Positions 1-64,000 of a DNA stretch of 64,000 nt are shown in pieces. The DNA is from Cohaesibacter celericrescens (GTDB taxonomy: Bacteria; Pseudomonadota; Alphaproteobacteria; Rhizobiales; Cohaesibacteraceae). Below the pieces are notes generated by a model. The model saw only the letters and a program-made list of their open reading frames with translations, ran no database searches and was not told the DNA's origin. Within the stretch, counting starts at the first letter, position 1, and each line of letters starts with the position of its first letter. The translations under genes and the position numbers were made by a program. The stretch spans positions 414,402 to 478,401 of the forward strand of contig NZ_PKUQ01000022.1 in the NCBI RefSeq assembly GCF_002866925.1, read 5' to 3'.

Positions 1-223
1 AAACTTTTCTTGCCCCCCTCAAAACAAAAGGGATTCAAATGGTTTTTCTATCCCCTAGAGAGGTAAGGACTTCTGTTTCAAGGTCAAGAAGCTTTGGGAA
101 AGAAACCGCTCTTTTGCTGGGGTCATTTGTTTTAATGGACCACGCCCATTAGTGTGGCATAACACAGTGTGGCCGACTGAACGACGACAAACCACATCGA
201 AATTCAACATCAAAGGCAAGCCA
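1..223. other. Left-edge intergenic region
   Basis: No credible gene lies here; reading frames on both strands lack a ribosome binding site and protein-like composition. Two copies of GTGTGGC lie close together just upstream of the first gene (near 152 and 172), possibly part of its promoter region, but no convincing -35/-10 pair was identified. Confidence 0.4.
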
Positions 224-1270
224 ATGAACACGATCCCCGCACACATGAAGGGCGTATTGATGACCGGATATGGAGGTTTTGAACGCCTCGAAATACGCGA
301 TGATATTGTGGTTCCCTCCCCTGCTCAGGGTGAGGTTTTGGTGCAGGTCAGTGCAGCAGCCGTCAACAACACAGACATCAACACCCGTCTGGGCTGGTAT
401 GCCAAGGACGACGACAATGATGACAAAGCAAGCTGGTCCGGTAGCTCCCTTCAGTTTCCGCGCATACAGGGGGCCGATGTTTGTGGCCATATCGTCGCTG
501 TTGGTCAGGATGTGGCACAGTCGCGCATTGGCGAACGCGTATTGATTGAGCCTTGCATCGTCACCGTCGATCAATCGGGGAGCGAGAGCATTCGCTATTT
601 CGGCTCTGAGATGGATGGTGGATTTGCAGACTATACCGTTATTCCATCCGCCCAGGCGCACAAAATTGAAAGCGATATGACAGCCATTGAGCTGGCATCA
701 TTCCCCTGCTCCTATTCAACGGCCGAGAATATGCTCACGCGGGCGCGCTTGACATCAGGCGAGACAGTTCTGATCACCGGGGCGTCTGGCGGTGTTGGGT
801 CAGCGGCGGTGCAATTGGCCAAAGCAAAAGGCGCCGAAGTCATCGCGGTGACAAGCCCTGCCAAATTTGAAACCCTGCGCACAGCTGGGGCAGACCATGT
901 GCTGGACCGGAATGACGCGATGCTCGATATTCTGGGCACCAACAAAGTCGACGTGGTGATCGATCTTGTTGCTGGTGAAAAATGGCCTGATCTGCTTGAA
1001 GTGTTAAAACCCAAGGGGCGGTATGCCGTCGCGGGCGCTATCGGCGGGGCGTTTGTGACGCTGGATGTTCGCACGCTTTATCTCAAAGATTTGAGCTTTT
1101 TCGGCTGCACAATTCTGGAGCCGGAGGTCTTTCCCAATCTGATCAAACTGATCGAACAGAAAAAGATCAAGCCCCTGGTTTCTGCCACATTCCCGCTTGA
1201 AGAGATCGTTAAGGCACAAGAAGAATTTCTGCGCAAGAACCACACAGGCAAGATTGTTCTGACCCTTTAA
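224..1270 (+). CDS. Zinc-binding-dehydrogenase-family (MDR) NAD(P)-dependent oxidoreductase
   Basis: A 348-residue medium-chain dehydrogenase/reductase. The N-terminal GroES-like half carries the family pattern of a glycine- and proline-rich strand (QGADVCGHIVAVG, about residues 84-96). The C-terminal Rossmann half has the nucleotide-binding loop ITGASGGVGSAAVQLAKAKGAEV (glycines of GASGGVGS). The usual cluster of structural-zinc cysteines is absent, so it is closer to quinone oxidoreductase-like members than to classical alcohol dehydrogenases. The frame is open 24 codons further upstream, but that extension is not conserved-looking; the ATG chosen directly precedes the typical start of the GroES-like fold. 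Substrate unknown. It converges on the methylmalonyl-CoA mutase operon with a shared terminator between them. Confidence 0.85.
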   Translation: MNTIPAHMKGVLMTGYGGFERLEIRDDIVVPSPAQGEVLVQVSAAAVNNTDINTRLGWYAKDDDNDDKASWSGSSLQFPRIQGADVCGHIVAVGQDVAQSRIGERVLIEPCIVTVDQSGSESIRYFGSEMDGGFADYTVIPSAQAHKIESDMTAIELASFPCSYSTAENMLTRARLTSGETVLITGASGGVGSAAVQLAKAKGAEVIAVTSPAKFETLRTAGADHVLDRNDAMLDILGTNKVDVVIDLVAGEKWPDLLEVLKPKGRYAVAGAIGGAFVTLDVRTLYLKDLSFFGCTILEPEVFPNLIKLIEQKKIKPLVSATFPLEEIVKAQEEFLRKNHTGKIVLTL

Positions 1271-1313
1271 AACAGGTGGCTGCATTTCCATTTCCCCCTG
1301 AAACGCGCACAAA

Positions 1314-1338
1314 AAAACCGGGCCATTGGCCCGGTTTT
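1314..1338. terminator. Bidirectional intrinsic terminator
   Basis: Perfect 11-bp inverted repeat (AAAACCGGGCC / GGCCCGGTTTT) with a 3-nt loop. The arms are A-rich on the left and T-rich on the right, so it can terminate both the MDR gene reading right and mutB reading left. Confidence 0.9.
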
Positions 1339-1360
1339 CATTTATCTCAAGCAAGAAAGC

Positions 1361-3520
1361 TTATTCAGCAGTCGTACCGTAACCCAGACGCTTGCTCAGT
1401 TGGTTGAGCAGGTCTACAGCGGCATCAGCGATCACTGTTCCCGGAGGATAGATAGCCGATGCACCAGCGGCATACAAAGCATCATAATCCTGCGGTGGGA
1501 TCACACCACCTGCAACGATCATAATGTCACCGCGGCCTTCATCTTCGAGCACTTTTTTCAAAGCAGGCACCAAGGTCAAGTGACCCGCTGCAAGAGACGA
1601 AGCGGCAACCACATGCACGTCATTTTCGACGGCTTGTCGTCCGGCTTCTTCCGGTGTCTGGAACAACGGCCCGATATCCACATCGAAACCAAGATCAGCA
1701 AAGGCCGAAGCAATCACCTTCTGACCACGATCATGTCCATCCTGCCCCATTTTGGCAATCAGGATACGAGGGCGACGTCCGTCATTTTCTTCGAACGTTT
1801 CGACCAGTTTCTGAACCTTCAGAATCACGTCTGACATTGCACCAACCTCTTTACGATAGACGCCAGAAATGGATTTGATTTCAGCACGGTGACGGCCGAA
1901 GACTTTTTCCATAGCTTCTGTAATCTCACCGACGGTTGCCTTGGCACGTGCGGCTTTAACCGAGAGGTCAAGCAAGTTGCCCTCACCGGTTTTGGCAGAT
2001 TGTGTCAGAGCTTCCAGTGCAGCATCAACATCAGCCTGATTGCGCTCGGCTTTCAGGCGCGCCAGTTTTTCAAGCTGCTGTTTGCGAACTTCAGCATTTT
2101 CGATCTTCAGAACGTCGAGCTGCTCTTCGCTTTCGGGTTTGTATTTGTTCAACCCAACCACAGTCTGTGAGCCACCGTCGATTCGTGCCTGTGTTTTGGC
2201 AGCGGCTTCTTCGATGCGTAATTTAGGAATACCGGCTTCGATGGCTTTTGCCATGCCGCCCAGTTCATCCACTTCCTTGATGTGAGCCAATGCTTTTTCA
2301 GCCAGCTCAGCGGTCAGTTTCTCAACATAGTGAGAGCCGCCCCAAGGATCGACCACTTTGGTGGTGCCACTTTCCTGCTGCAAGAACAGTTGGGTGTTAC
2401 GAGCAATACGGGCAGAGAAGTCAGTTGGCAAAGCCAATGCTTCGTCCAGCGCGTTGGTATGTAGAGACTGGGTATGTCCCTGTGTTGCGCCCATGGCTTC
2501 GATAACCGTACGACCCACGTTGTTGTAAACATCTTGCGCAGTCAAAGACCAACCAGATGTCTGCGAGTGCGTACGCAAAGAGTAGGATTTTGGATTTTTC
2601 GGATCGAACTCTTCCTTGACCAATTTAGCCCAAACAAGACGCGCAGCGCGCATCTTGGCAACTTCCATGAAGAAGTTCATGCCAATAGACCAGAAGAAGG
2701 ATAGGCGCGGTGCAAACGCATCCACATCCAGACCGGTTTTCACACCAGCGCGGATATATTCAATGCCATCGGCGATGGTGTAAGCCAATTCCAAATCGGC
2801 CGTCGCGCCGGCTTCCTGCATATGGTAGCCGGAAATCGAGATCGAGTTGAATTTGGGCATATTGCGCGATGTGTAACCGAAGATGTCGGAAATGATTCGC
2901 ATGGATGGGGTTGGCGGATAGATGTAGGTGTTGCGGACCATGAATTCTTTCAGAATATCATTCTGAATGGTTCCGGCCAGTTTTTCCTGAGACACACCCT
3001 GTTCTTCAGCGGCAATGATATACAGCGCCATAATCGGCAACACAGCGCCGTTCATGGTCATAGACACGGACATTTTGTCCAGCGGAATGCCGTCGAACAA
3101 AGTGCGCATGTCATAGATGCTGTCAATCGCCACACCAGCCATACCAACGTCACCAGGAACGCGAGGATGATCGGAATCATACCCGCGGTGCGTGGCAAGG
3201 TCGAAGGCAATAGAGAGGCCTTTTTGACCAGCGGCAAGGTTGCGGCGATAGAAAGCGTTGGAATCTTCCGCAGTTGAGAAACCGGCATACTGGCGGACGG
3301 TCCAAGGACGCTGGGTATACATGGTGGGATAAGGACCACGCATGAAAGGTGCCAAGCCCGGCCAAGTGTTCAGGAAGTCCAGTGAGGCAATGTCGCTCTC
3401 GGTATAGACATCTTTAACATCAATGCCTTCTGGCGTGTGCCAAATGGCGTCTGACCCTTTGGCAGCTGGGCCAGCTGGCTTATATGCAATATCGGCAAAA
3501 TTAGGGATCTTGCTCATCAT
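1361..3520 (-). CDS. mutB: Methylmalonyl-CoA mutase, large (catalytic, B12-binding) subunit
   Basis: A 719-residue protein that isomerises (R)-methylmalonyl-CoA to succinyl-CoA with adenosylcobalamin, in the cytoplasm, the last step of propionyl-CoA assimilation. The N-terminal TIM barrel begins after the signature [19 protein letters not shown] (about residues 62-80). The C-terminal cobalamin domain carries the DxHxxG motif as DGHDRG near residue 597, followed by the conserved SSLAAGH and AGGVIPP stretches. Length is normal for the family. It is the second gene of an operon, about 10 bases after mutA. Two adjacent ATGs follow GGAG; the second (3517) has the better spacing. The companion GTPase MeaB is encoded about 14 kb away. 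Confidence 0.97.
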
Positions 3521-3529
3521 TCCGACTCC

Positions 3530-5386
3530 TTAGCCCTGTGCCTGAGGGGCAATGCCCAGCTCTGCGTGAATTTTATTAAGCTCCGCGAGAACGTCGCAGC
3601 TTTCGAATGCGTAGGCGTCGACACCAGCGGCAGAGAGGGCTTCCATCAGGTCTTTAGGCCGACCTGCCAGATAGACCATTTTCGCGCCAGCAGCTTTCAA
3701 GCCTTTGGCAAGGTCTGCTCCCCGCTCCTCATACAATCCATCCGGACCAACGAGACAAGCGATTGAGGAACCAGATGCCTTGAAGGCCTCGACGGCAGCA
3801 TCGTTTTCGGTAAAGCCTTTGTCCGATAGCGCGCGGATGCCACCGGCTTCAAAGAAGTTCTTGGCCCAAGTGGAACGAGCGGTAAAGTCCGCGATGCGGC
3901 CCATATTGGCAAAGAATACGGTTGGCACGCCAGCCGCTTTCGCTGCAGCGCGTAGTGCTTCATAGGGTTCAGAAATGCGAACCACTTTAAGGGCTGTGCA
4001 TTTTTCACCCTCGGCAAGCTCAGGAGCGGCCAAAGGAGCCACATCAAGAACCTCAACGTCTGCTTCATCGATATTGGGGAAAGCAGAAGCACCGGTCAGA
4101 GACGCTCTGCGTGTCGCAATCAACTTGTTGCGAGCGGCATTGGACTTGGCGATTTCATCGACAAGCAAGCCTGCTTTCAAAGCCTGAACCATGTTGCCGG
4201 CTTGTTCAATCGTTTGGAACAATGCCCATGCTTTGCTGCCCATCTCGTCTGTCCAGCTTTCAACAAAGCCAGAACCCGCAGCAGGGTCAGTCACACGGTA
4301 AAGGTTTGATTCTTCCAGCAGCATGGTCTGCAAATTGCGTGCAATCCGACGAGCCAAAGGATCTGGCAAACCGTGAGTCAATGTGTGTGGCAAGATGCAA
4401 ACACTGTCTGCCCCACCAACACCGGCAGCGAAGGCTGCTGTCGTGGCGCGCAGAATGTTCACAGCAGGATCCAAACGGGTCATCATGGCCCAAGATGTTT
4501 CTGCGTGAATGTGAAGCGGAACAAAATCCACGCCAGCTGCATGCATCAAATTGGCCCAAAGATGGCGCATCGCGCGCATTTTGGAAAGAGACCCAAACTG
4601 GTTGGTTTCAGCTGAAAGCGTCACATCAATGGAAGCGAGTGCTTCGGACGCGTCGAAACCGGCAGCTTCCAGAACACGCCAATATTCAGCAATGGTGGCA
4701 ACCACAGCACCCAACTCCTGGGCTTCAGAGGCGCCGGCATTATGATAGGGACGTCCATCAACGGTGATGAATGGTCCTTTGAAACCTTTGGACTTGAGAC
4801 CCTTGATTGTTTCAATCATTGCTGCGGATCGTCCGGCCCAGTCAGGAGCCATCGTTCCCGTCGAAGCAAATGTGCCAATGGGGTCCAGTCCGAAAGAAAC
4901 TTTCAGAGAAGAAGCATCCAAGCCTTTGTCTGCGACAAAGTCGGCAAAAGCATTGGCGGCAATCTCGCCGCTCGCTCCACCTTCAAGGCGGACACTGACA
5001 AGATCAAGCATAACGCCATCAAGTGCCTTAGCGAGGCTTTCCTTGTTGGCGGCAAGACCAAAGCCATGTGCGCTGGCGCAACCGACAAAAGGAATCGACA
5101 GCATGTTCGCGCCGTTGCTTAGGTCTGTCAGCAATTGCTCGTTGGCTTTGTCTGCATCAGGATGATCCACTCTTTGACTGACAGCCCAAGGGAGATCTTC
5201 AGGGCGCATCGCCAAAGGCGTTTTTCCTGAGGCACGTTCATAGATCGGGTCTATCTTTGTGCCATCAACAGTCGTGGTAGATATGCGGGAAAGAGGTTGT
5301 CCCTTGAGGGCTTTCTCGGCTACGGCAACCCATTCATCATGGGAATAGCCGGGAAAAGTCTCGGTAATCCTCAGAGCATCGCTCAT
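3530..5386 (-). CDS. mutA: Methylmalonyl-CoA mutase, small subunit
   Basis: A 618-residue paralogue of the large subunit that forms the heterodimer with it. The barrel part aligns in order with MutB (for example the stretch AETNQFGSLSKMRAMRHLWAN). The C-terminal cobalamin-like domain lacks the DxHxxG lower-ligand motif: the corresponding place reads FFANMGRIADFTARST. That is expected for the non-catalytic subunit. The ATG is preceded by GGAG at 9 bases. It is the first gene of the mutA-mutB operon, with a 790-base leader region upstream. No cobalamin riboswitch was recognised there. Confidence 0.95.
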   Translation of the reverse strand: MSDALRITETFPGYSHDEWVAVAEKALKGQPLSRISTTTVDGTKIDPIYERASGKTPLAMRPEDLPWAVSQRVDHPDADKANEQLLTDLSNGANMLSIPFVGCASAHGFGLAANKESLAKALDGVMLDLVSVRLEGGASGEIAANAFADFVADKGLDASSLKVSFGLDPIGTFASTGTMAPDWAGRSAAMIETIKGLKSKGFKGPFITVDGRPYHNAGASEAQELGAVVATIAEYWRVLEAAGFDASEALASIDVTLSAETNQFGSLSKMRAMRHLWANLMHAAGVDFVPLHIHAETSWAMMTRLDPAVNILRATTAAFAAGVGGADSVCILPHTLTHGLPDPLARRIARNLQTMLLEESNLYRVTDPAAGSGFVESWTDEMGSKAWALFQTIEQAGNMVQALKAGLLVDEIAKSNAARNKLIATRRASLTGASAFPNIDEADVEVLDVAPLAAPELAEGEKCTALKVVRISEPYEALRAAAKAAGVPTVFFANMGRIADFTARSTWAKNFFEAGGIRALSDKGFTENDAAVEAFKASGSSIACLVGPDGLYEERGADLAKGLKAAGAKMVYLAGRPKDLMEALSAAGVDAYAFESCDVLAELNKIHAELGIAPQAQG

Positions 5387-6173
5387 CGTGTTCGCTCCAA
5401 ATTGTTAAAGTCGAGATAAGAACTACGCGGCTGGCACTTCAATCTCCGACCCATGATCAAGTTTCCCAAGCGCGATGTCTTATGCTCACAAAAAGACTCA
5501 ACGCGCTTATTCTTACTTATGCGAATGTCCGCGATAATATCCAAAATGAAATTGAACGCTTTGTTCTATCTCATACTATCGTCCAAAATTTAAAATCATT
5601 TTGGGGCGAACAATCCCTTCGTTCCGAGCCGTTATGCTAGCGAGGTCGACGGTAACATGGCAAGATCGGGATACACATAAGGGTTTAAAAGGCAGCGTGC
5701 CGCTTCGCAAGCTGGCCGAATGGTCCTGTTTGGTAAAGCAATCAGTCAATTCTTTGATGTTTTCCATGTAAGTTCCCCGCCACAAACGAGGACGCAACCA
5801 AGCAATTCTGGCAACAGGTTCCATCGAATCGAACGAGAGGTTTGGGCAACGCATAACCAGCACAGGCATAAACTATCTTTGGGATCCAGGAAATTTCTCC
5901 ACAATTTTACCTAGCTTTGTCGCATGAGCGTGACAAATATTGGACAATATTAACAATACCCAACCCTTGTTCATGGATTTGCAGACAATACCCCCGCTTT
6001 TGGGTTGCCCACCTGTCGACAATCGTTCAATGTCAGCTTGGGTAAATATGGGTAAAGCGACAGGTTTTCAGCGTTGATTGCAATCAGCGTTGACTTTGCT
6101 GTTGTGTCTAAATTTCGTGGTGCGTCCCGTTAGACCGCCGTAACAGCAACACAAAATTTGCAGTTTATAATTC
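5387..6173. other. Long divergent intergenic region between mutA and a LuxR-type gene
   Basis: About 790 bases with no credible gene. Near the luxR side there are two short A/T-rich palindromic copies of AATATT (about 5938-5953), a direct repeat GGGTAAA at 6040 and 6050 (10-base period), and ACCTGT at 6011 facing ACAGGT at 6060. These may be regulator sites, but none matches a known operator well. It must contain promoters for both flanking units. Confidence 0.5.
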
Positions 6174-6914
6174 ATGAATGACCCCCTTTTGGGCAATGCC
6201 AAAAATGCGCTTTTGTTCGAAAATGCAGGCTCAACCCCTGTGGAATTTTTCGAAAGTGCCGCAAATCATTTCCGGTCCATTGGAGCGGAGCATATCCTAG
6301 TCACAGGTCTCCCTCTTCCGGGTAAAGACCTCAGCAAGCTCGTCTTATTTCAGCAATGGGGCGAAACAGAATTATCTCCATCTCAACTCGTTCATATCTA
6401 TGGCAATGATCCGCTTTTGCGTAGAGTGGCTGTTTTAAACAAGCCCACTAAATGGCGATTTGGTGACAGTGAAAATAGCTGGCTGCATAAATCTGCACTC
6501 GTGAATATTTTACTGAGAAGTGCAGTCCCGCCGCGGTCCTATCAATCTTTTATTGGCATTCATATCCACCACTTCAATCACTTGCAGGTGGCTATATGTA
6601 TTGCAGGTGAAACTCTGGATGTTAAAGCCCGTTCGCTCGAAGAAATAACCAGCAGTTTGCAGTATGAATTGAAAGAGATGCATGCAATCAGCCCATTGGT
6701 GACCAATCGGCCAGGTGAGTTATCGCGACGAGAAAAGCTTGTCCTCGCCTTGACAGCAGAGGGGAAGACCGCTGGTAGCATCGCTGATGAATTGCAGATC
6801 TCACAACGCACCGTGCATGCTCACTTGCAGAATGCGGCGGAGAAAATGCAAGCCTCCAACAAAACCCAGACGGTTGTGGAGGCAATGCGCTATGGACAAA
6901 TCCAGCTATACTAA
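6174..6914 (+). CDS. LuxR-family transcriptional regulator (solo, autoinducer-domain-like N-terminus)
   Basis: A 246-residue regulator. The C-terminal LuxR/GerE helix-turn-helix is clear (from LSRREKLVLALTAEGKTAGS to the recognition helix ISQRTVHAHLQNAAEKM, about residues 181-225). The N-terminal ~165 residues have the length and alpha/beta alternation of an acyl-homoserine-lactone-binding domain (WRFGD, HHFNHLQVAICI), but the invariant ligand-binding tryptophan/tyrosine/aspartate set cannot be confirmed by eye. No luxI synthase is nearby, so it would be a solo receptor. There is no good Shine-Dalgarno sequence before the ATG. It ends in its own strong terminator. Confidence 0.8.
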   Translation: MNDPLLGNAKNALLFENAGSTPVEFFESAANHFRSIGAEHILVTGLPLPGKDLSKLVLFQQWGETELSPSQLVHIYGNDPLLRRVAVLNKPTKWRFGDSENSWLHKSALVNILLRSAVPPRSYQSFIGIHIHHFNHLQVAICIAGETLDVKARSLEEITSSLQYELKEMHAISPLVTNRPGELSRREKLVLALTAEGKTAGSIADELQISQRTVHAHLQNAAEKMQASNKTQTVVEAMRYGQIQLY

Positions 6915-7020
6915 GTCGTTGGAGTTCTTCTTTTGGCACAGCTAAAAACCCAACGAAGACCGACCTCAAGAATCATGCGTCTTGAATGAACGACAATAGA
7001 TTGGGTTCAATCGAAAGCTA

Positions 7021-7062
7021 AAACACAAAAGCCAACGCAGCACCGCGTTGGCTTTTGTGTTT
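7021..7062. terminator. Strong intrinsic terminator after the LuxR-type gene
   Basis: Perfect 18-bp inverted repeat (arms 7021-7038 and 7045-7062) with a 6-nt loop. The arms are A-rich at the outer left and T-rich at the outer right, so it can work in both directions. Confidence 0.9.
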
Positions 7063-7142
7063 ATAGTGCCATTGGGTTGGATCATCCCAAATCACAAGCG
7101 GTGCTCAATTGGCAATCGCTTGACACATCCATCATATTCGAA

Positions 7143-7200
7143 TCTTTGATGTTCTGGTGGTTTGACACCAATGCGTCAAACCACCACACATTCTTTGATG
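7143..7200. repeat. 12-bp inverted repeat bracketed by 9-bp direct repeats
   Basis: A perfect 12-bp inverted repeat (TGGTGGTTTGAC, 7155-7166, and its complement at 7175-7186, 8-nt loop) is bracketed by direct repeats TCTTTGATG at 7143-7151 and 7192-7200. It lies downstream of the DUF4332 gene reading left. There is no T-run, so a plain terminator is unlikely. Confidence 0.6.
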
Positions 7201-7280
7201 GAAGAAATACAGAAACATTTTATTGCCTTATAGTAACAACCCGCAAAATATCGAGGGATACAAATGTTTCGTTCTGTCCA

Positions 7281-7691
7281 TTAGTAGGTCATCATAGGGG
7301 GCAATTCTTTGGCTTGTGCCACCCATTTTTCAACGTTGCTCTGCGCAGGAACCTGACGAACAAGTTTTTTCTCGTCATTGGCTTCCTTCATGGCTTTGGT
7401 CAGATTGGCGGCATTGCGATTGCGCAATTCTTTGACCGTATCCACTCCTGCAGCTTCCAGCAGTTCAGAATATTCTTCTCCGACACCTTTGATGCGCATC
7501 AGGTCGGACATATTCGCCCATTTCAGAATACGCTTGTGATCGATTTCGGTTTCTTCTTCCAGTGCCTTGCGGCCAACAGCATCTTTGGCGCGTTCAAGAT
7601 ATTTCTTGGTATTGGAAATCCCAACCGCTTTGAGCTTCTCAGCGTAGGTTGGACCAATGCCTTCGATCTTCGCTATAGGATATGATGACAT
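7281..7691 (-). CDS. DUF4332 domain protein (helix-hairpin-helix-like)
   Basis: A 136-residue soluble, charged protein made of two tandem helix-hairpin-helix-like units. The first has the motif IEGIGPTYAEKLKAVGI (residues 9-25) and the second MRIKGVGEEYSELLEAAGV (about 65-83). This matches the DUF4332 family, whose role is unknown; the HhH motif suggests nucleic-acid binding or a structural role. AGGAGGC precedes the ATG by a few bases. It stands alone, with the DUF2267-like gene about 140 bases upstream on the same strand. Confidence 0.8.
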   Translation of the reverse strand: MSSYPIAKIEGIGPTYAEKLKAVGISNTKKYLERAKDAVGRKALEEETEIDHKRILKWANMSDLMRIKGVGEEYSELLEAAGVDTVKELRNRNAANLTKAMKEANDEKKLVRQVPAQSNVEKWVAQAKELPPMMTY

Positions 7692-7832
7692 GTATGCCTC
7701 CTTGTTTGCTGCCCGCAGGCTTTGTCTCTTGGTGCCAGTTCGCCCGAATTATTGACAGCTGACACAATGCACTTTTGCCATAAACAGCTTGTGACAAAAA
7801 AATACGACCCGCAAGGGCTGCATTCGTAAAAT

Positions 7833-8219
7833 TTACAAGATTTGGCTTAGGCCGGGTACGGCAGCCACGATTTCATCAACGACACTCTCGTCGACATTTT
7901 CTTTCGCAGCGGCAACAAGTTCACCGGCAACAGATTGAACTTCACCCATCCCCAGTCCGGCGCTAGTGAGTTCATTCATAGCGGCCATTGCACCACCCAT
8001 TCCGCCCAAGGACCCCATTAAACCGCCCAGAAGACCACCGCCACTGGATTCTGTTGGCGCATCCATCAAATCCGATACCCCCAACGCTTCAACCAACTGG
8101 CTCATCTTACCCTCTGGTGCTTCTTTCGCGAGGAAGTTAAGAATGATTTTTACCGCTGTCTGCGCCATTTCTTCAGAAATACCGGCAGCTGCCGCGACGC
8201 GAGAAATAATCTGTTCCAT
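7833..8219 (-). CDS. Small DUF2267-like protein with glycine/methionine-rich linker
   Basis: A 128-residue protein. An N-terminal helical part (ISRVAAAAGISEEMAQTAVK) is followed by a Gly/Met-rich linker (LLGGLMGSLGGMGGAM) and a C-terminal acidic helical part ending VPGLSQIL. The N-terminal part resembles DUF2267-type proteins, whose function is unknown. The start chosen is the ATG 7 bases after GGAG; the longer frame begins with a TTG inside that Shine-Dalgarno region and is rejected. No signal peptide or membrane span. Confidence 0.7.
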   Translation of the reverse strand: MEQIISRVAAAAGISEEMAQTAVKIILNFLAKEAPEGKMSQLVEALGVSDLMDAPTESSGGGLLGGLMGSLGGMGGAMAAMNELTSAGLGMGEVQSVAGELVAAAKENVDESVVDEIVAAVPGLSQIL

Positions 8220-8583
8220 ATCCGTCTCCAAAATTCGTCCCGATTCGGAACCTTACGTTAGCGTTAGCCTACACCAGACTTTTCCGAACACAAGCCGCAG
8301 ATGCACGGATATTCGACACAAGTCTTATTGGCGCACCATCAACGCAACACCTTATATATATGTCGCTATTTCTGACATGCCGGTTGCGGCCTCGTAGCAA
8401 GAGCCGTAAAAGATTCAGTAGGGTTCGACCCAAGCAGCTCTGGACAAGCAATATATATAGATGAATGAATGGAAACTGAATGGGTCAATAAGAATGCATT
8501 GTGCGCAATGTCATTCCAGTGGACGTCGCCATTGATAAGCACTTCACTTGGCTGCGATGAGGCAAAAAGGATCACGGGACAGC
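8220..8583. other. Divergent intergenic region
   Basis: About 360 bases between the DUF2267-like gene and the HerA-like ATPase gene. It contains a tandem GTTAGC (8258 and 8264 region) and two TATATATA stretches, which are possible promoter elements. No gene or structured RNA was recognised. Confidence 0.4.
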
Positions 8584-10173
8584 ATGTTACAGGATGATAA
8601 AGTTTATCTCGGCACGTCTTTTCTAACGGATGCCGATGGGATCGAGACCAGTCAACCCGAGTATCTCAACCTCAGACTGGCCAACCGCCACGGCCTGATC
8701 ACCGGAGCCACGGGGACGGGCAAAACGGTTTCTTTGCAAATTCTGACCGAAGGTTTTTCCGCCGCTGGAGTGCCCGTTTTTTGCGCTGACGTCAAAGGCG
8801 ATTTATCCGGATTAGCGGTAGCAGGCGAACCCAAAGATTTCTTGGCCAAACGCGCCGAGAAAATCGGTTTTGCAGACGAGTATGAATATGGGTCTGTGCC
8901 TACCGTTTTCTGGGATCTGTTCGGCGAACAAGGACATCCTGTCCGCACAACGATTACCGATATGGGGCCTCTGCTTCTGGCGCGCCTTTTGGGGCTGAAC
9001 GATACGCAGGAAGGTGTTTTGAACATCGCGTTCAAGTTGGCCGATGATGAAGGCATGCTGCTGTTGGATCTCAAGGATCTGCGGTCCTTATTGATTAATA
9101 TGGACGAACGCCGCAAGGAGCTCTCTGCTGCCTATGGTAATATTTCGTCGTCGTCCATTGGCGCAATCCAACGTGATTTGCTGGTTTTGGAACAACAGGG
9201 TGCGGAAGACTTCTTTGGCGAAAGTGCGCTTGATATTCTAGATTTGATGCGGACGACCCGTGATGGACGCGGCGTTGTATCTATTTTGGCCGCTGACAAG
9301 CTGATGCAGTCCCCTCGCCTCTATGCCACCTTTTTGTTGTGGCTACTTTCGGAGTTATTCGAGGAATTGCCCGAGGTTGGCGATAGGGATCGTCCGCGTT
9401 TGGTGTTTTTCTTTGATGAGGCTCACTTGCTCTTTGACGACGCTCCTAAAATTCTCGTTGAAAAAGTCGAACAGGTGGTCAAACTTATCCGGTCCAAGGG
9501 CGTCGGCGTCTATTTTGTTACGCAAAACCCGCTGGATGTGCCCGATGGCGTGCTGTCTCAACTTGGCAACCGCGTGCAACATGCGTTGCGGGCCTTTACC
9601 CCGCGCGACCAAAAAGCTGTAAAGGTGGCGGCTGACACGTTCCGCCCCAATCCGGGCCTGGATACCCGTCAGGTCATCATGGAAATGGGAGTTGGTGAGG
9701 CGCTTGTGTCGACCCTGATGAAAAAGGGCGTGCCGTCGATGGTGCAACAGACCCTCATTCGGCCACCAAGCTCTCGTCTGGGTCCATTAACACCAGCTGA
9801 GCGCAAAGCCGTGATCAATGAAAGCCCGATTCTGGGCATATATGACAAACTGATCGATCGCGAAAGCGCGTTTGAAATTCTTACGAAAAAGGCCGAAGAA
9901 AAGGTTAAACGGGAAGAAGAACAGCGCGAAGAAGAGGACCGTCAGCGTGAAGCAAAGGGACGAATGAAGAAAAGCCGCACAGGCTTTACGCTGCCAGATT
10001 TTGGCCGCGATGATACTCCCAGCAAAAAATCTCGCAAAAAGACCACAACCCGCCGCTCCAATCGCCAAAGCGTTGCAGAAACAGCAATGAAGTCGATCGC
10101 CCGCTCGGTCGCCTCTTCATTGGGCCGAGCCTTGGTGCGAGGCATTTTGGGCAGTCTCAAAAGCGGACGTTAG
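8584..10173 (+). CDS. HerA-like / DUF853 family P-loop ATPase (YjgR-like)
   Basis: A 529-residue cytoplasmic ATPase of the FtsK/HerA superfamily. The Walker A loop GATGTGKT lies near residue 40 and a Walker B with hydrophobic strand [11 protein letters not shown] near residue 278. A conserved [12 protein letters not shown] sensor region follows. The C-terminal ~90 residues are highly charged, beginning with [18 protein letters not shown] and ending in a basic tail. These proteins resemble DNA translocases, but the physiological role of the stand-alone YjgR group is not established. The longest frame opens with a TTG at 8548; the ATG at 8584 (preceded by GGGA) or the one at 8557 is more likely. 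Confidence 0.88.
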
Positions 10174-10250
10174 TCTTGTAGCAAGTCTTTGTTAACCTTA
10201 TACATTTGATCTGGTGAATATTTACCGATTGCAAGGGTTTATAACGCAGA

Positions 10251-10285
10251 ATGAGGCCGCCTGCCATTGGACGGCCTTTTTCATT
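10251..10285 (+). terminator. Intrinsic terminator after the HerA-like gene
   Basis: Short stem AGGCCG/CGGCCT (10254-10259 and 10272-10277) followed directly by a T-run. Confidence 0.75.
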
Positions 10286-10377
10286 TTGATAATAAAAAGC
10301 CAACTAAGAAGGCAGCCAAACACAACGAACCAAGTTGCATCTGGTTCTTGTTATCAACCTTTTGAAGTGAGGCTCAA

Positions 10378-11193
10378 GTGGCGCGTCGCTTGAAACCAGT
10401 TAAAGATCTTTCGGTTCTTATCCTTGCTCCTCGCAAGCATGATCGCCAGCTATGGTCAGAATTGCTGAAGAACTGCGGCATCAATTGTCCGCAATCCATT
10501 TCAAATATTGAACAAGCAGTAACAGTCGTTGCCTCAGGCCATGCGGATATTGTTTTTGTGGATGATTCCTATGGAGCAGAAGGGATCGCCAATGTTTTGA
10601 TCCCGGCTCGTAATGTCGAATTTGCGGGCGGGCGCGGTGTTTGCCTAATATTATGCTCCAAAAAAGCAACTATGCAGGACGTTATCAACGCTCGTAAATT
10701 GGGATTTGCCTCTTTGGTGATTTTGCCAGCGTCGACCGATACAGTCCGCAAGCATCTTGAATTGGCTGCACAATATATCCCCCCCACTGATGACGAACTT
10801 GGTTGGTCAACGCCCAAAGCCAAAGCAGAACAAAAGCACAAAGGTTTGCGCGCGCGCAAGGCTCCTCCCCCGTCTGAAATAGTGCGCAATGACAAGAGTT
10901 CCTTCGCCGCCAAGGATCCAACACCGCATACTCATACCCATACCGAAGCAAATATGTCTGTGCGGGGTTCGGAGGCCTCCCGCTCCTTGGGCATGGCTGA
11001 TGCAAAACAGAGCCGAGCGAAGCGGCAGGATGAGAAACCCATTGCCAGCAACCAACCTGAAGCCCCAAAGCCCGCTGATCGCGTCAATGGCAAGAAGGGT
11101 TTTTCCAAGCCACAACAGGACCAAGACTTGCTTCATCTAAACGCACCTGGACGATCTGGCCAGTCGGCTGAAGAAGAAGTCGTCTTTTTATAA
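10378..11193 (+). CDS. Degenerate receiver-domain protein with long disordered tail
   Basis: A 271-residue protein. The first ~130 residues fold like a response-regulator receiver: strand SVLILAPRK, the hhhhD strand DIVFVDDSYG and a C-terminal SLVILPASTDTVRKHL. The position of the conserved receiver lysine is occupied by Leu (VILPAS), so ordinary phosphoryl signalling is doubtful. The rest is low-complexity, Lys/Pro/Gln-rich, with a TPHTHTHTHTE-type His/Thr stretch, and no DNA-binding domain. Translation starts at GTG with GAGG six bases upstream. No kinase gene is adjacent. Function unknown. Confidence 0.75.
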   Translation: MARRLKPVKDLSVLILAPRKHDRQLWSELLKNCGINCPQSISNIEQAVTVVASGHADIVFVDDSYGAEGIANVLIPARNVEFAGGRGVCLILCSKKATMQDVINARKLGFASLVILPASTDTVRKHLELAAQYIPPTDDELGWSTPKAKAEQKHKGLRARKAPPPSEIVRNDKSSFAAKDPTPHTHTHTEANMSVRGSEASRSLGMADAKQSRAKRQDEKPIASNQPEAPKPADRVNGKKGFSKPQQDQDLLHLNAPGRSGQSAEEEVVFL

Positions 11194-11269
11194 AACTCCA
11201 CGTCCCCCAAGTCTCGAGTTTGATTTGACTGACGCGGCAGGGTCACTTCTGACCAAACAGCAGACCCGT

Positions 11270-12126
11270 TCAACTCTCCTGCATCAACCGCACTTTACCG
11301 CTGACTTGCGCTGGTGTTCCCTTATCAGGCGAGACGGTTGCGACTAATCGAGACGGGTGCCCCATGTCATCCCCTTGATTTAGATGTATCGTCTGTTCGA
11401 CACGCCAATCTATCTCAAGCAAGGCTTTATCCCTTAGATATCCGGCAAAAGCCGCAGCAGCCGCCCCCGTTGCCGGGTCTTCAACAACACCACCGGAGGC
11501 AAACGCGTTGCGCACATCAAAACTGGTTGGGTTTTTTGGCTGACCAGCATGATCGTTACCAACCCGTATGCCAGCATCAGCGCACGCCCCTCAGCGAGAT
11601 CATAAGACATGGCGGCCAGTTTGGCGCGATCCTTAAGTCCCAACACCAAATGGTCAGCACCAGCGTGGACCTGAGCAGGTGGAATGGATAGATCAATGTC
11701 ATTTGTCTGCAAACCAAACAATACCAACGCTTTGACAAGCAGCTCAGGATCGGCTGGTTTGTTATACGTGGGCAAAGATCGCAATTGCGCCGCCAGAGGA
11801 TCACCTCCGACGCCCCCTTGAACAGAAATTTCTCCTTCATTGAGATAGAGAGAAAAAAGATTTGCCCCGAACCTTTGTGCCAACGCCGCACCGAGCGCGA
11901 TGGTGGCGTGACCACAAAAGGCAACTTCATTCTCTGGCGAAAAATAGCGCACACGCCAGCCCTCACCCTGAGGTGCAGCAAAGACCGTTTCGGAAAAGCC
12001 GACCTCTGCTGCCATTGCCTGCATGATGCGCGCCTCTGGCAACATATCGGTCAGGACAACTCCCGCCGGATTGCCACCCTTTTGACCATCTGCAAAAGCT
12101 GCTATTTTTTGAACGGCCAGCTGCAT
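11270..12126 (-). pseudogene. PhzF-family isomerase/epimerase gene, interrupted by one frameshift
   Basis: Two overlapping frames together make one full PhzF-like protein of about 285 residues. The first starts at the ATG at 12126 (MQLAVQKIAAFADGQKGGNP...), with AAGG upstream, and carries the family motifs GNPAGV, SETVF and FCGHATIALG. The second, ending at 11270, supplies the C-terminal RNAFASGGVVEDPATGAAAAA motif. The break maps to a run of six A on the coding strand (11532-11537): one extra A would restore ...QKNPTSFDVRNAF..., the expected family sequence. PhzF relatives act in isomerisation or epimerisation; the substrate here is unknown. It may be a true null, a sequencing error, or rescued by slippage. 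Confidence 0.85.
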
Positions 12127-12266
12127 TTTTACATACCTTCGTTTGCGCAGCCTCAGATCGACTGCTGGATATAACTGATATCAATAGAGTAGAGTTGTAA
12201 CAGGCTTGATGATATGCACTAACTTAGGAAGAACCCAAGATAATCCGTTGATGTAAAGGCATAACA

Positions 12267-12752
12267 ATGAAAACGCCAAAGATTTCGAAGGCGATTGATG
12301 AAATTGACGAGCAAATTCTTTTGCGCCTTTCCAATGATGGACGCATTTCCATGTCCGACTTGGCCAGCCAAGTTGGTCTGTCAGCCCCAAGCGTGACAGA
12401 GCGGGTGCGGCATTTGCAACAGCATGGCATCATTCGTAGCATCAGCGCAGACATCGACTGGAAAGCCCTAGGTTATGTGCTCGAAGCCATTGTGCGGATC
12501 AAACCCAGACCGGGGGAATTGCACAAGGTCGAGGCGATGATAGATGCACAACCCCGCTTCACTCATTGTGACAAGGTGACAGGTGAAGACTGTTTTGTTA
12601 CCCGACTGTTGGTCCGAGACATCGGCGAATTAGATCCTCTTCTGGATCCCTTTCATGATCGAGCTGAAACCAACACAGCCATTGTCAAATCCTCACCGCT
12701 ATCTGGCCGGTTGCCACCCTTGTTGGAAGAAAAAGGCTTTACCGTAAAATAG
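12267..12752 (+). CDS. Lrp/AsnC-family transcriptional regulator
   Basis: A 161-residue regulator. The N-terminal winged HTH reads IDEIDEQILLRLSNDGRISMSDLA..., with recognition helix LSAPSVTERVRHLQQHGII (about residues 34-56). The C-terminal RAM (ligand-sensing) domain spans about 70-150. AAAGG lies 8 bases before the ATG. It is transcribed away from the phzF-like gene and upstream of the M20 peptidase gene, so either could be a target, as AsnC regulators often sense amino acids and act on neighbours. Confidence 0.92.
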   Translation: MKTPKISKAIDEIDEQILLRLSNDGRISMSDLASQVGLSAPSVTERVRHLQQHGIIRSISADIDWKALGYVLEAIVRIKPRPGELHKVEAMIDAQPRFTHCDKVTGEDCFVTRLLVRDIGELDPLLDPFHDRAETNTAIVKSSPLSGRLPPLLEEKGFTVK

Positions 12753-12880
12753 TGCATGGTCCACCTACAAGGCTGGAACAATTGAGGGGAAGCTGATACT
12801 TTCTGCACCATAGTGCAAGACACATCCCCAATGCTCCCCTATCCTTTTTTCCAGCCTTTCAGCCCCTATAAGGAACTTCC

Positions 12881-14281
12881 ATGACACAACATGACGCCTC
12901 TCTTGATGCCGTATTGGCGCATATCGATTCCAATTTTAACGCCTCTCTTGATCGTCTCGATGCGTTGGTCCGCTTCAAATCGATTTCTACGGACCCGGCG
13001 TATAAAGACGAGTGTCAGAAAGCTGCGGATTGGTTAGCGGCTGAGTTGAATGGCATTGGCATCACCACCCAAGTGCACCCAACACCGGGGCACCCCATGG
13101 TGGTTGGACATGATAGCGATACGTCCGATAAGCCTGGCCCACATGTATTGTTTTATGGGCATTATGATGTGCAACCCGTCGATCCTCTTGAACTCTGGTC
13201 AGCAGATCCATTTGAACCCGCTATTGTCGAGCGTGATGGCGTGAAGATGATGTTCGGGCGCGGCACATCGGACGACAAAGGACAATTGCTGACATTTGTC
13301 GAAGCATGCCGTGCCTATAAAGAAGTGCTCGGGGCTTTGCCGGTTGCCCTTTCTTTGTTGTTTGAAGGAGAAGAAGAGAGCGGTTCGCCCAGCCTGCTAC
13401 CTTTCCTCAATGCCAACAAAAAAGAACTGTCTAAAGATCTGGCGTTGGTCTGCGATACCACAATGTTCAATGCAGACACACCGGCAATCACCACCATGCT
13501 GCGTGGTTTGGTGGGTGAAGAAATCACCATAACCGCGGCAAACCGCGATTTACATTCCGGCATGTATGGTGGCCCCGCTGCAAACCCGATCCGCATTCTG
13601 GCCAAAATCCTTGCAAGCCTGCATGACGATGAAGGACGCGTTCTAATTCCTGATTTTTACGATGGTGTATCCGAGCTGACACCTGAAGTGAAAGCACAGT
13701 GGGACGCCCTGCCCTTTGATGACAAGGCATTCTTGGCAGACGTCGACCTATCCGTTCCGGCAGGTGAGAGCGGATACAGCGTTTATGAGCAGATCAACGC
13801 CCGCCCGACATGTGAATTCAACGGCATCACGGGCGGTTACACCGGCGACGGCTTTAAAACAGTGATTGCGTCCAAGGCATCGGTCAAAATCTCGTGCCGG
13901 TTGGTCGGGCAGCAAGACCCGGACAAGATCAGGGAAAATCTTCGTGCCTTTGTTAAAGCACTCGTGCCTGCAGATTGTAGCGTGGAATTCAGCGAGCATG
14001 GTGCGTCACCAGCGCATAGCTTGTCACCAGACTTCCCGCCCCTAAAACAGGGTGCCAAAGCTTTGAAAGATGAATGGGGCAAGGAAGCCATTCAAATGGG
14101 CATGGGCGGCTCGATCCCGATCGTTGGTGAATTCAAATCCATTCTAGATATGGACTCGATGCTGATTGGCTTTGCTCTGGATGACGACAATATCCACTCA
14201 CCCAATGAGAAATACAATCTCACCAGCTATCATAAAGGCATCCGTTCTTGGGCGCGGGTGTTGGCTGCGCTGGCAGAGTAA
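12881..14281 (+). CDS. M20/M25/M40 family metallo-dipeptidase
   Basis: A 466-residue zinc peptidase. Metal-site motifs are visible in order: FYGHYDVQPV (His then Asp, about residue 88), RGTSDDKG (bridging Asp), EGEEESGSP (catalytic Glu and metal Glu) and a C-terminal DDNIHSPNEKYN (metal His). An internal dimerisation domain with DLHSGMYGGPAANP lies between. This pattern and length fit the carnosinase-like/CPG2 dipeptidase branch, cytoplasmic and lacking a signal peptide. AAGGA lies just before the ATG. It follows the AsnC-type regulator by 130 bases. Confidence 0.92.
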   Translation: MTQHDASLDAVLAHIDSNFNASLDRLDALVRFKSISTDPAYKDECQKAADWLAAELNGIGITTQVHPTPGHPMVVGHDSDTSDKPGPHVLFYGHYDVQPVDPLELWSADPFEPAIVERDGVKMMFGRGTSDDKGQLLTFVEACRAYKEVLGALPVALSLLFEGEEESGSPSLLPFLNANKKELSKDLALVCDTTMFNADTPAITTMLRGLVGEEITITAANRDLHSGMYGGPAANPIRILAKILASLHDDEGRVLIPDFYDGVSELTPEVKAQWDALPFDDKAFLADVDLSVPAGESGYSVYEQINARPTCEFNGITGGYTGDGFKTVIASKASVKISCRLVGQQDPDKIRENLRAFVKALVPADCSVEFSEHGASPAHSLSPDFPPLKQGAKALKDEWGKEAIQMGMGGSIPIVGEFKSILDMDSMLIGFALDDDNIHSPNEKYNLTSYHKGIRSWARVLAALAE

Positions 14282-14305
14282 AAATCAAGCTATCACTCAA
14301 ATTCA

Positions 14306-14333
14306 AAAGCCGGGTTCAAGACCCGGCTTTTTT
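14306..14333 (+). terminator. Intrinsic terminator after the dipeptidase gene
   Basis: Perfect 10-bp stem (AAAGCCGGGT / ACCCGGCTTT) with a 5-nt loop and a following T6 run. Confidence 0.9.
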
Positions 14334-14378
14334 ATTTAATTTCGCTCGTTCATATGCAAAAGGTCACAGAGTGGCAGA

Positions 14379-14888
14379 TTATTCTTCGGATGTTGGAGCA
14401 GGCGCGCGCACGCTCAGACGGGCGTCCATGTCCTGAAGATTCCACTCATCATCACCGGCTGCAAGGGCCAGCTTGTAGTTGCGACGGAAGGTATCTTCTT
14501 CTTCCACCTGTTCATCAAGGAACCATTGCAGCATCGCGGTTGTACCATACTCGCGTGCTTCGGCTGCCACTGAAAAGATGTCATGAATAGAAGCTGTTAC
14601 ATGCTTTTCATGTTCGTATGCTGTTTTCCATGCGTCGGCAGGAGAGTCAAAATTTGATTTCGGCGCGCTCAATGCGCCGATCTCGATGCGAGCGCCGCGT
14701 TTCTCCATGAAGTCAAACAATTTACGAGCATGCTCATGTTCTTCAATTGAATGCGCCTGAAACCAGTGGGACATGCCGATCAGATCAAGAGATGCAAAAT
14801 AGGCAGCGATGGAAAGATACAGATGAGAAGCAGAGAGCTCACTATTGATTTGAGCATTCAGTTTTTCAGTGACTTTTTCATTTAGCAT
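14379..14888 (-). CDS. Bacterial non-haem ferritin
   Basis: A 169-residue iron-storage protein. The four-helix ferritin bundle has ferroxidase-type residues in EKLNAQINSELSASHLYLS (Glu), SIEEHEHARKLFDFMEKRG (Glu-x-x-His) and DEQVEEEDTFR. No heme-binding bacterioferritin methionine pattern is seen, so it is FtnA-like. The start was moved 41 codons downstream of the longest frame, to the ATG with AAGGAG 8 bases upstream; the upstream extension is not ferritin-like. It is monocistronic and convergent with the dipeptidase gene. No clear Fur box was identified. Confidence 0.93.
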   Translation of the reverse strand: MLNEKVTEKLNAQINSELSASHLYLSIAAYFASLDLIGMSHWFQAHSIEEHEHARKLFDFMEKRGARIEIGALSAPKSNFDSPADAWKTAYEHEKHVTASIHDIFSVAAEAREYGTTAMLQWFLDEQVEEEDTFRRNYKLALAAGDDEWNLQDMDARLSVRAPAPTSEE

Positions 14889-15231
14889 TGGATGGCTCCT
14901 TGGTTGGGCATTCGTATGCGCCCTAAATAGACTTTGTAACCGATTTGCGGCACTCGACCAATCGATCCATCCGTTGATTTCTAATTTGGCTTCCGGATTT
15001 CTGCATATCAATTGATAATCCGGTCATTAAACCGGTCTTTTCCCCATTCAGACAATGTTGACTACTTTTCCTCCATCAGGGTAGGTGTTAGTGTCGGATC
15101 GTTGGGAGGGCGTTTAAACGTTTGGTGCGATTGGCGATTCCTTTCATCCATGCCAGAAACCACTGGACAGATATAACATCTGACCAAGTGCCTCTTTCTT
15201 TGCGCTTTTAAAAAGGATTTCGGTCAACTCA
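14889..15231. other. Divergent intergenic region (ferritin / exported lipoprotein)
   Basis: About 340 bases with no gene. A weak hairpin (CCGGT at 15020, ACCGG at 15031, T-rich 3' side) is visible. Promoters for both flanking genes must lie here; none was assigned. Confidence 0.35.
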
Positions 15232-15825
15232 ATGCTTGACTTTAAGTTCACGCCATTCGTTCGAATTTTGACAATTTCAACTGTTTGTAGCCTCCTCATC
15301 AGTTGCGGTGTGCCTGTAGGCTCTTTGGTAGATGAAGCGGGAGCGCCACCGCCTCGCGCGATCGTATCGATTACAGATGCTGGAATCGCAGGACTGACCC
15401 GAGAAACCGGATACGGCCCCAAGGCAATAGCACAAGCAATGCCGGGCTTTCAGATCGAAACCATCCAGACGGCAGGCGAAACAGGGACAGAATGGACCTA
15501 TGCGGCCTTTTTGGATGGCTTGCAGATGGTGCAAATCTTTAAGGGCAGTGGCGGCAAAATCGGAGTAGTTCATGGAGTTGGCGATGCCGTTGCAGGGCCA
15601 AATGGGGAGCGCCTCGGCATGACTTTTGCGCAGTCACGGTTGCCTAAAAGTGCCTGTCGAGTGGGCCAACAATTGTGGCGCGGCATGGCAATTTGCAAAG
15701 CTGCCAACACCGAAAGAATTACATTGGTCTTCTCTATTGCCAGTTTCACTGGCCCGTTTGACCGTTTGCCTCCGTCGTCCCAACTAAACCAAGCAACTTT
15801 GCAACGCATTCTTTGGACACCTTGA
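15232..15825 (+). CDS. Predicted lipoprotein (possibly DUF1131-like)
   Basis: A 197-residue exported protein. A basic/hydrophobic signal (FVRILTISTVCSLLISC) ends in the lipobox LISC, with Cys25 as the expected lipidated residue and Gly at +2. The mature part has ITDAGIAGLTRETGYGPKAIAQAMPGFQIE, which reminds me of RpoE-regulated lipoproteins of the DUF1131 type, but I cannot confirm that by eye. A run of two further cysteines (C143 and C156 region) could form a disulfide. AAGGA is 13 bases upstream, rather far. Located directly before another exported protein gene. Confidence 0.7.
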   Translation: MLDFKFTPFVRILTISTVCSLLISCGVPVGSLVDEAGAPPPRAIVSITDAGIAGLTRETGYGPKAIAQAMPGFQIETIQTAGETGTEWTYAAFLDGLQMVQIFKGSGGKIGVVHGVGDAVAGPNGERLGMTFAQSRLPKSACRVGQQLWRGMAICKAANTERITLVFSIASFTGPFDRLPPSSQLNQATLQRILWTP

Positions 15826-15920
15826 AGTTTTTCGTCTTGAAAGCCTTCGTACATGCCATAAATTGGGTCGAAATCTGCGTTAAAATAAACTCCCATAGGG
15901 ATGAAAAACTAGTAGTGAGT

Positions 15921-17627
15921 ATGATCGAGTTGAACAAGATAACTACAGTCAAAACGACGGCCGCTCGTATCGGACACAAAGTGTCAGACAGGGCTGTGTT
16001 TTCTGTTGCAATTTTGGTTGCATCGCTTTCCCTCACGCATGCCCAAGCGGGTTATCTTACAATCGGGTCGCAAGCTCTTCGTGATACCACAGACATTATG
16101 CAACAGGCATTGGTCCCCAGCTCTGACTTGCCGTTTGATTTTGGTATGACAGGCTCGTCGTCCGGACAATCCTTGCAGACAGCTCAACTGGCCACAAATG
16201 GCGAGACGGCCGGTGAAGACCCTTCCAGCAAGGCAACGCCAGAAACAAATGGAACAAATGCTGACGGGATAGAGGGTTCTTCAAGTGAAGCGATGCCCTC
16301 ATCCTTGACCAATCCGGTTTTGCCCAATGTTCCCTCCACTATCAAACAAAGTGACATTGTAGAACCACCTGTAACGACAGAGCAAAAAGAGCAGATCACC
16401 ACGGCGCCGTTAGTAGAAAAAAGCACTCCAGCGGTCAAGAATACAGCACCTATTCGCCCCGGGCCGGCGTTACGCAAAGGCTTTTCCGCGCTTTTCACTG
16501 AACAACGCCCTTTCCTGCTCTATTCTCAGGACGCCTCAATCACCTATCTCATGCCCAATGCACTGGTGGACCATCCCTCACTGGGACGTTACTTGCGCGG
16601 CATATTGGAAGAGCGCGCACTGACCCGCTGGCAAGAGATTCGTACCAACGGTGTAGAGATAGAAGGTTTGAAATCTTCTGATAGCAATGAACGGCCTCCT
16701 CTCGTGATCACCGGTCGGGTTGAGGACCGCTTTTATTCGCCGGCATTCAGCTCACTTTATCTGGAAGAAAAATACAGCATCGGGGATAAAAAATACCCGG
16801 ATCGCATTCTCAGCTTCAATTTTAGCCACGGGGACCAGAAGCCCTTTGGCCTTTCAGACCTCTTCAAAAGCGATGGCGACAAGACCCTTGGCGCCACCAT
16901 TGAGCTCATTGCAGCTTATATCCAAGCGGATATTGTGAGGCAGAAAACGGTCAAATTTGGCACACCTATCACTCCGGACCAAGACTCATGGCTCAAAGGC
17001 CTCAAACCAAGTGTCTTGCTTTTTGGTACATTCACGCTGGTTCCATCGCGCGAAACAGGTAAAATCGCAGGGCTTTCCTTCCATTTCAATCCCGGCCTGC
17101 TTGGAGCAGAAGCCGATGGCAGTTACAATGTCTTTGTTCCAGCCTCCATTTTCTCTCCGGCTCTTTCTCCCAGATTTGCAGATTCTTTTGGCGGCGATGC
17201 CCTCACGGCCAGCCGTCACAATGCCAAAGGTTTCTCAACTGCAAGCGTGAATATCGAAAGATTAAAGGCCAACTCAGAGCTGGGAGGCAACATGCTGATC
17301 GAGGGAGAGGTGCCGGGCAATTGGTGTGATGGTTTTCACTTAACGCTGAACGATGTCACTTCTGGACAAATTGTTACCGAAGGTCTTGTTCAGATGTTGC
17401 CAGAGCTGCCATCCTATGGACTGTCAGGAAATATGATCCGCTTTCGCGCTGAATTGTCTGTTTCGGGCGCGGGTGGCAAAGACGGCAAACTCGTATTTGA
17501 GCCCTTCTCTGTCGCAGTGCATGAAGGGCGGGTTGCGCCACGTGTGGGCAGTGTGTGTCAAGAAGATCGCTCAATCAGTTTGCCGGATCCAGCACGTGAC
17601 ATGATTTCAATACCTGTCACTTATTGA
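15921..17627 (+). CDS. Exported DUF3298/RsiV-like protein
   Basis: A 568-residue protein with an N-terminal signal segment (VFSVAILVASLSLTHAQA, probable cleavage after AQA near residue 43). A ~150-residue low-complexity Ser/Thr/Pro/Glu-rich region follows. The region from about residue 190 to 415 (LLYSQDASITYLMPN..., PDRILSFNFSHGDQKPFGLSDLF..., SFHFNPGLLGAEADGSYNVFVPASIF) resembles the DUF3298 (RsiV-type) fold. The C-terminal 150 residues are a beta-rich domain of unknown type. The longer frame begins at TTG inside the preceding gene; the ATG here is preferred, though its Shine-Dalgarno is weak. Probably periplasmic. Confidence 0.72.
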   Translation: MIELNKITTVKTTAARIGHKVSDRAVFSVAILVASLSLTHAQAGYLTIGSQALRDTTDIMQQALVPSSDLPFDFGMTGSSSGQSLQTAQLATNGETAGEDPSSKATPETNGTNADGIEGSSSEAMPSSLTNPVLPNVPSTIKQSDIVEPPVTTEQKEQITTAPLVEKSTPAVKNTAPIRPGPALRKGFSALFTEQRPFLLYSQDASITYLMPNALVDHPSLGRYLRGILEERALTRWQEIRTNGVEIEGLKSSDSNERPPLVITGRVEDRFYSPAFSSLYLEEKYSIGDKKYPDRILSFNFSHGDQKPFGLSDLFKSDGDKTLGATIELIAAYIQADIVRQKTVKFGTPITPDQDSWLKGLKPSVLLFGTFTLVPSRETGKIAGLSFHFNPGLLGAEADGSYNVFVPASIFSPALSPRFADSFGGDALTASRHNAKGFSTASVNIERLKANSELGGNMLIEGEVPGNWCDGFHLTLNDVTSGQIVTEGLVQMLPELPSYGLSGNMIRFRAELSVSGAGGKDGKLVFEPFSVAVHEGRVAPRVGSVCQEDRSISLPDPARDMISIPVTY

Positions 17628-17824
17628 CAATTCCGACTTGGTTGTTCACCGATGACGCTGCATTTCCCTTTGATCTAGCAGACAAACGCGCCACGATGCG
17701 ATAGAGCATGGTGGCAGCTTGAGGCAACGACTCGTTGCTACAGGCCCAGCTCGGGTGACGCACACCCAGCCCAGAATATTGATTGAAACGATACGCTCCC
17801 AAAAAGGGCGGAGGATACTGTGTT

Positions 17825-18826
17825 ATGGCACCAGCAAAACTGAACGCGGAGACGTTGGCTACACAAATAAGAGAAGGCAACAGGGCTTCTTTGGCACGCG
17901 CTATCACCTTGATAGAAAGCCGCAAACCTGAACACCGCCTCATCGCGCATGATTTGTTGACAATTTTGCTGCCATACACGGGCAAAGCCCATCGCGTTGG
18001 GATTACGGGCGTTCCCGGCGTCGGAAAATCCACCACAATCGACCAGTTGGGCACCAACCTGACAGCGACGGGCAAGAAAGTTGCCGTTTTGGCCGTTGAC
18101 CCGTCTTCAACACGCACCGGCGGCTCTATCCTGGGCGACAAAACGCGTATGGAGCTTCTCTGCGGCGATCCCAATGCGTTCATTCGCCCTTCTCCTTCCG
18201 CAGGAACACTGGGCGGAGTTGCGGCCCGCACCCGCGAAACGATGTTTCTGTGTGAAGCGGCTGGCTATGACGTGATCCTTGTCGAAACCGTTGGTATTGG
18301 TCAATCAGAAACCACGGTAGCCGACATGGTCGATTTCTTTCTTGTGTTGATGTTGCCCGGTGCCGGCGATGAATTACAAGGGATTAAAAAAGGCGTTTTG
18401 GAAATCGCCGATATGATTGCGGTGAACAAAGCCGATGGCGATGGCTGGGCTCGTGCGCGCAAGGCTGCCGCTCAATATCGTGCTGCTCTGCATATCATGC
18501 GGCCAGCAAGCCCCAATTGGTCTCCACCGGTTATGACCGTCTCCGGCCTCGCTAATGAGAGCCTCGACAAGATGTGGAAGCAGGTTGTAATCCATCAAGA
18601 AAAACTAACAGCCACGGGCGAATTGCAAGCAAAGCGCAGTGGTCAACAGGTCCGCTGGATGTGGTCCATGCTGGAAGACCGTATGAAAGCGCTGTTGCGG
18701 GAAAATGAAAGCGTAACCTCTCTACTCGAACAAGTTGAGAGTGCCGTTGAAAGTGGTTCAATGCCCGCGTCTGTTGCTGTTCAGGATATAATGGATAGCC
18801 TTCTCAACAGCCTGAAAAATGGTTAG
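17825..18826 (+). CDS. meaB: Methylmalonyl-CoA mutase-associated GTPase MeaB
   Basis: A 333-residue G3E-family GTPase that protects and reactivates methylmalonyl-CoA mutase. Walker A is GVPGVGKST (residues 62-70). Next come the Mg/switch motifs VDPSS and GGSILGDKTRM, then DVILVETVGIGQSE, the MeaB/ArgK signature, and the guanine-recognition motif NKADGD. The ATG with GGAGG about 9 bases upstream is chosen; 14 extra codons are open upstream. It is not in the mutAB operon (14 kb away) but is surely the partner of that enzyme. Confidence 0.96.
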   Translation: MAPAKLNAETLATQIREGNRASLARAITLIESRKPEHRLIAHDLLTILLPYTGKAHRVGITGVPGVGKSTTIDQLGTNLTATGKKVAVLAVDPSSTRTGGSILGDKTRMELLCGDPNAFIRPSPSAGTLGGVAARTRETMFLCEAAGYDVILVETVGIGQSETTVADMVDFFLVLMLPGAGDELQGIKKGVLEIADMIAVNKADGDGWARARKAAAQYRAALHIMRPASPNWSPPVMTVSGLANESLDKMWKQVVIHQEKLTATGELQAKRSGQQVRWMWSMLEDRMKALLRENESVTSLLEQVESAVESGSMPASVAVQDIMDSLLNSLKNG

Positions 18827-18883
18827 CCCGACCAATAAAGCCGACCATGTCGCAGTATGGCCTTCGCTAATAAAGACAAAGAC

Positions 18884-18910
18884 GGAGAGACTCGTAGGTT
18901 CGGTCTCTCC
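18884..18910 (-). terminator. Possible terminator for the asparaginase-DDAH operon
   Basis: 8-bp stem GGAGAGAC/GTCTCTCC with an 11-nt loop, located just past the DDAH stop. On the minus strand it is followed by a moderately T-rich stretch. It also lies downstream of meaB on the other strand. Confidence 0.45.
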
Positions 18911-18923
18911 CTACTAGCCCTTT

Positions 18924-19724
18924 TCAAACTCTGGAAAAGCGCAGCGACATGCAAGAAAGACCTCCATCGACCAAGGCAGCTTGACTAGTATCCAATTCGA
19001 CCAGTTTGAGGTCAGCAAACCGCTCGCGCAATATCTGTGCGGTTTTAGGAAAGCCTGCTGACAACAAAATAGTATCATTCACCCGTATGGCGTTTGCTGC
19101 GGCTTCTTCACCCTTTGCGACCTGCACAATTTGATAGGCATCAAACACACCACTTTGTGCCATGACCTCGGTGCAGAGGATGGTATTGTCTCCCAAAAAA
19201 GAGCTGGCGGTTTTAAAGTGCAGAATGGATGCTGGCGTTTGCACCATTCTGGCTTTGTGACCCCAACCGGCAAGAAGCGTTTCAAGCTCGGAGAATCCGG
19301 ATTCATCTGTTCGGGCGGACAGACCGACGAGAACTTCATCATCGGTGACCATGATATCTCCGCCGTCAACCATCCCCGGCCCTTGTAATATATGCACTGT
19401 GTCAAAATGCGTGTACAATACAGGCAACATTTCCTGTGTTTCACCGGCGCGGCTTTTGGCACCGGGTCGCAACAGGATGGCACCTTGCGGCATGCATAAA
19501 GCGGGATCTTCAACGAACACCGAGTCAGGGTAGGCCTCAAGTGCTGGTAGACAGCTCGGCTCAACACCGGCCTCTCCAAGAGCCACCAAATAGGCCTTGT
19601 GTTGCGCGATAAACAAAGCCGGATCAGGGTCTGGGCCACCACCAGCTCGAAGGCCTGAGGCAATAGACTGTCCCGGCATTCGACTGATGCTATGTGTGAA
19701 ACGAAATCCCAATCCTGATGTCAT
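18924..19724 (-). CDS. Dimethylarginine dimethylaminohydrolase-family (DDAH) amidinohydrolase
   Basis: A 266-residue enzyme of the guanidino-group-modifying superfamily, which hydrolyses dimethylarginine to citrulline and dimethylamine. The substrate Asp/Glu pair is in DSVFVEDPAL, the next acidic motif in GMVDGGDIMV, the catalytic His in ASILHFKTASS, and the nucleophilic Cys near the C-terminus in GGLSCMSLRF (Cys258). AAAGGAC lies 10 bases before the ATG. Only 37 bases separate it from the asparaginase gene upstream, so the two are co-transcribed. Related arginine deiminase-type activity cannot be excluded. Confidence 0.9.
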   Translation of the reverse strand: MTSGLGFRFTHSISRMPGQSIASGLRAGGGPDPDPALFIAQHKAYLVALGEAGVEPSCLPALEAYPDSVFVEDPALCMPQGAILLRPGAKSRAGETQEMLPVLYTHFDTVHILQGPGMVDGGDIMVTDDEVLVGLSARTDESGFSELETLLAGWGHKARMVQTPASILHFKTASSFLGDNTILCTEVMAQSGVFDAYQIVQVAKGEEAAANAIRVNDTILLSAGFPKTAQILRERFADLKLVELDTSQAALVDGGLSCMSLRFSRV

Positions 19725-19761
19725 CTTAGATCGTCCTTTTGAAAGTAATATTCCAGCACGC

Positions 19762-20799
19762 TCAGACCGTCTTTTTCTGCATCAAATGTGAAAGCGCACC
19801 ATCGACCAGTTTGACATCGCCAACATGCAAGCCATTCCAGTTTATGAGCTTGTTTGAGCGCCATTTTTCCATGGCAACAGCCTCACCTTCACTCATAGGC
19901 AAAAAAGCATCCAACACAGCTGCCATCAAAACCTCCGATGCGCGCGATGCGCCATCCCAGCATTTAACGGCTACACCAAGCCCCTGATCGGGCAATGTGG
20001 CGCAAAACACGCCTTCAGCGCCGGTTTTGACGAAAGCCCGCTCCGCAAAAATTCCCATGACATCGGAGCAAAAACGATCATGCCCTGCCACCATATAAGG
20101 GGCTTTTGCCACGGCATGTCGCAGTCGTTTTGCCGCATCAGCACGTGTCGGAGAAAGGTCTGTTCCCGTGCCGAACCGGGCAAAGGCGTGGGCGAGATTT
20201 TGCAACGGAATGGCATAGGTCGGAATGGAACATCCGTCGGTGCCGCACAGATCCATCCATGCATCCCCATCGAGCGCAACACCGGTCATCTGTGCCAATA
20301 CAGATCGGATTTCACGTTGAACGGGATGCCCGGCTTTGACATATCCTTGGTGGTCAAACCCGGCTTTTTGAGCAAAACAGAGAAAGCCAGCATGTTTGCC
20401 AGAGCAGTTGTTATGCGCAGCTGTCGGCTGAACTCCGTTGCGATGCAGGATTGCTTGATCATATTCGAACTTAGGAGACTGTGCCCCACATTCTAGCGCA
20501 TCCTCAGTCAAGCCGCATGCCGATAGCATGGATTTGACCGTATCAACATGGATCTCCTCGCCATTATGAGAGGCACATGAGATAGACAAAGCCTGCGTTG
20601 ATAGATCAAACGCATCTGCAGCGCCGGATTCGATGAGAGGCAATGCTTGCAGGCCTTTTATCGCTGAGCGAGGGAAGACAGGGCTTTCAACGTCACCAAT
20701 GGACGAGACCATATTGCCGTCGGTATCGACCACTGCAATAGCACCCATATGCCAGCTTTCCACCCTAAACCCACGGGTGACTTCAACCAAAACCGACAT
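19762..20799 (-). CDS. L-asparaginase, Rhizobium etli type (class 3)
   Basis: A 345-residue amidohydrolase that splits asparagine to aspartate and ammonia. It resembles the R. etli inducible asparaginase: the Ser-x-x-Lys motif is at Ser45-Lys48 (RSAIKG), the second serine region is ISCASHNGEE, and the metal-site residues fit Cys132 and Lys135 (NNCSGKHAGF) plus Cys190 (TDGCSIPTY). It is unrelated to the E. coli AnsA/AnsB fold. The ATG has AAAGGAAC 8 bases upstream; a GTG 8 codons earlier is less likely. First gene of a two-gene operon with DDAH. No signal peptide, so cytoplasmic. Confidence 0.93.
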   Translation of the reverse strand: MSVLVEVTRGFRVESWHMGAIAVVDTDGNMVSSIGDVESPVFPRSAIKGLQALPLIESGAADAFDLSTQALSISCASHNGEEIHVDTVKSMLSACGLTEDALECGAQSPKFEYDQAILHRNGVQPTAAHNNCSGKHAGFLCFAQKAGFDHQGYVKAGHPVQREIRSVLAQMTGVALDGDAWMDLCGTDGCSIPTYAIPLQNLAHAFARFGTGTDLSPTRADAAKRLRHAVAKAPYMVAGHDRFCSDVMGIFAERAFVKTGAEGVFCATLPDQGLGVAVKCWDGASRASEVLMAAVLDAFLPMSEGEAVAMEKWRSNKLINWNGLHVGDVKLVDGALSHLMQKKTV

Positions 20800-20888
20800 T
20801 CTGAGTTCCTTTGTCTCGTTCACGCCTTAGATGCGAAAGCCTATATCTTGCACAAAACAAGGGCAAGGTTGAATTTTGAGTACAAAAG

Positions 20889-20927
20889 GGCAAAACCCCG
20901 TTCACTGCATAGTGACGGGGTTCTGCC
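20889..20927 (-). terminator. Intrinsic terminator of the thiolase gene
   Basis: Stem of about 17 bp (one bulge, one mismatch) around a GCAT loop, directly after the thiolase stop. On the minus strand it is followed by CCCTTTTGT. Confidence 0.8.
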
Positions 20928-20944
20928 AAGGCGCATTGGGTTTG

Positions 20945-22111
20945 TTATTTGACGCGTTCCAAGATGGACACATAGTTGGCCACCGCTGCTCCACCCATAT
21001 TGAAGATGCCACCGATGGTCGCATTTTCAATCTGCATATCACATGCCGTATTGGTCAATTGCATGGCCATGAGAGCATGCATAGAAACACCAGTGGCTCC
21101 GATTGGATGGCCCTTTGCTTTGAGGCCACCAGACGGATTGACCGGTAGTTTACCGCCCTTTGTCACCCAGCCTTCTTTGATGGCCCGTTCGCCCTGCCCC
21201 GCCGGTACAAGCCCCATGGCTTCATATTCGATCAGCTCGGCAATGGTGAAACAATCATGCGTTTCAACCAGCGACAAATCATCCAGATTGAGCTTGCTGT
21301 CGTCAAAAGCCTGCCGCCATGCCTCGCGACAACCGTCAAATTGCAGAATATCACGCTTGGACATGGGCAAAAAATCACTGACCTGTTTGTTGGCGCGAAA
21401 CAGGATCGCCCGCTCGTGACTTTTGGCAGAAGCCGCTTCGGACAAAACCACCGCTGCAGCACCGTCCGAGACTAGCGAACAATCTGTTCGTTTCAAAGGA
21501 CCGGCGACCACCGGATTTTTTTCGCTCTCTTGCAGGCAGAATTCATAAGGAAACTCTTTGCGCATTTGAGCAAAAGGGTTGGACATGCCATTTTTGTGTG
21601 CTTTGGAGGCGATCATCGCCAATGCTTCGCTTTTATCGCCATAACGCTCGAAATAGAGACCTGCTATTTTGCCAAACACCCCTGCAAACCCCATCGGGGT
21701 TTCACCGTCTTCTGGCAAATAGGAAGCTTTGAGCAGAATATTTCCAATTTCACGGCCTGCGGTGGTGGTCATTTGTTCAACGCCGACAACCAACACTTTA
21801 CGGGCGCGGCCAGCCTCAATGGTCTTGATGCCTTGCGCAATCGCGGCTGATCCAGTGGCACAGGCATTCTCAACCCGCGTTGCCGGTTTGAACCGAAAGG
21901 CTGGATCGGCTTGCAGAACAAGCGACGATGTGAAGTCCTGACTGGAAAAACCGCCATTGAAATGGCCCAGAACAATCTCGTCAATGTCAGCAGGCTCCAG
22001 CCCTGCATGAGCCACGGCTTCGGTTGCGACATCCACAATCATGGATTCGACGGTAGCGCCTTCCAGCTTGCCAAATTTACTGTGAGCCCAGCCTACGATA
22101 CATGCAGTCAT
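20945..22111 (-). CDS. Acetyl-CoA acetyltransferase / SCP-x-type thiolase
   Basis: A 388-residue thiolase. The acyl-accepting cysteine is in VENACATGSAAI (Cys84). The second active-site part has HDCFTIAELIEYEAMGL and GGLKAKGHPIGATG (general-base His). The HDCFTIAE form and the N-terminal ACIVGWAHSKFGK are typical of the SCP2/SCP-x-like thiolase group, used in side-chain or branched acyl-CoA breakdown, rather than the PhaA group. GGGGAGGACC sits before the ATG. A perfect palindrome about 100 bases upstream resembles a LiuR operator. It is monocistronic. Confidence 0.9.
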   Translation of the reverse strand: MTACIVGWAHSKFGKLEGATVESMIVDVATEAVAHAGLEPADIDEIVLGHFNGGFSSQDFTSSLVLQADPAFRFKPATRVENACATGSAAIAQGIKTIEAGRARKVLVVGVEQMTTTAGREIGNILLKASYLPEDGETPMGFAGVFGKIAGLYFERYGDKSEALAMIASKAHKNGMSNPFAQMRKEFPYEFCLQESEKNPVVAGPLKRTDCSLVSDGAAAVVLSEAASAKSHERAILFRANKQVSDFLPMSKRDILQFDGCREAWRQAFDDSKLNLDDLSLVETHDCFTIAELIEYEAMGLVPAGQGERAIKEGWVTKGGKLPVNPSGGLKAKGHPIGATGVSMHALMAMQLTNTACDMQIENATIGGIFNMGGAAVANYVSILERVK

Positions 22112-22209
22112 GTTGGTCCTCCCCGACCATTATACGCCCGTCCTTTGCGCTCATTGTTTTGCAGCAAAAGACAGGTCTTCAAAGAGTGTGTTACACATTA
22201 TGGTCTCGT

Positions 22210-22227
22210 TTTGACGTAAACGTCAAA
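22210..22227. promoter_or_regulatory. LiuR-like palindromic operator upstream of the thiolase gene
   Basis: Perfect palindrome TTTGACGT-AA-ACGTCAAA (8-bp arms), 99 bases upstream of the thiolase start. It resembles the ACGTAAACGT-cored motif described for MerR-family LiuR regulators of branched-chain amino acid/acyl-CoA breakdown in Proteobacteria. Assignment is from memory of the motif, not a search. Confidence 0.55.
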
Positions 22228-22380
22228 GTAAATATCACCAAATTAGACCTTTGATTGCGTATTCTCACTGAGAGTCGCCCCAAAATACCAACGATACAAT
22301 TCTATAAAATATGGGAAAATCCACAGGAATCTTTGCGGAATGATGGTCTCGGTTGAGGAAATGAGGGCAACTGCGCAGTT

Positions 22381-23679
22381 TTAGCGACCTGTCAGCAAAC
22401 TGCGCGTGATCAAAGCCAACATCATTGCAGGCACAGCCTTCAGCAACGAACCCAGTGGGTCAATCCACAATTGCGGCACCAGAATGGTTGCCGACACCAA
22501 ATAGACAAGCGTCATCAAGATCATCGCCAGACACACTCGCTGCGCAAGATTTCGCACAAGAATTGCGGCTCCTAGACCAATATCGATGAACGCAGCGCTC
22601 GCCAACAAAAACTGTGATTGCAGGATGGTGGCACCGGACGCAGTCAACAAAGAAGCGGCCTGAGGCATCTGACACAGGGTGATGACACCCGTGGCAATCC
22701 AAAAAAGCGACAAAGTCACGATGAGCACCGGAAGCATCAGGGCCAGTTTGCTGAACCACCGCTCCTGAGTGGTGCTGGGAATGATCGCCAAGGTTTCCTC
22801 GTATGAGCGACAATATCGCCCCGAGATAGAATGCCAGAGCGATGGATCACCAGTCACATGCCCTTCAAGCACTTGCATGGAGGTGCTACGCAAAGGTGAC
22901 CGCCAGCCCAGTTGCCCCAAGACATTGGCAATACCGCTTAAGGCATGCGCAGCCCTTTCAGAAAGGCGAATGGTGTAAGCGGCAGGCGAAAAGCCAAGCC
23001 AGTTGCGCATACCTGCAACCAATTCCTCAAAGGAATGGCTTTCGGCTTCAACGAGATCAATATCGGCATGCGCAGGAATTCGCCCTTCAACCGCCATCAA
23101 GGCCGCTTCAGTTAGCTCATCCACATGGATGGTCTGCATGCGTCGATCCGCCATTACCATCGGCTGGAAATAAGGAAATCCGGCGAGAAAACGCAACAAT
23201 GCAGTGCCGCTATAAGCAGAAGGCGCCAGCACGAGCCCCGGACGCAAAATCACCCAATCAATCGATGAGTCCATAACAGCGTCATCACCCAAAGCTTTGG
23301 TGCGCATGAAGGCGGTGGGAGCATTGGGCTCAGCTCCGGTTGATGATATTTGAACGAACCGTGCAATACCGCGTTCGCTACAAGCTTCCAGACAGCCCTG
23401 AACGGATAGATGATGAACCGCTTCAAGATCGATTAACAAGCTATCCTGCAATGCACTTGCGGCATTTACGACCGCATCCACACCATCAAGAAAATGATTC
23501 CAATCGGAGGCTTTGAGCATCCGACGCATGTCGCCCTTTAGCCATTCCACTTGCGGCAATAATCGGCTCGCAGATTTTGGGGTTCGGGAGAGGCTCACAA
23601 CCTCATGCCCTGCCATGAACAGAGTCCGGCAGATTTCCGATCCGATTAGGCCATAGCCCCCAAGAACCAGAATGCGCAT
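22381..23679 (-). CDS. SDR/NAD(P)-binding epimerase-like protein fused to a DoxX-like membrane domain
   Basis: A 432-residue two-part protein. Residues 1-~220 form a Rossmann atypical SDR: the start MRILVLGGYGLIGSEICRTL holds the GxxGxxG motif, and ISSTGAE follows. From about residue 300 there are four hydrophobic spans (LALMLPVLIVTLSLFWIATG, SQFLLASAAFIDIGLGAAIL, VCLAMILMTLVYLVSATILV, AVPAMMLALITRSLL) that resemble a DoxX-like module. The start was set to the ATG with AAGGA 6-7 bases upstream; the longest frame begins at TTG. Function unknown; probably membrane-bound with a cytoplasmic dehydrogenase-like head. Confidence 0.8.
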   Translation of the reverse strand: MRILVLGGYGLIGSEICRTLFMAGHEVVSLSRTPKSASRLLPQVEWLKGDMRRMLKASDWNHFLDGVDAVVNAASALQDSLLIDLEAVHHLSVQGCLEACSERGIARFVQISSTGAEPNAPTAFMRTKALGDDAVMDSSIDWVILRPGLVLAPSAYSGTALLRFLAGFPYFQPMVMADRRMQTIHVDELTEAALMAVEGRIPAHADIDLVEAESHSFEELVAGMRNWLGFSPAAYTIRLSERAAHALSGIANVLGQLGWRSPLRSTSMQVLEGHVTGDPSLWHSISGRYCRSYEETLAIIPSTTQERWFSKLALMLPVLIVTLSLFWIATGVITLCQMPQAASLLTASGATILQSQFLLASAAFIDIGLGAAILVRNLAQRVCLAMILMTLVYLVSATILVPQLWIDPLGSLLKAVPAMMLALITRSLLTGR

Positions 23680-23924
23680 GGTTTTCCTTGTCCACTCATG
23701 TTTCAAACGTCGACGGCTTATGGCGTCACTGTGTCTAGACTATATCAGGACCCGACGCGATAAAACCCAATTCGACATGATTCTCGTGCCTAAACCGATT
23801 TGTTTGCGAATGTAAACATCCTAGGGGGCAACGTCACCACCCCAATTAGCATAACTCAGCCAAACAAAAATGCACAATTCTGGTTTGGGTTAAATTTCTA
23901 GCTTATTGCTTCATGGGTTGAGCA

Positions 23925-25109
23925 CTAGGCTTGTACCCATTTCAACAAGCGCTTCACTGCGTCATCAAGCACAGCATCCTTTTTGGAAAAACAGAAGCGA
24001 ATGAAGTTTTTTGGCACCTCTGATTGATTGTCCTTCACATAAAATGCGGAAACGGGAACGGCGGTCACCTTGGCCTGTTCCGTCATCATTTGGCAAAAAG
24101 CAACGTCATCCAGCGCGCTGTCAATGCGCAGGCACACCGCTGTAATATCAGTGGTGAGAAAATAGGTCCCCTCGCATGGAATCACATCGAGCCCTACTGC
24201 GGCAAGGCCCTTGGCCAGTCTATCGCGTTTTGCCTGTAAGTCGGCGGCCAATGCATTGTAATAATTATCGCCCTTACTCAGCCCGAAAGCGACTGCGGAT
24301 TGAAGATTGGGAGGCGTTGTAAAAGTTGTGAATTGATGCGCTTTGGCAACGGGGTCCAACAGAGACGCCGGACCAGTTACATAGCCAACTTTCCATCCGG
24401 TTAGAGAAAAGGTTTTGCCCGCAGATCCGATGCGTAGACAGCGCTCGGCCATGCCATCCAGTGTCATAAGCGGAATGTGCGACCGCCCGTCAAAGGTGAT
24501 ATGTTCGTAGACTTCGTCGCAAATAGCATAGGCATCATATTTAATGAGCAGATCGGCAATCCATCCTAATTCTTCACGGCTGAAGACCTTGCCTGCCGGA
24601 TTATGGGGATTGTTCAACAAAACCGCTTTGGTGTTATCCGAGAAGGCCTGTTCCAAAGCATCACGGTCCAGTGTCCAGTTTGGCGGCACCACACGTACAC
24701 TCTTCACGACGGCCCCGGCCCTTTGAGCCAAAGGCAAATAACAATCGTAAAGAGGTTCAATCAGAATGATCTCGTCGCCCGGTTCGATAAGCGCCGTCAA
24801 GCAATCCGACAGAGCCTCAGTCGCTCCTGAGGTCACAAGCACCTGAGAGTTTGCGTCTATATCAAGATCATAAAATCGTTTATTGGCATCTGCTACTGCC
24901 GTGCGCAAGGCCGGTAGACCCAACATGGGTGGATATTGATTGTAGCCGTTCAGCAACTCATCAGATGCATTGTGCCGAATATCAAGCGGCCCGTCTACAT
25001 CAGGAAAACCTTGCCCAAGATTGATAGCGCCATGCTGCGCTGCAAGGCGGGACATGGTTTCAAAAATGGTGGTGGGCAAGCCCGTATATATCGTATTGGT
25101 CGGCTTCAC
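23925..25109 (-). CDS. Class I/II PLP-dependent aminotransferase
   Basis: A 394-residue fold-type I aminotransferase. The N-terminal INLGQGFPDVDGP and GYNQYPPMLGLPALR, the cofactor-contact motif NNPHNPAGKVFS, the Asp/Tyr pair CDEVYEHITF, and the PLP lysine in GSAGKTFSLTGWKVGYV are all present. The pattern fits the kynurenine/methionine (YbdL, KAT) branch. It starts at GTG, supported by GGAGGG 6-8 bases upstream. It is divergent from the methyltransferase gene with about 115 bases between them. Confidence 0.92.
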   Translation of the reverse strand: MKPTNTIYTGLPTTIFETMSRLAAQHGAINLGQGFPDVDGPLDIRHNASDELLNGYNQYPPMLGLPALRTAVADANKRFYDLDIDANSQVLVTSGATEALSDCLTALIEPGDEIILIEPLYDCYLPLAQRAGAVVKSVRVVPPNWTLDRDALEQAFSDNTKAVLLNNPHNPAGKVFSREELGWIADLLIKYDAYAICDEVYEHITFDGRSHIPLMTLDGMAERCLRIGSAGKTFSLTGWKVGYVTGPASLLDPVAKAHQFTTFTTPPNLQSAVAFGLSKGDNYYNALAADLQAKRDRLAKGLAAVGLDVIPCEGTYFLTTDITAVCLRIDSALDDVAFCQMMTEQAKVTAVPVSAFYVKDNQSEVPKNFIRFCFSKKDAVLDDAVKRLLKWVQA

Positions 25110-25225
25110 TTTTGCCCTCCATTTGTTGATTGGCCTTGACGGACTGGCGATCAGCCCTACATGATTTTGCGCTAGAAGAAAAGAATTTGCTATGTGTTTG
25201 CTATGCGAAAGGCAACAGAAGGTCC

Positions 25226-25873
25226 ATGCCCCCTATAGATGACATAAGAGACGGACGCAGCCATCGAGAGAGAATAGATTTCTTTAGAGCGGTTTATCAT
25301 CATGCCGATGGGGATCAGAAAAAAATTCCATGGGCAACAGAGGGCGCCAAACCAGAGGTCTTGGACTGGCTAGCGGCCAACCCGACACCTGCCGGAGCGC
25401 GTGCGCTCGACGTAGCCTGTGGTTTGGGCGAAAATGCTGAAGCCTTGGCCCAGGCCGGTTATGAAACGGTCGCCTTTGATGTTAGTGACAAGGCCATAGA
25501 CTGGGCAAAAAAGCGCTATCCGAACTCGTCTGTCGATTATCATCAGGCCGATCTATTTGACCTTCCGCTGGATTGGGGACGCTTCGACCTGGTCCACGAG
25601 TGTTACACACTGCAATCCCTGCCTGATGAATTGCGCACAAACGCCTTTGACGCCATCGCGCGCTTGGTTGCTCCCGGCGGGACATTGCTTGTTTATGCGC
25701 GAGTCAGGCCCGACGGGTCGGAGTGGGAACATGCCCCTTGGCCAGTGATGCTGGGGGAGTTTGATGCTTTCATACATGCGGGATTGGATCTCATCAGCGA
25801 CTCTCATTTTGATTCAAATGGCCGAAACGGCATGATCCCGCATGCATTCTTGGTTTACAAACGCCCGATTTGA
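25226..25873 (+). CDS. Class I SAM-dependent methyltransferase
   Basis: A 215-residue methyltransferase. Motif I (SAM-binding) is ALDVACGLGENAEALAQAG (about residues 58-76), followed by the acidic loop VAFDVSDKAIDWAKKRYP and FDLVHECYTLQSLP. The start is the ATG with AAGG six bases upstream; 32 further codons upstream begin at a TTG and are unlikely. The substrate cannot be inferred. Divergent from the aminotransferase gene. Confidence 0.85.
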   Translation: MPPIDDIRDGRSHRERIDFFRAVYHHADGDQKKIPWATEGAKPEVLDWLAANPTPAGARALDVACGLGENAEALAQAGYETVAFDVSDKAIDWAKKRYPNSSVDYHQADLFDLPLDWGRFDLVHECYTLQSLPDELRTNAFDAIARLVAPGGTLLVYARVRPDGSEWEHAPWPVMLGEFDAFIHAGLDLISDSHFDSNGRNGMIPHAFLVYKRPI

Positions 25874-26051
25874 TTGCTTGCTTGGAATTTGCCTCAGTTG
25901 GCCTTGTCCACTGATTGGGTGAGAAACCAAGGCAGAAGCCAGCCCAAACGGTCTAACAAGCGACTGTCACACAGTTTCACAACGAAAAAACTATATTTAG
26001 CGTAGGTTTGGCCTATAGTTGCGCACCCAATTCTTTCGTTGTTTGAGATAA

Positions 26052-26969
26052 ATGCGCAACCAGATTGACCTCCTTCGACCGGCTGCGGTCTTTGCATCAG
26101 TGGTGCACCATGCCTCGTTTCGGTCTGCCGCCGAGGCTTTAAAAATGTCTGCGCCGCTTGTCAGTCAGATGGTGAGTGACCTTGAGGCACGGTTGGGCGT
26201 ACAGCTGCTCAACCGCACCAGAAGCAGTCTGACACTGACACCCGCCGGTCAGCAGCTTTTTGATACAACATCATCCATGCTGAACCTATTTCGTGATGGG
26301 TTAAGCACCATTTCTCCCCTGCAGTTGCAGTTATCCGGTCGGTTACGGATCTGCGCGCCGACGACTTTGGAAAGCAGCGGGTTTGCGCGTTTCTTGCAAC
26401 GTTTCACAGCTGAAAATTCTGATATTGAACTTGAACTGGATTTGTTTGATGAACTTATCAAAGAGCCGGAAGAACGCTATGATCTAACGTTGCGCTTTGC
26501 ACCTCTTGATACTCAATTAAACCATGCACGTCTGTTGCTAGAAGTGGATTTTCTGTTGGTGGCAGCTCCCTGCCTTCTGAACCAGCCGATGACAGCCGCA
26601 CAATTGAACCATGAAGAATGGGTCCACTCGCCAAACAGCCCCACCGATCTAGTCATACGCAAACTGACAACAGGAGAAACCGATCAAATTCGCCCAAGCA
26701 ATCATTTGCGTGTCTCCAATATCGCTATGGTGCGCAGACTGGTAGAAGAAGGGATCGGGTTTGGTACATTTCCAGATTTTAGCGTTCAACAAGCCCTTGA
26801 TTCAGGCAAGTTGGTCAATGTCATGCCGGACTGGATCACAGGTCGCTGCGGTTTGTTTTCAATTATCCCGCCCAAACAATTGGAATCGAGTGCGGCCCGT
26901 CGTTTTGTGGATGACCTTGATGGATATTTAAAAAACAGCAATCAGGCGCAGTCGGCTTTCATACGCTAG
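26052..26969 (+). CDS. LysR-family transcriptional regulator
   Basis: A 305-residue LysR-type regulator. The N-terminal wHTH reads AAVFASVVHHASFRSAAEALKMSAPLVSQMVSDLEARLGVQLLNRT (residues ~10-55), followed by the periplasmic-binding-like effector domain. The Shine-Dalgarno is poor. It is flanked by a methyltransferase gene and a convergent Rrf2 gene, so its target is not evident from position. Confidence 0.92.
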   Translation: MRNQIDLLRPAAVFASVVHHASFRSAAEALKMSAPLVSQMVSDLEARLGVQLLNRTRSSLTLTPAGQQLFDTTSSMLNLFRDGLSTISPLQLQLSGRLRICAPTTLESSGFARFLQRFTAENSDIELELDLFDELIKEPEERYDLTLRFAPLDTQLNHARLLLEVDFLLVAAPCLLNQPMTAAQLNHEEWVHSPNSPTDLVIRKLTTGETDQIRPSNHLRVSNIAMVRRLVEEGIGFGTFPDFSVQQALDSGKLVNVMPDWITGRCGLFSIIPPKQLESSAARRFVDDLDGYLKNSNQAQSAFIR

Positions 26970-26988
26970 GGCCACAAGACCACAAGCT

Positions 26989-27468
26989 TCAGCTACATTT
27001 CGGCGTATGGATTTTTGTCAGCACAGTGAGCTGATCATTGAGCCCCAAAAGCGGTTTCAGACATTCTGGGTGATCAACAAGATCTGCCAAAGTGTGGGCA
27101 TCCAGAACTTTGAGGAAAGCAGCCAACGCTTCTTGCAGCAAGCTACGAAATTTGCATTTCGAGATCAAAGGACATGTATTGGTTTCCTCTGAGAAACACT
27201 CAACGATGATCAGGTTTTCTTCGGTTTGGCGCAATATTGTGCCGACATTGATCTCGGATGGCAGTTTGGCCAAACGAATGCCCCCATTGCGACCACGGAT
27301 GGTTTGTATTGCCCCAACATGCGTCAACCTTTGCGCAATCTTGTTCAAGTGATGACAAGAAATATCGTAAGAATCGGCAATTTCAGCCAAACGCACAGGT
27401 TTATCCGGCTTCAAAGCACAATACATCAACAGCCGCATGGCATAGTTTGAATGCTGGGTAAGACGCAT
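26989..27468 (-). CDS. Rrf2-family regulator, NsrR-like (Fe-S, NO-sensing type)
   Basis: A 159-residue Rrf2 repressor. The N-terminal MRLTQHSNYAMRLLMYCAL and HLNKIAQRLTHVGAIQTIRGRNGGIRLAK form the DNA-binding domain. Three cysteines in ECFSEETNTCPLISKCKF (about residues 92-109) fit the [Fe-S] ligand cluster of NsrR. The start is the ATG after GAGAGG; 20 codons open upstream are not conserved-looking. Divergent from the TehA-like channel gene, which together with cydDC is a plausible target for NO or respiratory stress control. That is inference. Confidence 0.9.
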   Translation of the reverse strand: MRLTQHSNYAMRLLMYCALKPDKPVRLAEIADSYDISCHHLNKIAQRLTHVGAIQTIRGRNGGIRLAKLPSEINVGTILRQTEENLIIVECFSEETNTCPLISKCKFRSLLQEALAAFLKVLDAHTLADLVDHPECLKPLLGLNDQLTVLTKIHTPKCS

Positions 27469-27817
27469 AGAACCTCTCGAAAATCGCAAGCGTTCGTTGT
27501 GAACATTGATGCTCGTTCTTCGACACAAATGGGCTTGCCGAGTCGATGCTTTAAGAAAGCCGTTTCAGACTGATAACAGACTGGTTGAGAAAAAGCACTG
27601 TCACTTAAAACACCAAAACACTGGGGTGGTAGGTTTCAGTGACAGCACCATTGCCCCCTCACCGGAAAGCATGAATTATAATTTGTCTACAGAAAACATT
27701 CATAATTTCGAATTTATTGTCATTTCCCTGCGTTCCTCTGTTGCAACTATTTTATCAGGTTATATAACAGGCATCAAGTTTACTTGTTTAATCTCCGAAC
27801 AAACATGGAGAGGCAGA
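27469..27817. other. Divergent control region (nsrR-like / tehA-like)
   Basis: About 350 bases, A/T-rich, with partial palindromes such as AATTATAATT (27672 region) and AATTTCGAATTT (27706 region). An operator for the divergent Rrf2 repressor is expected here, but no clean NsrR consensus was found. Confidence 0.4.
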
Positions 27818-28858
27818 ATGACGCATCCAGATGACGGCAAAAGCCAAGAGACAGACAATCCATCAGCCACCACTCCAAGTGGGGCAGAAGATACACAGCA
27901 AAACGAAAAACCGTCTCGACTCGAACATTTTCCCAATTCTTTCTTTGCAATGATAATGGGACTAGCGGGCTTTACGCTCGCTGCAGAAAGACTGGAAAAA
28001 AGTCTTGGATGGGCACATCAAACCAGCCTCTTTTTGCTTGTTATCACATTCACGATTTTTGCGGTTTTGCTTGGCCTTTATGCACTGAAGGCCGTGCGCT
28101 ATCCCGCCATGGTGATTTGGGAATGGAATCATCCGGTTCGCATCAACTTTTTCCCAGCGGCGTCCATAGGCCTTATTTTGATGGGGACCGCATTGGGGCC
28201 CTTTTCAGAGACCCTGAGCCTGATTGTCTGGGGACTGGGAGCCGCGCTGCACATTATAGCGACGCTGGCTGTGCTTTCCACATGGATCGGTCATCGCATT
28301 TTTGAAAGCCCGCAACTGAATCCGGCATGGTTCATTCCTGTCGTTGGCAATATCATCGTGCCAATCACTGCCAGCCGCTTTGGTTTTGTTGAATTGGGTT
28401 GGTTCTTTTTCTCGGTAGGATTGGTGTTCTGGATGGTTCTCTTGACGCTTGTCTTTAACCGTCTAGTGTTCCACAACCCTCTTCCCGCGCGCCTATTGCC
28501 AACACTGATGATCTTGATTGCACCACCTGCGATCGGATTTGTGGCCTATGTCAGCATGACCGGTACACTGGATACCTTTGCCCGCATTCTGTTCAACATT
28601 GGGGCTTTCTTTTTCCTTATTATTCTCATGCAGGTCCCCAAACTGGCTAAGATTTCCTTCACGCTTTCCTGGTGGGCCTATAGCTTCCCGCTCGCGGCCC
28701 TCACAATTTCTACGCTTTTGTTTGCAGAAAAGGCGCAATCAGACCTTCACCTCATTGCAGGCATAGGTCTTTTTGGTCTACTAATTCTGGTTATTGCTGG
28801 TCTTTTACTTAGAACGGCAAAGGCCATTGCAAATCAACAGATCTGCAAACCAGAGTGA
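27818..28858 (+). CDS. SLAC1/TehA-family anion channel-like membrane protein
   Basis: A 346-residue integral membrane protein with about ten hydrophobic spans (NSFFAMIMGLAGFTLAAE, LFLLVITFTIFAVLLGLYAL, ...), matching the SLAC1/TehA fold. The conserved GLAGFTLA and NPAWFIPVVGNIIVP elements are present. The N-terminal ~35 residues are polar. Members carry anions or dicarboxylates across the inner membrane; the substrate here is unknown. The ATG is preceded by GAGAGG; about 100 codons open upstream are not coding. It lies immediately upstream of cydDC and is divergent from the NsrR-like gene. Confidence 0.85.
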   Translation: MTHPDDGKSQETDNPSATTPSGAEDTQQNEKPSRLEHFPNSFFAMIMGLAGFTLAAERLEKSLGWAHQTSLFLLVITFTIFAVLLGLYALKAVRYPAMVIWEWNHPVRINFFPAASIGLILMGTALGPFSETLSLIVWGLGAALHIIATLAVLSTWIGHRIFESPQLNPAWFIPVVGNIIVPITASRFGFVELGWFFFSVGLVFWMVLLTLVFNRLVFHNPLPARLLPTLMILIAPPAIGFVAYVSMTGTLDTFARILFNIGAFFFLIILMQVPKLAKISFTLSWWAYSFPLAALTISTLLFAEKAQSDLHLIAGIGLFGLLILVIAGLLLRTAKAIANQQICKPE

Positions 28859-28870
28859 GACCGGTCCTTT

Positions 28871-28900
28871 TTCCATCCGTGCAGACATGCACGGTTGGAA
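28871..28900. repeat. 13-bp imperfect hairpin between tehA-like and cydD
   Basis: Stem TTCCATCCGTGCA (28871-28883) pairs with TGCACGGTTGGAA (28888-28900), one mismatch, GACA loop. There is no T-run on the plus strand, so it is not a standard terminator. Perhaps an mRNA processing or stability element. Confidence 0.55.
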
Positions 28901-28968
28901 GCCCTGCGTAAGCAGTGGACGCTCTCTGGATGCGCATCTGAACAGAGTATAGGGTTGCGTGAGCGTCT

Positions 28969-30867
28969 ATGACGACAAAGCAGGTATCAAACGAGGCCAC
29001 GTTGGAAGCGCCCCAACCGTCCAATCAGACGGAAGCTGTTTCCAAACAGAACGCCAACAAACGCAGTGGTCAAAAATCCGCAGACCTGTGGTTAAACGCC
29101 TTACTCGCACCGCATAAAGCTGACCTGCGGACCAAATCCTGGCTTGATGTTGCCGCCGGATTGATGAGCATTCCACAAGCCGCGTTTCTGGCCGCAGCAA
29201 TCGGCGTACTATTTATTGATAAAGCCGGACTTAAAGGTGTGCTGCCTTATGCAATCGGGTTGTTTGTTGTTATTGCCGCCCGCGCCGGATTTTCCTATTT
29301 TGCTGGCAGGATCGGCCACAAGGTGTCTGCGCATGTACGGCGGGATCTCCGGTTCAAGCTAGCGCAGGTGTTAGCCTCGCAAGCTCCACTGGATACAGAA
29401 CGCAAGTCAGCGGGTGAAGTGGCTGCGCTGGGCTCGGACATCATTGAAAAGCTGGATGCTTATGCCAGCCGATATTTATCCATCAAATTGCAATTGGCAG
29501 TGGTTCCACTGACTATCGCTCTCGCGGCTGCGTCGGTCTCTTGGGTCGTGGCTTGCATTTTGTTGCTGTGCGGTCCCTTGGTGCCTGTGTTTATGGCAAT
29601 TGTCGGGCTCCGTGCCAAAAAGGCATCTGACAATCAAATCTCGGCTCTTTCAGATATGAGCGAGAGTTTTCTTGACCGCATTTCCGGCATGACCACTTTG
29701 CGTCTGTTTCGCGCGGTTGGTCGCACCCGTGCAGAATTTGAAGGATTGGCCGACGATTATCGCCACGCGACCATGAAGGTCTTGAGAGTTGCCTTCCTTT
29801 CTTCGGCTGCGTTGGAACTATTCTCGGCACTGGGCATAGCTCTGACCGCTATTTATGTGGCTTATCATTATCTCGGCTATGCTGATTTTGGCAGCTATGG
29901 TGTACCCATTACGATCAGCACAGGGGTATTTGTATTGATGCTGGCACCTGATTTTTTTGCACCCTTGCGCGAGTTTTCTGCCTCTTACCATGACAGAGCA
30001 ACCGCGAGGTCAGCCGCCGAACGCCTTAGCCAAATGTTGCCGCTAGAGAGTGTCTCGCAGACAGAAACTCCGGTTGCCCCAAATGATACGACCCAATCAA
30101 CACAACCAAACAGCAGCCCCCCGATTACCAGCATCGCTTTCAAAGCGTGTGATCTGGGTTATAGTTCGGACCGAGGGGCCGTGATATCAAATTTCACAGG
30201 CTCTTACGTGACCGGTGAGAGTGTCGCTATCCTTGGGGCTTCCGGTGCGGGAAAGTCGACCGTATTGGCCGCATTATGCGGTTTTCTTGCGCCAATATCG
30301 GGCGAACTTGAGATCAACCAGCAAAGAGTGCAGGACGATCAAGCGCGTTGGGATACACTCCGCGAGACCATCGCATGGATTGGGCAAAGGCCTCATATTT
30401 TCCATGGCTCGGTTTTGATGAATGCGCGGCTTGCAGCACCAGAATCCGACCGGTCTCAAGTGCGCGCCGCCCTGTCACAGGCTCACGCGGAGCATTTTGT
30501 TGCGCAACTTCCCCGAGACCTCTTGACAATTTTGGGCGAAACCGGCTTTGGCATCTCCGGAGGGCAAGTGCGCCGCTTGGCCATTGCCAGAGCCCTACTC
30601 AGCCGCTCCAGTCTGGTGTTGTGCGATGAACCGACCGCCGATCTGGATGCTGACACCGCGCACTTGGTAACAGACAGCCTGATGCAGATGGCCAAGGACC
30701 GACTGTTGATCGTTGCCACCCACGACAGAGCCGTTGCAGAGCGTTGTGATCGTATTTTGTATGTGCGGGATGGAAATATCCAAGAAATCTCCAACGAAAA
30801 GCTGGATACCATTGACGCAGCTGACTTGCTTGGGATTGAAGCGACTGAGGGAGGGCGTGAGCTATGA
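28969..30867 (+). CDS. cydD: ABC exporter CydD (thiol reductant exporter subunit)
   Basis: A 632-residue half-transporter: an N-terminal six-span ABC membrane domain (about residues 60-340) and a C-terminal ATPase. Walker A is GASGAGKST near residue 423, the signature GISGGQVRRLAIARAL near 528, and Walker B with LVLCDEPTADLD near 550. CydDC exports cysteine/glutathione to the periplasm and is needed for cytochrome bd assembly. A 40-residue polar N-terminal extension is present. The final ATGA overlaps the start of cydC. No cydAB genes lie in this window. Confidence 0.93.
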   Translation: MTTKQVSNEATLEAPQPSNQTEAVSKQNANKRSGQKSADLWLNALLAPHKADLRTKSWLDVAAGLMSIPQAAFLAAAIGVLFIDKAGLKGVLPYAIGLFVVIAARAGFSYFAGRIGHKVSAHVRRDLRFKLAQVLASQAPLDTERKSAGEVAALGSDIIEKLDAYASRYLSIKLQLAVVPLTIALAAASVSWVVACILLLCGPLVPVFMAIVGLRAKKASDNQISALSDMSESFLDRISGMTTLRLFRAVGRTRAEFEGLADDYRHATMKVLRVAFLSSAALELFSALGIALTAIYVAYHYLGYADFGSYGVPITISTGVFVLMLAPDFFAPLREFSASYHDRATARSAAERLSQMLPLESVSQTETPVAPNDTTQSTQPNSSPPITSIAFKACDLGYSSDRGAVISNFTGSYVTGESVAILGASGAGKSTVLAALCGFLAPISGELEINQQRVQDDQARWDTLRETIAWIGQRPHIFHGSVLMNARLAAPESDRSQVRAALSQAHAEHFVAQLPRDLLTILGETGFGISGGQVRRLAIARALLSRSSLVLCDEPTADLDADTAHLVTDSLMQMAKDRLLIVATHDRAVAERCDRILYVRDGNIQEISNEKLDTIDAADLLGIEATEGGREL

Positions 30868-32579
30868 AAACACTGATCGCCATTCTCCGGCTTTATTGGC
30901 GCCACTATCCCGGCTGGTTTTTATCCGGCATCGGCATCGGTCTTCTCGCCGCACTGGCTAGCATCGGTTTAATGGCCACTGCTGGCTGGTATTTGGGTGC
31001 AACGGCAATGACAGGCGCGACCAGTGTTGGTACGACGTTGGCCTTCAATACGATCTATCCAGGATCCCTGATACGGATTGCTGCGCTTACCCGCACCTTT
31101 GGTCGCTATGGTGAGCGGATAGTGACCCACGACGCAACCTTCAGGTTTTTGGCCCGGATGCGCCTTCATGTCTTCGACGGCATTTCTCAGCTCTCCTTTC
31201 GCCGCCTTCGCGATTTCCGATCTGGTGAGCTGTTGGCGCGACTGACTGCAGACGTGGATGCGCTGGATGGGATTTATCTAAGAGTGATCCTGCCACTATT
31301 CACCGCCATTCTCGCCACGCTGGGGCTGTTGGTAGCGTTGCACGGTATCAATGGCCCGATGGCCCTGGCAATCGCTATAATTCTGCTCGCAACCTTGATT
31401 GTCCTACCGTGGCAAGCGGCTCGGATCGGCGTAGCATTGGGGCGGCGCATAGCTTTTTCTGCAGAAGCCTTGCGGTTGCGTTATATCGACTTGCTGCGCG
31501 GGCAAGTTGAACTGATTATGGCCGGCCGCCTCAATGATCAGATTTCTTCTATCCAAAGAGCCGCTGATAAAATCAAACAATTGCAAGACCAGCTTTCCCT
31601 ACATGATTTACGGGGGCGGACACTGATCAGTCTTGCTGGCGGGGCGGCGTTGGTTGCAGCTTTGCTTGTCGGCAGCTGGGCTTATGAGCGAGGCGAAATG
31701 AGCGAAGCAGTGCTGCTGCTATCCTTGCTGGCGGTGGTCGCGCTGATCGAGCTGTTGGCCCCCATTCGGCGCGGCCTGCTTGATATTGGGCGCACGCTCT
31801 ACGCAGGGCAACGCATTCTGCCGCTGATCGCGGATCAGGCCAAAGAAGACACCAGTGACCTTGAAGACCACGGGGCCGTACGGCTTGCCATCGAGCGTGT
31901 GGACTTTGCCTATTCAGCAAAGGCTGCGCCGGTGTTGCGTGATTTCTCCCTCTCCCTACGATCCGGGGAAGCGATTGGCATTGTCGGGAGCTCTGGGGCT
32001 GGCAAATCCACCTTGCTCAGCCTTGTAGCAGGGTTGCTTGACCCAATGACCGGACGGATTCGGCTGGACTATGAAGACGGTCGGATGGCGCATTTGACGC
32101 CCCGCATCGGACTGCTGACGCAACGCACTGAACTGTTCCGGCAAAGTCTAGCCTTCAACCTCAGGATAGCCGATCCCAGAGCTGATACGCGTGCGCTTGA
32201 AACCGTGATGGATGAAGCGCACTTGACCAACCTGCTCAATCGATTACCTAAGCGCCTTGAACAAACGCTCGGCGACGACGGACAAGGACTTTCTGGTGGC
32301 GAGAGCCGTCGTTTGACCTTGGCACGGCTGTTGTTGTTCAAGCCCGACCTGTGGCTTTTAGATGAAGCGACAGAAGGTCTGGATCAAGTCACCGCTCATG
32401 CGGTACTGGCTACATTGCGCGCCGTAACACGAGACAAAGCCCTGCTTTTTGTCACTCATAAAAAAGCAGAAGCAGCGTTGGCTGACAGACTTCTCGTTTT
32501 AAAAGAGAATGAAGCTCCTGTTCTCGTAGCAAGGGCGGATCGCGATCAATGGCAAGCGTTGCTTTCCAGTCTGAGATGA
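30864..32579 (+). CDS. cydC: ABC exporter CydC (thiol reductant exporter subunit)
   Basis: A 571-residue partner of CydD with the same architecture: membrane domain about residues 15-290, and an ATPase with Walker A GSSGAGKST near 375, signature GLSGGESRRLTLARLL near 474 and Walker B LWLLDEATEGLD. The start overlaps cydD by 4 bases (ATGA), so translation is coupled. No further operon gene follows; the next gene begins 286 bases on. Confidence 0.93.
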   Translation: MKTLIAILRLYWRHYPGWFLSGIGIGLLAALASIGLMATAGWYLGATAMTGATSVGTTLAFNTIYPGSLIRIAALTRTFGRYGERIVTHDATFRFLARMRLHVFDGISQLSFRRLRDFRSGELLARLTADVDALDGIYLRVILPLFTAILATLGLLVALHGINGPMALAIAIILLATLIVLPWQAARIGVALGRRIAFSAEALRLRYIDLLRGQVELIMAGRLNDQISSIQRAADKIKQLQDQLSLHDLRGRTLISLAGGAALVAALLVGSWAYERGEMSEAVLLLSLLAVVALIELLAPIRRGLLDIGRTLYAGQRILPLIADQAKEDTSDLEDHGAVRLAIERVDFAYSAKAAPVLRDFSLSLRSGEAIGIVGSSGAGKSTLLSLVAGLLDPMTGRIRLDYEDGRMAHLTPRIGLLTQRTELFRQSLAFNLRIADPRADTRALETVMDEAHLTNLLNRLPKRLEQTLGDDGQGLSGGESRRLTLARLLLFKPDLWLLDEATEGLDQVTAHAVLATLRAVTRDKALLFVTHKKAEAALADRLLVLKENEAPVLVARADRDQWQALLSSLR

Positions 32580-32865
32580 CCGCTTTCTAGTATCAATTTG
32601 ACCAAGACTTTGCTTCGAATTGCTCCACTCACCTTGCTTAGTTGCGAGACACCCTGAAGCGTTTCAAACAGGTTTGTCGCAAAGCTCATTGATTCAGCCC
32701 AAAAGCGCCCAATTTTCTCGGTTTTTCCTCACCTTTATTGCATTCAAATCCCGCAAAAAACCGCCATTCTTCACCCTTGGTCCGAATTCACTTTGGTCCC
32801 CAATGGTGTTATACTTTTGGAGAATATTTTTCTTAGATCGTAGAACCCCGAAAAGAGGTTATCTC

Positions 32866-34200
32866 GTGTCATTGCCCGTATCTTTGTATGACGAGCTGTA
32901 TCAACAAAAACTCACCACACCAGCGAAGGCGGTTGAATGCATTGCCGACCAGAGCAACCTCATCATGGGCATGGGTGTGGGTATGCCTCCCGCGCTGATG
33001 CAGGCGGTGGGAGATAGGGCAAGGGCTGGCGATTTCACCCGCCTTAACGTCTATTATATGCATGGGCATAACGATATTCTCACAACGATTTTCACGCCTG
33101 AAAATATGCCCTATATAAAGCCTCATCCCTTATTCATGTCTCATGCCGACCGGGCGCTTGCCAAAATGGGCAATGATCGTGGCGAGGAATGGATTCATTT
33201 CGTCCCTTGCCTGTTCCATCAGGCAGGACGTTTGATGACAGAAGCGATCTCCCCCGACGCGCATATTGTGACTGTCTCACCAATGGATAAATCAGGCTAC
33301 TTCAGCCTTGGTACCAGCCCCGACTATAGCGCGACCGTTATCCGCAAAGCCAAGCACGTGATTGTCGAAGTGAACGAGAATATGCCGCGCACATTCGGCG
33401 AGAGCCTTGTTCATATTTCCGACGTCAACAATGTGGTTGAACACACCACCCCCTTGATGGAGACCATTATTGGCGGCAGCAGCGAGCTGGACGAGGTCAT
33501 CGGCAAAATTGTTGCGGATCAAGTGCCAGACGGCGCGACCATTCAAATGGGTATCGGAGGTGTGCCGAATGCCACCATGCGATTGCTCGAAGAAAAGAAT
33601 GATCTCGGCCTCCATTCTGAGTTGTTTTCGCCCCCTATGGTCCGCCTTATCAAAAAGGGCGTATTAAACGGGCGCAACAAGGCGCTGTTGCCTTACAAAC
33701 ATGTGTTCACTCTTGCTCTTGGCGATCGGGACATGTTCGACTTCATGGACAACAATCCATCCATCGTCGGCTATCCAGTGTGTTGGGTAAACAATCCGTC
33801 CATCATCCGGCAAAATAATAATCTGGTGTCTGTCAATGCCGCCATTGAGGTGGATCTGTCAGGTCAGGTCAATTCCGAGGCGATCAGTGGCCATCAGTTT
33901 TCCGGCACGGGGGGACAACTGGACTTTGTGCGTGGCGCTTATGCGTCAGAGGGTGGGAAATCCTTTATCGCCCTGCATTCTACCGCCAAAAAAGGCACCC
34001 TTTCCCGCATTGTACCCAAGCTGTTGGGAGGCGCTGTGACCGACCCGCGCATGGATGTGATGAATGTGGTCACCGAATATGGCATGGCCGAACTCAAAGG
34101 CAAAAGTCTGCAGCAACGCGCCGCAGCCCTGATTGAAATTTCACATCCTGACTTTCGCGATGACCTCAGAGCGGAAGCCAAAAAGGCCAACCTGTTGTGA
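32866..34200 (+). CDS. Acetyl-CoA hydrolase/transferase family (4-hydroxybutyrate CoA-transferase-like)
   Basis: A 444-residue family I acyl-CoA transferase. An N-terminal half with SNLIMGMGVGMPPALMQAV and a C-terminal half with TIQMGIGGVPNATMRLL and the catalytic-glutamate region HSELFSPPMVRLI are present, then VNSEAISGHQFSGTGGQLDFVRGA, which is diagnostic for 4-hydroxybutyrate/butyryl-CoA:acetate transferases. Translation begins at GTG with GAGG 8-9 bases upstream; the 82-codon extension before it is rich in Phe/Ser and not conserved-looking. Exact acyl donor uncertain. Confidence 0.88.
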   Translation: MSLPVSLYDELYQQKLTTPAKAVECIADQSNLIMGMGVGMPPALMQAVGDRARAGDFTRLNVYYMHGHNDILTTIFTPENMPYIKPHPLFMSHADRALAKMGNDRGEEWIHFVPCLFHQAGRLMTEAISPDAHIVTVSPMDKSGYFSLGTSPDYSATVIRKAKHVIVEVNENMPRTFGESLVHISDVNNVVEHTTPLMETIIGGSSELDEVIGKIVADQVPDGATIQMGIGGVPNATMRLLEEKNDLGLHSELFSPPMVRLIKKGVLNGRNKALLPYKHVFTLALGDRDMFDFMDNNPSIVGYPVCWVNNPSIIRQNNNLVSVNAAIEVDLSGQVNSEAISGHQFSGTGGQLDFVRGAYASEGGKSFIALHSTAKKGTLSRIVPKLLGGAVTDPRMDVMNVVTEYGMAELKGKSLQQRAAALIEISHPDFRDDLRAEAKKANLL

Positions 34201-34469
34201 ACAACCATTCGGTAGTCAAGAGAGATGATGTAGCCACCCGCAAACAGCACAGCAGGTACGACTCCGCATGACCAACCAACTGCTGAATGCACGAGTAATG
34301 CCACTCCCCCAGCTGAAGCGAATGAACCGCAAACCTGCTGATTTGGAAAACCGGTTTATATCAATGCAGCACAATTTTCAGCCGTCTATTAATCAAATAC
34401 TGGCCCGATGTCGCCTCCCGCACAAGGGCCTCCCCAACACAATAAATTTCCTGATAGGAGAAAACAAGA

Positions 34470-36065
34470 ATGGGTAAGTATGGAACACTGGAAGATCGCG
34501 TCCACTGTTCATTCCTAATGAACAAGGTCATGACCGCCGAAGACACCATTGGCATGTTCAAAAATGGTATGAACTTGGGCTGGTCCGGTTTTACTCCAGC
34601 GGGCTATCCCAAAGCAGTGCCCATCGCTCTTGCCGAGCATGTAGAGAAAAACAACCTTCAAGGCAAGTTGCGCTTCAATCTGTTCATCGGCGCTTCCGTT
34701 GGTGCGGAAACCGAAGACCGCTGGGCCCAAAATGACATGATTGACCGGCGCTGGCCTTACCAGACAGGCCGGAACATTGCCAAGGCCATCAATGAAGGCC
34801 GCATCCGCATGGGTGACAAACATCTATCCTTGTTTGCTCAGGATCTGGCCTATGGCTATTACACCAAGGATTCCAAGTCCGGAAAACTTGACCTGGCCAT
34901 CATTGAGGTATCCGGCATCACCGAAGATGGCTGCCTAATACCGTCGGCGTCCGTTGGTGTGATTCCAGAAATCATCCAAACCTGCGACAAAATCATCCTT
35001 GAAGTGAATACCGCAATGCCTTCTTTCGAAGGTATGCATGACGTCATGGTTCTGCATGCGCCCCCACACCGTGAAATCATCGGTATTACCAAAGCTGACA
35101 GCCGTATCGGCAGCACCTTTGTTCCCTGCGATCCAAGCAAGATCGTGGCTATTGTCGAGTCCGATTATACCGACAAGGGCCGTGAACTGGCAGGGGCAGA
35201 TGAAGGCTCTATCGCCATTGCAGACTCTTTGCTCAATTTCTTCGCCGACGAAGTGAAAGCCCATCGCCTGCCTGAAAATCTTCTGCCGCTGCAGTCCGGT
35301 GTTGGCTCCATTGCAAACGCGGTGGTGAGTGGGTTGGCCAAGGGACCATTCTTTAACCTGAGTGTTTACACAGAAGTGCTACAAGATGGCATGTTGGATC
35401 TGTTTGACTCCGGCCGCCTGAATTGTGCGTCCTCCTGTTCGCTCTCACTATCAGAAACCGTCGGCATGCCGCGCTTTCTTGCGAACCGCGATTTCTATCA
35501 AGACAAGATCGTGCTACGTCCTCTGTCGATCTCGAACAACCCCGAAGTGGCGCGTCGCCTCGGAGTGATCGCGATGAACACCCCGATTGAAATTGACATG
35601 TATGGCCACGCCAACTCGACACTTGTGGGCGGAACGCGCATCGTCAATGGTATTGGTGGATCAGGAGACTTCCTGCGTTCGGGCTTCCTGAAGATTATGC
35701 ATACACCATCGGTTCGACCAACAAAAACCGATCCAACCGGTATCAGCTGCATCGTTCCGCATGCCCAGCATATCGATCATACAGAGCATGATCTGGACAT
35801 TGTAGTCACCGAACAGGGGCTGGCTGACTTGCGTGGCTTGGCGCCGAGAGACCGTGCCCGCACAATCATAAACAATTGTGCCCATCCTGATTACAAAGAA
35901 CAGATGATGGATTACTTCTTAATGGCGGAAAAAGACTGTCTCGCCAGAGGTGTTGGTCATGAACCTCAATTGTGGGATCGCGTCTTCAAGATGCAGCTTA
36001 ATCTCGCCAAAAATGGCACCATGAAGGTTAAAAACTGGGACGTCAAAATGGATCTATGTGAATAG
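34470..36065 (+). CDS. Succinyl-CoA:acetate CoA-transferase-like (acetyl-CoA hydrolase family)
   Basis: A 531-residue family I CoA-transferase that moves CoA between succinyl-CoA and acetate-like acids. The motifs GMNLGWSGFTPAGYPKA (near residue 30-46), LQSGVGSIANAVVSGL, and the active-site glutamate region LSVYTEVLQDGMLDLF fit the AarC/Cat1 group, whose N-terminal domain is longer than in the preceding paralogue. The Shine-Dalgarno AGGAG is ~10 bases before the ATG. It lies in tandem with the other CoA-transferase gene (270 bases between) and ends at a strong terminator. Confidence 0.88.
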   Translation: MGKYGTLEDRVHCSFLMNKVMTAEDTIGMFKNGMNLGWSGFTPAGYPKAVPIALAEHVEKNNLQGKLRFNLFIGASVGAETEDRWAQNDMIDRRWPYQTGRNIAKAINEGRIRMGDKHLSLFAQDLAYGYYTKDSKSGKLDLAIIEVSGITEDGCLIPSASVGVIPEIIQTCDKIILEVNTAMPSFEGMHDVMVLHAPPHREIIGITKADSRIGSTFVPCDPSKIVAIVESDYTDKGRELAGADEGSIAIADSLLNFFADEVKAHRLPENLLPLQSGVGSIANAVVSGLAKGPFFNLSVYTEVLQDGMLDLFDSGRLNCASSCSLSLSETVGMPRFLANRDFYQDKIVLRPLSISNNPEVARRLGVIAMNTPIEIDMYGHANSTLVGGTRIVNGIGGSGDFLRSGFLKIMHTPSVRPTKTDPTGISCIVPHAQHIDHTEHDLDIVVTEQGLADLRGLAPRDRARTIINNCAHPDYKEQMMDYFLMAEKDCLARGVGHEPQLWDRVFKMQLNLAKNGTMKVKNWDVKMDLCE

Positions 36066-36147
36066 GTTTCGACCCTTTTGGATTGAGAGTTCGGTTCATT
36101 AGAAAATGGATTTGGATTTATCATCCCTTCAAATGCAAACAAGAAAC

Positions 36148-36177
36148 ATAAAGCGGCGATAGAAATCGCCGCTTTAT
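36148..36177 (+). terminator. Intrinsic terminator after the second CoA-transferase gene
   Basis: Perfect 13-bp stem (36148-36160 / 36165-36177), AGAA tetraloop, A/T-rich outer ends. Confidence 0.85.
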
Positions 36178-36733
36178 ATATTGGTTATCTCTATTTATTT
36201 CAGTTGGTTAGCTTCATTTTCTACAAGTTTGATTCTGACACTTCATGTAGAGATTCAGGCTTCTAATATCTGGATGCATGGCGTTCAGACATTGATTCTG
36301 AGAAAGTGATTCAAGATGCTTCGCTATCTGGATGTCAGGGCTTGGTGCCGCCCCACGCGTTAGGGTTAAGAGCGACTTAATCAATGCTCCTGATACGAAC
36401 CCAATCGGTAACATAGGCGTTAAGGATAGCAGATATTAACCGTGCATATTTGGTAGTTTTTACAAGAGCCGAACCATGTGCGTTTGGCGCGCAGAACGCA
36501 CGCACAGCGTTAATAGTTCCTTTCTGAATTGGGACAGTAAATTCAAAAACACAGACCCAATAAGACCTTGATCTTTTCCCGTTGGCAAACTCATGAATTT
36601 TGGACGCAAACCGCGCCCAGTTGCGATTTCGTATGGTTAATGACCTCTAAAGCTTTAGGCCAAATCCCCGCTCATTTTCAAAGAGCTTCTTTAAATCGCA
36701 AGCGTAGATTTTCCTTCAGATTGTTGAAGGGGA
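36178..36733. other. Intergenic region with one doubtful small reading frame
   Basis: The stretch from the terminator to the protease gene holds one possible small gene on the minus strand (listed separately). A GC-rich stretch near 36480-36510 contains repeated CGC-type motifs (GTTTGGCGCGC, CGCACGCACAGCG). No RNA gene recognised. Confidence 0.35.
36214..36414 (-). CDS. Doubtful small hypothetical protein
   Basis: A 66-codon frame opening with ATG. The product would start hydrophobic (LPIGFVSGALIKSLLTL) and end with three cysteines (QCLNAM, MKCQNQTC), loosely like a small secreted peptide. There is no recognisable ribosome binding site, and no homology is recognised. It may be chance. Confidence 0.25.
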   Translation of the reverse strand: MLPIGFVSGALIKSLLTLTRGAAPSPDIQIAKHLESLSQNQCLNAMHPDIRSLNLYMKCQNQTCRK

Positions 36734-37381
36734 ATGCTTTTGTATCGGCACAAAAAATTTGCAGATTTGATCGCAGTGAGCGCTTTGGTCACAGGAGTGA
36801 TGGGAAGCGTGCTTGTCTCGGTGGGACAGGCTCATGCGACCGGCTCTTCCGCGTTTTCAATGCGTGTCACCCAGCGGACCAGCACACCTGCAGGCCATGT
36901 CTATTATTGTGCCAACGAACCCAAAGCTTGCGCCCGCCATGGCAAAGGCGTCAAGATATTGACGGAGCAGAACTGGAAACAGCTGGTTAAAATCAATTCG
37001 AGCGTCAACAACAGTATCAAGGCCGTAGAAGATGGCCAAATCGACCAATGGTCCGTCTATGTCAAAGAAGGAGATTGCGAAGACTACGCTCTGACGAAAC
37101 AACGTGAGTTGTTGCGGAATGGATGGTCATCGGACTCTCTGTTGATTACAACAGCCTATTTGCCCGATGGGGCCTATCACGCTGTTCTGGTGGTGAGAAC
37201 CGATCGAGGCGAATTTATACTCGACAATTTGAACCCGCTCATCCAACCGTGGCAGTCTGTTAAATATCGCTGGAACAAACGTCAGGCTGTGGGCAATCCT
37301 CAAATCTGGCAAAGCATTGCTGGTGCGCCAAATCAACGCAACGGTCAATCAGTCGGTAGTTTGAATCCGAAACCTAGGTAA
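36734..37381 (+). CDS. Bacterial transglutaminase-like cysteine protease (BTLCP, DUF920)
   Basis: A 215-residue exported protease-like protein. An N-terminal signal (LIAVSALVTGVMGSVLVSVG, cleavage near AHA-T at about residue 35) precedes the domain. The Cys/His/Asp triad is visible in KEGDCEDYALTK (Cys), DGAYHAVLVV (His) and FILDNLNP (Asp). The family includes LapG-like periplasmic proteases. No LapD/LapA-type partner is adjacent. AAGGGG precedes the ATG at short spacing. Confidence 0.88.
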   Translation: MLLYRHKKFADLIAVSALVTGVMGSVLVSVGQAHATGSSAFSMRVTQRTSTPAGHVYYCANEPKACARHGKGVKILTEQNWKQLVKINSSVNNSIKAVEDGQIDQWSVYVKEGDCEDYALTKQRELLRNGWSSDSLLITTAYLPDGAYHAVLVVRTDRGEFILDNLNPLIQPWQSVKYRWNKRQAVGNPQIWQSIAGAPNQRNGQSVGSLNPKPR

Positions 37382-37408
37382 TAACACACCGATTAAAGGA
37401 AATTTGAA

Positions 37409-37624
37409 TGTGTGGCGTTCTGCGCCACGGCCTCCCACTCCCGGAGGCATGAGGCGGCCCGTGCTGAGCGCGTGTCTGGAATATGGTTCTCTGGATAGTC
37501 GAGCGATACCGCCGATCTATCAACAAGCCATATTTAGGGAGACTATTCCAACCTGAGCCAGGACGGCTCATTCACACGCTGTCCTTACTAACCCTGGAGA
37601 GCAATCTTCAGGGTCTTTTTTTTG
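37409..37624 (+). ncRNA. Candidate structured non-coding RNA
   Basis: A 200-base gene-free stretch packed with complementary arms: GTGGCG/CGCCAC (37412-17/37423-28), GCCTCC/GGAGGC (37430-35/37443-48), GCGTGT/ACACGC (37470-75/37574-79) enclosing ATATGGTT with AAGCCATAT (37481-88/37525-33), GATAG/CTATC (37494-98/37517-21), and TGAGCC/GGCTCA (37554-59/37565-70). It ends in a strong terminator. No frame encodes a plausible protein. It was not recognised as 6S, SRP, tmRNA or RNase P RNA. The 5' end is a guess. Confidence 0.5.
37591..37624 (+). terminator. Intrinsic terminator with GNRA-type loop
   Basis: 10-bp stem (ACCCTGGAGA / TCTTCAGGGT, one G-T pair), GCAA tetraloop, then C and an uninterrupted run of eight T. 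It is 210 bases after the protease stop, which is far for that gene alone. Confidence 0.9.
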
Positions 37625-37693
37625 TAAGCGGTCATATCTTAATTCTATTTTTGAGACTATGAATACCTCGGTAACCAAACAGGAATCATAGTC

Positions 37694-38929
37694 ATGGCAC
37701 AGCAACAACAAAAAACAGTCGCAATCATTGGTGCAGGTGCCGCGGGCTTGATGGCGGCGGAACGCCTGTCAGACATCCGTCCGTATCTTGAGATCACGCT
37801 ATATGATGCCATGCCTAGCCCAGCACGCAAAATCCTGATGGCTGGCAAGAGCGGCCTGAATATCTCTCATACAATTGGTCTTAAAAACCCCGACCGTTTT
37901 GCGAAGAACTATGGGGATGCGGCTGATTGGATGGCGCCGATGCTGGCCGATTTTGGAACCAAACAAGTTGTGAGCTGGATGGAAGGTTTGAGACAATTCA
38001 CCTACACCGGCTCTTCAGGACGGATTTTCCCAAAGGTCATGAAAGCATCACCGTTGCTGCGCGCCTTGATGCACCGTCTGGATGGACGCGGCGTTAAGCT
38101 GGTCACACGGCATAGATGGAAAGGCTGGAATGAACAGGACCAGCTGTTGTTTGATACCCCTGATGGAGAAGCAGCCATCAAAGCTGATGCCACATTGCTG
38201 GCATTGGGTGGCCCAAGCTGGCCTCGTCTGGGCACAGATGGCGCCTTTTTGCCAGTGTTGGCAGACAAAGGGATAGCAGTCAGCCCCTATCGTCCAGCCA
38301 ACTGCGGCTTTGATGTTGATTGGCCCGAAGAGTTTGTCCAAGAATGGGCAGGACATCCCATCAAATCGGTTAATCTGTCCTTTGGTGATCAAACGGTGCA
38401 GGGCGATTTTGTTATCACACGGCATGGTATCGAGGGCGGGGCTGTCTATGCGCTTTCGGCTCAATTGCGAGATGCGATCGAAGAAAATGGCGAGGCCATG
38501 CTTCAGGTCGATCTGCGCCCGCATCACGGCCATGATGACCTGTTAGCAAAAATCAATCAACCACGCGGCAAGCAAACGCTGGCCAATCATTTGCGCAAGA
38601 GTCTACATTTGCGCGGTGTTAAAAGCGCGTTGCTCAAAGCCTGCACAGACAAAGCCGTGATGACAGATAGCAACAAGCTGGCCGCTACCTTGAAAGCACT
38701 ACCAATCCGCTTGGTGCGCCCTCGCCCCTTGGAAGAAGCAATTAGCACGGCTGGTGGCGTGGCCTTATCAGAGCTGAATGATGGGCTGATGGTCAAACAA
38801 AAACCAGGTCTGTTTATCGCAGGGGAAATGCTGGATTGGGAAGCACCTACGGGAGGCTATTTGCTGACGGCATGCCTGTCACAAGGCTATAGAGCGGCTG
38901 GTGGCATTGCAAAATATACGCTCATTTAG
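37694..38929 (+). CDS. NAD(P)/FAD-dependent oxidoreductase (HI0933/BaiN-like flavoprotein)
   Basis: A 411-residue flavoprotein. The N-terminal FAD-binding motif is VAIIGAGAAGLMAAERLSD (residues 9-27). The family-typical KILMAGKSGLNISHT is near residue 46, then GSSGRIFPKVMKASPLLRAL, and the C-terminal FAD-contact segment is GLFIAGEMLDWEAPTGGYLL. It belongs to the HI0933-like group (TIGR03862-type). The reaction is unknown; some relatives reduce unsaturated ring or bile acid substrates. AGGA lies 11-12 bases before the ATG, somewhat far. Confidence 0.9.
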   Translation: MAQQQQKTVAIIGAGAAGLMAAERLSDIRPYLEITLYDAMPSPARKILMAGKSGLNISHTIGLKNPDRFAKNYGDAADWMAPMLADFGTKQVVSWMEGLRQFTYTGSSGRIFPKVMKASPLLRALMHRLDGRGVKLVTRHRWKGWNEQDQLLFDTPDGEAAIKADATLLALGGPSWPRLGTDGAFLPVLADKGIAVSPYRPANCGFDVDWPEEFVQEWAGHPIKSVNLSFGDQTVQGDFVITRHGIEGGAVYALSAQLRDAIEENGEAMLQVDLRPHHGHDDLLAKINQPRGKQTLANHLRKSLHLRGVKSALLKACTDKAVMTDSNKLAATLKALPIRLVRPRPLEEAISTAGGVALSELNDGLMVKQKPGLFIAGEMLDWEAPTGGYLLTACLSQGYRAAGGIAKYTLI

Positions 38930-39169
38930 GGGCAAATGGCATTGAGGTTACAATAATGAGAGCTTCATGTAGCCCAATATATGGCAGTTAGAAGTGCGAT
39001 TGTGGCTGTCATTTTCCAGTATTTTATGCAGACCATCAACCACACCGCACAATCGGTCCAATCGAAATTAAGATCAGACCAAATCAACCATCTGTCTTGG
39101 ACTCTGTCTTTTAAAAAGACGTGTTCGTCATCGTCTTTACCCACAGTGAATATCCGCTAAAGAACATCG
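38930..39169. other. Gene-free stretch after the flavoprotein gene
   Basis: No gene or clear terminator was recognised between the flavoprotein and the small membrane protein. Confidence 0.4.
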
Positions 39170-39316
39170 TCAAAAAGACTGCAATAAATTGCCTGCAAGC
39201 ATGCTGATCATGATGAGCGAAGATACCGCCAACACGAAGGTTTTGAACCAGCCGCGCCGACCAGCCATACGGTCTTTTAAAAAGGTGTGATTGGATTCGC
39301 CTGTATTGTCAGTCAT
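39170..39316 (-). CDS. Small single-span membrane protein (48 residues)
   Basis: A short reading frame that length cut-offs miss. It begins MTDNTGESNHTFLKDRMAGR and then has one hydrophobic span FVLAVSSLIMISMLAGNLL, ending LLQSF. A GGAG lies 9 bases before the ATG, a good ribosome binding site. The positive residues (KDR, GRRG) sit just before the span, predicting an N-inside orientation. It lies 80 bases downstream of the D-amino acid aminotransferase gene on the same strand. Function unknown. Confidence 0.6.
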   Translation of the reverse strand: MTDNTGESNHTFLKDRMAGRRGWFKTFVLAVSSLIMISMLAGNLLQSF

Positions 39317-39396
39317 CGCTTCAAACTCCATAATCTGACTTTAAAATGGGTCTGAGGCGACGACAATCAAGGGGGCTTTGAAATTCAAAGCAGGAT

Positions 39397-40251
39397 TTAC
39401 TTCAAGCTTTTGAGAGCGAAGGCGATGTAGAGTTCACGCAGACGTTTAGCCACCTTGCCCGGTTTTCCATCTACGATGGGTTCACCATTGAAAGTCACAA
39501 CAGGGGTGACAAACATCGAGGCTGACGTGATGAAGGCCTCTGCGGCGTTGCTCACTTCATCAGGTGTGAAGCTGCGTTCTTCCACGGTGATACCGGTTTC
39601 TTCCGCCAGAGCCAAAACCGCTTTGCGGGTAATTCCGTGCAGAATCTTGTTTGACAACGCGCGCGTGAGCAGCACGCCGTCTTTGGTGACGATATGCGCG
39701 TTGTTGGATGTGCCTTCGGTAATGAAACCATCTTCAACCAACCATGCGTCGTTTGCCCCGGCATCCAGCGCTGTCTGTTTGGCCATGGAAGCGGGCAACA
39801 GGCCAACCGTTTTGATATCACGCCGCTGCCAGCGGATATCTGGGGTGGTGACAACGGAAATGCCGTTTTGTGCAGCGGCTGTGTCGATCACAGGGCGGCT
39901 TTGAGTGAACATAACGAGCGAGGGTTTTGAGTCTTTGGGAAATGCAAAATCGCGATCCGCGGCACCGCGCGTCACCTGAAGATATAAACCGCCTTCATTG
40001 ATATCATTGCGTTTGAGCATCTCTAGCTGGATCGCTTCAATTTCTTCCAGAGAGCAAGGCAGCCCCATATTGAGCGCATCGACCGAGCGTTGCAGGCGCG
40101 CAAGATGGGCGGCGTTGTCCACCAGTTTCCCTTGCAGAACAGTCGACACCTCGTAGATGGCATCAGCAAACAGAAACCCGCGATCAAAGACGGAAATCTT
40201 GGCCTCATCTTCGGGCAAAAATTCGCCATTCACATAGACAATGCGGGACAT
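39397..40251 (-). CDS. D-amino acid aminotransferase (D-alanine transaminase)
   Basis: A 284-residue fold-type IV PLP enzyme. Key segments: VYVNGEFLPEDEAKISVFDRGFLFADAIYEV at the N-terminus (family start), the PLP lysine in RRDIKTVGLLPASMAKQ (Lys147), and EDGFITEGTSNNAHIV, with the conserved Glu that contacts the cofactor ring nitrogen. It makes D-glutamate/D-alanine from keto acids and links to peptidoglycan or D-amino acid use. The start was set 19 codons downstream of the longest frame at the ATG with AAAGG. A branched-chain aminotransferase role cannot be ruled out, but the DIK motif fits D-AAT. Confidence 0.9.
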   Translation of the reverse strand: MSRIVYVNGEFLPEDEAKISVFDRGFLFADAIYEVSTVLQGKLVDNAAHLARLQRSVDALNMGLPCSLEEIEAIQLEMLKRNDINEGGLYLQVTRGAADRDFAFPKDSKPSLVMFTQSRPVIDTAAAQNGISVVTTPDIRWQRRDIKTVGLLPASMAKQTALDAGANDAWLVEDGFITEGTSNNAHIVTKDGVLLTRALSNKILHGITRKAVLALAEETGITVEERSFTPDEVSNAAEAFITSASMFVTPVVTFNGEPIVDGKPGKVAKRLRELYIAFALKSLK

Positions 40252-40544
40252 GGATAAACCTTTCTTTCTGACAATTGGGATGGTTGGTAAAGACTCAGGC
40301 CGCTGCAACAGACCCGCTTTGACTGGGGCATGCGATTGCTGGTTAGTTTATGCAAGGGTCATCACGATGACAATTGGTTGGCCGTTGAGGCATGGAAAGA
40401 TCGATAGTTATGCACTTCAAAACTCTCACGGCAAATTGCATGTGGGCAATTGGCTTGGGCTGTGCGAAAACCAGTTCAACGTCTGGCGGTTTGCGAACGG
40501 CTTGCCGCCCTTTAAGAATACGCTCCCAGATCAATGGTTGAGAG
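40252..40544. other. Divergent intergenic region (D-AAT / CDF transporter)
   Basis: About 290 bases without a gene; no operator recognised. Contains ATCACGATGACAATTGGTTGG-type sequence of unknown meaning. Confidence 0.3.
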
Positions 40545-41459
40545 ATGACACAATCCAAGACATATCTAAACACCAAACAACTGGCCATTGGCTCTGTACT
40601 GATTGCTTTGAGCGTACTGGCGCTTAAATATACAGCCTATGCAATGACCAACTCTGTTGGTCTCTATTCCGACGCATTGGAATCGCTGGTCAATCTGGCT
40701 GCTGCTGTCGCTGTTGTTATTGCAGTCTGGATGAGTGAAAAGCCAGCCGATCACAATCACCCATACGGCCATCACAAGGCGGAATATCTCTCAGCAGTGC
40801 TTGAAGGCGTGATGATTGTGTTGGCCGCGATTGCCATCTTCATGGCCGCAAGTGAGAGTTTTTTCAATCCACGTACTCTTAACATCCCTATTCTGGGGTT
40901 GCTTCTGAATGGTTTGGCAGGCGTGTTGAATGGTGTTTGGGCTGCCGTGCTGATCCATCAAGGGCGGCGGTTGCGGTCTCCGGCCTTGGTGGCTGACGGC
41001 AAACATTTGTTGACCGACGTCTTTTCTTCCGTGGGTGTCTTGATCGGCGTTTTGTTTGCGCTTTGGACCGGCCTGCACTGGCTGGACCCTCTCTTGGCAA
41101 TCTTTGTTGCCGCAAGTATTTTGTGGACAGGCTGGGGGCTTATTCGCGGTTCGGTTAGTGGCTTGATGGACGAAGCGGTGGATGACGAAGAACTGGCACG
41201 AATTCAGAATATTATCATGGCCAATGCTGACGGAGCCATTGAGGCACATGATCTCAGAACGCGCCACGCTGGCCGAGTGATTTTTGTCGAGTTTCATTTG
41301 GTTGTACCCAGTATCCTGAGTGTATTTGACGCTCATGAGATCTGTGACCAGATCGAACATGCCCTGATGGCCGCACTGCCCCATGCCAATGTGACCATTC
41401 ATATTGAACCGGAAGACAAGGCCCATGCTCCCCACACAGACGGCAGCATGGTGTTTTAG
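40545..41459 (+). CDS. Cation diffusion facilitator (CDF) family transporter
   Basis: A 304-residue metal/proton antiporter of the inner membrane, exporting divalent metals such as Zn, Fe or Mn. Six spans occupy residues ~15-200, with the metal-site pair SDALESLVNL (Asp, second span) and LVADGKHLLTDVFSS (His/Asp, fifth span). The HNHPYGHHKAEYL loop follows the second span, and a cytoplasmic domain ends in HIEPEDKAHAPH. Start by GAGAG directly before the ATG. Metal specificity is unknown. Confidence 0.92.
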   Translation: MTQSKTYLNTKQLAIGSVLIALSVLALKYTAYAMTNSVGLYSDALESLVNLAAAVAVVIAVWMSEKPADHNHPYGHHKAEYLSAVLEGVMIVLAAIAIFMAASESFFNPRTLNIPILGLLLNGLAGVLNGVWAAVLIHQGRRLRSPALVADGKHLLTDVFSSVGVLIGVLFALWTGLHWLDPLLAIFVAASILWTGWGLIRGSVSGLMDEAVDDEELARIQNIIMANADGAIEAHDLRTRHAGRVIFVEFHLVVPSILSVFDAHEICDQIEHALMAALPHANVTIHIEPEDKAHAPHTDGSMVF

Positions 41460-41538
41460 TCCGATTTACATTGCCATCGTGCTAGGCTAGCCTGCCCTTA
41501 ACGTAACATGCAGACTTTTAACGCGCGAGGACGAAGCC

Positions 41539-42498
41539 ATGAGCCTTCCTGCTCTTTTTAAGACATTGACCCTGCCTGCAGTGGCTTCGCCGATGTTTAT
41601 CATTTCCAATCCGGAGATGGTGATCGCCCAGTGCAAAGCCGGTATTGTAGGCTCCTTCCCTGCGCTCAACGCACGTCCACAGGAAGCCCTAGACGACTGG
41701 CTCACTCAAATTGAAGATGCGCTGGATGCCCACAATCAGGTCAATCCGGACAGCCCTGCGGCTCCCTTCGCCGTCAATCAGATCGTACATCGGTCCAATG
41801 ATCGCCTGATGGCCGATCTTGAAGTCTGCGTAAAACACGAGGTGCCAATTGTTATCACCTCACTCGGGGCGGTCGAGGCCGTTAATGAAGCTGTGCATTC
41901 CTATGGTGGCATCGTATTGCATGACGTGATCAACAACCGATATGCCAAAAAGGCCATAGAAAAAGGTGCCGATGGCTTGATCGCGGTTGCGACCGGAGCT
42001 GGTGGTCACGCAGGCACTCTATCGCCGCTGGCGTTGATTGGCGAGATCCGCAGTTGGTTTGGCGGGCCGCTGTTGCTGTCAGGGGCAATTTCTACAGGAG
42101 CATCCATTCTTGCAGCTCAAGCCATGGGCGCAGATCTTGGCTATATTGGCTCGGCCTTCATTGCGTCTCAGGAGGCCAATGCAGACGCGGCCTACAAACA
42201 GATGATCGTCGATTGCTCGGCTGATGACATTCTCTACACCGACAGATTTACCGGTATCCACGGTAATTATCTGGCGCCGTCCTTGACTGCAGCAGGCATT
42301 GACCCCAAAGACATTCTCAAGGAAGAAAAAAACAACATGGATTTTGCCAAGGCCAATGCCGACAACGCCCAAGCCTGGAAACATATTTGGGGGTCGGGAC
42401 AAGGCATTGGCACGGTCGAGCGTGTTGAACCCGTGGCGGATATTGTTGCGCGTCTCAAGGCTGAATACTCAGCGGCACGGGTGCGATTGTTGGGTTAA
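41539..42498 (+). CDS. Nitronate monooxygenase-like NAD(P)H-dependent flavin oxidoreductase
   Basis: A 319-residue FMN TIM-barrel protein of the NMO/enoyl-reductase II-like family. Motifs: PAVASPMFIISNPEMVIAQCKAGIVGSFPA at the N-terminus, the FMN-phosphate region ATGAGGHAGTLSPLAL near residue 155, and LLSGAISTGASILAAQAMGADLGYIGSAFIAS near 175-205. It oxidises nitroalkanes or acts on related compounds. GAGG is ~10 bases before the ATG. A MAPEG gene follows 67 bases later on the same strand. Confidence 0.9.
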   Translation: MSLPALFKTLTLPAVASPMFIISNPEMVIAQCKAGIVGSFPALNARPQEALDDWLTQIEDALDAHNQVNPDSPAAPFAVNQIVHRSNDRLMADLEVCVKHEVPIVITSLGAVEAVNEAVHSYGGIVLHDVINNRYAKKAIEKGADGLIAVATGAGGHAGTLSPLALIGEIRSWFGGPLLLSGAISTGASILAAQAMGADLGYIGSAFIASQEANADAAYKQMIVDCSADDILYTDRFTGIHGNYLAPSLTAAGIDPKDILKEEKNNMDFAKANADNAQAWKHIWGSGQGIGTVERVEPVADIVARLKAEYSAARVRLLG

Positions 42499-42565
42499 AG
42501 CTCGGCATGTTCCCAGTCCCCAACGACCATGACCTTCTTAAGTCTCAACCAGAAATGATTATGCC

Positions 42566-42985
42566 ATGACCACAGGTTTGTACGCCGCCCTCCTCATCAT
42601 GCTCTTTATCGTTCTGTCCTTCAGAGTGATCCAAGGCAGACAAAAATACAAAGTGGCCTTGGGGGATGGCGATCAGCAACCCATGCGCCAACTGATGCGC
42701 AGTCACGCTAATTTTTCCGAATATACACCGCTGTTTCTGATTTCACTGGGGTTGGTCGACTATAACGGCCTGCCGCCCTATGCCGTCCATGGTCTTGGAA
42801 GCGCATTTCTGGTCGGCCGCTTGCTGCATGCCTATGGTGTCGGCGTCAAGGAACGCATCGTAGACGGACAATTGAAACACATCAAATACCGCCAATACGC
42901 CATGCTGCTCACCTTTGTCACGCTGGCAATCAACAGCGTGATTCTCGTCGTGCAATATGGTTTAAGCATTTGGGCTGTGCATTAG
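42566..42985 (+). CDS. MAPEG-family membrane protein
   Basis: A 139-residue four-span membrane protein of the MAPEG (glutathione/eicosanoid) superfamily: LYAALLIMLFIVLSFRVIQGRQ, MRSHANFSEYTPLFLISLGLVDYNG (the family-typical RxHANFxEYxP), VHGLGSAFLVGRLLHAYGV and MLLTFVTLAINSVILVVQYGL. Substrate unknown. It probably shares the transcript of the upstream NMO-like gene. No strong Shine-Dalgarno was noted. Confidence 0.88.
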   Translation: MTTGLYAALLIMLFIVLSFRVIQGRQKYKVALGDGDQQPMRQLMRSHANFSEYTPLFLISLGLVDYNGLPPYAVHGLGSAFLVGRLLHAYGVGVKERIVDGQLKHIKYRQYAMLLTFVTLAINSVILVVQYGLSIWAVH

Positions 42986-43041
42986 AATTTTCACGTCTGC
43001 TTCAACTGCAAACGCTGTCGGCCCAATATAGTGCGCGAACA

Positions 43042-44352
43042 CTAGCCCTTGTCGTTTGTGCCAGAACCGGTCAAATGCCCGTGCACTTCTTCTGCAAAAT
43101 TGAGAAGACTAAGATCATGCCCAGCGACCGCTGTTAACATGATGCCGATTGCCGATCCACCATGATGAAAAGGGATCGAAATACTACAGCAGTCCATGAC
43201 ATTTGCGATGGATGGATTGCGTAAGACTTGCAGATTTACGCGCCCATATTCTTCATCGGATTCCATAGAGTCAAAACTCGGCGGCAATATAGGCACCGTT
43301 GGCATTAGAAGAACGCGCGCGCCAAGCTCGGATTTATATTGCTCAATCAAGGCAGCACGCCGGTTCAAAGTCTTTCGATACTCAACGGCATTGACCTCAT
43401 TGGCGCGCCCCATGCGCGTTGGGCCCGCTACACGAGGGTCCATCAGATCACGTTGGTTTTGATATGCTTCGTCGTATTCTGCGCGCGACTCGATAGAAGA
43501 AAACTGCCAGATGGGCAGTGATTTTAGCGCTTCTAGAACATCGAGATCAGTTTCAATAACAGTGTAACCGCTATTTTGAATGAGCTTTACAGCGGCTTCA
43601 AATCCTTCTGCTACTTTCGGTTCGAGATCATCCAGACCGTAATTCAGCGGAACAACAAATTCGCGAGTGACGTCATTGCCATTGCTTTGATTTCCAGTGG
43701 CCATGGTCTTATACGCAGCTGCGCAAGCAGACACGCTGTTGGCCATCGGTCCGATACTGTCCAAACTACGGGATAACGGCTTACACCCTGCAACAGAGAC
43801 AGTGCTTTGGCTCGGCTTGAACCCGACTATCCCGTTAAAAGCAGCCGGGATACGCAGAGATCCACCGGTATCGGTGCCAATTGCAATGTCTGCCAAACCA
43901 CGAGCAACACTGACAGCGCCTCCGGATGTCGACCCTCCGGGGATTGCTCCATCGACCAAAGCATTTTCTGGCGTTCCGTAATGTGGATTTAGCCCAAGCC
44001 CGGAATAGGCCAGTTCGGTCATGTTTGTATGCCCCAGAAAAACAGCGCCTGCCTGTCGCAGCTTTGCTATTGCGGTCGCATCAGACTTCGCTAAAGGATC
44101 AGTTGCCATGAACCGGGTGCCCGCTTTGGTGACATGACCCTTAACATCAAAGAGATCTTTGATGGATATGAGCGCTCCTGCCAAAGCCGAATCCGGCATT
44201 GCCTCTGCTTTTTTTGCTTGCTCAAATGCCTCAGTAAAAAAAGTTTGCGTGAAGATGTTTCGCAATTCTGGAGGGTCTTCAAGGACGCGTTGCTTTACTG
44301 CGCTCAATCGTGAAGTTGCGCTTTTTGATGACCATTGGAACTGATCAGACAT
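43042..44352 (-). CDS. Amidase (amidase-signature family)
   Basis: A 436-residue amidase with the Ser-cisSer-Lys triad: Lys in LISIKDLFDVKGHVT, the Gly/Ser-rich stretch PGGSTSGGAVSVARGL, and the catalytic Ser region IGTDTGGSLRIPAAFNGIVGFKPSQ. No signal peptide. It ends the TRAP transporter operon; GAGAG is 9 bases before the chosen ATG (14 codons open upstream). By context it hydrolyses an amide taken up by the transporter. Specificity unknown. Confidence 0.9.
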   Translation of the reverse strand: MSDQFQWSSKSATSRLSAVKQRVLEDPPELRNIFTQTFFTEAFEQAKKAEAMPDSALAGALISIKDLFDVKGHVTKAGTRFMATDPLAKSDATAIAKLRQAGAVFLGHTNMTELAYSGLGLNPHYGTPENALVDGAIPGGSTSGGAVSVARGLADIAIGTDTGGSLRIPAAFNGIVGFKPSQSTVSVAGCKPLSRSLDSIGPMANSVSACAAAYKTMATGNQSNGNDVTREFVVPLNYGLDDLEPKVAEGFEAAVKLIQNSGYTVIETDLDVLEALKSLPIWQFSSIESRAEYDEAYQNQRDLMDPRVAGPTRMGRANEVNAVEYRKTLNRRAALIEQYKSELGARVLLMPTVPILPPSFDSMESDEEYGRVNLQVLRNPSIANVMDCCSISIPFHHGGSAIGIMLTAVAGHDLSLLNFAEEVHGHLTGSGTNDKG

Positions 44353-44450
44353 GTCTTTTTCTCTCAAGCAAACAAGCAGGCTCTGTCGCAACAAACTAAA
44401 ATCGTGCAGCAGAGCCTTGTTTTGTTTTTAACAATTGAATTGAACGCGGT

Positions 44451-45104
44451 CTAACTGACCGTTGGCAGTGAAACCACCTTGTAGGCCATTTCGATCCGCT
44501 TACTCAAAACAGGATCGCACATTTCAAGCTTATACTCCAAAGCTGGCCGGACCCCACCAATTGCGCCCAAAGTGCCGCACAGCATTGCTGAATTGTCTTG
44601 CAATTGGGCAGCTGACATCAAATCGCCGAGTGGACGAATGCTTGCGAGCAAGCCTTCCTGATAGAGGACCCAGTTGCCATCCTCCATGATCCAACACCGC
44701 AGTTCAATTTGATCAACATGGTGCTGAACTTCATCAAAAGCCCAAAGCTCATTTGCCACCGGTTTGGCACAAATTTGCTTGGAAGCTGCAACGGAATAGG
44801 CCTCAAGTGCTCTGTCCGTATGGTCTGAGCCCAGACCGAGGTAAAGTTTATCGCCATGCTTGATGAGAACGGGTTCCACCTCCCCCGAGTTTTCCTCACC
44901 AAGCACTTCCATCTCTGAGGCTTGCGTCAAAAGAGCATTGGAGACGCGGTAAAACAGAGGGACTTGCGACGGCGGAGCAACGCCCAACTCCGCCAGTTCC
45001 TTGATATGATGTTCGACGGCTTCTAAATTGCGGCCGGTCCAGCCAGCGACGATCACATGATCAATCGCTATTGTAAGCTCTTTGCCATTGCATTGGAATT
45101 GCAT
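44451..45104 (-). CDS. DUF2848 family protein (FAH-fold-like hydrolase)
   Basis: A 217-residue protein with the DUF2848 hallmarks: VIVAGWTGRNLEAVEHHIKELAELGVAPPSQVPLFYRVSNALLT near the N-terminus and GLGSDHTDRALEAYSV in the middle. DUF2848 proteins are thought to be related to fumarylacetoacetate hydrolases; the reaction is unknown. AAAGGAAC is 9 bases before the ATG. It lies in the same operon as the TRAP genes and amidase, so it probably acts on the same substrate. Confidence 0.82.
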   Translation of the reverse strand: MQFQCNGKELTIAIDHVIVAGWTGRNLEAVEHHIKELAELGVAPPSQVPLFYRVSNALLTQASEMEVLGEENSGEVEPVLIKHGDKLYLGLGSDHTDRALEAYSVAASKQICAKPVANELWAFDEVQHHVDQIELRCWIMEDGNWVLYQEGLLASIRPLGDLMSAAQLQDNSAMLCGTLGAIGGVRPALEYKLEMCDPVLSKRIEMAYKVVSLPTVS

Positions 45105-45123
45105 TGCACGTTCCTTTATTCGT

Positions 45124-46413
45124 TTACTGCAACAAACGCGGCAGAATGAGTGCGAGATCTGGATAGGCAATCAAAACGCCAACCATACACAGCATAGTGA
45201 ATGCGTAAGGTGCAGCACCGACCATCACTTCGCTCATGTTGCCGCTTTTTCTCGCCCCCTGCACCACATAGAGATTGAGCCCCACAGGCGGCGTAATCAG
45301 AGCCATTTCGATCAGAACGATCATTAGAATGCCGAACCAGACTGGATCATATCCCAGTCCGGTAACAATCGGCACAACGATCGGAATTGTTACAACCATC
45401 AAGGACAGGGTTTCGATAAAGAAGCCCAGAACAATATAGATCAGCACGACCACGAATATCGTCATCAATGGGCCAAACCCGAGGTTTTCAAGGAGATTTC
45501 GCATTTCCGAACTTAACCCTGCAGCCGAAAGGGTAAAATTGAGAAAGGACGCGCCAATGATGACCAGCATAATCATAGAGGTGATTTTGACCGTGCCGAC
45601 GATGGCCTCGGAGATCATGCCCAATGAAACACCCCCGAACATGGCAGCAATCAAAAGTGCACCGCCAACTCCCACCGATGCGGCCTCGGTGGGAGTGGCC
45701 CACCCCTTGTAGATGGCGCCGATAATGGCGGAAAAGAGCAGAAAGATAGGCAACAAGTCGCCCAGCCCACCGATCATTTCCCGCAAGGGGAAGCGCCGAC
45801 GCTCGCCTCCTAACGACGGCCAGATCACGCATATGCAAACGGTTACCAGCATGAATGCGAGCGCCAAAAGGATCCCTGGTAACAAACCAGCCAGAAAAAG
45901 CTGCGGAATAGATGTTTGAGTTAGAAAACCATAAACGATGAGATTGATCGAAGGTGGGATCATAATCCCTAACGTGCCTCCGGCTGCGATTGCCCCGGAA
46001 AAGAGTCTGGGATCATAACCCAGTCTATCGGCCTGTGGCATGGCAACCGTTGCAACCGTCGCAGCTGTGGCGACTGAAGAGCCAGAGGTTGCCGAAAACA
46101 TTGTAGCGGTTGCGACATTGGCATGGATCAAGCCGCCAGGGAGCCAGGAGACCCATTTATCCAGCGCGGCATAAGTGCGTTCGGCAATGCCACTGCGCAC
46201 CAATATTTCGCCCAGCAACACAAAGAACGGGATTGCAATCAGAGTGGCGCTGTTGGACGTGGACCAAACCATATTGCCCAATCCGCGCAACAGCGGAAAG
46301 AGACTGAAAAATTGATCAACACCGAAACCGAGCAAAAAGAGGACGATACCGACAGGGATCGAGAGACTAAGCAAGCCCAAAAGGCCGATGGTAATAAAGG
46401 GTATCACAGCCAT
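45124..46413 (-). CDS. TRAP transporter large permease (DctM type)
   Basis: A 429-residue permease with about 12 membrane spans, of the ion-coupled TRAP type that imports organic acids or similar anions. It starts MAVIPFITIGLLGLLSLSIP, has the conserved GVATAATVATVAMPQADRLGYDPRL region near residue 118-140, and NLYVVQGARK near the C-terminus. The reading frame overlaps the end of the small permease gene by 10 bases, and AGGAGG lies just before its ATG. Together with DctP and DctQ below it forms one transporter. Confidence 0.94.
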   Translation of the reverse strand: MAVIPFITIGLLGLLSLSIPVGIVLFLLGFGVDQFFSLFPLLRGLGNMVWSTSNSATLIAIPFFVLLGEILVRSGIAERTYAALDKWVSWLPGGLIHANVATATMFSATSGSSVATAATVATVAMPQADRLGYDPRLFSGAIAAGGTLGIMIPPSINLIVYGFLTQTSIPQLFLAGLLPGILLALAFMLVTVCICVIWPSLGGERRRFPLREMIGGLGDLLPIFLLFSAIIGAIYKGWATPTEAASVGVGGALLIAAMFGGVSLGMISEAIVGTVKITSMIMLVIIGASFLNFTLSAAGLSSEMRNLLENLGFGPLMTIFVVVLIYIVLGFFIETLSLMVVTIPIVVPIVTGLGYDPVWFGILMIVLIEMALITPPVGLNLYVVQGARKSGNMSEVMVGAAPYAFTMLCMVGVLIAYPDLALILPRLLQ

Positions 46414-46967
46414 TCCTCCTGGGCACTGGCAATGCCAATAACACCTTCAACTTTTTTGAAACGGCCTTTGACGACCAAAACCATTGCAGATAGAAAAATC
46501 AGCCAACTTGAGAAAGCAAACCAGAGCCAGCCAGCAAACCACGGGATTTGTACCAGAGCCAGCGGTGTTTCGAGTGGCGTATTGGCCGTTGATGCGTTTT
46601 TCAAGGTAGTGGCAACCACTGGCCAGCACTGATTGGCAATAATGGCTACCGTCATCGCAAGTGAAAATAACGCGAAAAGATCGAAAAGCACGCGGGTTTT
46701 CTGCGGAGTGTTACTCCGCAGAAAATCAATGCGTACGTGAGACAGCTCGGTCAGAGCAAAACTCATTCCCCAAGCTGTTGCAATCGCCATGACATAACCG
46801 GATATCTCGTCGGTCCCTCCAAGGGAGGAACCGAGTTGCCGCATGGTGATGTCAACCAACACCAAGCCAGCACAGGCCAACAGAATAAATCCGGTGGCCA
46901 ATGCTATCCGTTTATTCCAAATGCGCACGGCGAGCAGAATGCGTTCTGCCATGTCTTCGAGCATCAT
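46404..46967 (-). CDS. TRAP transporter small permease (DctQ type)
   Basis: A 187-residue four-span protein (ALATGFILLACAGLVLVDIT, ISGYVMAIATAWGMSFALTEL, FDLFALFSLAMTVAIIANQ, WFAGWLWFAFSSWLIFL) with the conserved HVRIDF loop, typical of DctQ. Two consecutive ATGs are possible starts. It is located between dctP and dctM. Confidence 0.9.
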   Translation of the reverse strand: MMLEDMAERILLAVRIWNKRIALATGFILLACAGLVLVDITMRQLGSSLGGTDEISGYVMAIATAWGMSFALTELSHVRIDFLRSNTPQKTRVLFDLFALFSLAMTVAIIANQCWPVVATTLKNASTANTPLETPLALVQIPWFAGWLWFAFSSWLIFLSAMVLVVKGRFKKVEGVIGIASAQEEWL

Positions 46968-46973
46968 CCCACC

Positions 46974-48011
46974 CTATTTGGAAGCGATGGATACGCCGAC
47001 GACTTTACCAACGCTATCATTCCAGCGTTTGGCCCAGTCGGCACCGGCACGCTCGGCCCATTCAGGTAGCACTTTGGCTTCCAGAATATCACGGGCTTTG
47101 GCGATATCGGCGTCTGTGGCTTCAACTAGAACCATGGATCGTTTGTCGCCAGATTCACACTCACCATTGCCTGTCAGGCAAGCAATGTCATTAAGCAGAG
47201 CACCTTGTGCTGAGTCCCATGCAGGTGCTTCAAATTTAGTAGCAATCTGATCTGTGATCAGTTCTTGGGTGCCAGCATCGAGCGAATTCCATTTATCCAT
47301 ATTCATCGCTGTAACAACAGGATCCCAACCACCAAGCGGGATTGTCAAAAGATGGGTAGAAACTTCCCACCATCCGGCGCTATAGCCTGATCCGGCACCG
47401 GTGACAGCACAATCGACTACGCCTTTTTGCAGCGCTCCGGGCACTTCTGAGAAAGCAACGTTGACACCTTCGGCATCAAGAGCTTCTAGGAATTTTGCGG
47501 TCATTCGGCCAGATGCACGAATTTTTAAACCCTTAAGATCATCCAGGCTGGCGACTTCCTTGTTGCAGAAAACAACCTGTGGCGGATAGGGAGCAATAGC
47601 CAAAACCTTTGAATTGAAGCGATTGGCAAAAATCTCGTCAACCATAGGACGCGCGGCATCAACCGCTGCTTTGGCCTTGGCCGCGTCCATCGCCACCAGA
47701 GGAACATCAAGTCCTTCAAGTTCGGGTGCATCCGAAACCGCATAATCACCGACGGTCATAGCGACGTCATAGACGCCCTGCCCCAAAAGACGAAAAACAT
47801 CGGCTACGCCTAGATTCATTTCGTTGTGAGTGGTTACCTGTGTGGTGATTTTGCCACCAGATGCCTCGGGCAAAGTCTCGCCCCAGAATGGCGCTTCGTA
47901 AGCTTTGTGCAATGGCAAGCTTGACCAACTTCCAACCACATTCAGCTGTTCGGCTGATACGGGTGAAGAGATAGCGATTGCTGCTGTGAAAGAGAGTAGA
48001 ATCCTTTTCAT
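46974..48011 (-). CDS. TRAP transporter solute-binding protein (DctP type)
   Basis: A 345-residue periplasmic protein. The signal MKRILLSFTAAIAISSPVSA is cleaved at SA-EQ. The binding-site arginine is in LKGLKIRASGRM (near residue 168), typical for carboxylate recognition in this family. GGAG is 9 bases before the ATG. Its ligand must therefore carry a carboxylate, consistent with a pathway containing an amidase and a hydro-lyase. Confidence 0.93.
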   Translation of the reverse strand: MKRILLSFTAAIAISSPVSAEQLNVVGSWSSLPLHKAYEAPFWGETLPEASGGKITTQVTTHNEMNLGVADVFRLLGQGVYDVAMTVGDYAVSDAPELEGLDVPLVAMDAAKAKAAVDAARPMVDEIFANRFNSKVLAIAPYPPQVVFCNKEVASLDDLKGLKIRASGRMTAKFLEALDAEGVNVAFSEVPGALQKGVVDCAVTGAGSGYSAGWWEVSTHLLTIPLGGWDPVVTAMNMDKWNSLDAGTQELITDQIATKFEAPAWDSAQGALLNDIACLTGNGECESGDKRSMVLVEATDADIAKARDILEAKVLPEWAERAGADWAKRWNDSVGKVVGVSIASK

Positions 48012-48147
48012 ATGAATGCTCCGTTAGGTTCCCCTTGGGCATTTCCACGACGCCTGCTTTACCAAGACTACGAAGAAACGCAAATTTCTGGGTATCTACA
48101 TTTCCGATAATCATTACAAATTGCCGGAAATGCTATGGGTGAGTGAT

Positions 48148-48957
48148 TTATGCTTTTATTATTGGAACCTCTGCATCATCCGGGATGTTTGTTATCAGCA
48201 TATGTCCCGGTTTATGTGTGATGCAAAGGGGCAGTTTCGCGTTTTGGATGGCGGCCTGTGGCGTTACGCCGCAAGCCCAGAAGACGGGCAGATGACCGGG
48301 CAAAGACGGCACAGCGTCGCCCCAATCGGGATGTGCCAAATCTGAAATTCCTATTTCTGCAGGATCGCCCACGTGAAGTGGCGAGCCATGAGCAAGCGGG
48401 AATTGTCGACAGATGGAGTGCACTTCGTCAACCCTGTTTTCCGGTATCATGCGCATCGAGACAACAGTCGCTCCCGAGAATGGTCCTGCGGGAACCGTTT
48501 TCAGTGAGGTTTTATACATTGGCACTGTTTTATTGTTGGAGATATGCCAGACGTCTATGCCAGCTTTCAGCAAGGCATGCTCAAAGGTAAAAGAGCATCC
48601 CAAGGCGAACGTGATCATTTCATCGTTCCAGAAGGGAGAAATATCCCCTCTCTCCTCGTCCAGAACGCCATCCCGATAGATATTGTAGATGGGAATATCG
48701 GTTCTAATATCGATATCGTGACCTGCGGTCGTCAAATAGGGATCGCCTGTATCGGAAACAGCAACGAGCGGGCATGGCTTTGGATTTCTTTGGCAGAAAC
48801 GCATGAAATCCAATGCATAGATCCGGGGCAAGATCACGATATTGGCTTGCAAATACCCCTTTGCCAGACCTGCTGTGTGGGCATCATATTGCCCATCGCG
48901 AATGATTTGACGCAAATTCTGAGGATCTTTGGTTTTCAGCGTTTCATAGTTGAGCAT
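48148..48957 (-). CDS. Putative hydro-lyase of the YcsI / D-glutamate cyclase-like family
   Basis: A 269-residue protein of the YcsI (DUF1445) family: RQIIRDGQYDAHTAGLAKGYLQAN near residue 20-40, the long-conserved FWNDEMITFALGCSFTFEHALLKAG and HGSPLHVGDPAEIGISDLAHPDWGD. In Bacillus the family member lies in the 5-oxoproline (pxp) operon, which supports a role in cyclic-amide or glutamate-like chemistry. The start used is the second in-frame ATG, 8 bases after GAGGG. It leads the TRAP operon, 136 bases before dctP, and is divergent from the LysR gene. Confidence 0.85.
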   Translation of the reverse strand: MLNYETLKTKDPQNLRQIIRDGQYDAHTAGLAKGYLQANIVILPRIYALDFMRFCQRNPKPCPLVAVSDTGDPYLTTAGHDIDIRTDIPIYNIYRDGVLDEERGDISPFWNDEMITFALGCSFTFEHALLKAGIDVWHISNNKTVPMYKTSLKTVPAGPFSGATVVSMRMIPENRVDEVHSICRQFPLAHGSPLHVGDPAEIGISDLAHPDWGDAVPSLPGHLPVFWACGVTPQAAIQNAKLPLCITHKPGHMLITNIPDDAEVPIIKA

Positions 48958-49083
48958 GTTCATTCCCTCGTTAGGAATAGCTTGCCCAATATTTAACGAA
49001 AATCAAATCGATAATTTTGTGCTCACATGATAAAAATATTTTATCAAAGGACATTTCCGTCATACATAGCATGTGAGAATCCG

Positions 49084-49965
49084 GTGAAAATAAGAAATCT
49101 CGATACATTTTATTGGGTCGCGACCTTAGGCAGCTTTCGCGCCGCAGCAAATTATCTCAATCTGACACAACCGGCTGTTTCAGCCCGAATACAGATTCTT
49201 GAGCAAGATCTCGGAATTGATGTTTTTCAACGAAATATCCGGAACGCTATGCTAACTCACTCGGGCAGAAAGCTACTTCCCTATGCCGAGAAGCTCATGA
49301 TGCTGGATCAGCAAATTTTAAAAACGTTTGCCGATACCACCCAGATTGTACAAACCATCCGTCTAGGGGCTGCTGAAACCATTGCCTGCAGCTGGCTACC
49401 CGATTTTTTGAACTATGTCGGAAGAACAACGCCGGGCATCACCTTTGAATTATCGGTAGACACAACCAATAATTTGCGCAACGCCCTTTTGGCACGAGAA
49501 ATTGACTTGGCCTTTCTCATGGGGCCTGTGTCGGAAGCTAGCATCAGCAACCAACCGATATGTGGCTATGAAATGATTTTTGCTGCGATCAGCTCAATCG
49601 CGACAAAGAAAAAATACTGGACAATTTCTGACATTGCTTCTCATAGGCTGCTCACATTTTCCCGCTCCAGCCGCCCAGGCAAAGAAATCCAGACTTTGTT
49701 ATCGGCGAGTTATGAAGGACCACTCAATCTCAACACCTCCACATCTATTGGTGCGTTGCGAGAATTGGCGTGTGCTGGCTTTGGCATCTGTGCCTTACCC
49801 AAAGCCATCATCAACGAGGAACTAAAATCGGGCGCGCTGAAGGAGCTGAAAACAGACATTATTCTCAGAGATTTGTCCTTTACAGCGTCCTATGTTGAAG
49901 GATCTGCGACAAGTGGCCTTGTCAAGGCAATCACCACATATCTCAATGACTATCTTGAAGCATAG
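49084..49965 (+). CDS. LysR-family regulator of the TRAP/amidase operon (predicted)
   Basis: A 293-residue LysR-type regulator from a GTG start (an ATG 19 codons earlier is the alternative; neither has a strong Shine-Dalgarno). It begins KIRNLDTFYWVATLGSFRAAANYLNLTQPAVSARIQILEQDLG, the wHTH, then the effector-binding domain. Divergent from the hydro-lyase/TRAP operon with about 126 bases between, the classic arrangement for control of that operon. Confidence 0.9.
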   Translation: MKIRNLDTFYWVATLGSFRAAANYLNLTQPAVSARIQILEQDLGIDVFQRNIRNAMLTHSGRKLLPYAEKLMMLDQQILKTFADTTQIVQTIRLGAAETIACSWLPDFLNYVGRTTPGITFELSVDTTNNLRNALLAREIDLAFLMGPVSEASISNQPICGYEMIFAAISSIATKKKYWTISDIASHRLLTFSRSSRPGKEIQTLLSASYEGPLNLNTSTSIGALRELACAGFGICALPKAIINEELKSGALKELKTDIILRDLSFTASYVEGSATSGLVKAITTYLNDYLEA

Positions 49966-50458
49966 CAGAGAGAAAGCGGCTGGTTCGAATACTGCGAAAT
50001 ATGGCTCCAAAAGCGGCAAGCATTGCATTTGATCTTAGCAAATTTTCTGAAACCATTTTGGTATTGACCTGCTCCCAAATTCTCTACCAGTTTTAGGGAG
50101 TATCCGAGAGTTGATGCAGTGAGCCCCTGCTTTGGGATCGGCGGTTTGAAACTGCAATATAGGTAGGCCGTAGACATTGCCGGAAGCGGATCAAAGCTTA
50201 CCAAAAGCAATTGTTGGAATTTGACTAGCGGAGCCCGAGCTAATCGAAGATAGAGCACCCCACCAGCGCAATGGTTTGCAGCGAGAAGCGTTTTTGCACT
50301 CACGGCTTGCATCATTGGCCATGGGAGACCTTAACCATCTCATGCGCGGCATGACGGTCCACAACAAACGCAAAGTTTATTTTAGGGGGGGGGGATAAGG
50401 GAGGGCAATTGTCTTATTACAAACAACCATTGTCTTTCAATGTCTTAAGGAAAAACAA
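49966..50458. other. Gene-free region with a G10 tract
   Basis: About 490 bases with no gene. A run of ten G (50385-50394) lies at its right end, immediately before the tRNA-Pro gene region; such tracts are length-unstable. Minus-strand frames here encode no recognised protein. Possibly remnant sequence. Confidence 0.4.
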
Positions 50459-50535
<77 letters not shown>

Positions 50536-50794
50536 TACCGTTGGTGGAGGCGTGTATAACCTTCTCAAAAGCATCTGGCAAGGGCACTAACCGGCAAATG
50601 CCGAGTTATTGCAAAGATTTCCACTCTATAAATTTTTCTGCCTACCAAACCCGGCACAGATGCGGTCCACGAAAACACACACCACCAACGCGATTGATTT
50701 TCCCTTGTGAAAAAAAGAGTAAAAGCATTGCGCAGGTCATTTTGCTTCTGTATAGAGAGCCTACTTGACGTTCAGGCTTAGTCTTGAAACGTGT

Positions 50795-50869
50795 TGGGGT
50801 GTGGCCAAGTGGTAAGGCATCGGTTTTTGGTATCGTGTATCGGAGGTTCGAATCCTCCCACCCCAGCCA
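50795..50869 (+). tRNA. tRNA-Gln (anticodon TTG)
   Basis: Full cloverleaf. Acceptor TGGGGTG/CACCCCA, D arm GGCCAAGTGGTAAGGC, anticodon loop TTTTGGT (TTG), T arm GGAGG TTCGAAT CCTCC, then GCCA (discriminator G plus encoded CCA). The first anticodon-stem pair (27-43) is a T-T mismatch in this sequence. Confidence 0.95.
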
Positions 50870-51276
50870 AGTTTTTTTCCCGAAAATTTAGTGCAAGATA
50901 TGGCTGGTGAAAATGATGTCGGTGCATGGCATTGTTATAGCTGCTTCCCATGAGAGGCACGCGGCCATATCAATCCGCAAGCCTATGCACAACAGCCCCT
51001 CTCCGACCAATCAAATAGCTCCCGAAAGCACTAATCTATTGATATTTAATCATTTTCAACGCAAACATCAGATTTAGCAGGCACTCTTTTCCGCATTCAA
51101 GGCGTTGATCGCGGTTACAGTGGAGCAGCCGGACCACGCAGCGAAATCACGACCAAGTCACCCTATTGTTTGGAAGTTTCAGAGATATCGAGTGCCTATC
51201 TAACTTGAGTGTCACAGGTGGCAAAGCTTCAAACAGGACCATCCATATTCGGGCGGGCACTTCACAAAAGAAGTGT
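50870..51276. other. Gene-free region
   Basis: About 400 bases between tRNA-Gln and the PfkB gene; nothing recognised. Confidence 0.4.
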
Positions 51277-52170
51277 TCAGCTTGCCTTTGATGATTCTGG
51301 TGTAAAACCGCCTTTGCTTTGTACCGCGATTGTACCGCAGGCAATGCCTGCTTGCAGACAAGCCAAGGTATCAGCCCCTGCCAACCACTGATTCAAAAAG
51401 CCGCTATTGAACGCGTCGCCAGCTCCCGTTGTATCAACCGGCTGGGTCTTGATGGCTGGACAGTGGATCACACCCGACTCGGTTTTGACAAAGGCACCAT
51501 CCGCACCACATTTAACAACCCAGATCGGTTTAGAGGCCATTTCAACCCCCAAACTTTCAAGCCGTTGCGCTTCGGACTGATTGGGCAGGAATAAATCGAC
51601 CCGAGAGATCAAGGAAGCGGCGGCGATTGTTATGGAATCATCCCAACTGCAATCAAGAGAAATGGTCAGTCCGGCTTGTTTGGCCAAATCCAACAAATAA
51701 GGCTGTTCGATCAAGGTTGCCAGCTCGCCGATATGCAGATGGCCAATATTACGCTCTGTGAGCTGTTCCTGTGTCAGTCTTGGCAGAGCGGGGCCTACGC
51801 GACGGGTGATAAAAGCCCGATCACTTGGTTCTGACTGAGTAGCCTGATTGATTAGAGCAACCGTGACTTGAGGGTCGAGCGCCGGGTCCGATGCAGCGCA
51901 CAGGGAGGCATCAAGATCCGCAGCCTCAATCTGTTGCTGAACGATATCTCGAAAAGGCTGGTTGGGGATCATACTGGCCAGAAAGGCAGGGCGCCCAAGG
52001 CTCTTGAGGTAAGCTGCCGAAATGTAGGCCCCTCCCCCAGCATTCAACTCAAGGCCGCCGGTGAAGACCTCTGTCCCCATGGTTGGCAGACGTGGTACGT
52101 CCTGAAAGATCAGATCGCAATAGATGCGCCCAACACACAAAACCCCCATGGTTGCTGGCTTCGCCCTCAC
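51277..52170 (-). CDS. PfkB-family carbohydrate kinase
   Basis: A 297-residue sugar kinase of the ribokinase/PfkB family. The N-terminal GGxG-type motif is ELNAGGGAYISAAYLKSLG, and the C-terminal catalytic/anion-hole motif is DTTGAGDAFNSGF near residues 245-257 (the catalytic Asp in GAGD). GTG overlaps the ABC ATPase stop in a GTGA pattern, suggesting translational coupling. The alternative ATG is seven codons on. By operon position it phosphorylates a sugar-like product released from the imported compound. Confidence 0.9.
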   Translation of the reverse strand: MRAKPATMGVLCVGRIYCDLIFQDVPRLPTMGTEVFTGGLELNAGGGAYISAAYLKSLGRPAFLASMIPNQPFRDIVQQQIEAADLDASLCAASDPALDPQVTVALINQATQSEPSDRAFITRRVGPALPRLTQEQLTERNIGHLHIGELATLIEQPYLLDLAKQAGLTISLDCSWDDSITIAAASLISRVDLFLPNQSEAQRLESLGVEMASKPIWVVKCGADGAFVKTESGVIHCPAIKTQPVDTTGAGDAFNSGFLNQWLAGADTLACLQAGIACGTIAVQSKGGFTPESSKAS

Positions 52171-53225
52171 AGCAGTGTTTCTCCGGTTTCGGCGTCAAAC
52201 AGGTGCACATTGTCAATATCCGCTTTTAACTTCACATATGTGCCGGATTGTGGAGGGGTTCGGCCATCGGCTTTGGCAATGATTTCCTTGCCTGCATATT
52301 CGACATAAATAAGCGTCTCCGGCCCCAGAGTTTCAAGAACGGAAATCTTTCCTTTAATGAGAAAGTCATCATCCTCGGTCAGGTGGAGGTCATCGGGTCG
52401 CACACCCAAAATGATATTTCCCTCAAATGACACTCCCTGTGGGCCCGCAAACTTTTGGCCGTCTTTTAGTTCTATTTGTCCATTTGAAAGTGTCCCCTCA
52501 ATCTGGTTCATAGAGGGAGCGCCGATGAATTGCGCCACAAACACATTGGCCGGGCTGTGATAAACCTCGAACGGGGTTCCGACCTGCTGAATATAACCAT
52601 CTTTCATAATGACAATGCGGTCAGCCATGGTCATGGCTTCCACCTGATCATGGGTCACAAACACTATGGTATTGCCCACTCGCTGATGCAATTTTTTGAT
52701 TTCCAGGCGCATCTGGGTGCGCAATTGTGCATCAAGATTGGAAAGAGGTTCATCAAACAGGAAAACCGCCGGATCGCGTACCATGGCACGGCCGATTGCA
52801 ACGCGCTGACGTTGACCACCGGACAATTGGTTCGGCTTGCGATCCAGTAAATCCACCATATCGAGAATGGTTGCGACCTCTTGTATACGTGCTTCTTTTT
52901 CTGCTTTGGATTTATTGGATGTTCTAAGACCAAATCCGATATTCTTACGCACGGTCATATGAGGATAGATAGCATAATTCTGAAACACCATGGCGATATC
53001 CCGCTCTTTGGGTTCCAGATTGTTGACGACACGGCCATCAATCTCAACCTTACCCGAGGTGATTTCCTCAAGGCCAGCGATGAGGCGCAGGGTGGTGGAC
53101 TTTCCGCACCCCGATGGGCCGACAAAAACAACAAATTCACCATCTGATATCTCTAGATCAATACCATGGAGGATTTCAGTCTTGTCATATCGCTTGACGA
53201 GATTGCTTAGGGCAAGGTTGGCCAA
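52167..53225 (-). CDS. Sugar ABC transporter ATP-binding protein (UgpC/MsmK type)
   Basis: A 352-residue ATPase subunit: Walker A GPSGCGKST near residue 37, signature LSGGQRQRVAIGRA near 134, Walker B VFLFDEPLSNLDAQ, and a C-terminal regulatory TOBE region (from about residue 235). It begins at TTG, supported by GGAG 8 bases upstream; no nearby ATG fits. Stop overlaps the PfkB start. Together with two permeases and a binding protein it completes one importer. Confidence 0.92.
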   Translation of the reverse strand: MANLALSNLVKRYDKTEILHGIDLEISDGEFVVFVGPSGCGKSTTLRLIAGLEEITSGKVEIDGRVVNNLEPKERDIAMVFQNYAIYPHMTVRKNIGFGLRTSNKSKAEKEARIQEVATILDMVDLLDRKPNQLSGGQRQRVAIGRAMVRDPAVFLFDEPLSNLDAQLRTQMRLEIKKLHQRVGNTIVFVTHDQVEAMTMADRIVIMKDGYIQQVGTPFEVYHSPANVFVAQFIGAPSMNQIEGTLSNGQIELKDGQKFAGPQGVSFEGNIILGVRPDDLHLTEDDDFLIKGKISVLETLGPETLIYVEYAGKEIIAKADGRTPPQSGTYVKLKADIDNVHLFDAETGETLL

Positions 53226-53227
53226 GA

Positions 53228-54712
53228 TTAAATCTCCAATAGGTTTGAAAAGGCTTTCTTCAGGTTTTCCTGAGCCGTTGATCTGCGCTTTTGTCGGGCA
53301 TTTTTGTTGGCTACCAGTCGGGCGAGATCACCCTGATAGGCCTCGAAAGCATCGACCAAGGCGTGGGGGGCCGGACCACCGAAACGATCCCTGACAGCGA
53401 CAAAGGTCTCAATTGCAACGGCTTGGGAAAAAGCTTCTTTTCCCAATCTGGACGAACGCCCGACTTCCGTCTCGAAAGCGCGGCAGAAAGAGACAAAACC
53501 TTCACGTAACGGCTTGTTTTCCGCAATCACCGCTTTTGCCGTTTCTGCCGCAATTTCATGCGCTTGTCGGAAGCTTAATTTTTCCAGTCGCACCAATGTA
53601 TCGGCCAATTCAGTGATGGTGATACAGGCCGAATCCGCATTGGTATGAACGCGCTCCACATTGATTGAGCAAGCGGGCAAAAACGCACCAAGCAAAGCAA
53701 TCATTCGCCCCCCGCTTTCAAAGACCGCATAGCCAGCTTGCTGCACTTCCCCTTCACTGTCATTCATGTCGGTGTAGGGTGTGTTATGCATGATGTTGAC
53801 CATCATATCGCAACGTCCGACGCTTATGCTCGCAAGATGGCGCATATGCTCGATAGGAACGGGGTTTCGTTTTTGCGGCATGATGGAGCTGATCTGCACC
53901 AACGCATTTGGGACATAAAGCTGGCTCACCTCGAAGGAGGACCAGAAAGCCATGTCCTGAACGACACGCCCCAAATGTAAAAAGACCAGCTTCAATGCCG
54001 AATATAGCCCTGTGATATAGTCGACAGAGGCGATGCAACCATAGGAGTTGCGCAGCGGCGCCGAAAACCCAAGCAGGTCCGACACACGTTGGCGATCGAT
54101 TGGAAACCCGGAGGTCGTGATGGCTGCAGCGCCCATGGGACAATGATCAAGTCCAACAATGGCTGCATCCAGACGCGCACAATCGCGCAACAACACTTCG
54201 ATAACCGACGCAAGATAATGCCCGAATGTGGACGGTTGAGCCGGCTGGCCATGCGTATAGGCCACGATCGGAGTTTTGGCTTCTTGTCTGGCTTTGTCGA
54301 TCAGAGCAGCCGCAAGACCCTGTAATTGACCCATCATGGCTTCAGCACGGCTCTGCAAGGCAAATTTGAACAGGGTATGGTCCATGTCATTGCGCGAACG
54401 CGCGGTGTGCAAGCTGCCGCCGAGGTCTCCCAACCGCTGCCGCAACTCGGCTTCGATCAGGAAAAAATAGTCCTCATGCTCACCCGTATAAACCTGCTTT
54501 TCAACATCGATCTGGGCTTCAATATCAACCAGGGCATTAGCAATTGCCGAGGCCTGTTCTGAAGACAAGATTTGCGTCTCGGCCAACATGACCAAATGGG
54601 CTCGATTGATAGCCCCCATATGATCGGCATAGTGCGCCTTCACCGCATCAAATAGCGGAGCCAGAACGGTTTCCTTGTAAACGGGATCGGGGAATTTTGA
54701 ATGATCGATCAT
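53228..54712 (-). CDS. Argininosuccinate-lyase/fumarase superfamily enzyme (ArgH-like)
   Basis: A 494-residue enzyme that is mostly helical. The superfamily's signature loop is SSIMPQKRNPVPIEHMR near residue 288, with other conserved stretches THGQPAQPSTFGHYL and SGFPIDRQRVSDLLGF. Family members split a C-N or C-O bond to release fumarate. The gene is embedded between ABC permease and ATPase genes, so a biosynthetic ArgH is unlikely; it probably processes the imported ligand. ATG overlaps the preceding permease stop as ATGA. Confidence 0.85.
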   Translation of the reverse strand: MIDHSKFPDPVYKETVLAPLFDAVKAHYADHMGAINRAHLVMLAETQILSSEQASAIANALVDIEAQIDVEKQVYTGEHEDYFFLIEAELRQRLGDLGGSLHTARSRNDMDHTLFKFALQSRAEAMMGQLQGLAAALIDKARQEAKTPIVAYTHGQPAQPSTFGHYLASVIEVLLRDCARLDAAIVGLDHCPMGAAAITTSGFPIDRQRVSDLLGFSAPLRNSYGCIASVDYITGLYSALKLVFLHLGRVVQDMAFWSSFEVSQLYVPNALVQISSIMPQKRNPVPIEHMRHLASISVGRCDMMVNIMHNTPYTDMNDSEGEVQQAGYAVFESGGRMIALLGAFLPACSINVERVHTNADSACITITELADTLVRLEKLSFRQAHEIAAETAKAVIAENKPLREGFVSFCRAFETEVGRSSRLGKEAFSQAVAIETFVAVRDRFGGPAPHALVDAFEAYQGDLARLVANKNARQKRRSTAQENLKKAFSNLLEI

Positions 54713-55587
54713 CCCTTCAACCCCGCCATGACAACGCCGCGAATGATATAGCGTTGGAAAATCAAGAAAACCACCAAAGTAGGCAGTGTCGAGATCGCTG
54801 CTCCCGTCATAATCAACTCCCAAGCTACATCGGCTTCATCACCAAAACTGGAGAGGCCCACCGGAAGCGTATACATATCGACCGAATTGGTGACGATCAG
54901 CGGCCAGATAAAGGCTGTCCAGTTGCCAAGAAAGACAAAAATGGCTAGAGCGGCAAGGGCTGGTTTGACCAATGGCATGGCCACGGTCCACCATATCTGG
55001 AATTCGTTGAGCCCATCGATGCGTGCCGCTTCAATGAAATCATCGGGTACGGTTTCAAAAAATTGTTTCATTAAGAACGTTCCAAAAGCAGTCATTAATC
55101 CGGGGAACATGATCCCCCAATAGGTATCGAGCCATCCAAATTGCTGGGCCATAAGATACCAGGGGATCACCAGCATTTCTGTCGGGATCATCAATGTCGA
55201 GAGAATGGCGATGAAAATAATATAGCGCCCGGGAAAGCGGAATTTGCACAGGGTGTAGCCGACCAGACTATCGAACAGAATGTTGCAGATTGTCGTGATA
55301 ACAGCAATGACGATGGAATTGACGAACCAGCCAAAGAAGCGGCCATCTTCTAGCACATAGGTGTAATTCTCAATGGTCGGCTCGTCGGGAATAAGATTGA
55401 TATTGTAGACTTCATGTGGCCATTTGAGGGATGTTGAAATCATGTAGACGATCGGCATGACCATCAATATGCCGCCAGAAAACAGCAATATCCAGCGAAT
55501 GACCTGTCCCATGTTGGCAGGTTTTTTGGGCACCTTGGTTTCAAGAAGCGCTTTTGATGAAGGACGATTGGCTTGGGTGAAAGTCAT
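54709..55587 (-). CDS. Sugar ABC transporter permease (MalG type)
   Basis: A 292-residue six-span permease with the EAA cytoplasmic loop DDFIEAARIDGLNEFQIWWTVAMPLVKPALAAL near residue 185. It ends IIRGVVMAGLKG, typical of MalG-type subunits. Start and the previous stop overlap by one base (TAATG). Confidence 0.92.
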   Translation of the reverse strand: MTFTQANRPSSKALLETKVPKKPANMGQVIRWILLFSGGILMVMPIVYMISTSLKWPHEVYNINLIPDEPTIENYTYVLEDGRFFGWFVNSIVIAVITTICNILFDSLVGYTLCKFRFPGRYIIFIAILSTLMIPTEMLVIPWYLMAQQFGWLDTYWGIMFPGLMTAFGTFLMKQFFETVPDDFIEAARIDGLNEFQIWWTVAMPLVKPALAALAIFVFLGNWTAFIWPLIVTNSVDMYTLPVGLSSFGDEADVAWELIMTGAAISTLPTLVVFLIFQRYIIRGVVMAGLKG

Positions 55588-56540
55588 TAGCTGTCTTTCA
55601 AAATTCGGAGTTGAAGCAAGCTGACAATCAACAAGACGATGAACAGCACAACTGTTTGGGCCGCCGCATATCCCATGTCAAAGCTGGAAAAAGCAGTTTC
55701 ATAAATCATCAAGACCAACGGTTTGGTGGCATTGAGTGGCCCCCCGGGATCAAGCGTGGTCATATTGAAAACGTGATCAAAAATCCTTAGAAACCCGATC
55801 GACGAGAAAACCACAATGAACACAATCGTAGACTTGAGCAGTGGAATGGTGATTTCCCACAACATGGTCCAGTTGGAAACACCATCAATACGGGCCGCTT
55901 CATAATAGCTTTTGGGGATAGCACGAAGGCCCGCCATGAATATGATGATCTGAAAGCCCAACCCGGCCCAAACGGCAGGTGCCAACACTGCGGGCAATGC
56001 ATTGACAGTTGAATTGAGAAAATTGAATTGGGCAATACCCATGGTCGCGAGAATGTTGTTGAACAGTCCGCTGGGGACCGGTTGATAGAACCAGCGCCAG
56101 ACCCACGCCATGGCCACAGCCGATGTCATAAAGGGTAGAAAATAGAGCATGCGCAAAAAATTATGCATGAAGCGCAGTTTGTCCAGATTGTAGGCGATGA
56201 CAAAAGACACCACCAAACTGATCGGTGTTCCCAAAAACAAATAGATAAAGGTGTTTTTGAAGACCTTCCAGAAAACAGGATCGTGCCAGAGCTTGATATA
56301 ATTGTCCAAGCCAGCCCATGTGCGCGTTCCCAGCAGGTTCCAGTTCTGGAAAGAAATCAGGACTGCGCTGCCCGTGGGATAGAAACGAATGACACTATAA
56401 AAAATCACAGGCAACGCCAGAAAGGCCCAAGCCCAGACGATCTGTTTATGGCGTATGGATAAATTTCGATACATCGGTTGCTGGCTCACCTTGCCCGTTG
56501 TCGGGACGACGGATGACTGGAATGAAGGCCCAAGCTTCAC
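55587..56540 (-). CDS. Sugar ABC transporter permease (MalF type)
   Basis: A 317-residue six-span permease with the EAA loop KSYYEAARIDGVSNWTMLWEITIPLLKSTI near residue 215. Start taken as GTG after a G-rich Shine-Dalgarno-like stretch; an ATG 22 codons later is an alternative. First permease of the operon, 104 bases after the binding-protein gene. Confidence 0.9.
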   Translation of the reverse strand: MKLGPSFQSSVVPTTGKVSQQPMYRNLSIRHKQIVWAWAFLALPVIFYSVIRFYPTGSAVLISFQNWNLLGTRTWAGLDNYIKLWHDPVFWKVFKNTFIYLFLGTPISLVVSFVIAYNLDKLRFMHNFLRMLYFLPFMTSAVAMAWVWRWFYQPVPSGLFNNILATMGIAQFNFLNSTVNALPAVLAPAVWAGLGFQIIIFMAGLRAIPKSYYEAARIDGVSNWTMLWEITIPLLKSTIVFIVVFSSIGFLRIFDHVFNMTTLDPGGPLNATKPLVLMIYETAFSSFDMGYAAAQTVVLFIVLLIVSLLQLRILKDS

Positions 56541-56644
56541 CGCCCCCGTTTCTCCTCACTGAGGAAACAAGCAGAGGAATTTGGGGCCTTCAAGGGATCT
56601 GTGGCGCAAACCACAGACCCCTGTTCATGCGAACGGACAGGATC

Positions 56645-57904
56645 CTATTTTTTAGCCATAGCTTCATCAAGAAGCTTTTGCTCGGCCTCGGCAGCAATAG
56701 CGAGGCTTTCTGCTGGTGCCTGATCCTGAATGTCAATGCGCTGAACCATATCCATCATGATCTGACGCTGAGCCGATTCATTGACAAATTTGGTGGACTT
56801 TGCATATTCCAGTCCACGAATAAACGGACCGAACACCGGATCGGAACGGTTGGCCTCCGTCATGCCAACAGATGGTTTGGCAGGCAATTCACCAACCACA
56901 TCCAGCCATACCTGCATGGCTTCATCGGAGGTAACAAATTGCATAAATTTGACTGACGCATCAAATTTTTCATCTTTGGCCTTGGTTGTGATGGCGTTGA
57001 CCCAATAGGAAGAATAGTTGGACTTCGTGCCATCCGCGCCCACAGGCAACTCGGTAACGCCCCATTTAAGGCCACGTTGTTTTTTGAGGGACCCAATACG
57101 GAAAGATCCATCGATATGCATACCGGCACGCCCTGCCTTAAATGCAGCCTGAGGTTCGTCCATAAAGTCGAAGGACGTCACTTTGTGTGTCTTGGCAAGC
57201 CCTGTGTAATATTCCAAAGCTTTGAGGCCTGCTTCGTTGTTATAATTGACTTTTTTATAGTCATCCAAATAGGGATCGCCACCAAACTGACGCACCAAAA
57301 CTTCGCGGAACCAGTGATGATCCTGTGCGGTCATGCTTGCAGTGATACCCACTTGTGTAATGTTGCCAGCAACATCAACCTTGGTTAGCTTTTTGGCAAC
57401 CTCCACCAATTCTTCAAGAGTTTTTGGTGGGGTTTTTACTCCTGCCTCTTTGAACAAGCGTTCATTATAGAAAAGAGCCAAAGACCGCACGGCAGTGGGC
57501 AGCGCCCAATAATTCTCTCCGGAGCGCATGGCGTTTACCATTGGGAAGAAGTCTTTTTCGACCTGCTCTGGTGGAAAGCTGGCCACGGGTAGTGGCTGAA
57601 TCAGGTCGGCGCTCACATAATCATCGAGCCAGCCGTAAAAGAGCTGAACCACATCCGGCCCTTCGCCTGCCGGAATGGCCGCCGCCACCTTGGTGCGATA
57701 ATCGCCATATGGAAAGGTGGTCATTTTGACCGTAATATCAGGATTGGCTTTTTCGAAAGTTTCAATCAACTGATCCATCGCGGTGACACGTGCATCATAG
57801 AAATATTGCCAATATTCAATTTCCACCGCGTTGGCGGCGTTGGAAAACAGCGCCATGGCGCTCGTCGTTGCGGCAAGCGCTAAATTCTTCAAAGACTTTT
57901 TCAT
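56645..57904 (-). CDS. Sugar ABC transporter solute-binding protein
   Basis: A 419-residue periplasmic binding protein. Signal MKKSLKNLALAATTSAMALF is cleaved at ANA-VE. The mature part starts EIEYWQYFYDARVTAMDQLI and has family-typical WALPTAVRSLALFYNERLFKEAG. The aromatic-rich N-terminal strand suggests a carbohydrate ligand. AGGGGATC is about 10 bases before the ATG. First gene of the operon, just downstream of the ROK operator. Confidence 0.92.
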   Translation of the reverse strand: MKKSLKNLALAATTSAMALFSNAANAVEIEYWQYFYDARVTAMDQLIETFEKANPDITVKMTTFPYGDYRTKVAAAIPAGEGPDVVQLFYGWLDDYVSADLIQPLPVASFPPEQVEKDFFPMVNAMRSGENYWALPTAVRSLALFYNERLFKEAGVKTPPKTLEELVEVAKKLTKVDVAGNITQVGITASMTAQDHHWFREVLVRQFGGDPYLDDYKKVNYNNEAGLKALEYYTGLAKTHKVTSFDFMDEPQAAFKAGRAGMHIDGSFRIGSLKKQRGLKWGVTELPVGADGTKSNYSSYWVNAITTKAKDEKFDASVKFMQFVTSDEAMQVWLDVVGELPAKPSVGMTEANRSDPVFGPFIRGLEYAKSTKFVNESAQRQIMMDMVQRIDIQDQAPAESLAIAAEAEQKLLDEAMAKK

Positions 57905-57997
57905 ATTTGAGATCCCCTGATCAAACGGGCAAAATTTGGGTTGGACAAAATGAGTGATTGCATGCGGGCATTGGTCTTCTTTTTCTTTATAATTAGC

Positions 57998-58027
57998 TCA
58001 AGTAAGTTGAATGATCAAGTTACTTGA
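57998..58027. promoter_or_regulatory. Candidate ROK operator between the ABC operon and the regulator
   Basis: Imperfect palindrome with 13-bp arms: TCAAGTAAGTTGA (57998-58010) and TCAAGTTACTTGA (58015-58027), 4-base spacer, one mismatch pair. It sits 15 bases before the ROK ATG and 94 bases before the binding-protein start. Confidence 0.7.
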
Positions 58028-58041
58028 ATTAATGTCGACAC

Positions 58042-59253
58042 ATGATTTCAAAATTCGCGTCAAAAATTGGAGCAAATGCAGGCCGCTCCCGCAGTCACAA
58101 TCGGCAGGTCGTGCTCGGTGCCATTCACCAAGCAGGCAAGATCGGTCGCGCTGAGATTGCACGCAACTCAGGGTTAAGCACACAAGCCGTTTCCAACATC
58201 ATTGCCCAGCTTGAACAAGAAGGCATGTTGATTGAACAAGGCCGCCTTTCGACGGGCAGAGGCCTACCCTCGGTGCAATATGCCCTCAATTCCGATGGAG
58301 GATTTGCTTTCGGCATCGAAATGCGCCCGGATGTTATCTTTGCAGCCCTGCTTAATCTCAAAGGAGCGACCGTTTTTTCGAAACGAGCCAATCTGATCGA
58401 TACCAAGCCTGAACGTGTGATAGATCAGGTACTTACTCTACGCGATGAGGCGCTGGCGGCGACTGGGGTGGCACCTGAACGGGTCATGGGGGCAGGAATT
58501 GTGATGCCCGGCCCCTTTGGCAGCAACGGCCTGTCAGATAAAGGCACCGAGCTTCCCGACTGGCAACATTTGGATGCCAGTTCACTATTTGAAAAAGCGT
58601 TAGATCTGCCCGTTTTTGTGGAAATTGATGCAAATGCCGCAGCTTTGGGAGAGCGGATTCTGGGTGCAGCCAAGGGCCTAGAGACCTATTGCTTCCTATA
58701 TTTTGGTGCTGGTTTGGGCCTCGGCATTGTCACGGGCGGTCGCTTGTTCAATGGTGCTTTTGGCAATGCCGGAGAAATTGGCCATATTCTGGTGCCCGCA
58801 GTTGATAGCGACGCCTCTATTCCTTCTTCAAAAGCCTCCAGTGGCAGCGTCGAGTTGGAAAAGATGGTTAGTCGCCTGTCCGCACAACGTTACCTTGGCT
58901 CTGCTGGCTATGAAGTCCATTCAGGTGAGGATCTGTCTGCACTATACGCACAGGACACCCCTGCCCTTATGACGTGGTTAGACAGGGCCAGTGCCCCTCT
59001 CTCCCATGCCATTGCGACGATTGAAAATTTGTTTGACCCGCAAGCCATCATTCTTGGGGGAGCGATGCCTGATGCACTTCTCGATCACTTGATCACACAT
59101 ATCCGGCTATCCGATCGGTCTGTTGCCAATCGAACCGGAAGGCAACATCCTCGCTTATTACGAGGAAGCTCAGGTCGGATGACAGCAACATTGGGGGCTG
59201 CAGCCCTTGTGATCAACCATGCCCTTACGCCACAAATCACAGTTCCGAGATAG
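58042..59253 (+). CDS. ROK-family transcriptional regulator without the zinc motif
   Basis: A 403-residue ROK repressor. The N-terminal wHTH reads GRAEIARNSGLSTQAVSNIIAQLEQEGMLIEQGR (near residues 35-68). The sugar-kinase-like domain carries EIDANAAALGE and FGAGLGLGIVTGGRLFNGAFGNAGEIGHI. The usual CxCGxxGC zinc cluster that follows the GEIGH motif is missing: the place reads VPAVDSDASIPSSKASSGSVELEKMVS with no cysteines. It is divergent from the ABC operon and shares the palindromic operator. The PIG-L gene follows after only 9 bases, so it is co-transcribed. Confidence 0.9.
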   Translation: MISKFASKIGANAGRSRSHNRQVVLGAIHQAGKIGRAEIARNSGLSTQAVSNIIAQLEQEGMLIEQGRLSTGRGLPSVQYALNSDGGFAFGIEMRPDVIFAALLNLKGATVFSKRANLIDTKPERVIDQVLTLRDEALAATGVAPERVMGAGIVMPGPFGSNGLSDKGTELPDWQHLDASSLFEKALDLPVFVEIDANAAALGERILGAAKGLETYCFLYFGAGLGLGIVTGGRLFNGAFGNAGEIGHILVPAVDSDASIPSSKASSGSVELEKMVSRLSAQRYLGSAGYEVHSGEDLSALYAQDTPALMTWLDRASAPLSHAIATIENLFDPQAIILGGAMPDALLDHLITHIRLSDRSVANRTGRQHPRLLRGSSGRMTATLGAAALVINHALTPQITVPR

Positions 59254-59262
59254 ATATATATT

Positions 59263-61662
59263 ATGCCATTTTCAGACCCTTCCCGACTCGCCGCAGAAGC
59301 CTCCCAGCCGTTAGTTTTGCAATTATGGGAGGCCCTACAACCACTTAAATCAGTGATCCGCTTCATGGCAAGTGGAGCCCATCCAGACGACGAAATGTCG
59401 GCGATGCTTGTCGCGATGGCTTTAAAGGACGGTATTAATCTTTCCTATGCATGCGCCAACCGCGGAGAAGGAGGGCAAAATGACATCGGAACCGAAACCG
59501 GTGCGGATCTCGGAGCCTTGCGCACAGCTGAGATGGAACGCGCAGCAAACCGGCTTGCTATGCGGCTTTATTGGCTATCGGTGCGGCCTGATGACAGCAT
59601 CATAGACTTCGGCTTTTCCAAAAGCGGCGACGAGACCCTACAGAAATGGGGGCGAACCCGCACGCTGAAACGCTTTGTTGACATCATCCGAAGCGAGAAA
59701 CCCGATATTCTTTGCCCCACATTCCTTGATGTGCCCGGTCAACATGGCCACCACCGTGCCATGACCGAACTCGCGCATGTGGTGATGACGGAAGCAGCCA
59801 ATCCGGATTTTGCCGACAGCGGATTGCCAGTGTGGCAGGTCAAAAAACTATATTTGCCTGCTTGGTCCGGTGCAGGTACGGCCTATGACGATGATGTGCC
59901 ACCTCCCCCTGCGACTTTAACCATTTCTGCGCGCGGTTTTGATCCGATTAGTGGCTGGAGTTATGAACGCATTGGTCAACAATCAAGAATGTTCCACAAA
60001 ACCCAAGGGATGGGGCGGTGGATTCCTGCCGGGTCCGAGAGAAATTTTCTGCTGCATTTGGCCCAAACGCACGTCGCGGGGCCCGATGATTGTGTCATGG
60101 CCGGTCTGCCCCATACACTCATGGACCTCTCCCGCTTCACAAAGGACCCGATCTTTGCAGGGCATTTAAAGCAAGCCGAGACGGAAATATCCGCAACGAT
60201 TGCTGCTTTCCCCGATATGGCGACAGTAGTTGAAGCAGCGTCTTCGGCTTATCTGCATGTCAGCCAAGCCCTGTCACATTGCCCAGACGCGGCCAAGACG
60301 GATTGTCTGCATCGGCTTGTTGCCAAACAGCGCCAGTTAGCGCGGGTTATCGCACTTGCAAGCGGGATCAACATCCATGTGAGGTCTGACGAAGACTGGG
60401 TTCGCCCGGGGGATCAACTAACCCTCACCCACGAAATAAGACCTCCCATGAATGGCATTGATTTTAGCTATCAGCTTGATCTTCCACACGGCTGGAGTGT
60501 CGATAAATCACAGGACCAAAAATACACGATAAGCCTTTCCGAAGAGGCTGCGATTACCGATCCCTATCGCTGTTTTCATGACCCTGACGAACCAATTGCA
60601 CCCGCTATGATTGTCACCCTTTCTGGCCATGGCATAACCAGCAAAACCCGACATAAACTTGAAATTCCTCCTGTGGTTCTGCCAGCATGTTCAGCTCACC
60701 TTGCACCGGTCAACCATGTCGTCAATCTTGCCAATTCAGATCGAACACTGGAAATCGAACTTTCCGAGCTTCATCCCAGCGATGCAACGCCAAGCCTTCA
60801 AATGCCCGATGGCTGGCTTCTGGAACGCCATGCCAAAGGCTTTAAAATTCAGCTGCCCGAACAGCTGTCTGAAGGGCTGTATACTCTGCCCCTCAGTCTG
60901 GACGGCAATGAGGCGATGACCATCATTCCCATTGCCTATGATCACATTGCGCCTACGGCAAGGGCCTACCCGGCCTGCATTCAAGTGCGTGTTTTAACCG
61001 CCGAGCTGGGTAGTCAATCTGATGATCGCCTGATTGGTTATATTGGTGGTGGCAATGATCGTGTTGGAGAGTGGATGGCTGCCATTGGCGCAAATGTCGA
61101 GAATGTTGACGCCAAGGCTTTGCAAGACCCTGCCGCACTGGCGCGATATGATTGTTTGCTGGTGGGCATATTTGCCATGCGGTTTCACCCGACGCTGAGC
61201 CAATCCATGGATAAAATCCACGATTGGGTTAATCAGGGCGGCACGCTTATCACTCTTTACCATCGCCCTTGGGACAATTGGAATCCGGATCAATTCCCGC
61301 CTCACAAACTGGAGATTGGGCAGCCTTCCTTGCGCTGGCGCGTAACCGATGAGACCGCAATCGTTACCCACCTTGAGCCTCAGCATGGTTTACTCAACCA
61401 ACCCAACCCTATCGGGGCAGAAGATTGGCAAGGATGGCACAAGGAACGTGGGCTGTATTTTGCCAAGCATTGGGACGAGTCTTATACGCCGCTGTTGTCA
61501 ATGGCCGACCCGGAAGAAGACGCCCTGCAAGGAGCCTTTTTGGTTGCCCCTATTGGCAAGGGCCAGCACATACACACATCCCTCATTCTGCATCATCAAA
61601 TGGAAAAGCTTGTACCAGGAGCCTTCCGATTGATGGCCAACATGGTTGCTTGGCGAGGGTAA
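59263..61662 (+). CDS. Large PIG-L family deacetylase with C-terminal ThuA/amidotransferase-like domain
   Basis: A 799-residue protein. Residues 1-~260 are a PIG-L/LmbE zinc deacetylase: the metal motif AHPDDE near residue 39-44, the acidic ACANRGEGGQND, and the metal His in PGQHGHHRAMTELAH near residue 165. Residues ~530-799 resemble a class-I amidotransferase/ThuA-like domain, with a rotation of RLIGYIGGGNDRVGEW, YDCLLVGIFAMRFHP and IHTSLILHHQMEKLVPGAFRL. PIG-L enzymes remove an N-acetyl group from GlcNAc-type conjugates. Probably co-transcribed with the ROK gene. Confidence 0.88.
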   Translation: MPFSDPSRLAAEASQPLVLQLWEALQPLKSVIRFMASGAHPDDEMSAMLVAMALKDGINLSYACANRGEGGQNDIGTETGADLGALRTAEMERAANRLAMRLYWLSVRPDDSIIDFGFSKSGDETLQKWGRTRTLKRFVDIIRSEKPDILCPTFLDVPGQHGHHRAMTELAHVVMTEAANPDFADSGLPVWQVKKLYLPAWSGAGTAYDDDVPPPPATLTISARGFDPISGWSYERIGQQSRMFHKTQGMGRWIPAGSERNFLLHLAQTHVAGPDDCVMAGLPHTLMDLSRFTKDPIFAGHLKQAETEISATIAAFPDMATVVEAASSAYLHVSQALSHCPDAAKTDCLHRLVAKQRQLARVIALASGINIHVRSDEDWVRPGDQLTLTHEIRPPMNGIDFSYQLDLPHGWSVDKSQDQKYTISLSEEAAITDPYRCFHDPDEPIAPAMIVTLSGHGITSKTRHKLEIPPVVLPACSAHLAPVNHVVNLANSDRTLEIELSELHPSDATPSLQMPDGWLLERHAKGFKIQLPEQLSEGLYTLPLSLDGNEAMTIIPIAYDHIAPTARAYPACIQVRVLTAELGSQSDDRLIGYIGGGNDRVGEWMAAIGANVENVDAKALQDPAALARYDCLLVGIFAMRFHPTLSQSMDKIHDWVNQGGTLITLYHRPWDNWNPDQFPPHKLEIGQPSLRWRVTDETAIVTHLEPQHGLLNQPNPIGAEDWQGWHKERGLYFAKHWDESYTPLLSMADPEEDALQGAFLVAPIGKGQHIHTSLILHHQMEKLVPGAFRLMANMVAWRG

Positions 61663-61696
61663 AAATCAGCAGAAAAACAGTAATATTGAATAGATC

Positions 61697-61729
61697 TCCC
61701 CAGCCCCTGCATCGACGAGGGCTGGGGGA
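61697..61729. terminator. Possible terminator between convergent PIG-L and SDR genes
   Basis: Stem TCCCCAGCCC / GGGCTGGGGGA (9-10 bp, 12-nt loop). No T-run on either side, so evidence is moderate. Confidence 0.5.
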
Positions 61730-61744
61730 ATTGATCCCAAGTGC

Positions 61745-62491
61745 TTATGAGAAAAGCATGCCGCCATTTATGTCGACATTCACCCCTGTAAGGAAGGCAG
61801 CTTCATCGGTCGCCAAATAAACAGCAAGGTTGGCAGTATCTTGCGGTGTACCTTCCCGTTTGAGCGGAGCGGCGTTGGCAACATGCTGACGGACTTCTGG
61901 TTTGGTGAAGATGTTGTGGAAGTCCGTGTCGATCATACCCGGGCACAATGCATTGACCCGAATTTTGGGACCCAATTCTTTTGCCAGCCCCCGCGTGAGA
62001 GTCATAATTGCGCCTTTGGATGCTGCATATGCAGCCGCTCCGGGGCCACCACCATCACGACCAGCTTGCGAAGCAAAGGCAACGATTGAACTTCCCTCGG
62101 ACATATGCGGGATGCATTCTCTTACGGCGAGAAAGAATGAAGTGGTGTTGACATCCATTACAGCTTGCCAATGATCCAACGTCATCTCAGCAATCGCAAC
62201 CCGTTTGAGAAGACCGCCAGTGACATGCATAAGGGTGTCCACTTTGCCCCACGTATCGACTGTCTTGGCGACAAGAGCCTTCACATCCTCTTCACGCGTC
62301 ATATCGCCCTGCATTGCAAAGGCTTCGCCGCCATTGGCAATGATTGCTGATACTGCTTCATTCGCTCCCATGGCACTGCTATGGTAATTGATGGCGACCT
62401 TGGCACCTTCTTGAGCAAGTTTCATAACACAGGCCAACCCAATATCCCGGCCGCCACCTGTGACTATTGCTACTTTTCCTTCAAGTCTCAT
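61745..62491 (-). CDS. Short-chain dehydrogenase/reductase (SDR)
   Basis: A 248-residue classical SDR. NAD-binding motif GKVAIVTGGGRDIGLA (TGxxxGxG) near residue 5-20, the NxxG-like variant VTGG near 85, and catalytic Ser/Tyr-Lys in AFASQAGRDGG and YAASKGAIM (Tyr near residue 150, YxxxK). AAGGAG is 8 bases before the chosen ATG (14 codons open upstream). It could take part in the ABC/PIG-L pathway but is transcribed on its own. Confidence 0.9.
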   Translation of the reverse strand: MRLEGKVAIVTGGGRDIGLACVMKLAQEGAKVAINYHSSAMGANEAVSAIIANGGEAFAMQGDMTREEDVKALVAKTVDTWGKVDTLMHVTGGLLKRVAIAEMTLDHWQAVMDVNTTSFFLAVRECIPHMSEGSSIVAFASQAGRDGGGPGAAAYAASKGAIMTLTRGLAKELGPKIRVNALCPGMIDTDFHNIFTKPEVRQHVANAAPLKREGTPQDTANLAVYLATDEAAFLTGVNVDINGGMLFS

Positions 62492-63121
62492 TGCAATCTC
62501 CTTACATTGTTGAATTCGACGACAACCGACCATGCAATCGGAGCATGGATGCCAGTTCGAACAGATGTTCGAGTGATCTGCCTAACATAGCGCACCGGCA
62601 AATGACCCATATTTTAGAAAAATTATAGCAGGTCTCCCTGTGTCACGAAGCCGTGTTTGACAATTAGGCACTGTCTTGAGCCATCGCGCAAACACAGAAA
62701 TATGCATCCAAGACTACACTGACGCGAGTAGCTTAGTTTAGCTCACGGCGGGGAAAGAGCGGTGTCTTGTTTGCGGACATCTCACCAAGAGAGGCAAATC
62801 TCTGAAAGCAACCGGCCCGATCAGGGTGGATGAATTGATGGTCTTAAGATTTGTTCCTGAGGTGTCAACCAATTCCTGTAACAAACTCTGCACCGCAAAA
62901 CGAGGTCTCAGAGCATCTGGGTTGGTTGCCGCGGAAAGGACGAAATGCCGTGTTTCAACATGCCGCATCTGCTTGCCTTTCTACTTGACAATAACAGAAG
63001 GAAAACAGGTCTTGCCATTTTCAAAGAAGAGACCAAGAACTATGGAGGTAGCTCTGCTTGGAACTTTCTTGAAGATCTACAATCAAGGCAAGACCTGTGT
63101 TGATACCCTACAATTGCTTCG
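62492..63121. other. Gene-free region with a long inverted repeat near the TRAP gene end
   Basis: About 630 bases with no recognised gene. The right part holds a 12-bp perfect inverted repeat (listed separately). Frames on both strands are not protein-like. Confidence 0.45.
63005..63098. repeat. 12-bp perfect inverted repeat with 70-base spacer
   Basis: ACAGGTCTTGCC (63005-63016) and GGCAAGACCTGT (63087-63098). Inner partial complementarity (ACCAAG near 63032 with CTTGGA near 63058) would extend it to a long branched hairpin. It lies just past the stop of the TRAP permease gene on the minus strand, where it is followed by TTTTCC. Confidence 0.65.
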
Positions 63122-64000
63122 CTATTCGAACAGCCCCGGTAGGAAGAGCGAAATTGCAGGCACGTATGTAACAAGAATCAACGCCGCTAGAAGAGCAATG
63201 TAGAACGGCCAGATTGTCTTGAGCGTTTCCTCAATCTTGATTTTACCGACTGCACAACCAACAAACAAGCAAGTGCCCACAGGTGGAGTACAAAGACCGA
63301 GGCCCAAGTTCACCAGCAACATAATGCCGAATTGGATCGGGTCCATACCCAATTGCGTAACAATGGGCAAGAAAATTGGCGTACAAATCAAGATCAGCGC
63401 TGCCATATCCATGATCATGCCCAACATCAGCAGAACAATATTGATCATTAGAAGAACAGCATATTTATTCTCAGAAATTCCAAGAAGGAAATTGCTGAGA
63501 ACTGTTGGCACCTGATAAAGCGCCAGAAGATAGGCGAACGAGCTGGCGAATGCGATTAGAATCATCACCATCGCAGTTGTGCGAACCGATGACCGAACGG
63601 CAATCAAAAAACCATCCCAAGACAAAGATCTGTAAACAAAGGCCGTAATAACCAGAGCATAGATAACACCGAAGGCACCGGACTCTGTCACGGTGAACAC
63701 ACCAGACAACACACCGCCGACGATAATAATGGCAGTCACCAATCCAGGAAATGCGTCCAATGCTGTTCTGGCAACCACTCTCCAACCCGGGAAAGGCTCT
63801 GACTTATACTGATGTTTGATCGCAACGATATAAGCCGCAATTGCGAGGCAAATGCACATCATAACGCCGGGGATCACACCAGCCAAAAAGAGTTTAGAAA
63901 TCGAAATGCCACCACCAGCAGCAACCGAGAAGATAATCATGTTGTGGCTTGGTGGAATGACAATGCCCGCAATGGATGATGTAACGGTCACATTAACCGC
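63122..64000 (-). CDS. TRAP transporter large permease (DctM type), 5' end outside window
   Basis: C-terminal 292 residues of a DctM-type permease; the frame is open to the right window edge, so the start lies outside. Conserved TSSIAGIVIPPSHNMIIF and GLGLCTPPVGTCLFVGCAVGKIKI are visible, with many hydrophobic spans. It differs from the TRAP permease earlier in the window, so this is a second, separate transporter. Confidence 0.92.
   Translation of the reverse strand, partial: AVNVTVTSSIAGIVIPPSHNMIIFSVAAGGGISISKLFLAGVIPGVMMCICLAIAAYIVAIKHQYKSEPFPGWRVVARTALDAFPGLVTAIIIVGGVLSGVFTVTESGAFGVIYALVITAFVYRSLSWDGFLIAVRSSVRTTAMVMILIAFASSFAYLLALYQVPTVLSNFLLGISENKYAVLLMINIVLLMLGMIMDMAALILICTPIFLPIVTQLGMDPIQFGIMLLVNLGLGLCTPPVGTCLFVGCAVGKIKIEETLKTIWPFYIALLAALILVTYVPAISLFLPGLFE

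Follow-up and report, generated by a model that had tools for sequence, protein, structure and literature searches.

A conserved operon of Cohaesibacter with an ArgH-like lyase, predicted to degrade a conjugate of N-acylated glucosamine and a dicarboxylate

The window, a stretch of 64,000 nucleotides from Cohaesibacter celericrescens, contains eight genes (Table 1) that form a real operon, strongly conserved and far beyond chance. We somewhat favour the view that it regulates itself and serves to break down an N-acylated glucosamine linked to a dicarboxylate of four carbons (a malyl glycoside or the like). The most likely concrete substrate would be bacillithiol (Cys-GlcN-malate), either whole or as its GlcN(Ac)-malate portion. 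We infer every reaction, the reaction order and the regulation from genome comparison. No description of such a pathway was found in the open literature searched.

Table 1. Features of the cassette, in window coordinates
Feature	Position	Strand	Evidence or form
PfkB-family sugar kinase	51277..52170	-	Pfam PfkB, 109 bits
ABC importer ATPase, UgpC/MalK type	52167..53225	-	NCBIfam PRK11650/UgpC, 489.6 bits (cut-off 432)
ArgH-superfamily lyase, 494 aa	53228..54712	-	Pfam Lyase_1 + ASL_C2
Sugar-type ABC permease 2	54709..55587	-	Pfam BPD_transp_1
Sugar-type ABC permease 1	55587..56540	-	Pfam BPD_transp_1
Carbohydrate-type solute-binding protein	56645..57904	-	Pfam SBP_bac_8, 142.9 bits
Putative ROK operator	57992..58033	no strand	TCAA-N5-TTGA, N4, TCAA-N5-TTGA, TTAA-like flanks
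ROK-family transcription regulator	58042..59253	+	Pfam ROK, 122.8 bits, + weak winged-helix matches
PIG-L-domain hydrolase, 799 aa	59263..61662	+	Pfam PIG-L, 63.3 bits at residues 38-172

All eight genes listed by an earlier sequence-only reading are in place, and each matches its named family in Pfam. The overlapping junctions described there are also seen, with ATGA shared by the lyase start and the permease stop and overlaps at 55587 and 52170/52167 evident from the coordinates. The lyase frame, listed as 531 amino acids, had to be shortened by 37 codons, as the ATGA overlap with the permease stop makes the ATG at 54712 the likely start. The importer belongs to the sugar-type (UgpC/MalK) class, with ATPase, two permeases and SBP_bac_8 binding protein in one operon according to Pfam and NCBIfam, and the best solved chain for the binding protein is an acarbose/maltose-binding protein. 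The PfkB protein reaches the cut-off of no NCBIfam kinase model. Genes for tRNA-Gln and tRNA-Pro are found roughly 410 and 740 bases past PfkB, and locus L050 likewise has one tRNA-Gln and one tRNA-Pro around its cassette. A tRNA-inserted island was rejected, since no more than 13 of the 80 core loci, the best of 210 lyase relatives, contain any tRNA.

These core loci were retrieved by a search with the lyase, of whose 210 relatives the best 80 were kept; counts for each gene refer to the loci where its place is visible. The same eight-gene set recurs in a common order. PIG-L (73/73), binding protein and permease 1 (each 76/76), permease 2 and ATPase (each 77/77) are in place throughout, the lyase is present in 80/80 by design, and only ROK (74/76, not found in two) and PfkB (73/77, not found in four) are ever missing where their place is visible. 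The sequence-only reading had made its case dependent on neighbours being kept elsewhere, and among these best 80 of 210 they are. Two Deinococcus plasmids carry an analogous set with a different gene order and a second PIG-L. The additional genomes are not all independent; for example, L194 resembles L077 and L197 resembles L055 among the core species and L183 resembles L097 in the plasmid set; L125 and L126 are without annotation.

The operon lyase is distinct from the true ArgH of the same genome, which is encoded elsewhere (G000:C3) and is 30% identical to it. In a tree that excludes L161 and L168, both translated in a wrong frame, 25 ArgH-like rows form one clade with support 100/100 and nine ArgH rows fall outside, so that the outcome once named as fatal to the proposal, clustering with true ArgH as the sole copy, did not appear. 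The Deinococcus lyases have a sister placement (99/94) that is not firm because the tree flags long branches. The lyase scores 270.9 bits on the ArgH model TIGR00838, under the cut-off of 279.5; some relatives exceed it (296-297 bits, and L124 with 282.5), therefore the model does not separate the clade and is a weak test of membership. The superfamily segments HTxRSRND, YTHxQ and SSIMPQKRNP are kept, with departures from ArgH at adjoining positions; motifs typical of ArgH are replaced: ED-x-FF for EDIHM, RSRND-x-DHT for RSRNDQVAT, NSYG for NSLD and NPVPIEH for NPDAAEL. Among the motifs examined, none discriminates between malate and aspartate as substrate. The superfamily is described as cutting N-, O- and S-linked groups in the available text of PMC9706529.

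The PIG-L protein belongs to its superfamily, its Pfam score lying above the gathering score of 28.2, and HPDDE at residues 40-44, H161, H163 and H164 are invariant in 41 aligned members. The NCBIfam PIG-L models that match it are thiol-pathway models only, none reaching its cut-off; the best is the Mca model TIGR03446, a weak match (25.5 bits against 277.15) that recurs weakly in 41/41 aligned members with E up to 0.01. The portions read of L102, L124, L127, L168 and L180 show no PIG-L, which therefore is not part of every version of the cassette; L158 has a PIG-L relative with neither lyase nor importer in 20 kb. Relatives of the protein also occur among Streptomyces and Nonomuraea. According to PMC4101496, N-acetyl- or N-acylglucosamine is the substrate of the PIG-L (LmbE-like) enzymes that had been identified by 2014.

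Genes linked to the cassette point to an amino sugar. A glucosamine-6-phosphate deaminase is found near it in 16 of the 80 core loci (15 NagB-II-like, one NagB; best 80 of 210), with none within the available DNA of the other 64, and additionally near the cassettes of L097, L101, L102, L124, L168, L183, L185 and L193. Eleven of the 15 NagB-II-like genes follow right behind PfkB on the same strand, a dioxygenase-like gene intervening in two of them (L010, L013); by the author's rough estimate, from two such genes in the 5.0-Mb Cohaesibacter genome and about 0.8 Mb of flank out of 1.58 Mb, linkage of NagB-II would be expected 0.3 times by chance. Two of the 15 were scanned and gave 234 and 277 bits on NagB-II (cut-off 430) and about 20 on fructoselysine deglycase, and NagB-II is also the best-scoring model for each of the four SIS proteins that were scanned next to cassettes (L063, L068, L124, L193). 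Class I NagB is found in L043, L097, L101, L102, L183 and L185; it is over the cut-off of 236.9 bits in L102 (242.1) and under it in L185 (222.5), and, with 99% identity between the L183 and L097 proteins, L097, L101 and L183 are treated as a single lineage. In some relatives a ROK kinase occupies the place of PfkB. No deaminase adjoins the window's own operon; two NagB-II-like genes lie at other places in the Cohaesibacter genome and score 294 and 283 bits, under the cut-off. The amino-sugar half of the conjugate first proposed thus gains from the deaminase genes (NagB-II or NagB) close to the cassette and from the ROK kinases in place of PfkB, while for its dicarboxylate half the evidence is still the conserved superfamily motifs of the lyase.

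Within the best 80 of 210, an EamA transporter is present in 49/80 core loci, NagA in only 2/80 and thiol dioxygenase-like genes in 4/80; L098 adds a fifth dioxygenase case, and these five represent two or three lineages because the L064 and L098 cassettes are near-identical. A disulfide-oxidoreductase neighbour in L081 and L192 is of one lineage. A GsiB-like neighbour in L178 scores 113.6 bits (cut-off 594), with similar-looking genes in L159, L160 and L179, so that such a gene occurs in four of the five f58-family loci read. No thiol dioxygenase-like gene lies beside the window's operon.

The divergent promoter between ROK and binding protein holds a double palindrome, kept in most relatives, which is the probable ROK operator. 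Promoters were sought at 83 loci, 77 being obtained by script, and matches were scored over 78: all 16 letters are matched in 48/78 and at least 13 in 70/78, against 4 of 1560 letter-shuffled promoters that reach at least 13. The exact form occurs once in the Cohaesibacter genome (G000), at the cassette promoter. Among 27 genomes, nine have one exact site each and 18 have none, and in the eight other than G000 the site lies 3.0-4.0 kb from the lyase gene. At exact match these genomes thus show no further targets, and a wider regulon was rejected. Until substrate is present, ROK probably keeps the shared promoter repressed in both directions.

In the proposed pathway, binding protein, permeases and ATPase would import the conjugate, PIG-L would remove the N-acyl group, and the ArgH-like lyase would eliminate the dicarboxylate as fumarate and free glucosamine. 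PfkB, or the ROK kinases of relatives, would then make glucosamine-6-phosphate, which NagB-II or NagB would convert to fructose-6-phosphate and ammonia; this last enzyme may be supplied from near the cassette in some relatives and by the NagB-II-like genes located elsewhere in Cohaesibacter. Cysteine instead of acetate is a serious alternative for the acyl group. It is a tentative suggestion, which we hold at less than even strength, that the cassette serves to eat bacillithiol or its fragments from other bacteria, the PIG-L amidase freeing cysteine and the lyase splitting glucosaminyl-malate into glucosamine and fumarate; in some relatives a thiol dioxygenase or the EamA exporter could handle the cysteine. 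This suggestion draws on pathway logic and a few thiol genes. It is weakened by the small number of loci and lineages that have thiol genes, by the faint resemblance of PIG-L to Mca and by the absence, among the motifs examined, of one that tells malate from aspartate. Biosynthesis of bacillithiol was rejected, as BshC had no match in the Cohaesibacter genome in a search that was positive in 3 of 14 control genomes, including Bacillus subtilis. The Deinococcus lineage makes bacillithiol.

Several other substrates would account for part of the cassette. In the Heyns product, which arises by non-enzymatic Maillard chemistry, aspartate is N-linked at C2 of glucose, and from such an aspartate-sugar the lyase could release fumarate and glucosamine directly, to be followed by kinase and deaminase. 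This would explain lyase, kinase and NagB together with the versions that show no PIG-L in the portion read (L102, L124, L168). It leaves the PIG-L of 73/73 core loci (best 80 of 210) and the thiol dioxygenase-like genes without a role, however, and the sugar-type importer and the four scanned SIS neighbours, which score best on NagB-II, also speak against it; we regard it as unlikely. A cousin of the lyase in Cereibacter adjoins an asparaginase, an amino-acid importer and a SIS protein that is best on fructoselysine deglycase (79.7 bits, below the cut-off of 430), a neighbourhood that looks like Amadori breakdown and would fit an aspartate-sugar. A cassette of the fructose-asparagine type was rejected, the four scanned SIS neighbours being NagB-II-like and the deglycase-like protein being confined to the Cereibacter cousin.

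It is quite improbable that the cassette is an amino-sugar salvage operon whose lyase, like the XcbC branch of the superfamily, has some other beta-substituted acid as its substrate, such as a sulfonate or a phosphate ester. In favour of this, the lyase scores 177.5 bits on the XcbC model and an annotated Aminobacter record has taurine genes shortly downstream of the cassette; against it, the XcbC cut-off is 575 bits, the scores on TIGR00838 and PRK06705 are higher, and taurine genes are seen in that single record only. It is very unlikely that the lyase takes succino groups off sulfur like its counterpart in the yxe loci, with an S-(2-succino) adduct of cysteine or of a sugar thiol as substrate. 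Lyase-class-I enzymes release fumarate from N-acetyl-S-(2-succino)cysteine (PMC9706529, in its available text) and five loci have thiol dioxygenase-like genes; the yxe strategy, however, is given there as amino-acid acetylation, breakdown and deacetylation, no acetyltransferase is among the eight cassette genes, and such a pathway would have no use for a sugar kinase or NagB. Least probable is plain arginine metabolism, notwithstanding that 8/8 alphaproteobacterial plasmid cassettes in public records are annotated argH and that some relatives pass the TIGR00838 cut-off. The true ArgH (587 bits) is in the same genome, the operon lyase is in a separate clade with ArgH-typical residues replaced, and the cassette has no arginine genes; plain ArgH was rejected on the tree and the second copy.

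As the lyase is named argininosuccinate lyase in public plasmid records, marine and soil Alphaproteobacteria probably have a conserved catabolic pathway that a wrong gene name conceals. Bacillithiol is one of the most widespread bacterial thiols. No described enzyme for its breakdown after cell death was found in the literature searched, and we know of no catabolic route for it, so that a bacillithiol-eating cassette would be the first. Were bacillithiol the substrate, the fate of this thiol after cell death would be revealed and a well-studied lyase superfamily would gain a new activity; the carriers would be bacteria of which at least Cohaesibacter is without BshC, and Deinococcus would be a carrier too, with its different gene order.

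Among known systems, fructose-asparagine and fructoselysine breakdown handles sugar-amino acid conjugates with a PfkB-type kinase and a SIS-domain enzyme, from which the cassette differs in that its four scanned SIS neighbours are NagB-II-like, not deglycase-like. Bacillithiol biosynthesis (BshA, BshB, BshC) and the amidase Bca share with our proposal GlcNAc-malate, GlcN-malate and PIG-L (LmbE-like) enzymes, but these systems make or recycle the thiol, and the available text of the two reports describes no lyase splitting GlcN-malate (PMC4101496, PMC6282198). Breakdown of S-(2-succino)cysteine (yxe loci, 2SL) likewise combines a fumarate-releasing lyase with a deacylation step, but has an amino-acid substrate and, in the available text of PMC9706529, no sugar kinase, NagB or PIG-L. 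ArgH and EDDS lyase have the superfamily and catalytic segments in common with the operon lyase, ArgH differing by clade and EDDS lyase being compared by pairwise alignment only. The structure matches 6g3d and 6rx8, listed as argininosuccinate lyase, are presumably EDDS lyase. Finally, N-acetylglucosamine catabolism (NagC/ROK, NagK, NagA, NagB/NagB-II) shares the ROK regulator and the sugar kinase, and some cassette relatives add NagB-II, NagB or NagA; the cassette is set apart from it by the extra lyase, the large PIG-L protein and the rarity of NagA.

The eight-gene cluster proposed in the sequence-only reading is present in the window, and its genes match the families named there. As read from the sequence, the lyase probably starts at an ATG that overlaps the permease stop in an ATGA; by the gene coordinates, the divergent promoter that separates the transcripts is 137 bases long. 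Genome contigs scanned with the lyase yielded 210 relatives, the best 80 of which, with 61-72% identity by best segment, were used as core loci; judging by their record titles, these presumably belong mainly to Rhodobacterales and Hyphomicrobiales, with two Granulosicoccus-type records. Presence was counted only at loci whose available DNA covers the place of the gene. The lyase, with which the loci were fetched, is present in 80/80, the ATPase and permease 2 each in 77/77, permease 1 and the binding protein each in 76/76, PIG-L in 73/73, ROK in 74/76 (not found in L067 and L071) and PfkB in 73/77 (not found in L042, L050, L057 and L081). The core loci share a single plan of gene order and strands. 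This operon is real, conserved and probably catabolic, and belongs to no assigned pathway.

Coordinates of features in the window and in loci of relatives
Feature	Sequence	Positions	Place
Eight-gene cluster	window	51277-61662	
Likely lyase start (ATG)	window	54712	
Double palindrome TCAA-N5-TTGA-N4-TCAA-N5-TTGA, TTAA-like flanks	window	57992-58033	divergent promoter
tRNA-Pro and tRNA-Gln genes	window	50459-50535 and 50795-50869	just past operon end
Likely second uptake cluster	window	43042-48963	upstream of LysR gene
YfcG-like oxidoreductase gene	L081	12604-13227	directly behind ATPase
YfcG-like oxidoreductase gene	L192	7859-8485	directly behind ATPase
Taurine importer, xsc, pta	L095	18938-27543	start some 1.6 kb past the cassette's EamA gene
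Lyase cousin and neighbours	L153	1371-8549	

The promoter palindrome was compared in 78 promoters, those of the window and 77 relatives. All 16 letters are found in 48 of them and at least 13 in 70, against 4 of 1560 letter-shuffled controls. Eight promoters (L033, L049, L062, L064, L069, L077, L080 and L098) have only 10 or 11 letters, and a clear full site of this form was not found in them. An exact search of 27 cassette-bearing genomes gave one copy in each of nine and none in the other 18, and the site read backwards had no match in any. The copy in the genome of the window lies in the cassette promoter; in the other eight genomes, copy and lyase gene are 3.0-4.0 kb apart.

The closest solved relatives of the lyase include argininosuccinate lyases and, we presume, EDDS lyase. 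Aligned with nine ArgH rows, the lyase group retains the superfamily segments but differs at neighbouring positions: EDIHM of ArgH is typically ED(Y/F/W)FF, RSRNDQVAT is RSRND(M/I)DHT, NSLD is NSYG, NPDAAEL is NPVPIEH, and the SDRD arginine is missing. In a tree of 45 rows, a single clade (100/100) takes in 25 ArgH-like rows, and ArgH lies elsewhere; six Deinococcus lyases adjoin this clade (99/94) on long branches. The genome of the window encodes a separate true ArgH (contig C3, 587 bits). A lyase cousin on plasmid d of Cereibacter sphaeroides (L153) is accompanied by an asparaginase, a GntR regulator, an amino-acid ABC importer and a SIS protein whose top-scoring model is fructoselysine deglycase; the set may form a pathway of the fructose-asparagine type that includes a lyase step.

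Deaminase genes accompany a number of the cassettes. NagB-II-like genes are found in 15 of the 80 core loci (L006, L010, L013, L019, L020, L030, L036, L045, L048, L050, L054, L060, L063, L068 and L080), NagB in L043, and NagA in L019 and L063. Eleven of the 15 come after PfkB on the same strand; that of L030 follows PIG-L and EamA, in L063 and L050 the gene is on the EamA side of the cassette, and that of L019 is 1-2 kb past PfkB on the opposite strand. The two of these proteins that were scanned stay under the NagB-II cut-off of 430, with 234 and 277 bits. Outside the core, NagB is present in Loktanella (L097, L101), L183 (99% identical to that of Loktanella), Paroceanicella (242.1 bits, above the cut-off of 236.9) and L185 (222.5 bits, below it), and NagB-II-like genes in Roseomonas L124 (313 bits), L168 and L193. 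A ROK kinase occupies the place of PfkB in L097, L101, L102, L124, L162 and L181-L185. L081 and L192, where PfkB is absent, carry a gene for a YfcG-like GSH-dependent disulfide oxidoreductase; the two are 93.8% identical and therefore represent one lineage.

An EamA transporter adjoins PIG-L in 49 of the 80 core loci, some of which stop short of that side; none is encoded in the window. The EamA gene of Aminobacter sp. MSH1 pAM01 (L095) is followed by taurine genes (table). Thiol dioxygenase-like cupins are of two types, one directly behind PfkB (L010, L013, L027) and the other behind PIG-L and EamA (L098, L064). One member of each type was compared with solved chains. Nearest to that of L010 is mercaptosuccinate dioxygenase (E 2e-5), and nearest to that of L098 is 3-mercaptopropionate dioxygenase (E 9e-14); cysteine dioxygenase-type entries rank next. 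Plasmids of D. ficus and D. wulumuqiensis encode ROK, lyase, a large PIG-L, binding protein, two permeases, a short PIG-L and a carbohydrate kinase; that of D. deserti has the set without the large PIG-L, and three further Deinococcus plasmids show, within the stretch read, only lyase, binding protein and permeases. D. ficus, the only one scanned, has NEW3 domains in its large PIG-L, and its short PIG-L falls short of the cut-off on both MshB (160.6) and Mca (123.9). PIG-L was not found within the stretches read of L102, L124, L127, L168 and L180. Lyase and PIG-L genes face each other in four of the five loci read of family f58 (L159, L160, L178 and L179), where no sugar-type importer was found in the stretch read and a peptide-type binding-protein gene lies close by; that of L178, the only one scanned, has GsiB as best model (113.6 bits, cut-off 594).

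The cassette is accessory among genomes. Counting the centre genome in each case, PIG-L is found at E ≤ 1e-20 in 9/289 genomes of the class and 10/150 of the order, and the lyase at E ≤ 1e-90 in 6/398 genomes of the phylum and at E ≤ 1e-80 in 32/292 genomes of the order around genome G252. Within the genus, a more distant version (lyase 59%, PIG-L 39-40%) occurs in three of nine further genomes, and the lyase of the window groups with Rhodobacterales rows in the tree; together these suggest that the cassette was gained horizontally. Besides the tRNA genes of the window (table), a tRNA-Pro and a tRNA-Gln lie around the L050 cassette. A stop interrupts the PIG-L gene of L113, in a genome 67% complete (G314); either the copy is broken or the assembly may be at fault. 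The likely second uptake cluster of the window holds what we take, from translations, to be an amidase-like ORF, TRAP transporter-like ORFs and a DUF1445-like ORF.

Catabolism of an amino-sugar conjugate, the class of pathway proposed earlier, stands on stronger evidence than before. PIG-L enzymes act on N-acetyl- or N-acylglucosamine, according to passages of a 2014 review (PMC4101496). The PIG-L hydrolase would remove an acyl group from an amine and the fumarate-type lyase would release a dicarboxylate, followed by the sugar kinase and, at the end of the route, glucosamine-6-phosphate deaminase. Together, these four predicted activities suggest a three-part substrate, in which glucosamine bears an acyl group on its amine and is joined to a dicarboxylate. 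The genome of the window has two NagB-II-like genes elsewhere, so the final deamination could be supplied in trans; NagB-I and the bacillithiol biosynthesis enzyme BshC had no match in it. No catabolic pathway for this gene set, for bacillithiol breakdown or for GlcN-malate was found among the open-access papers listed, an absence that is no proof. Bacillithiol is predicted or shown in Bacteroidetes, Deinococcus-Thermus, Firmicutes and other groups, as stated in part of one paper (PMC6282198), which makes its availability in sea and soil plausible. The boldest reading is that bacillithiol or its fragments may be the substrate. Among the compounds known to us, bacillithiol and its precursors match all three parts, with cysteine or acetate, glucosamine and malate.
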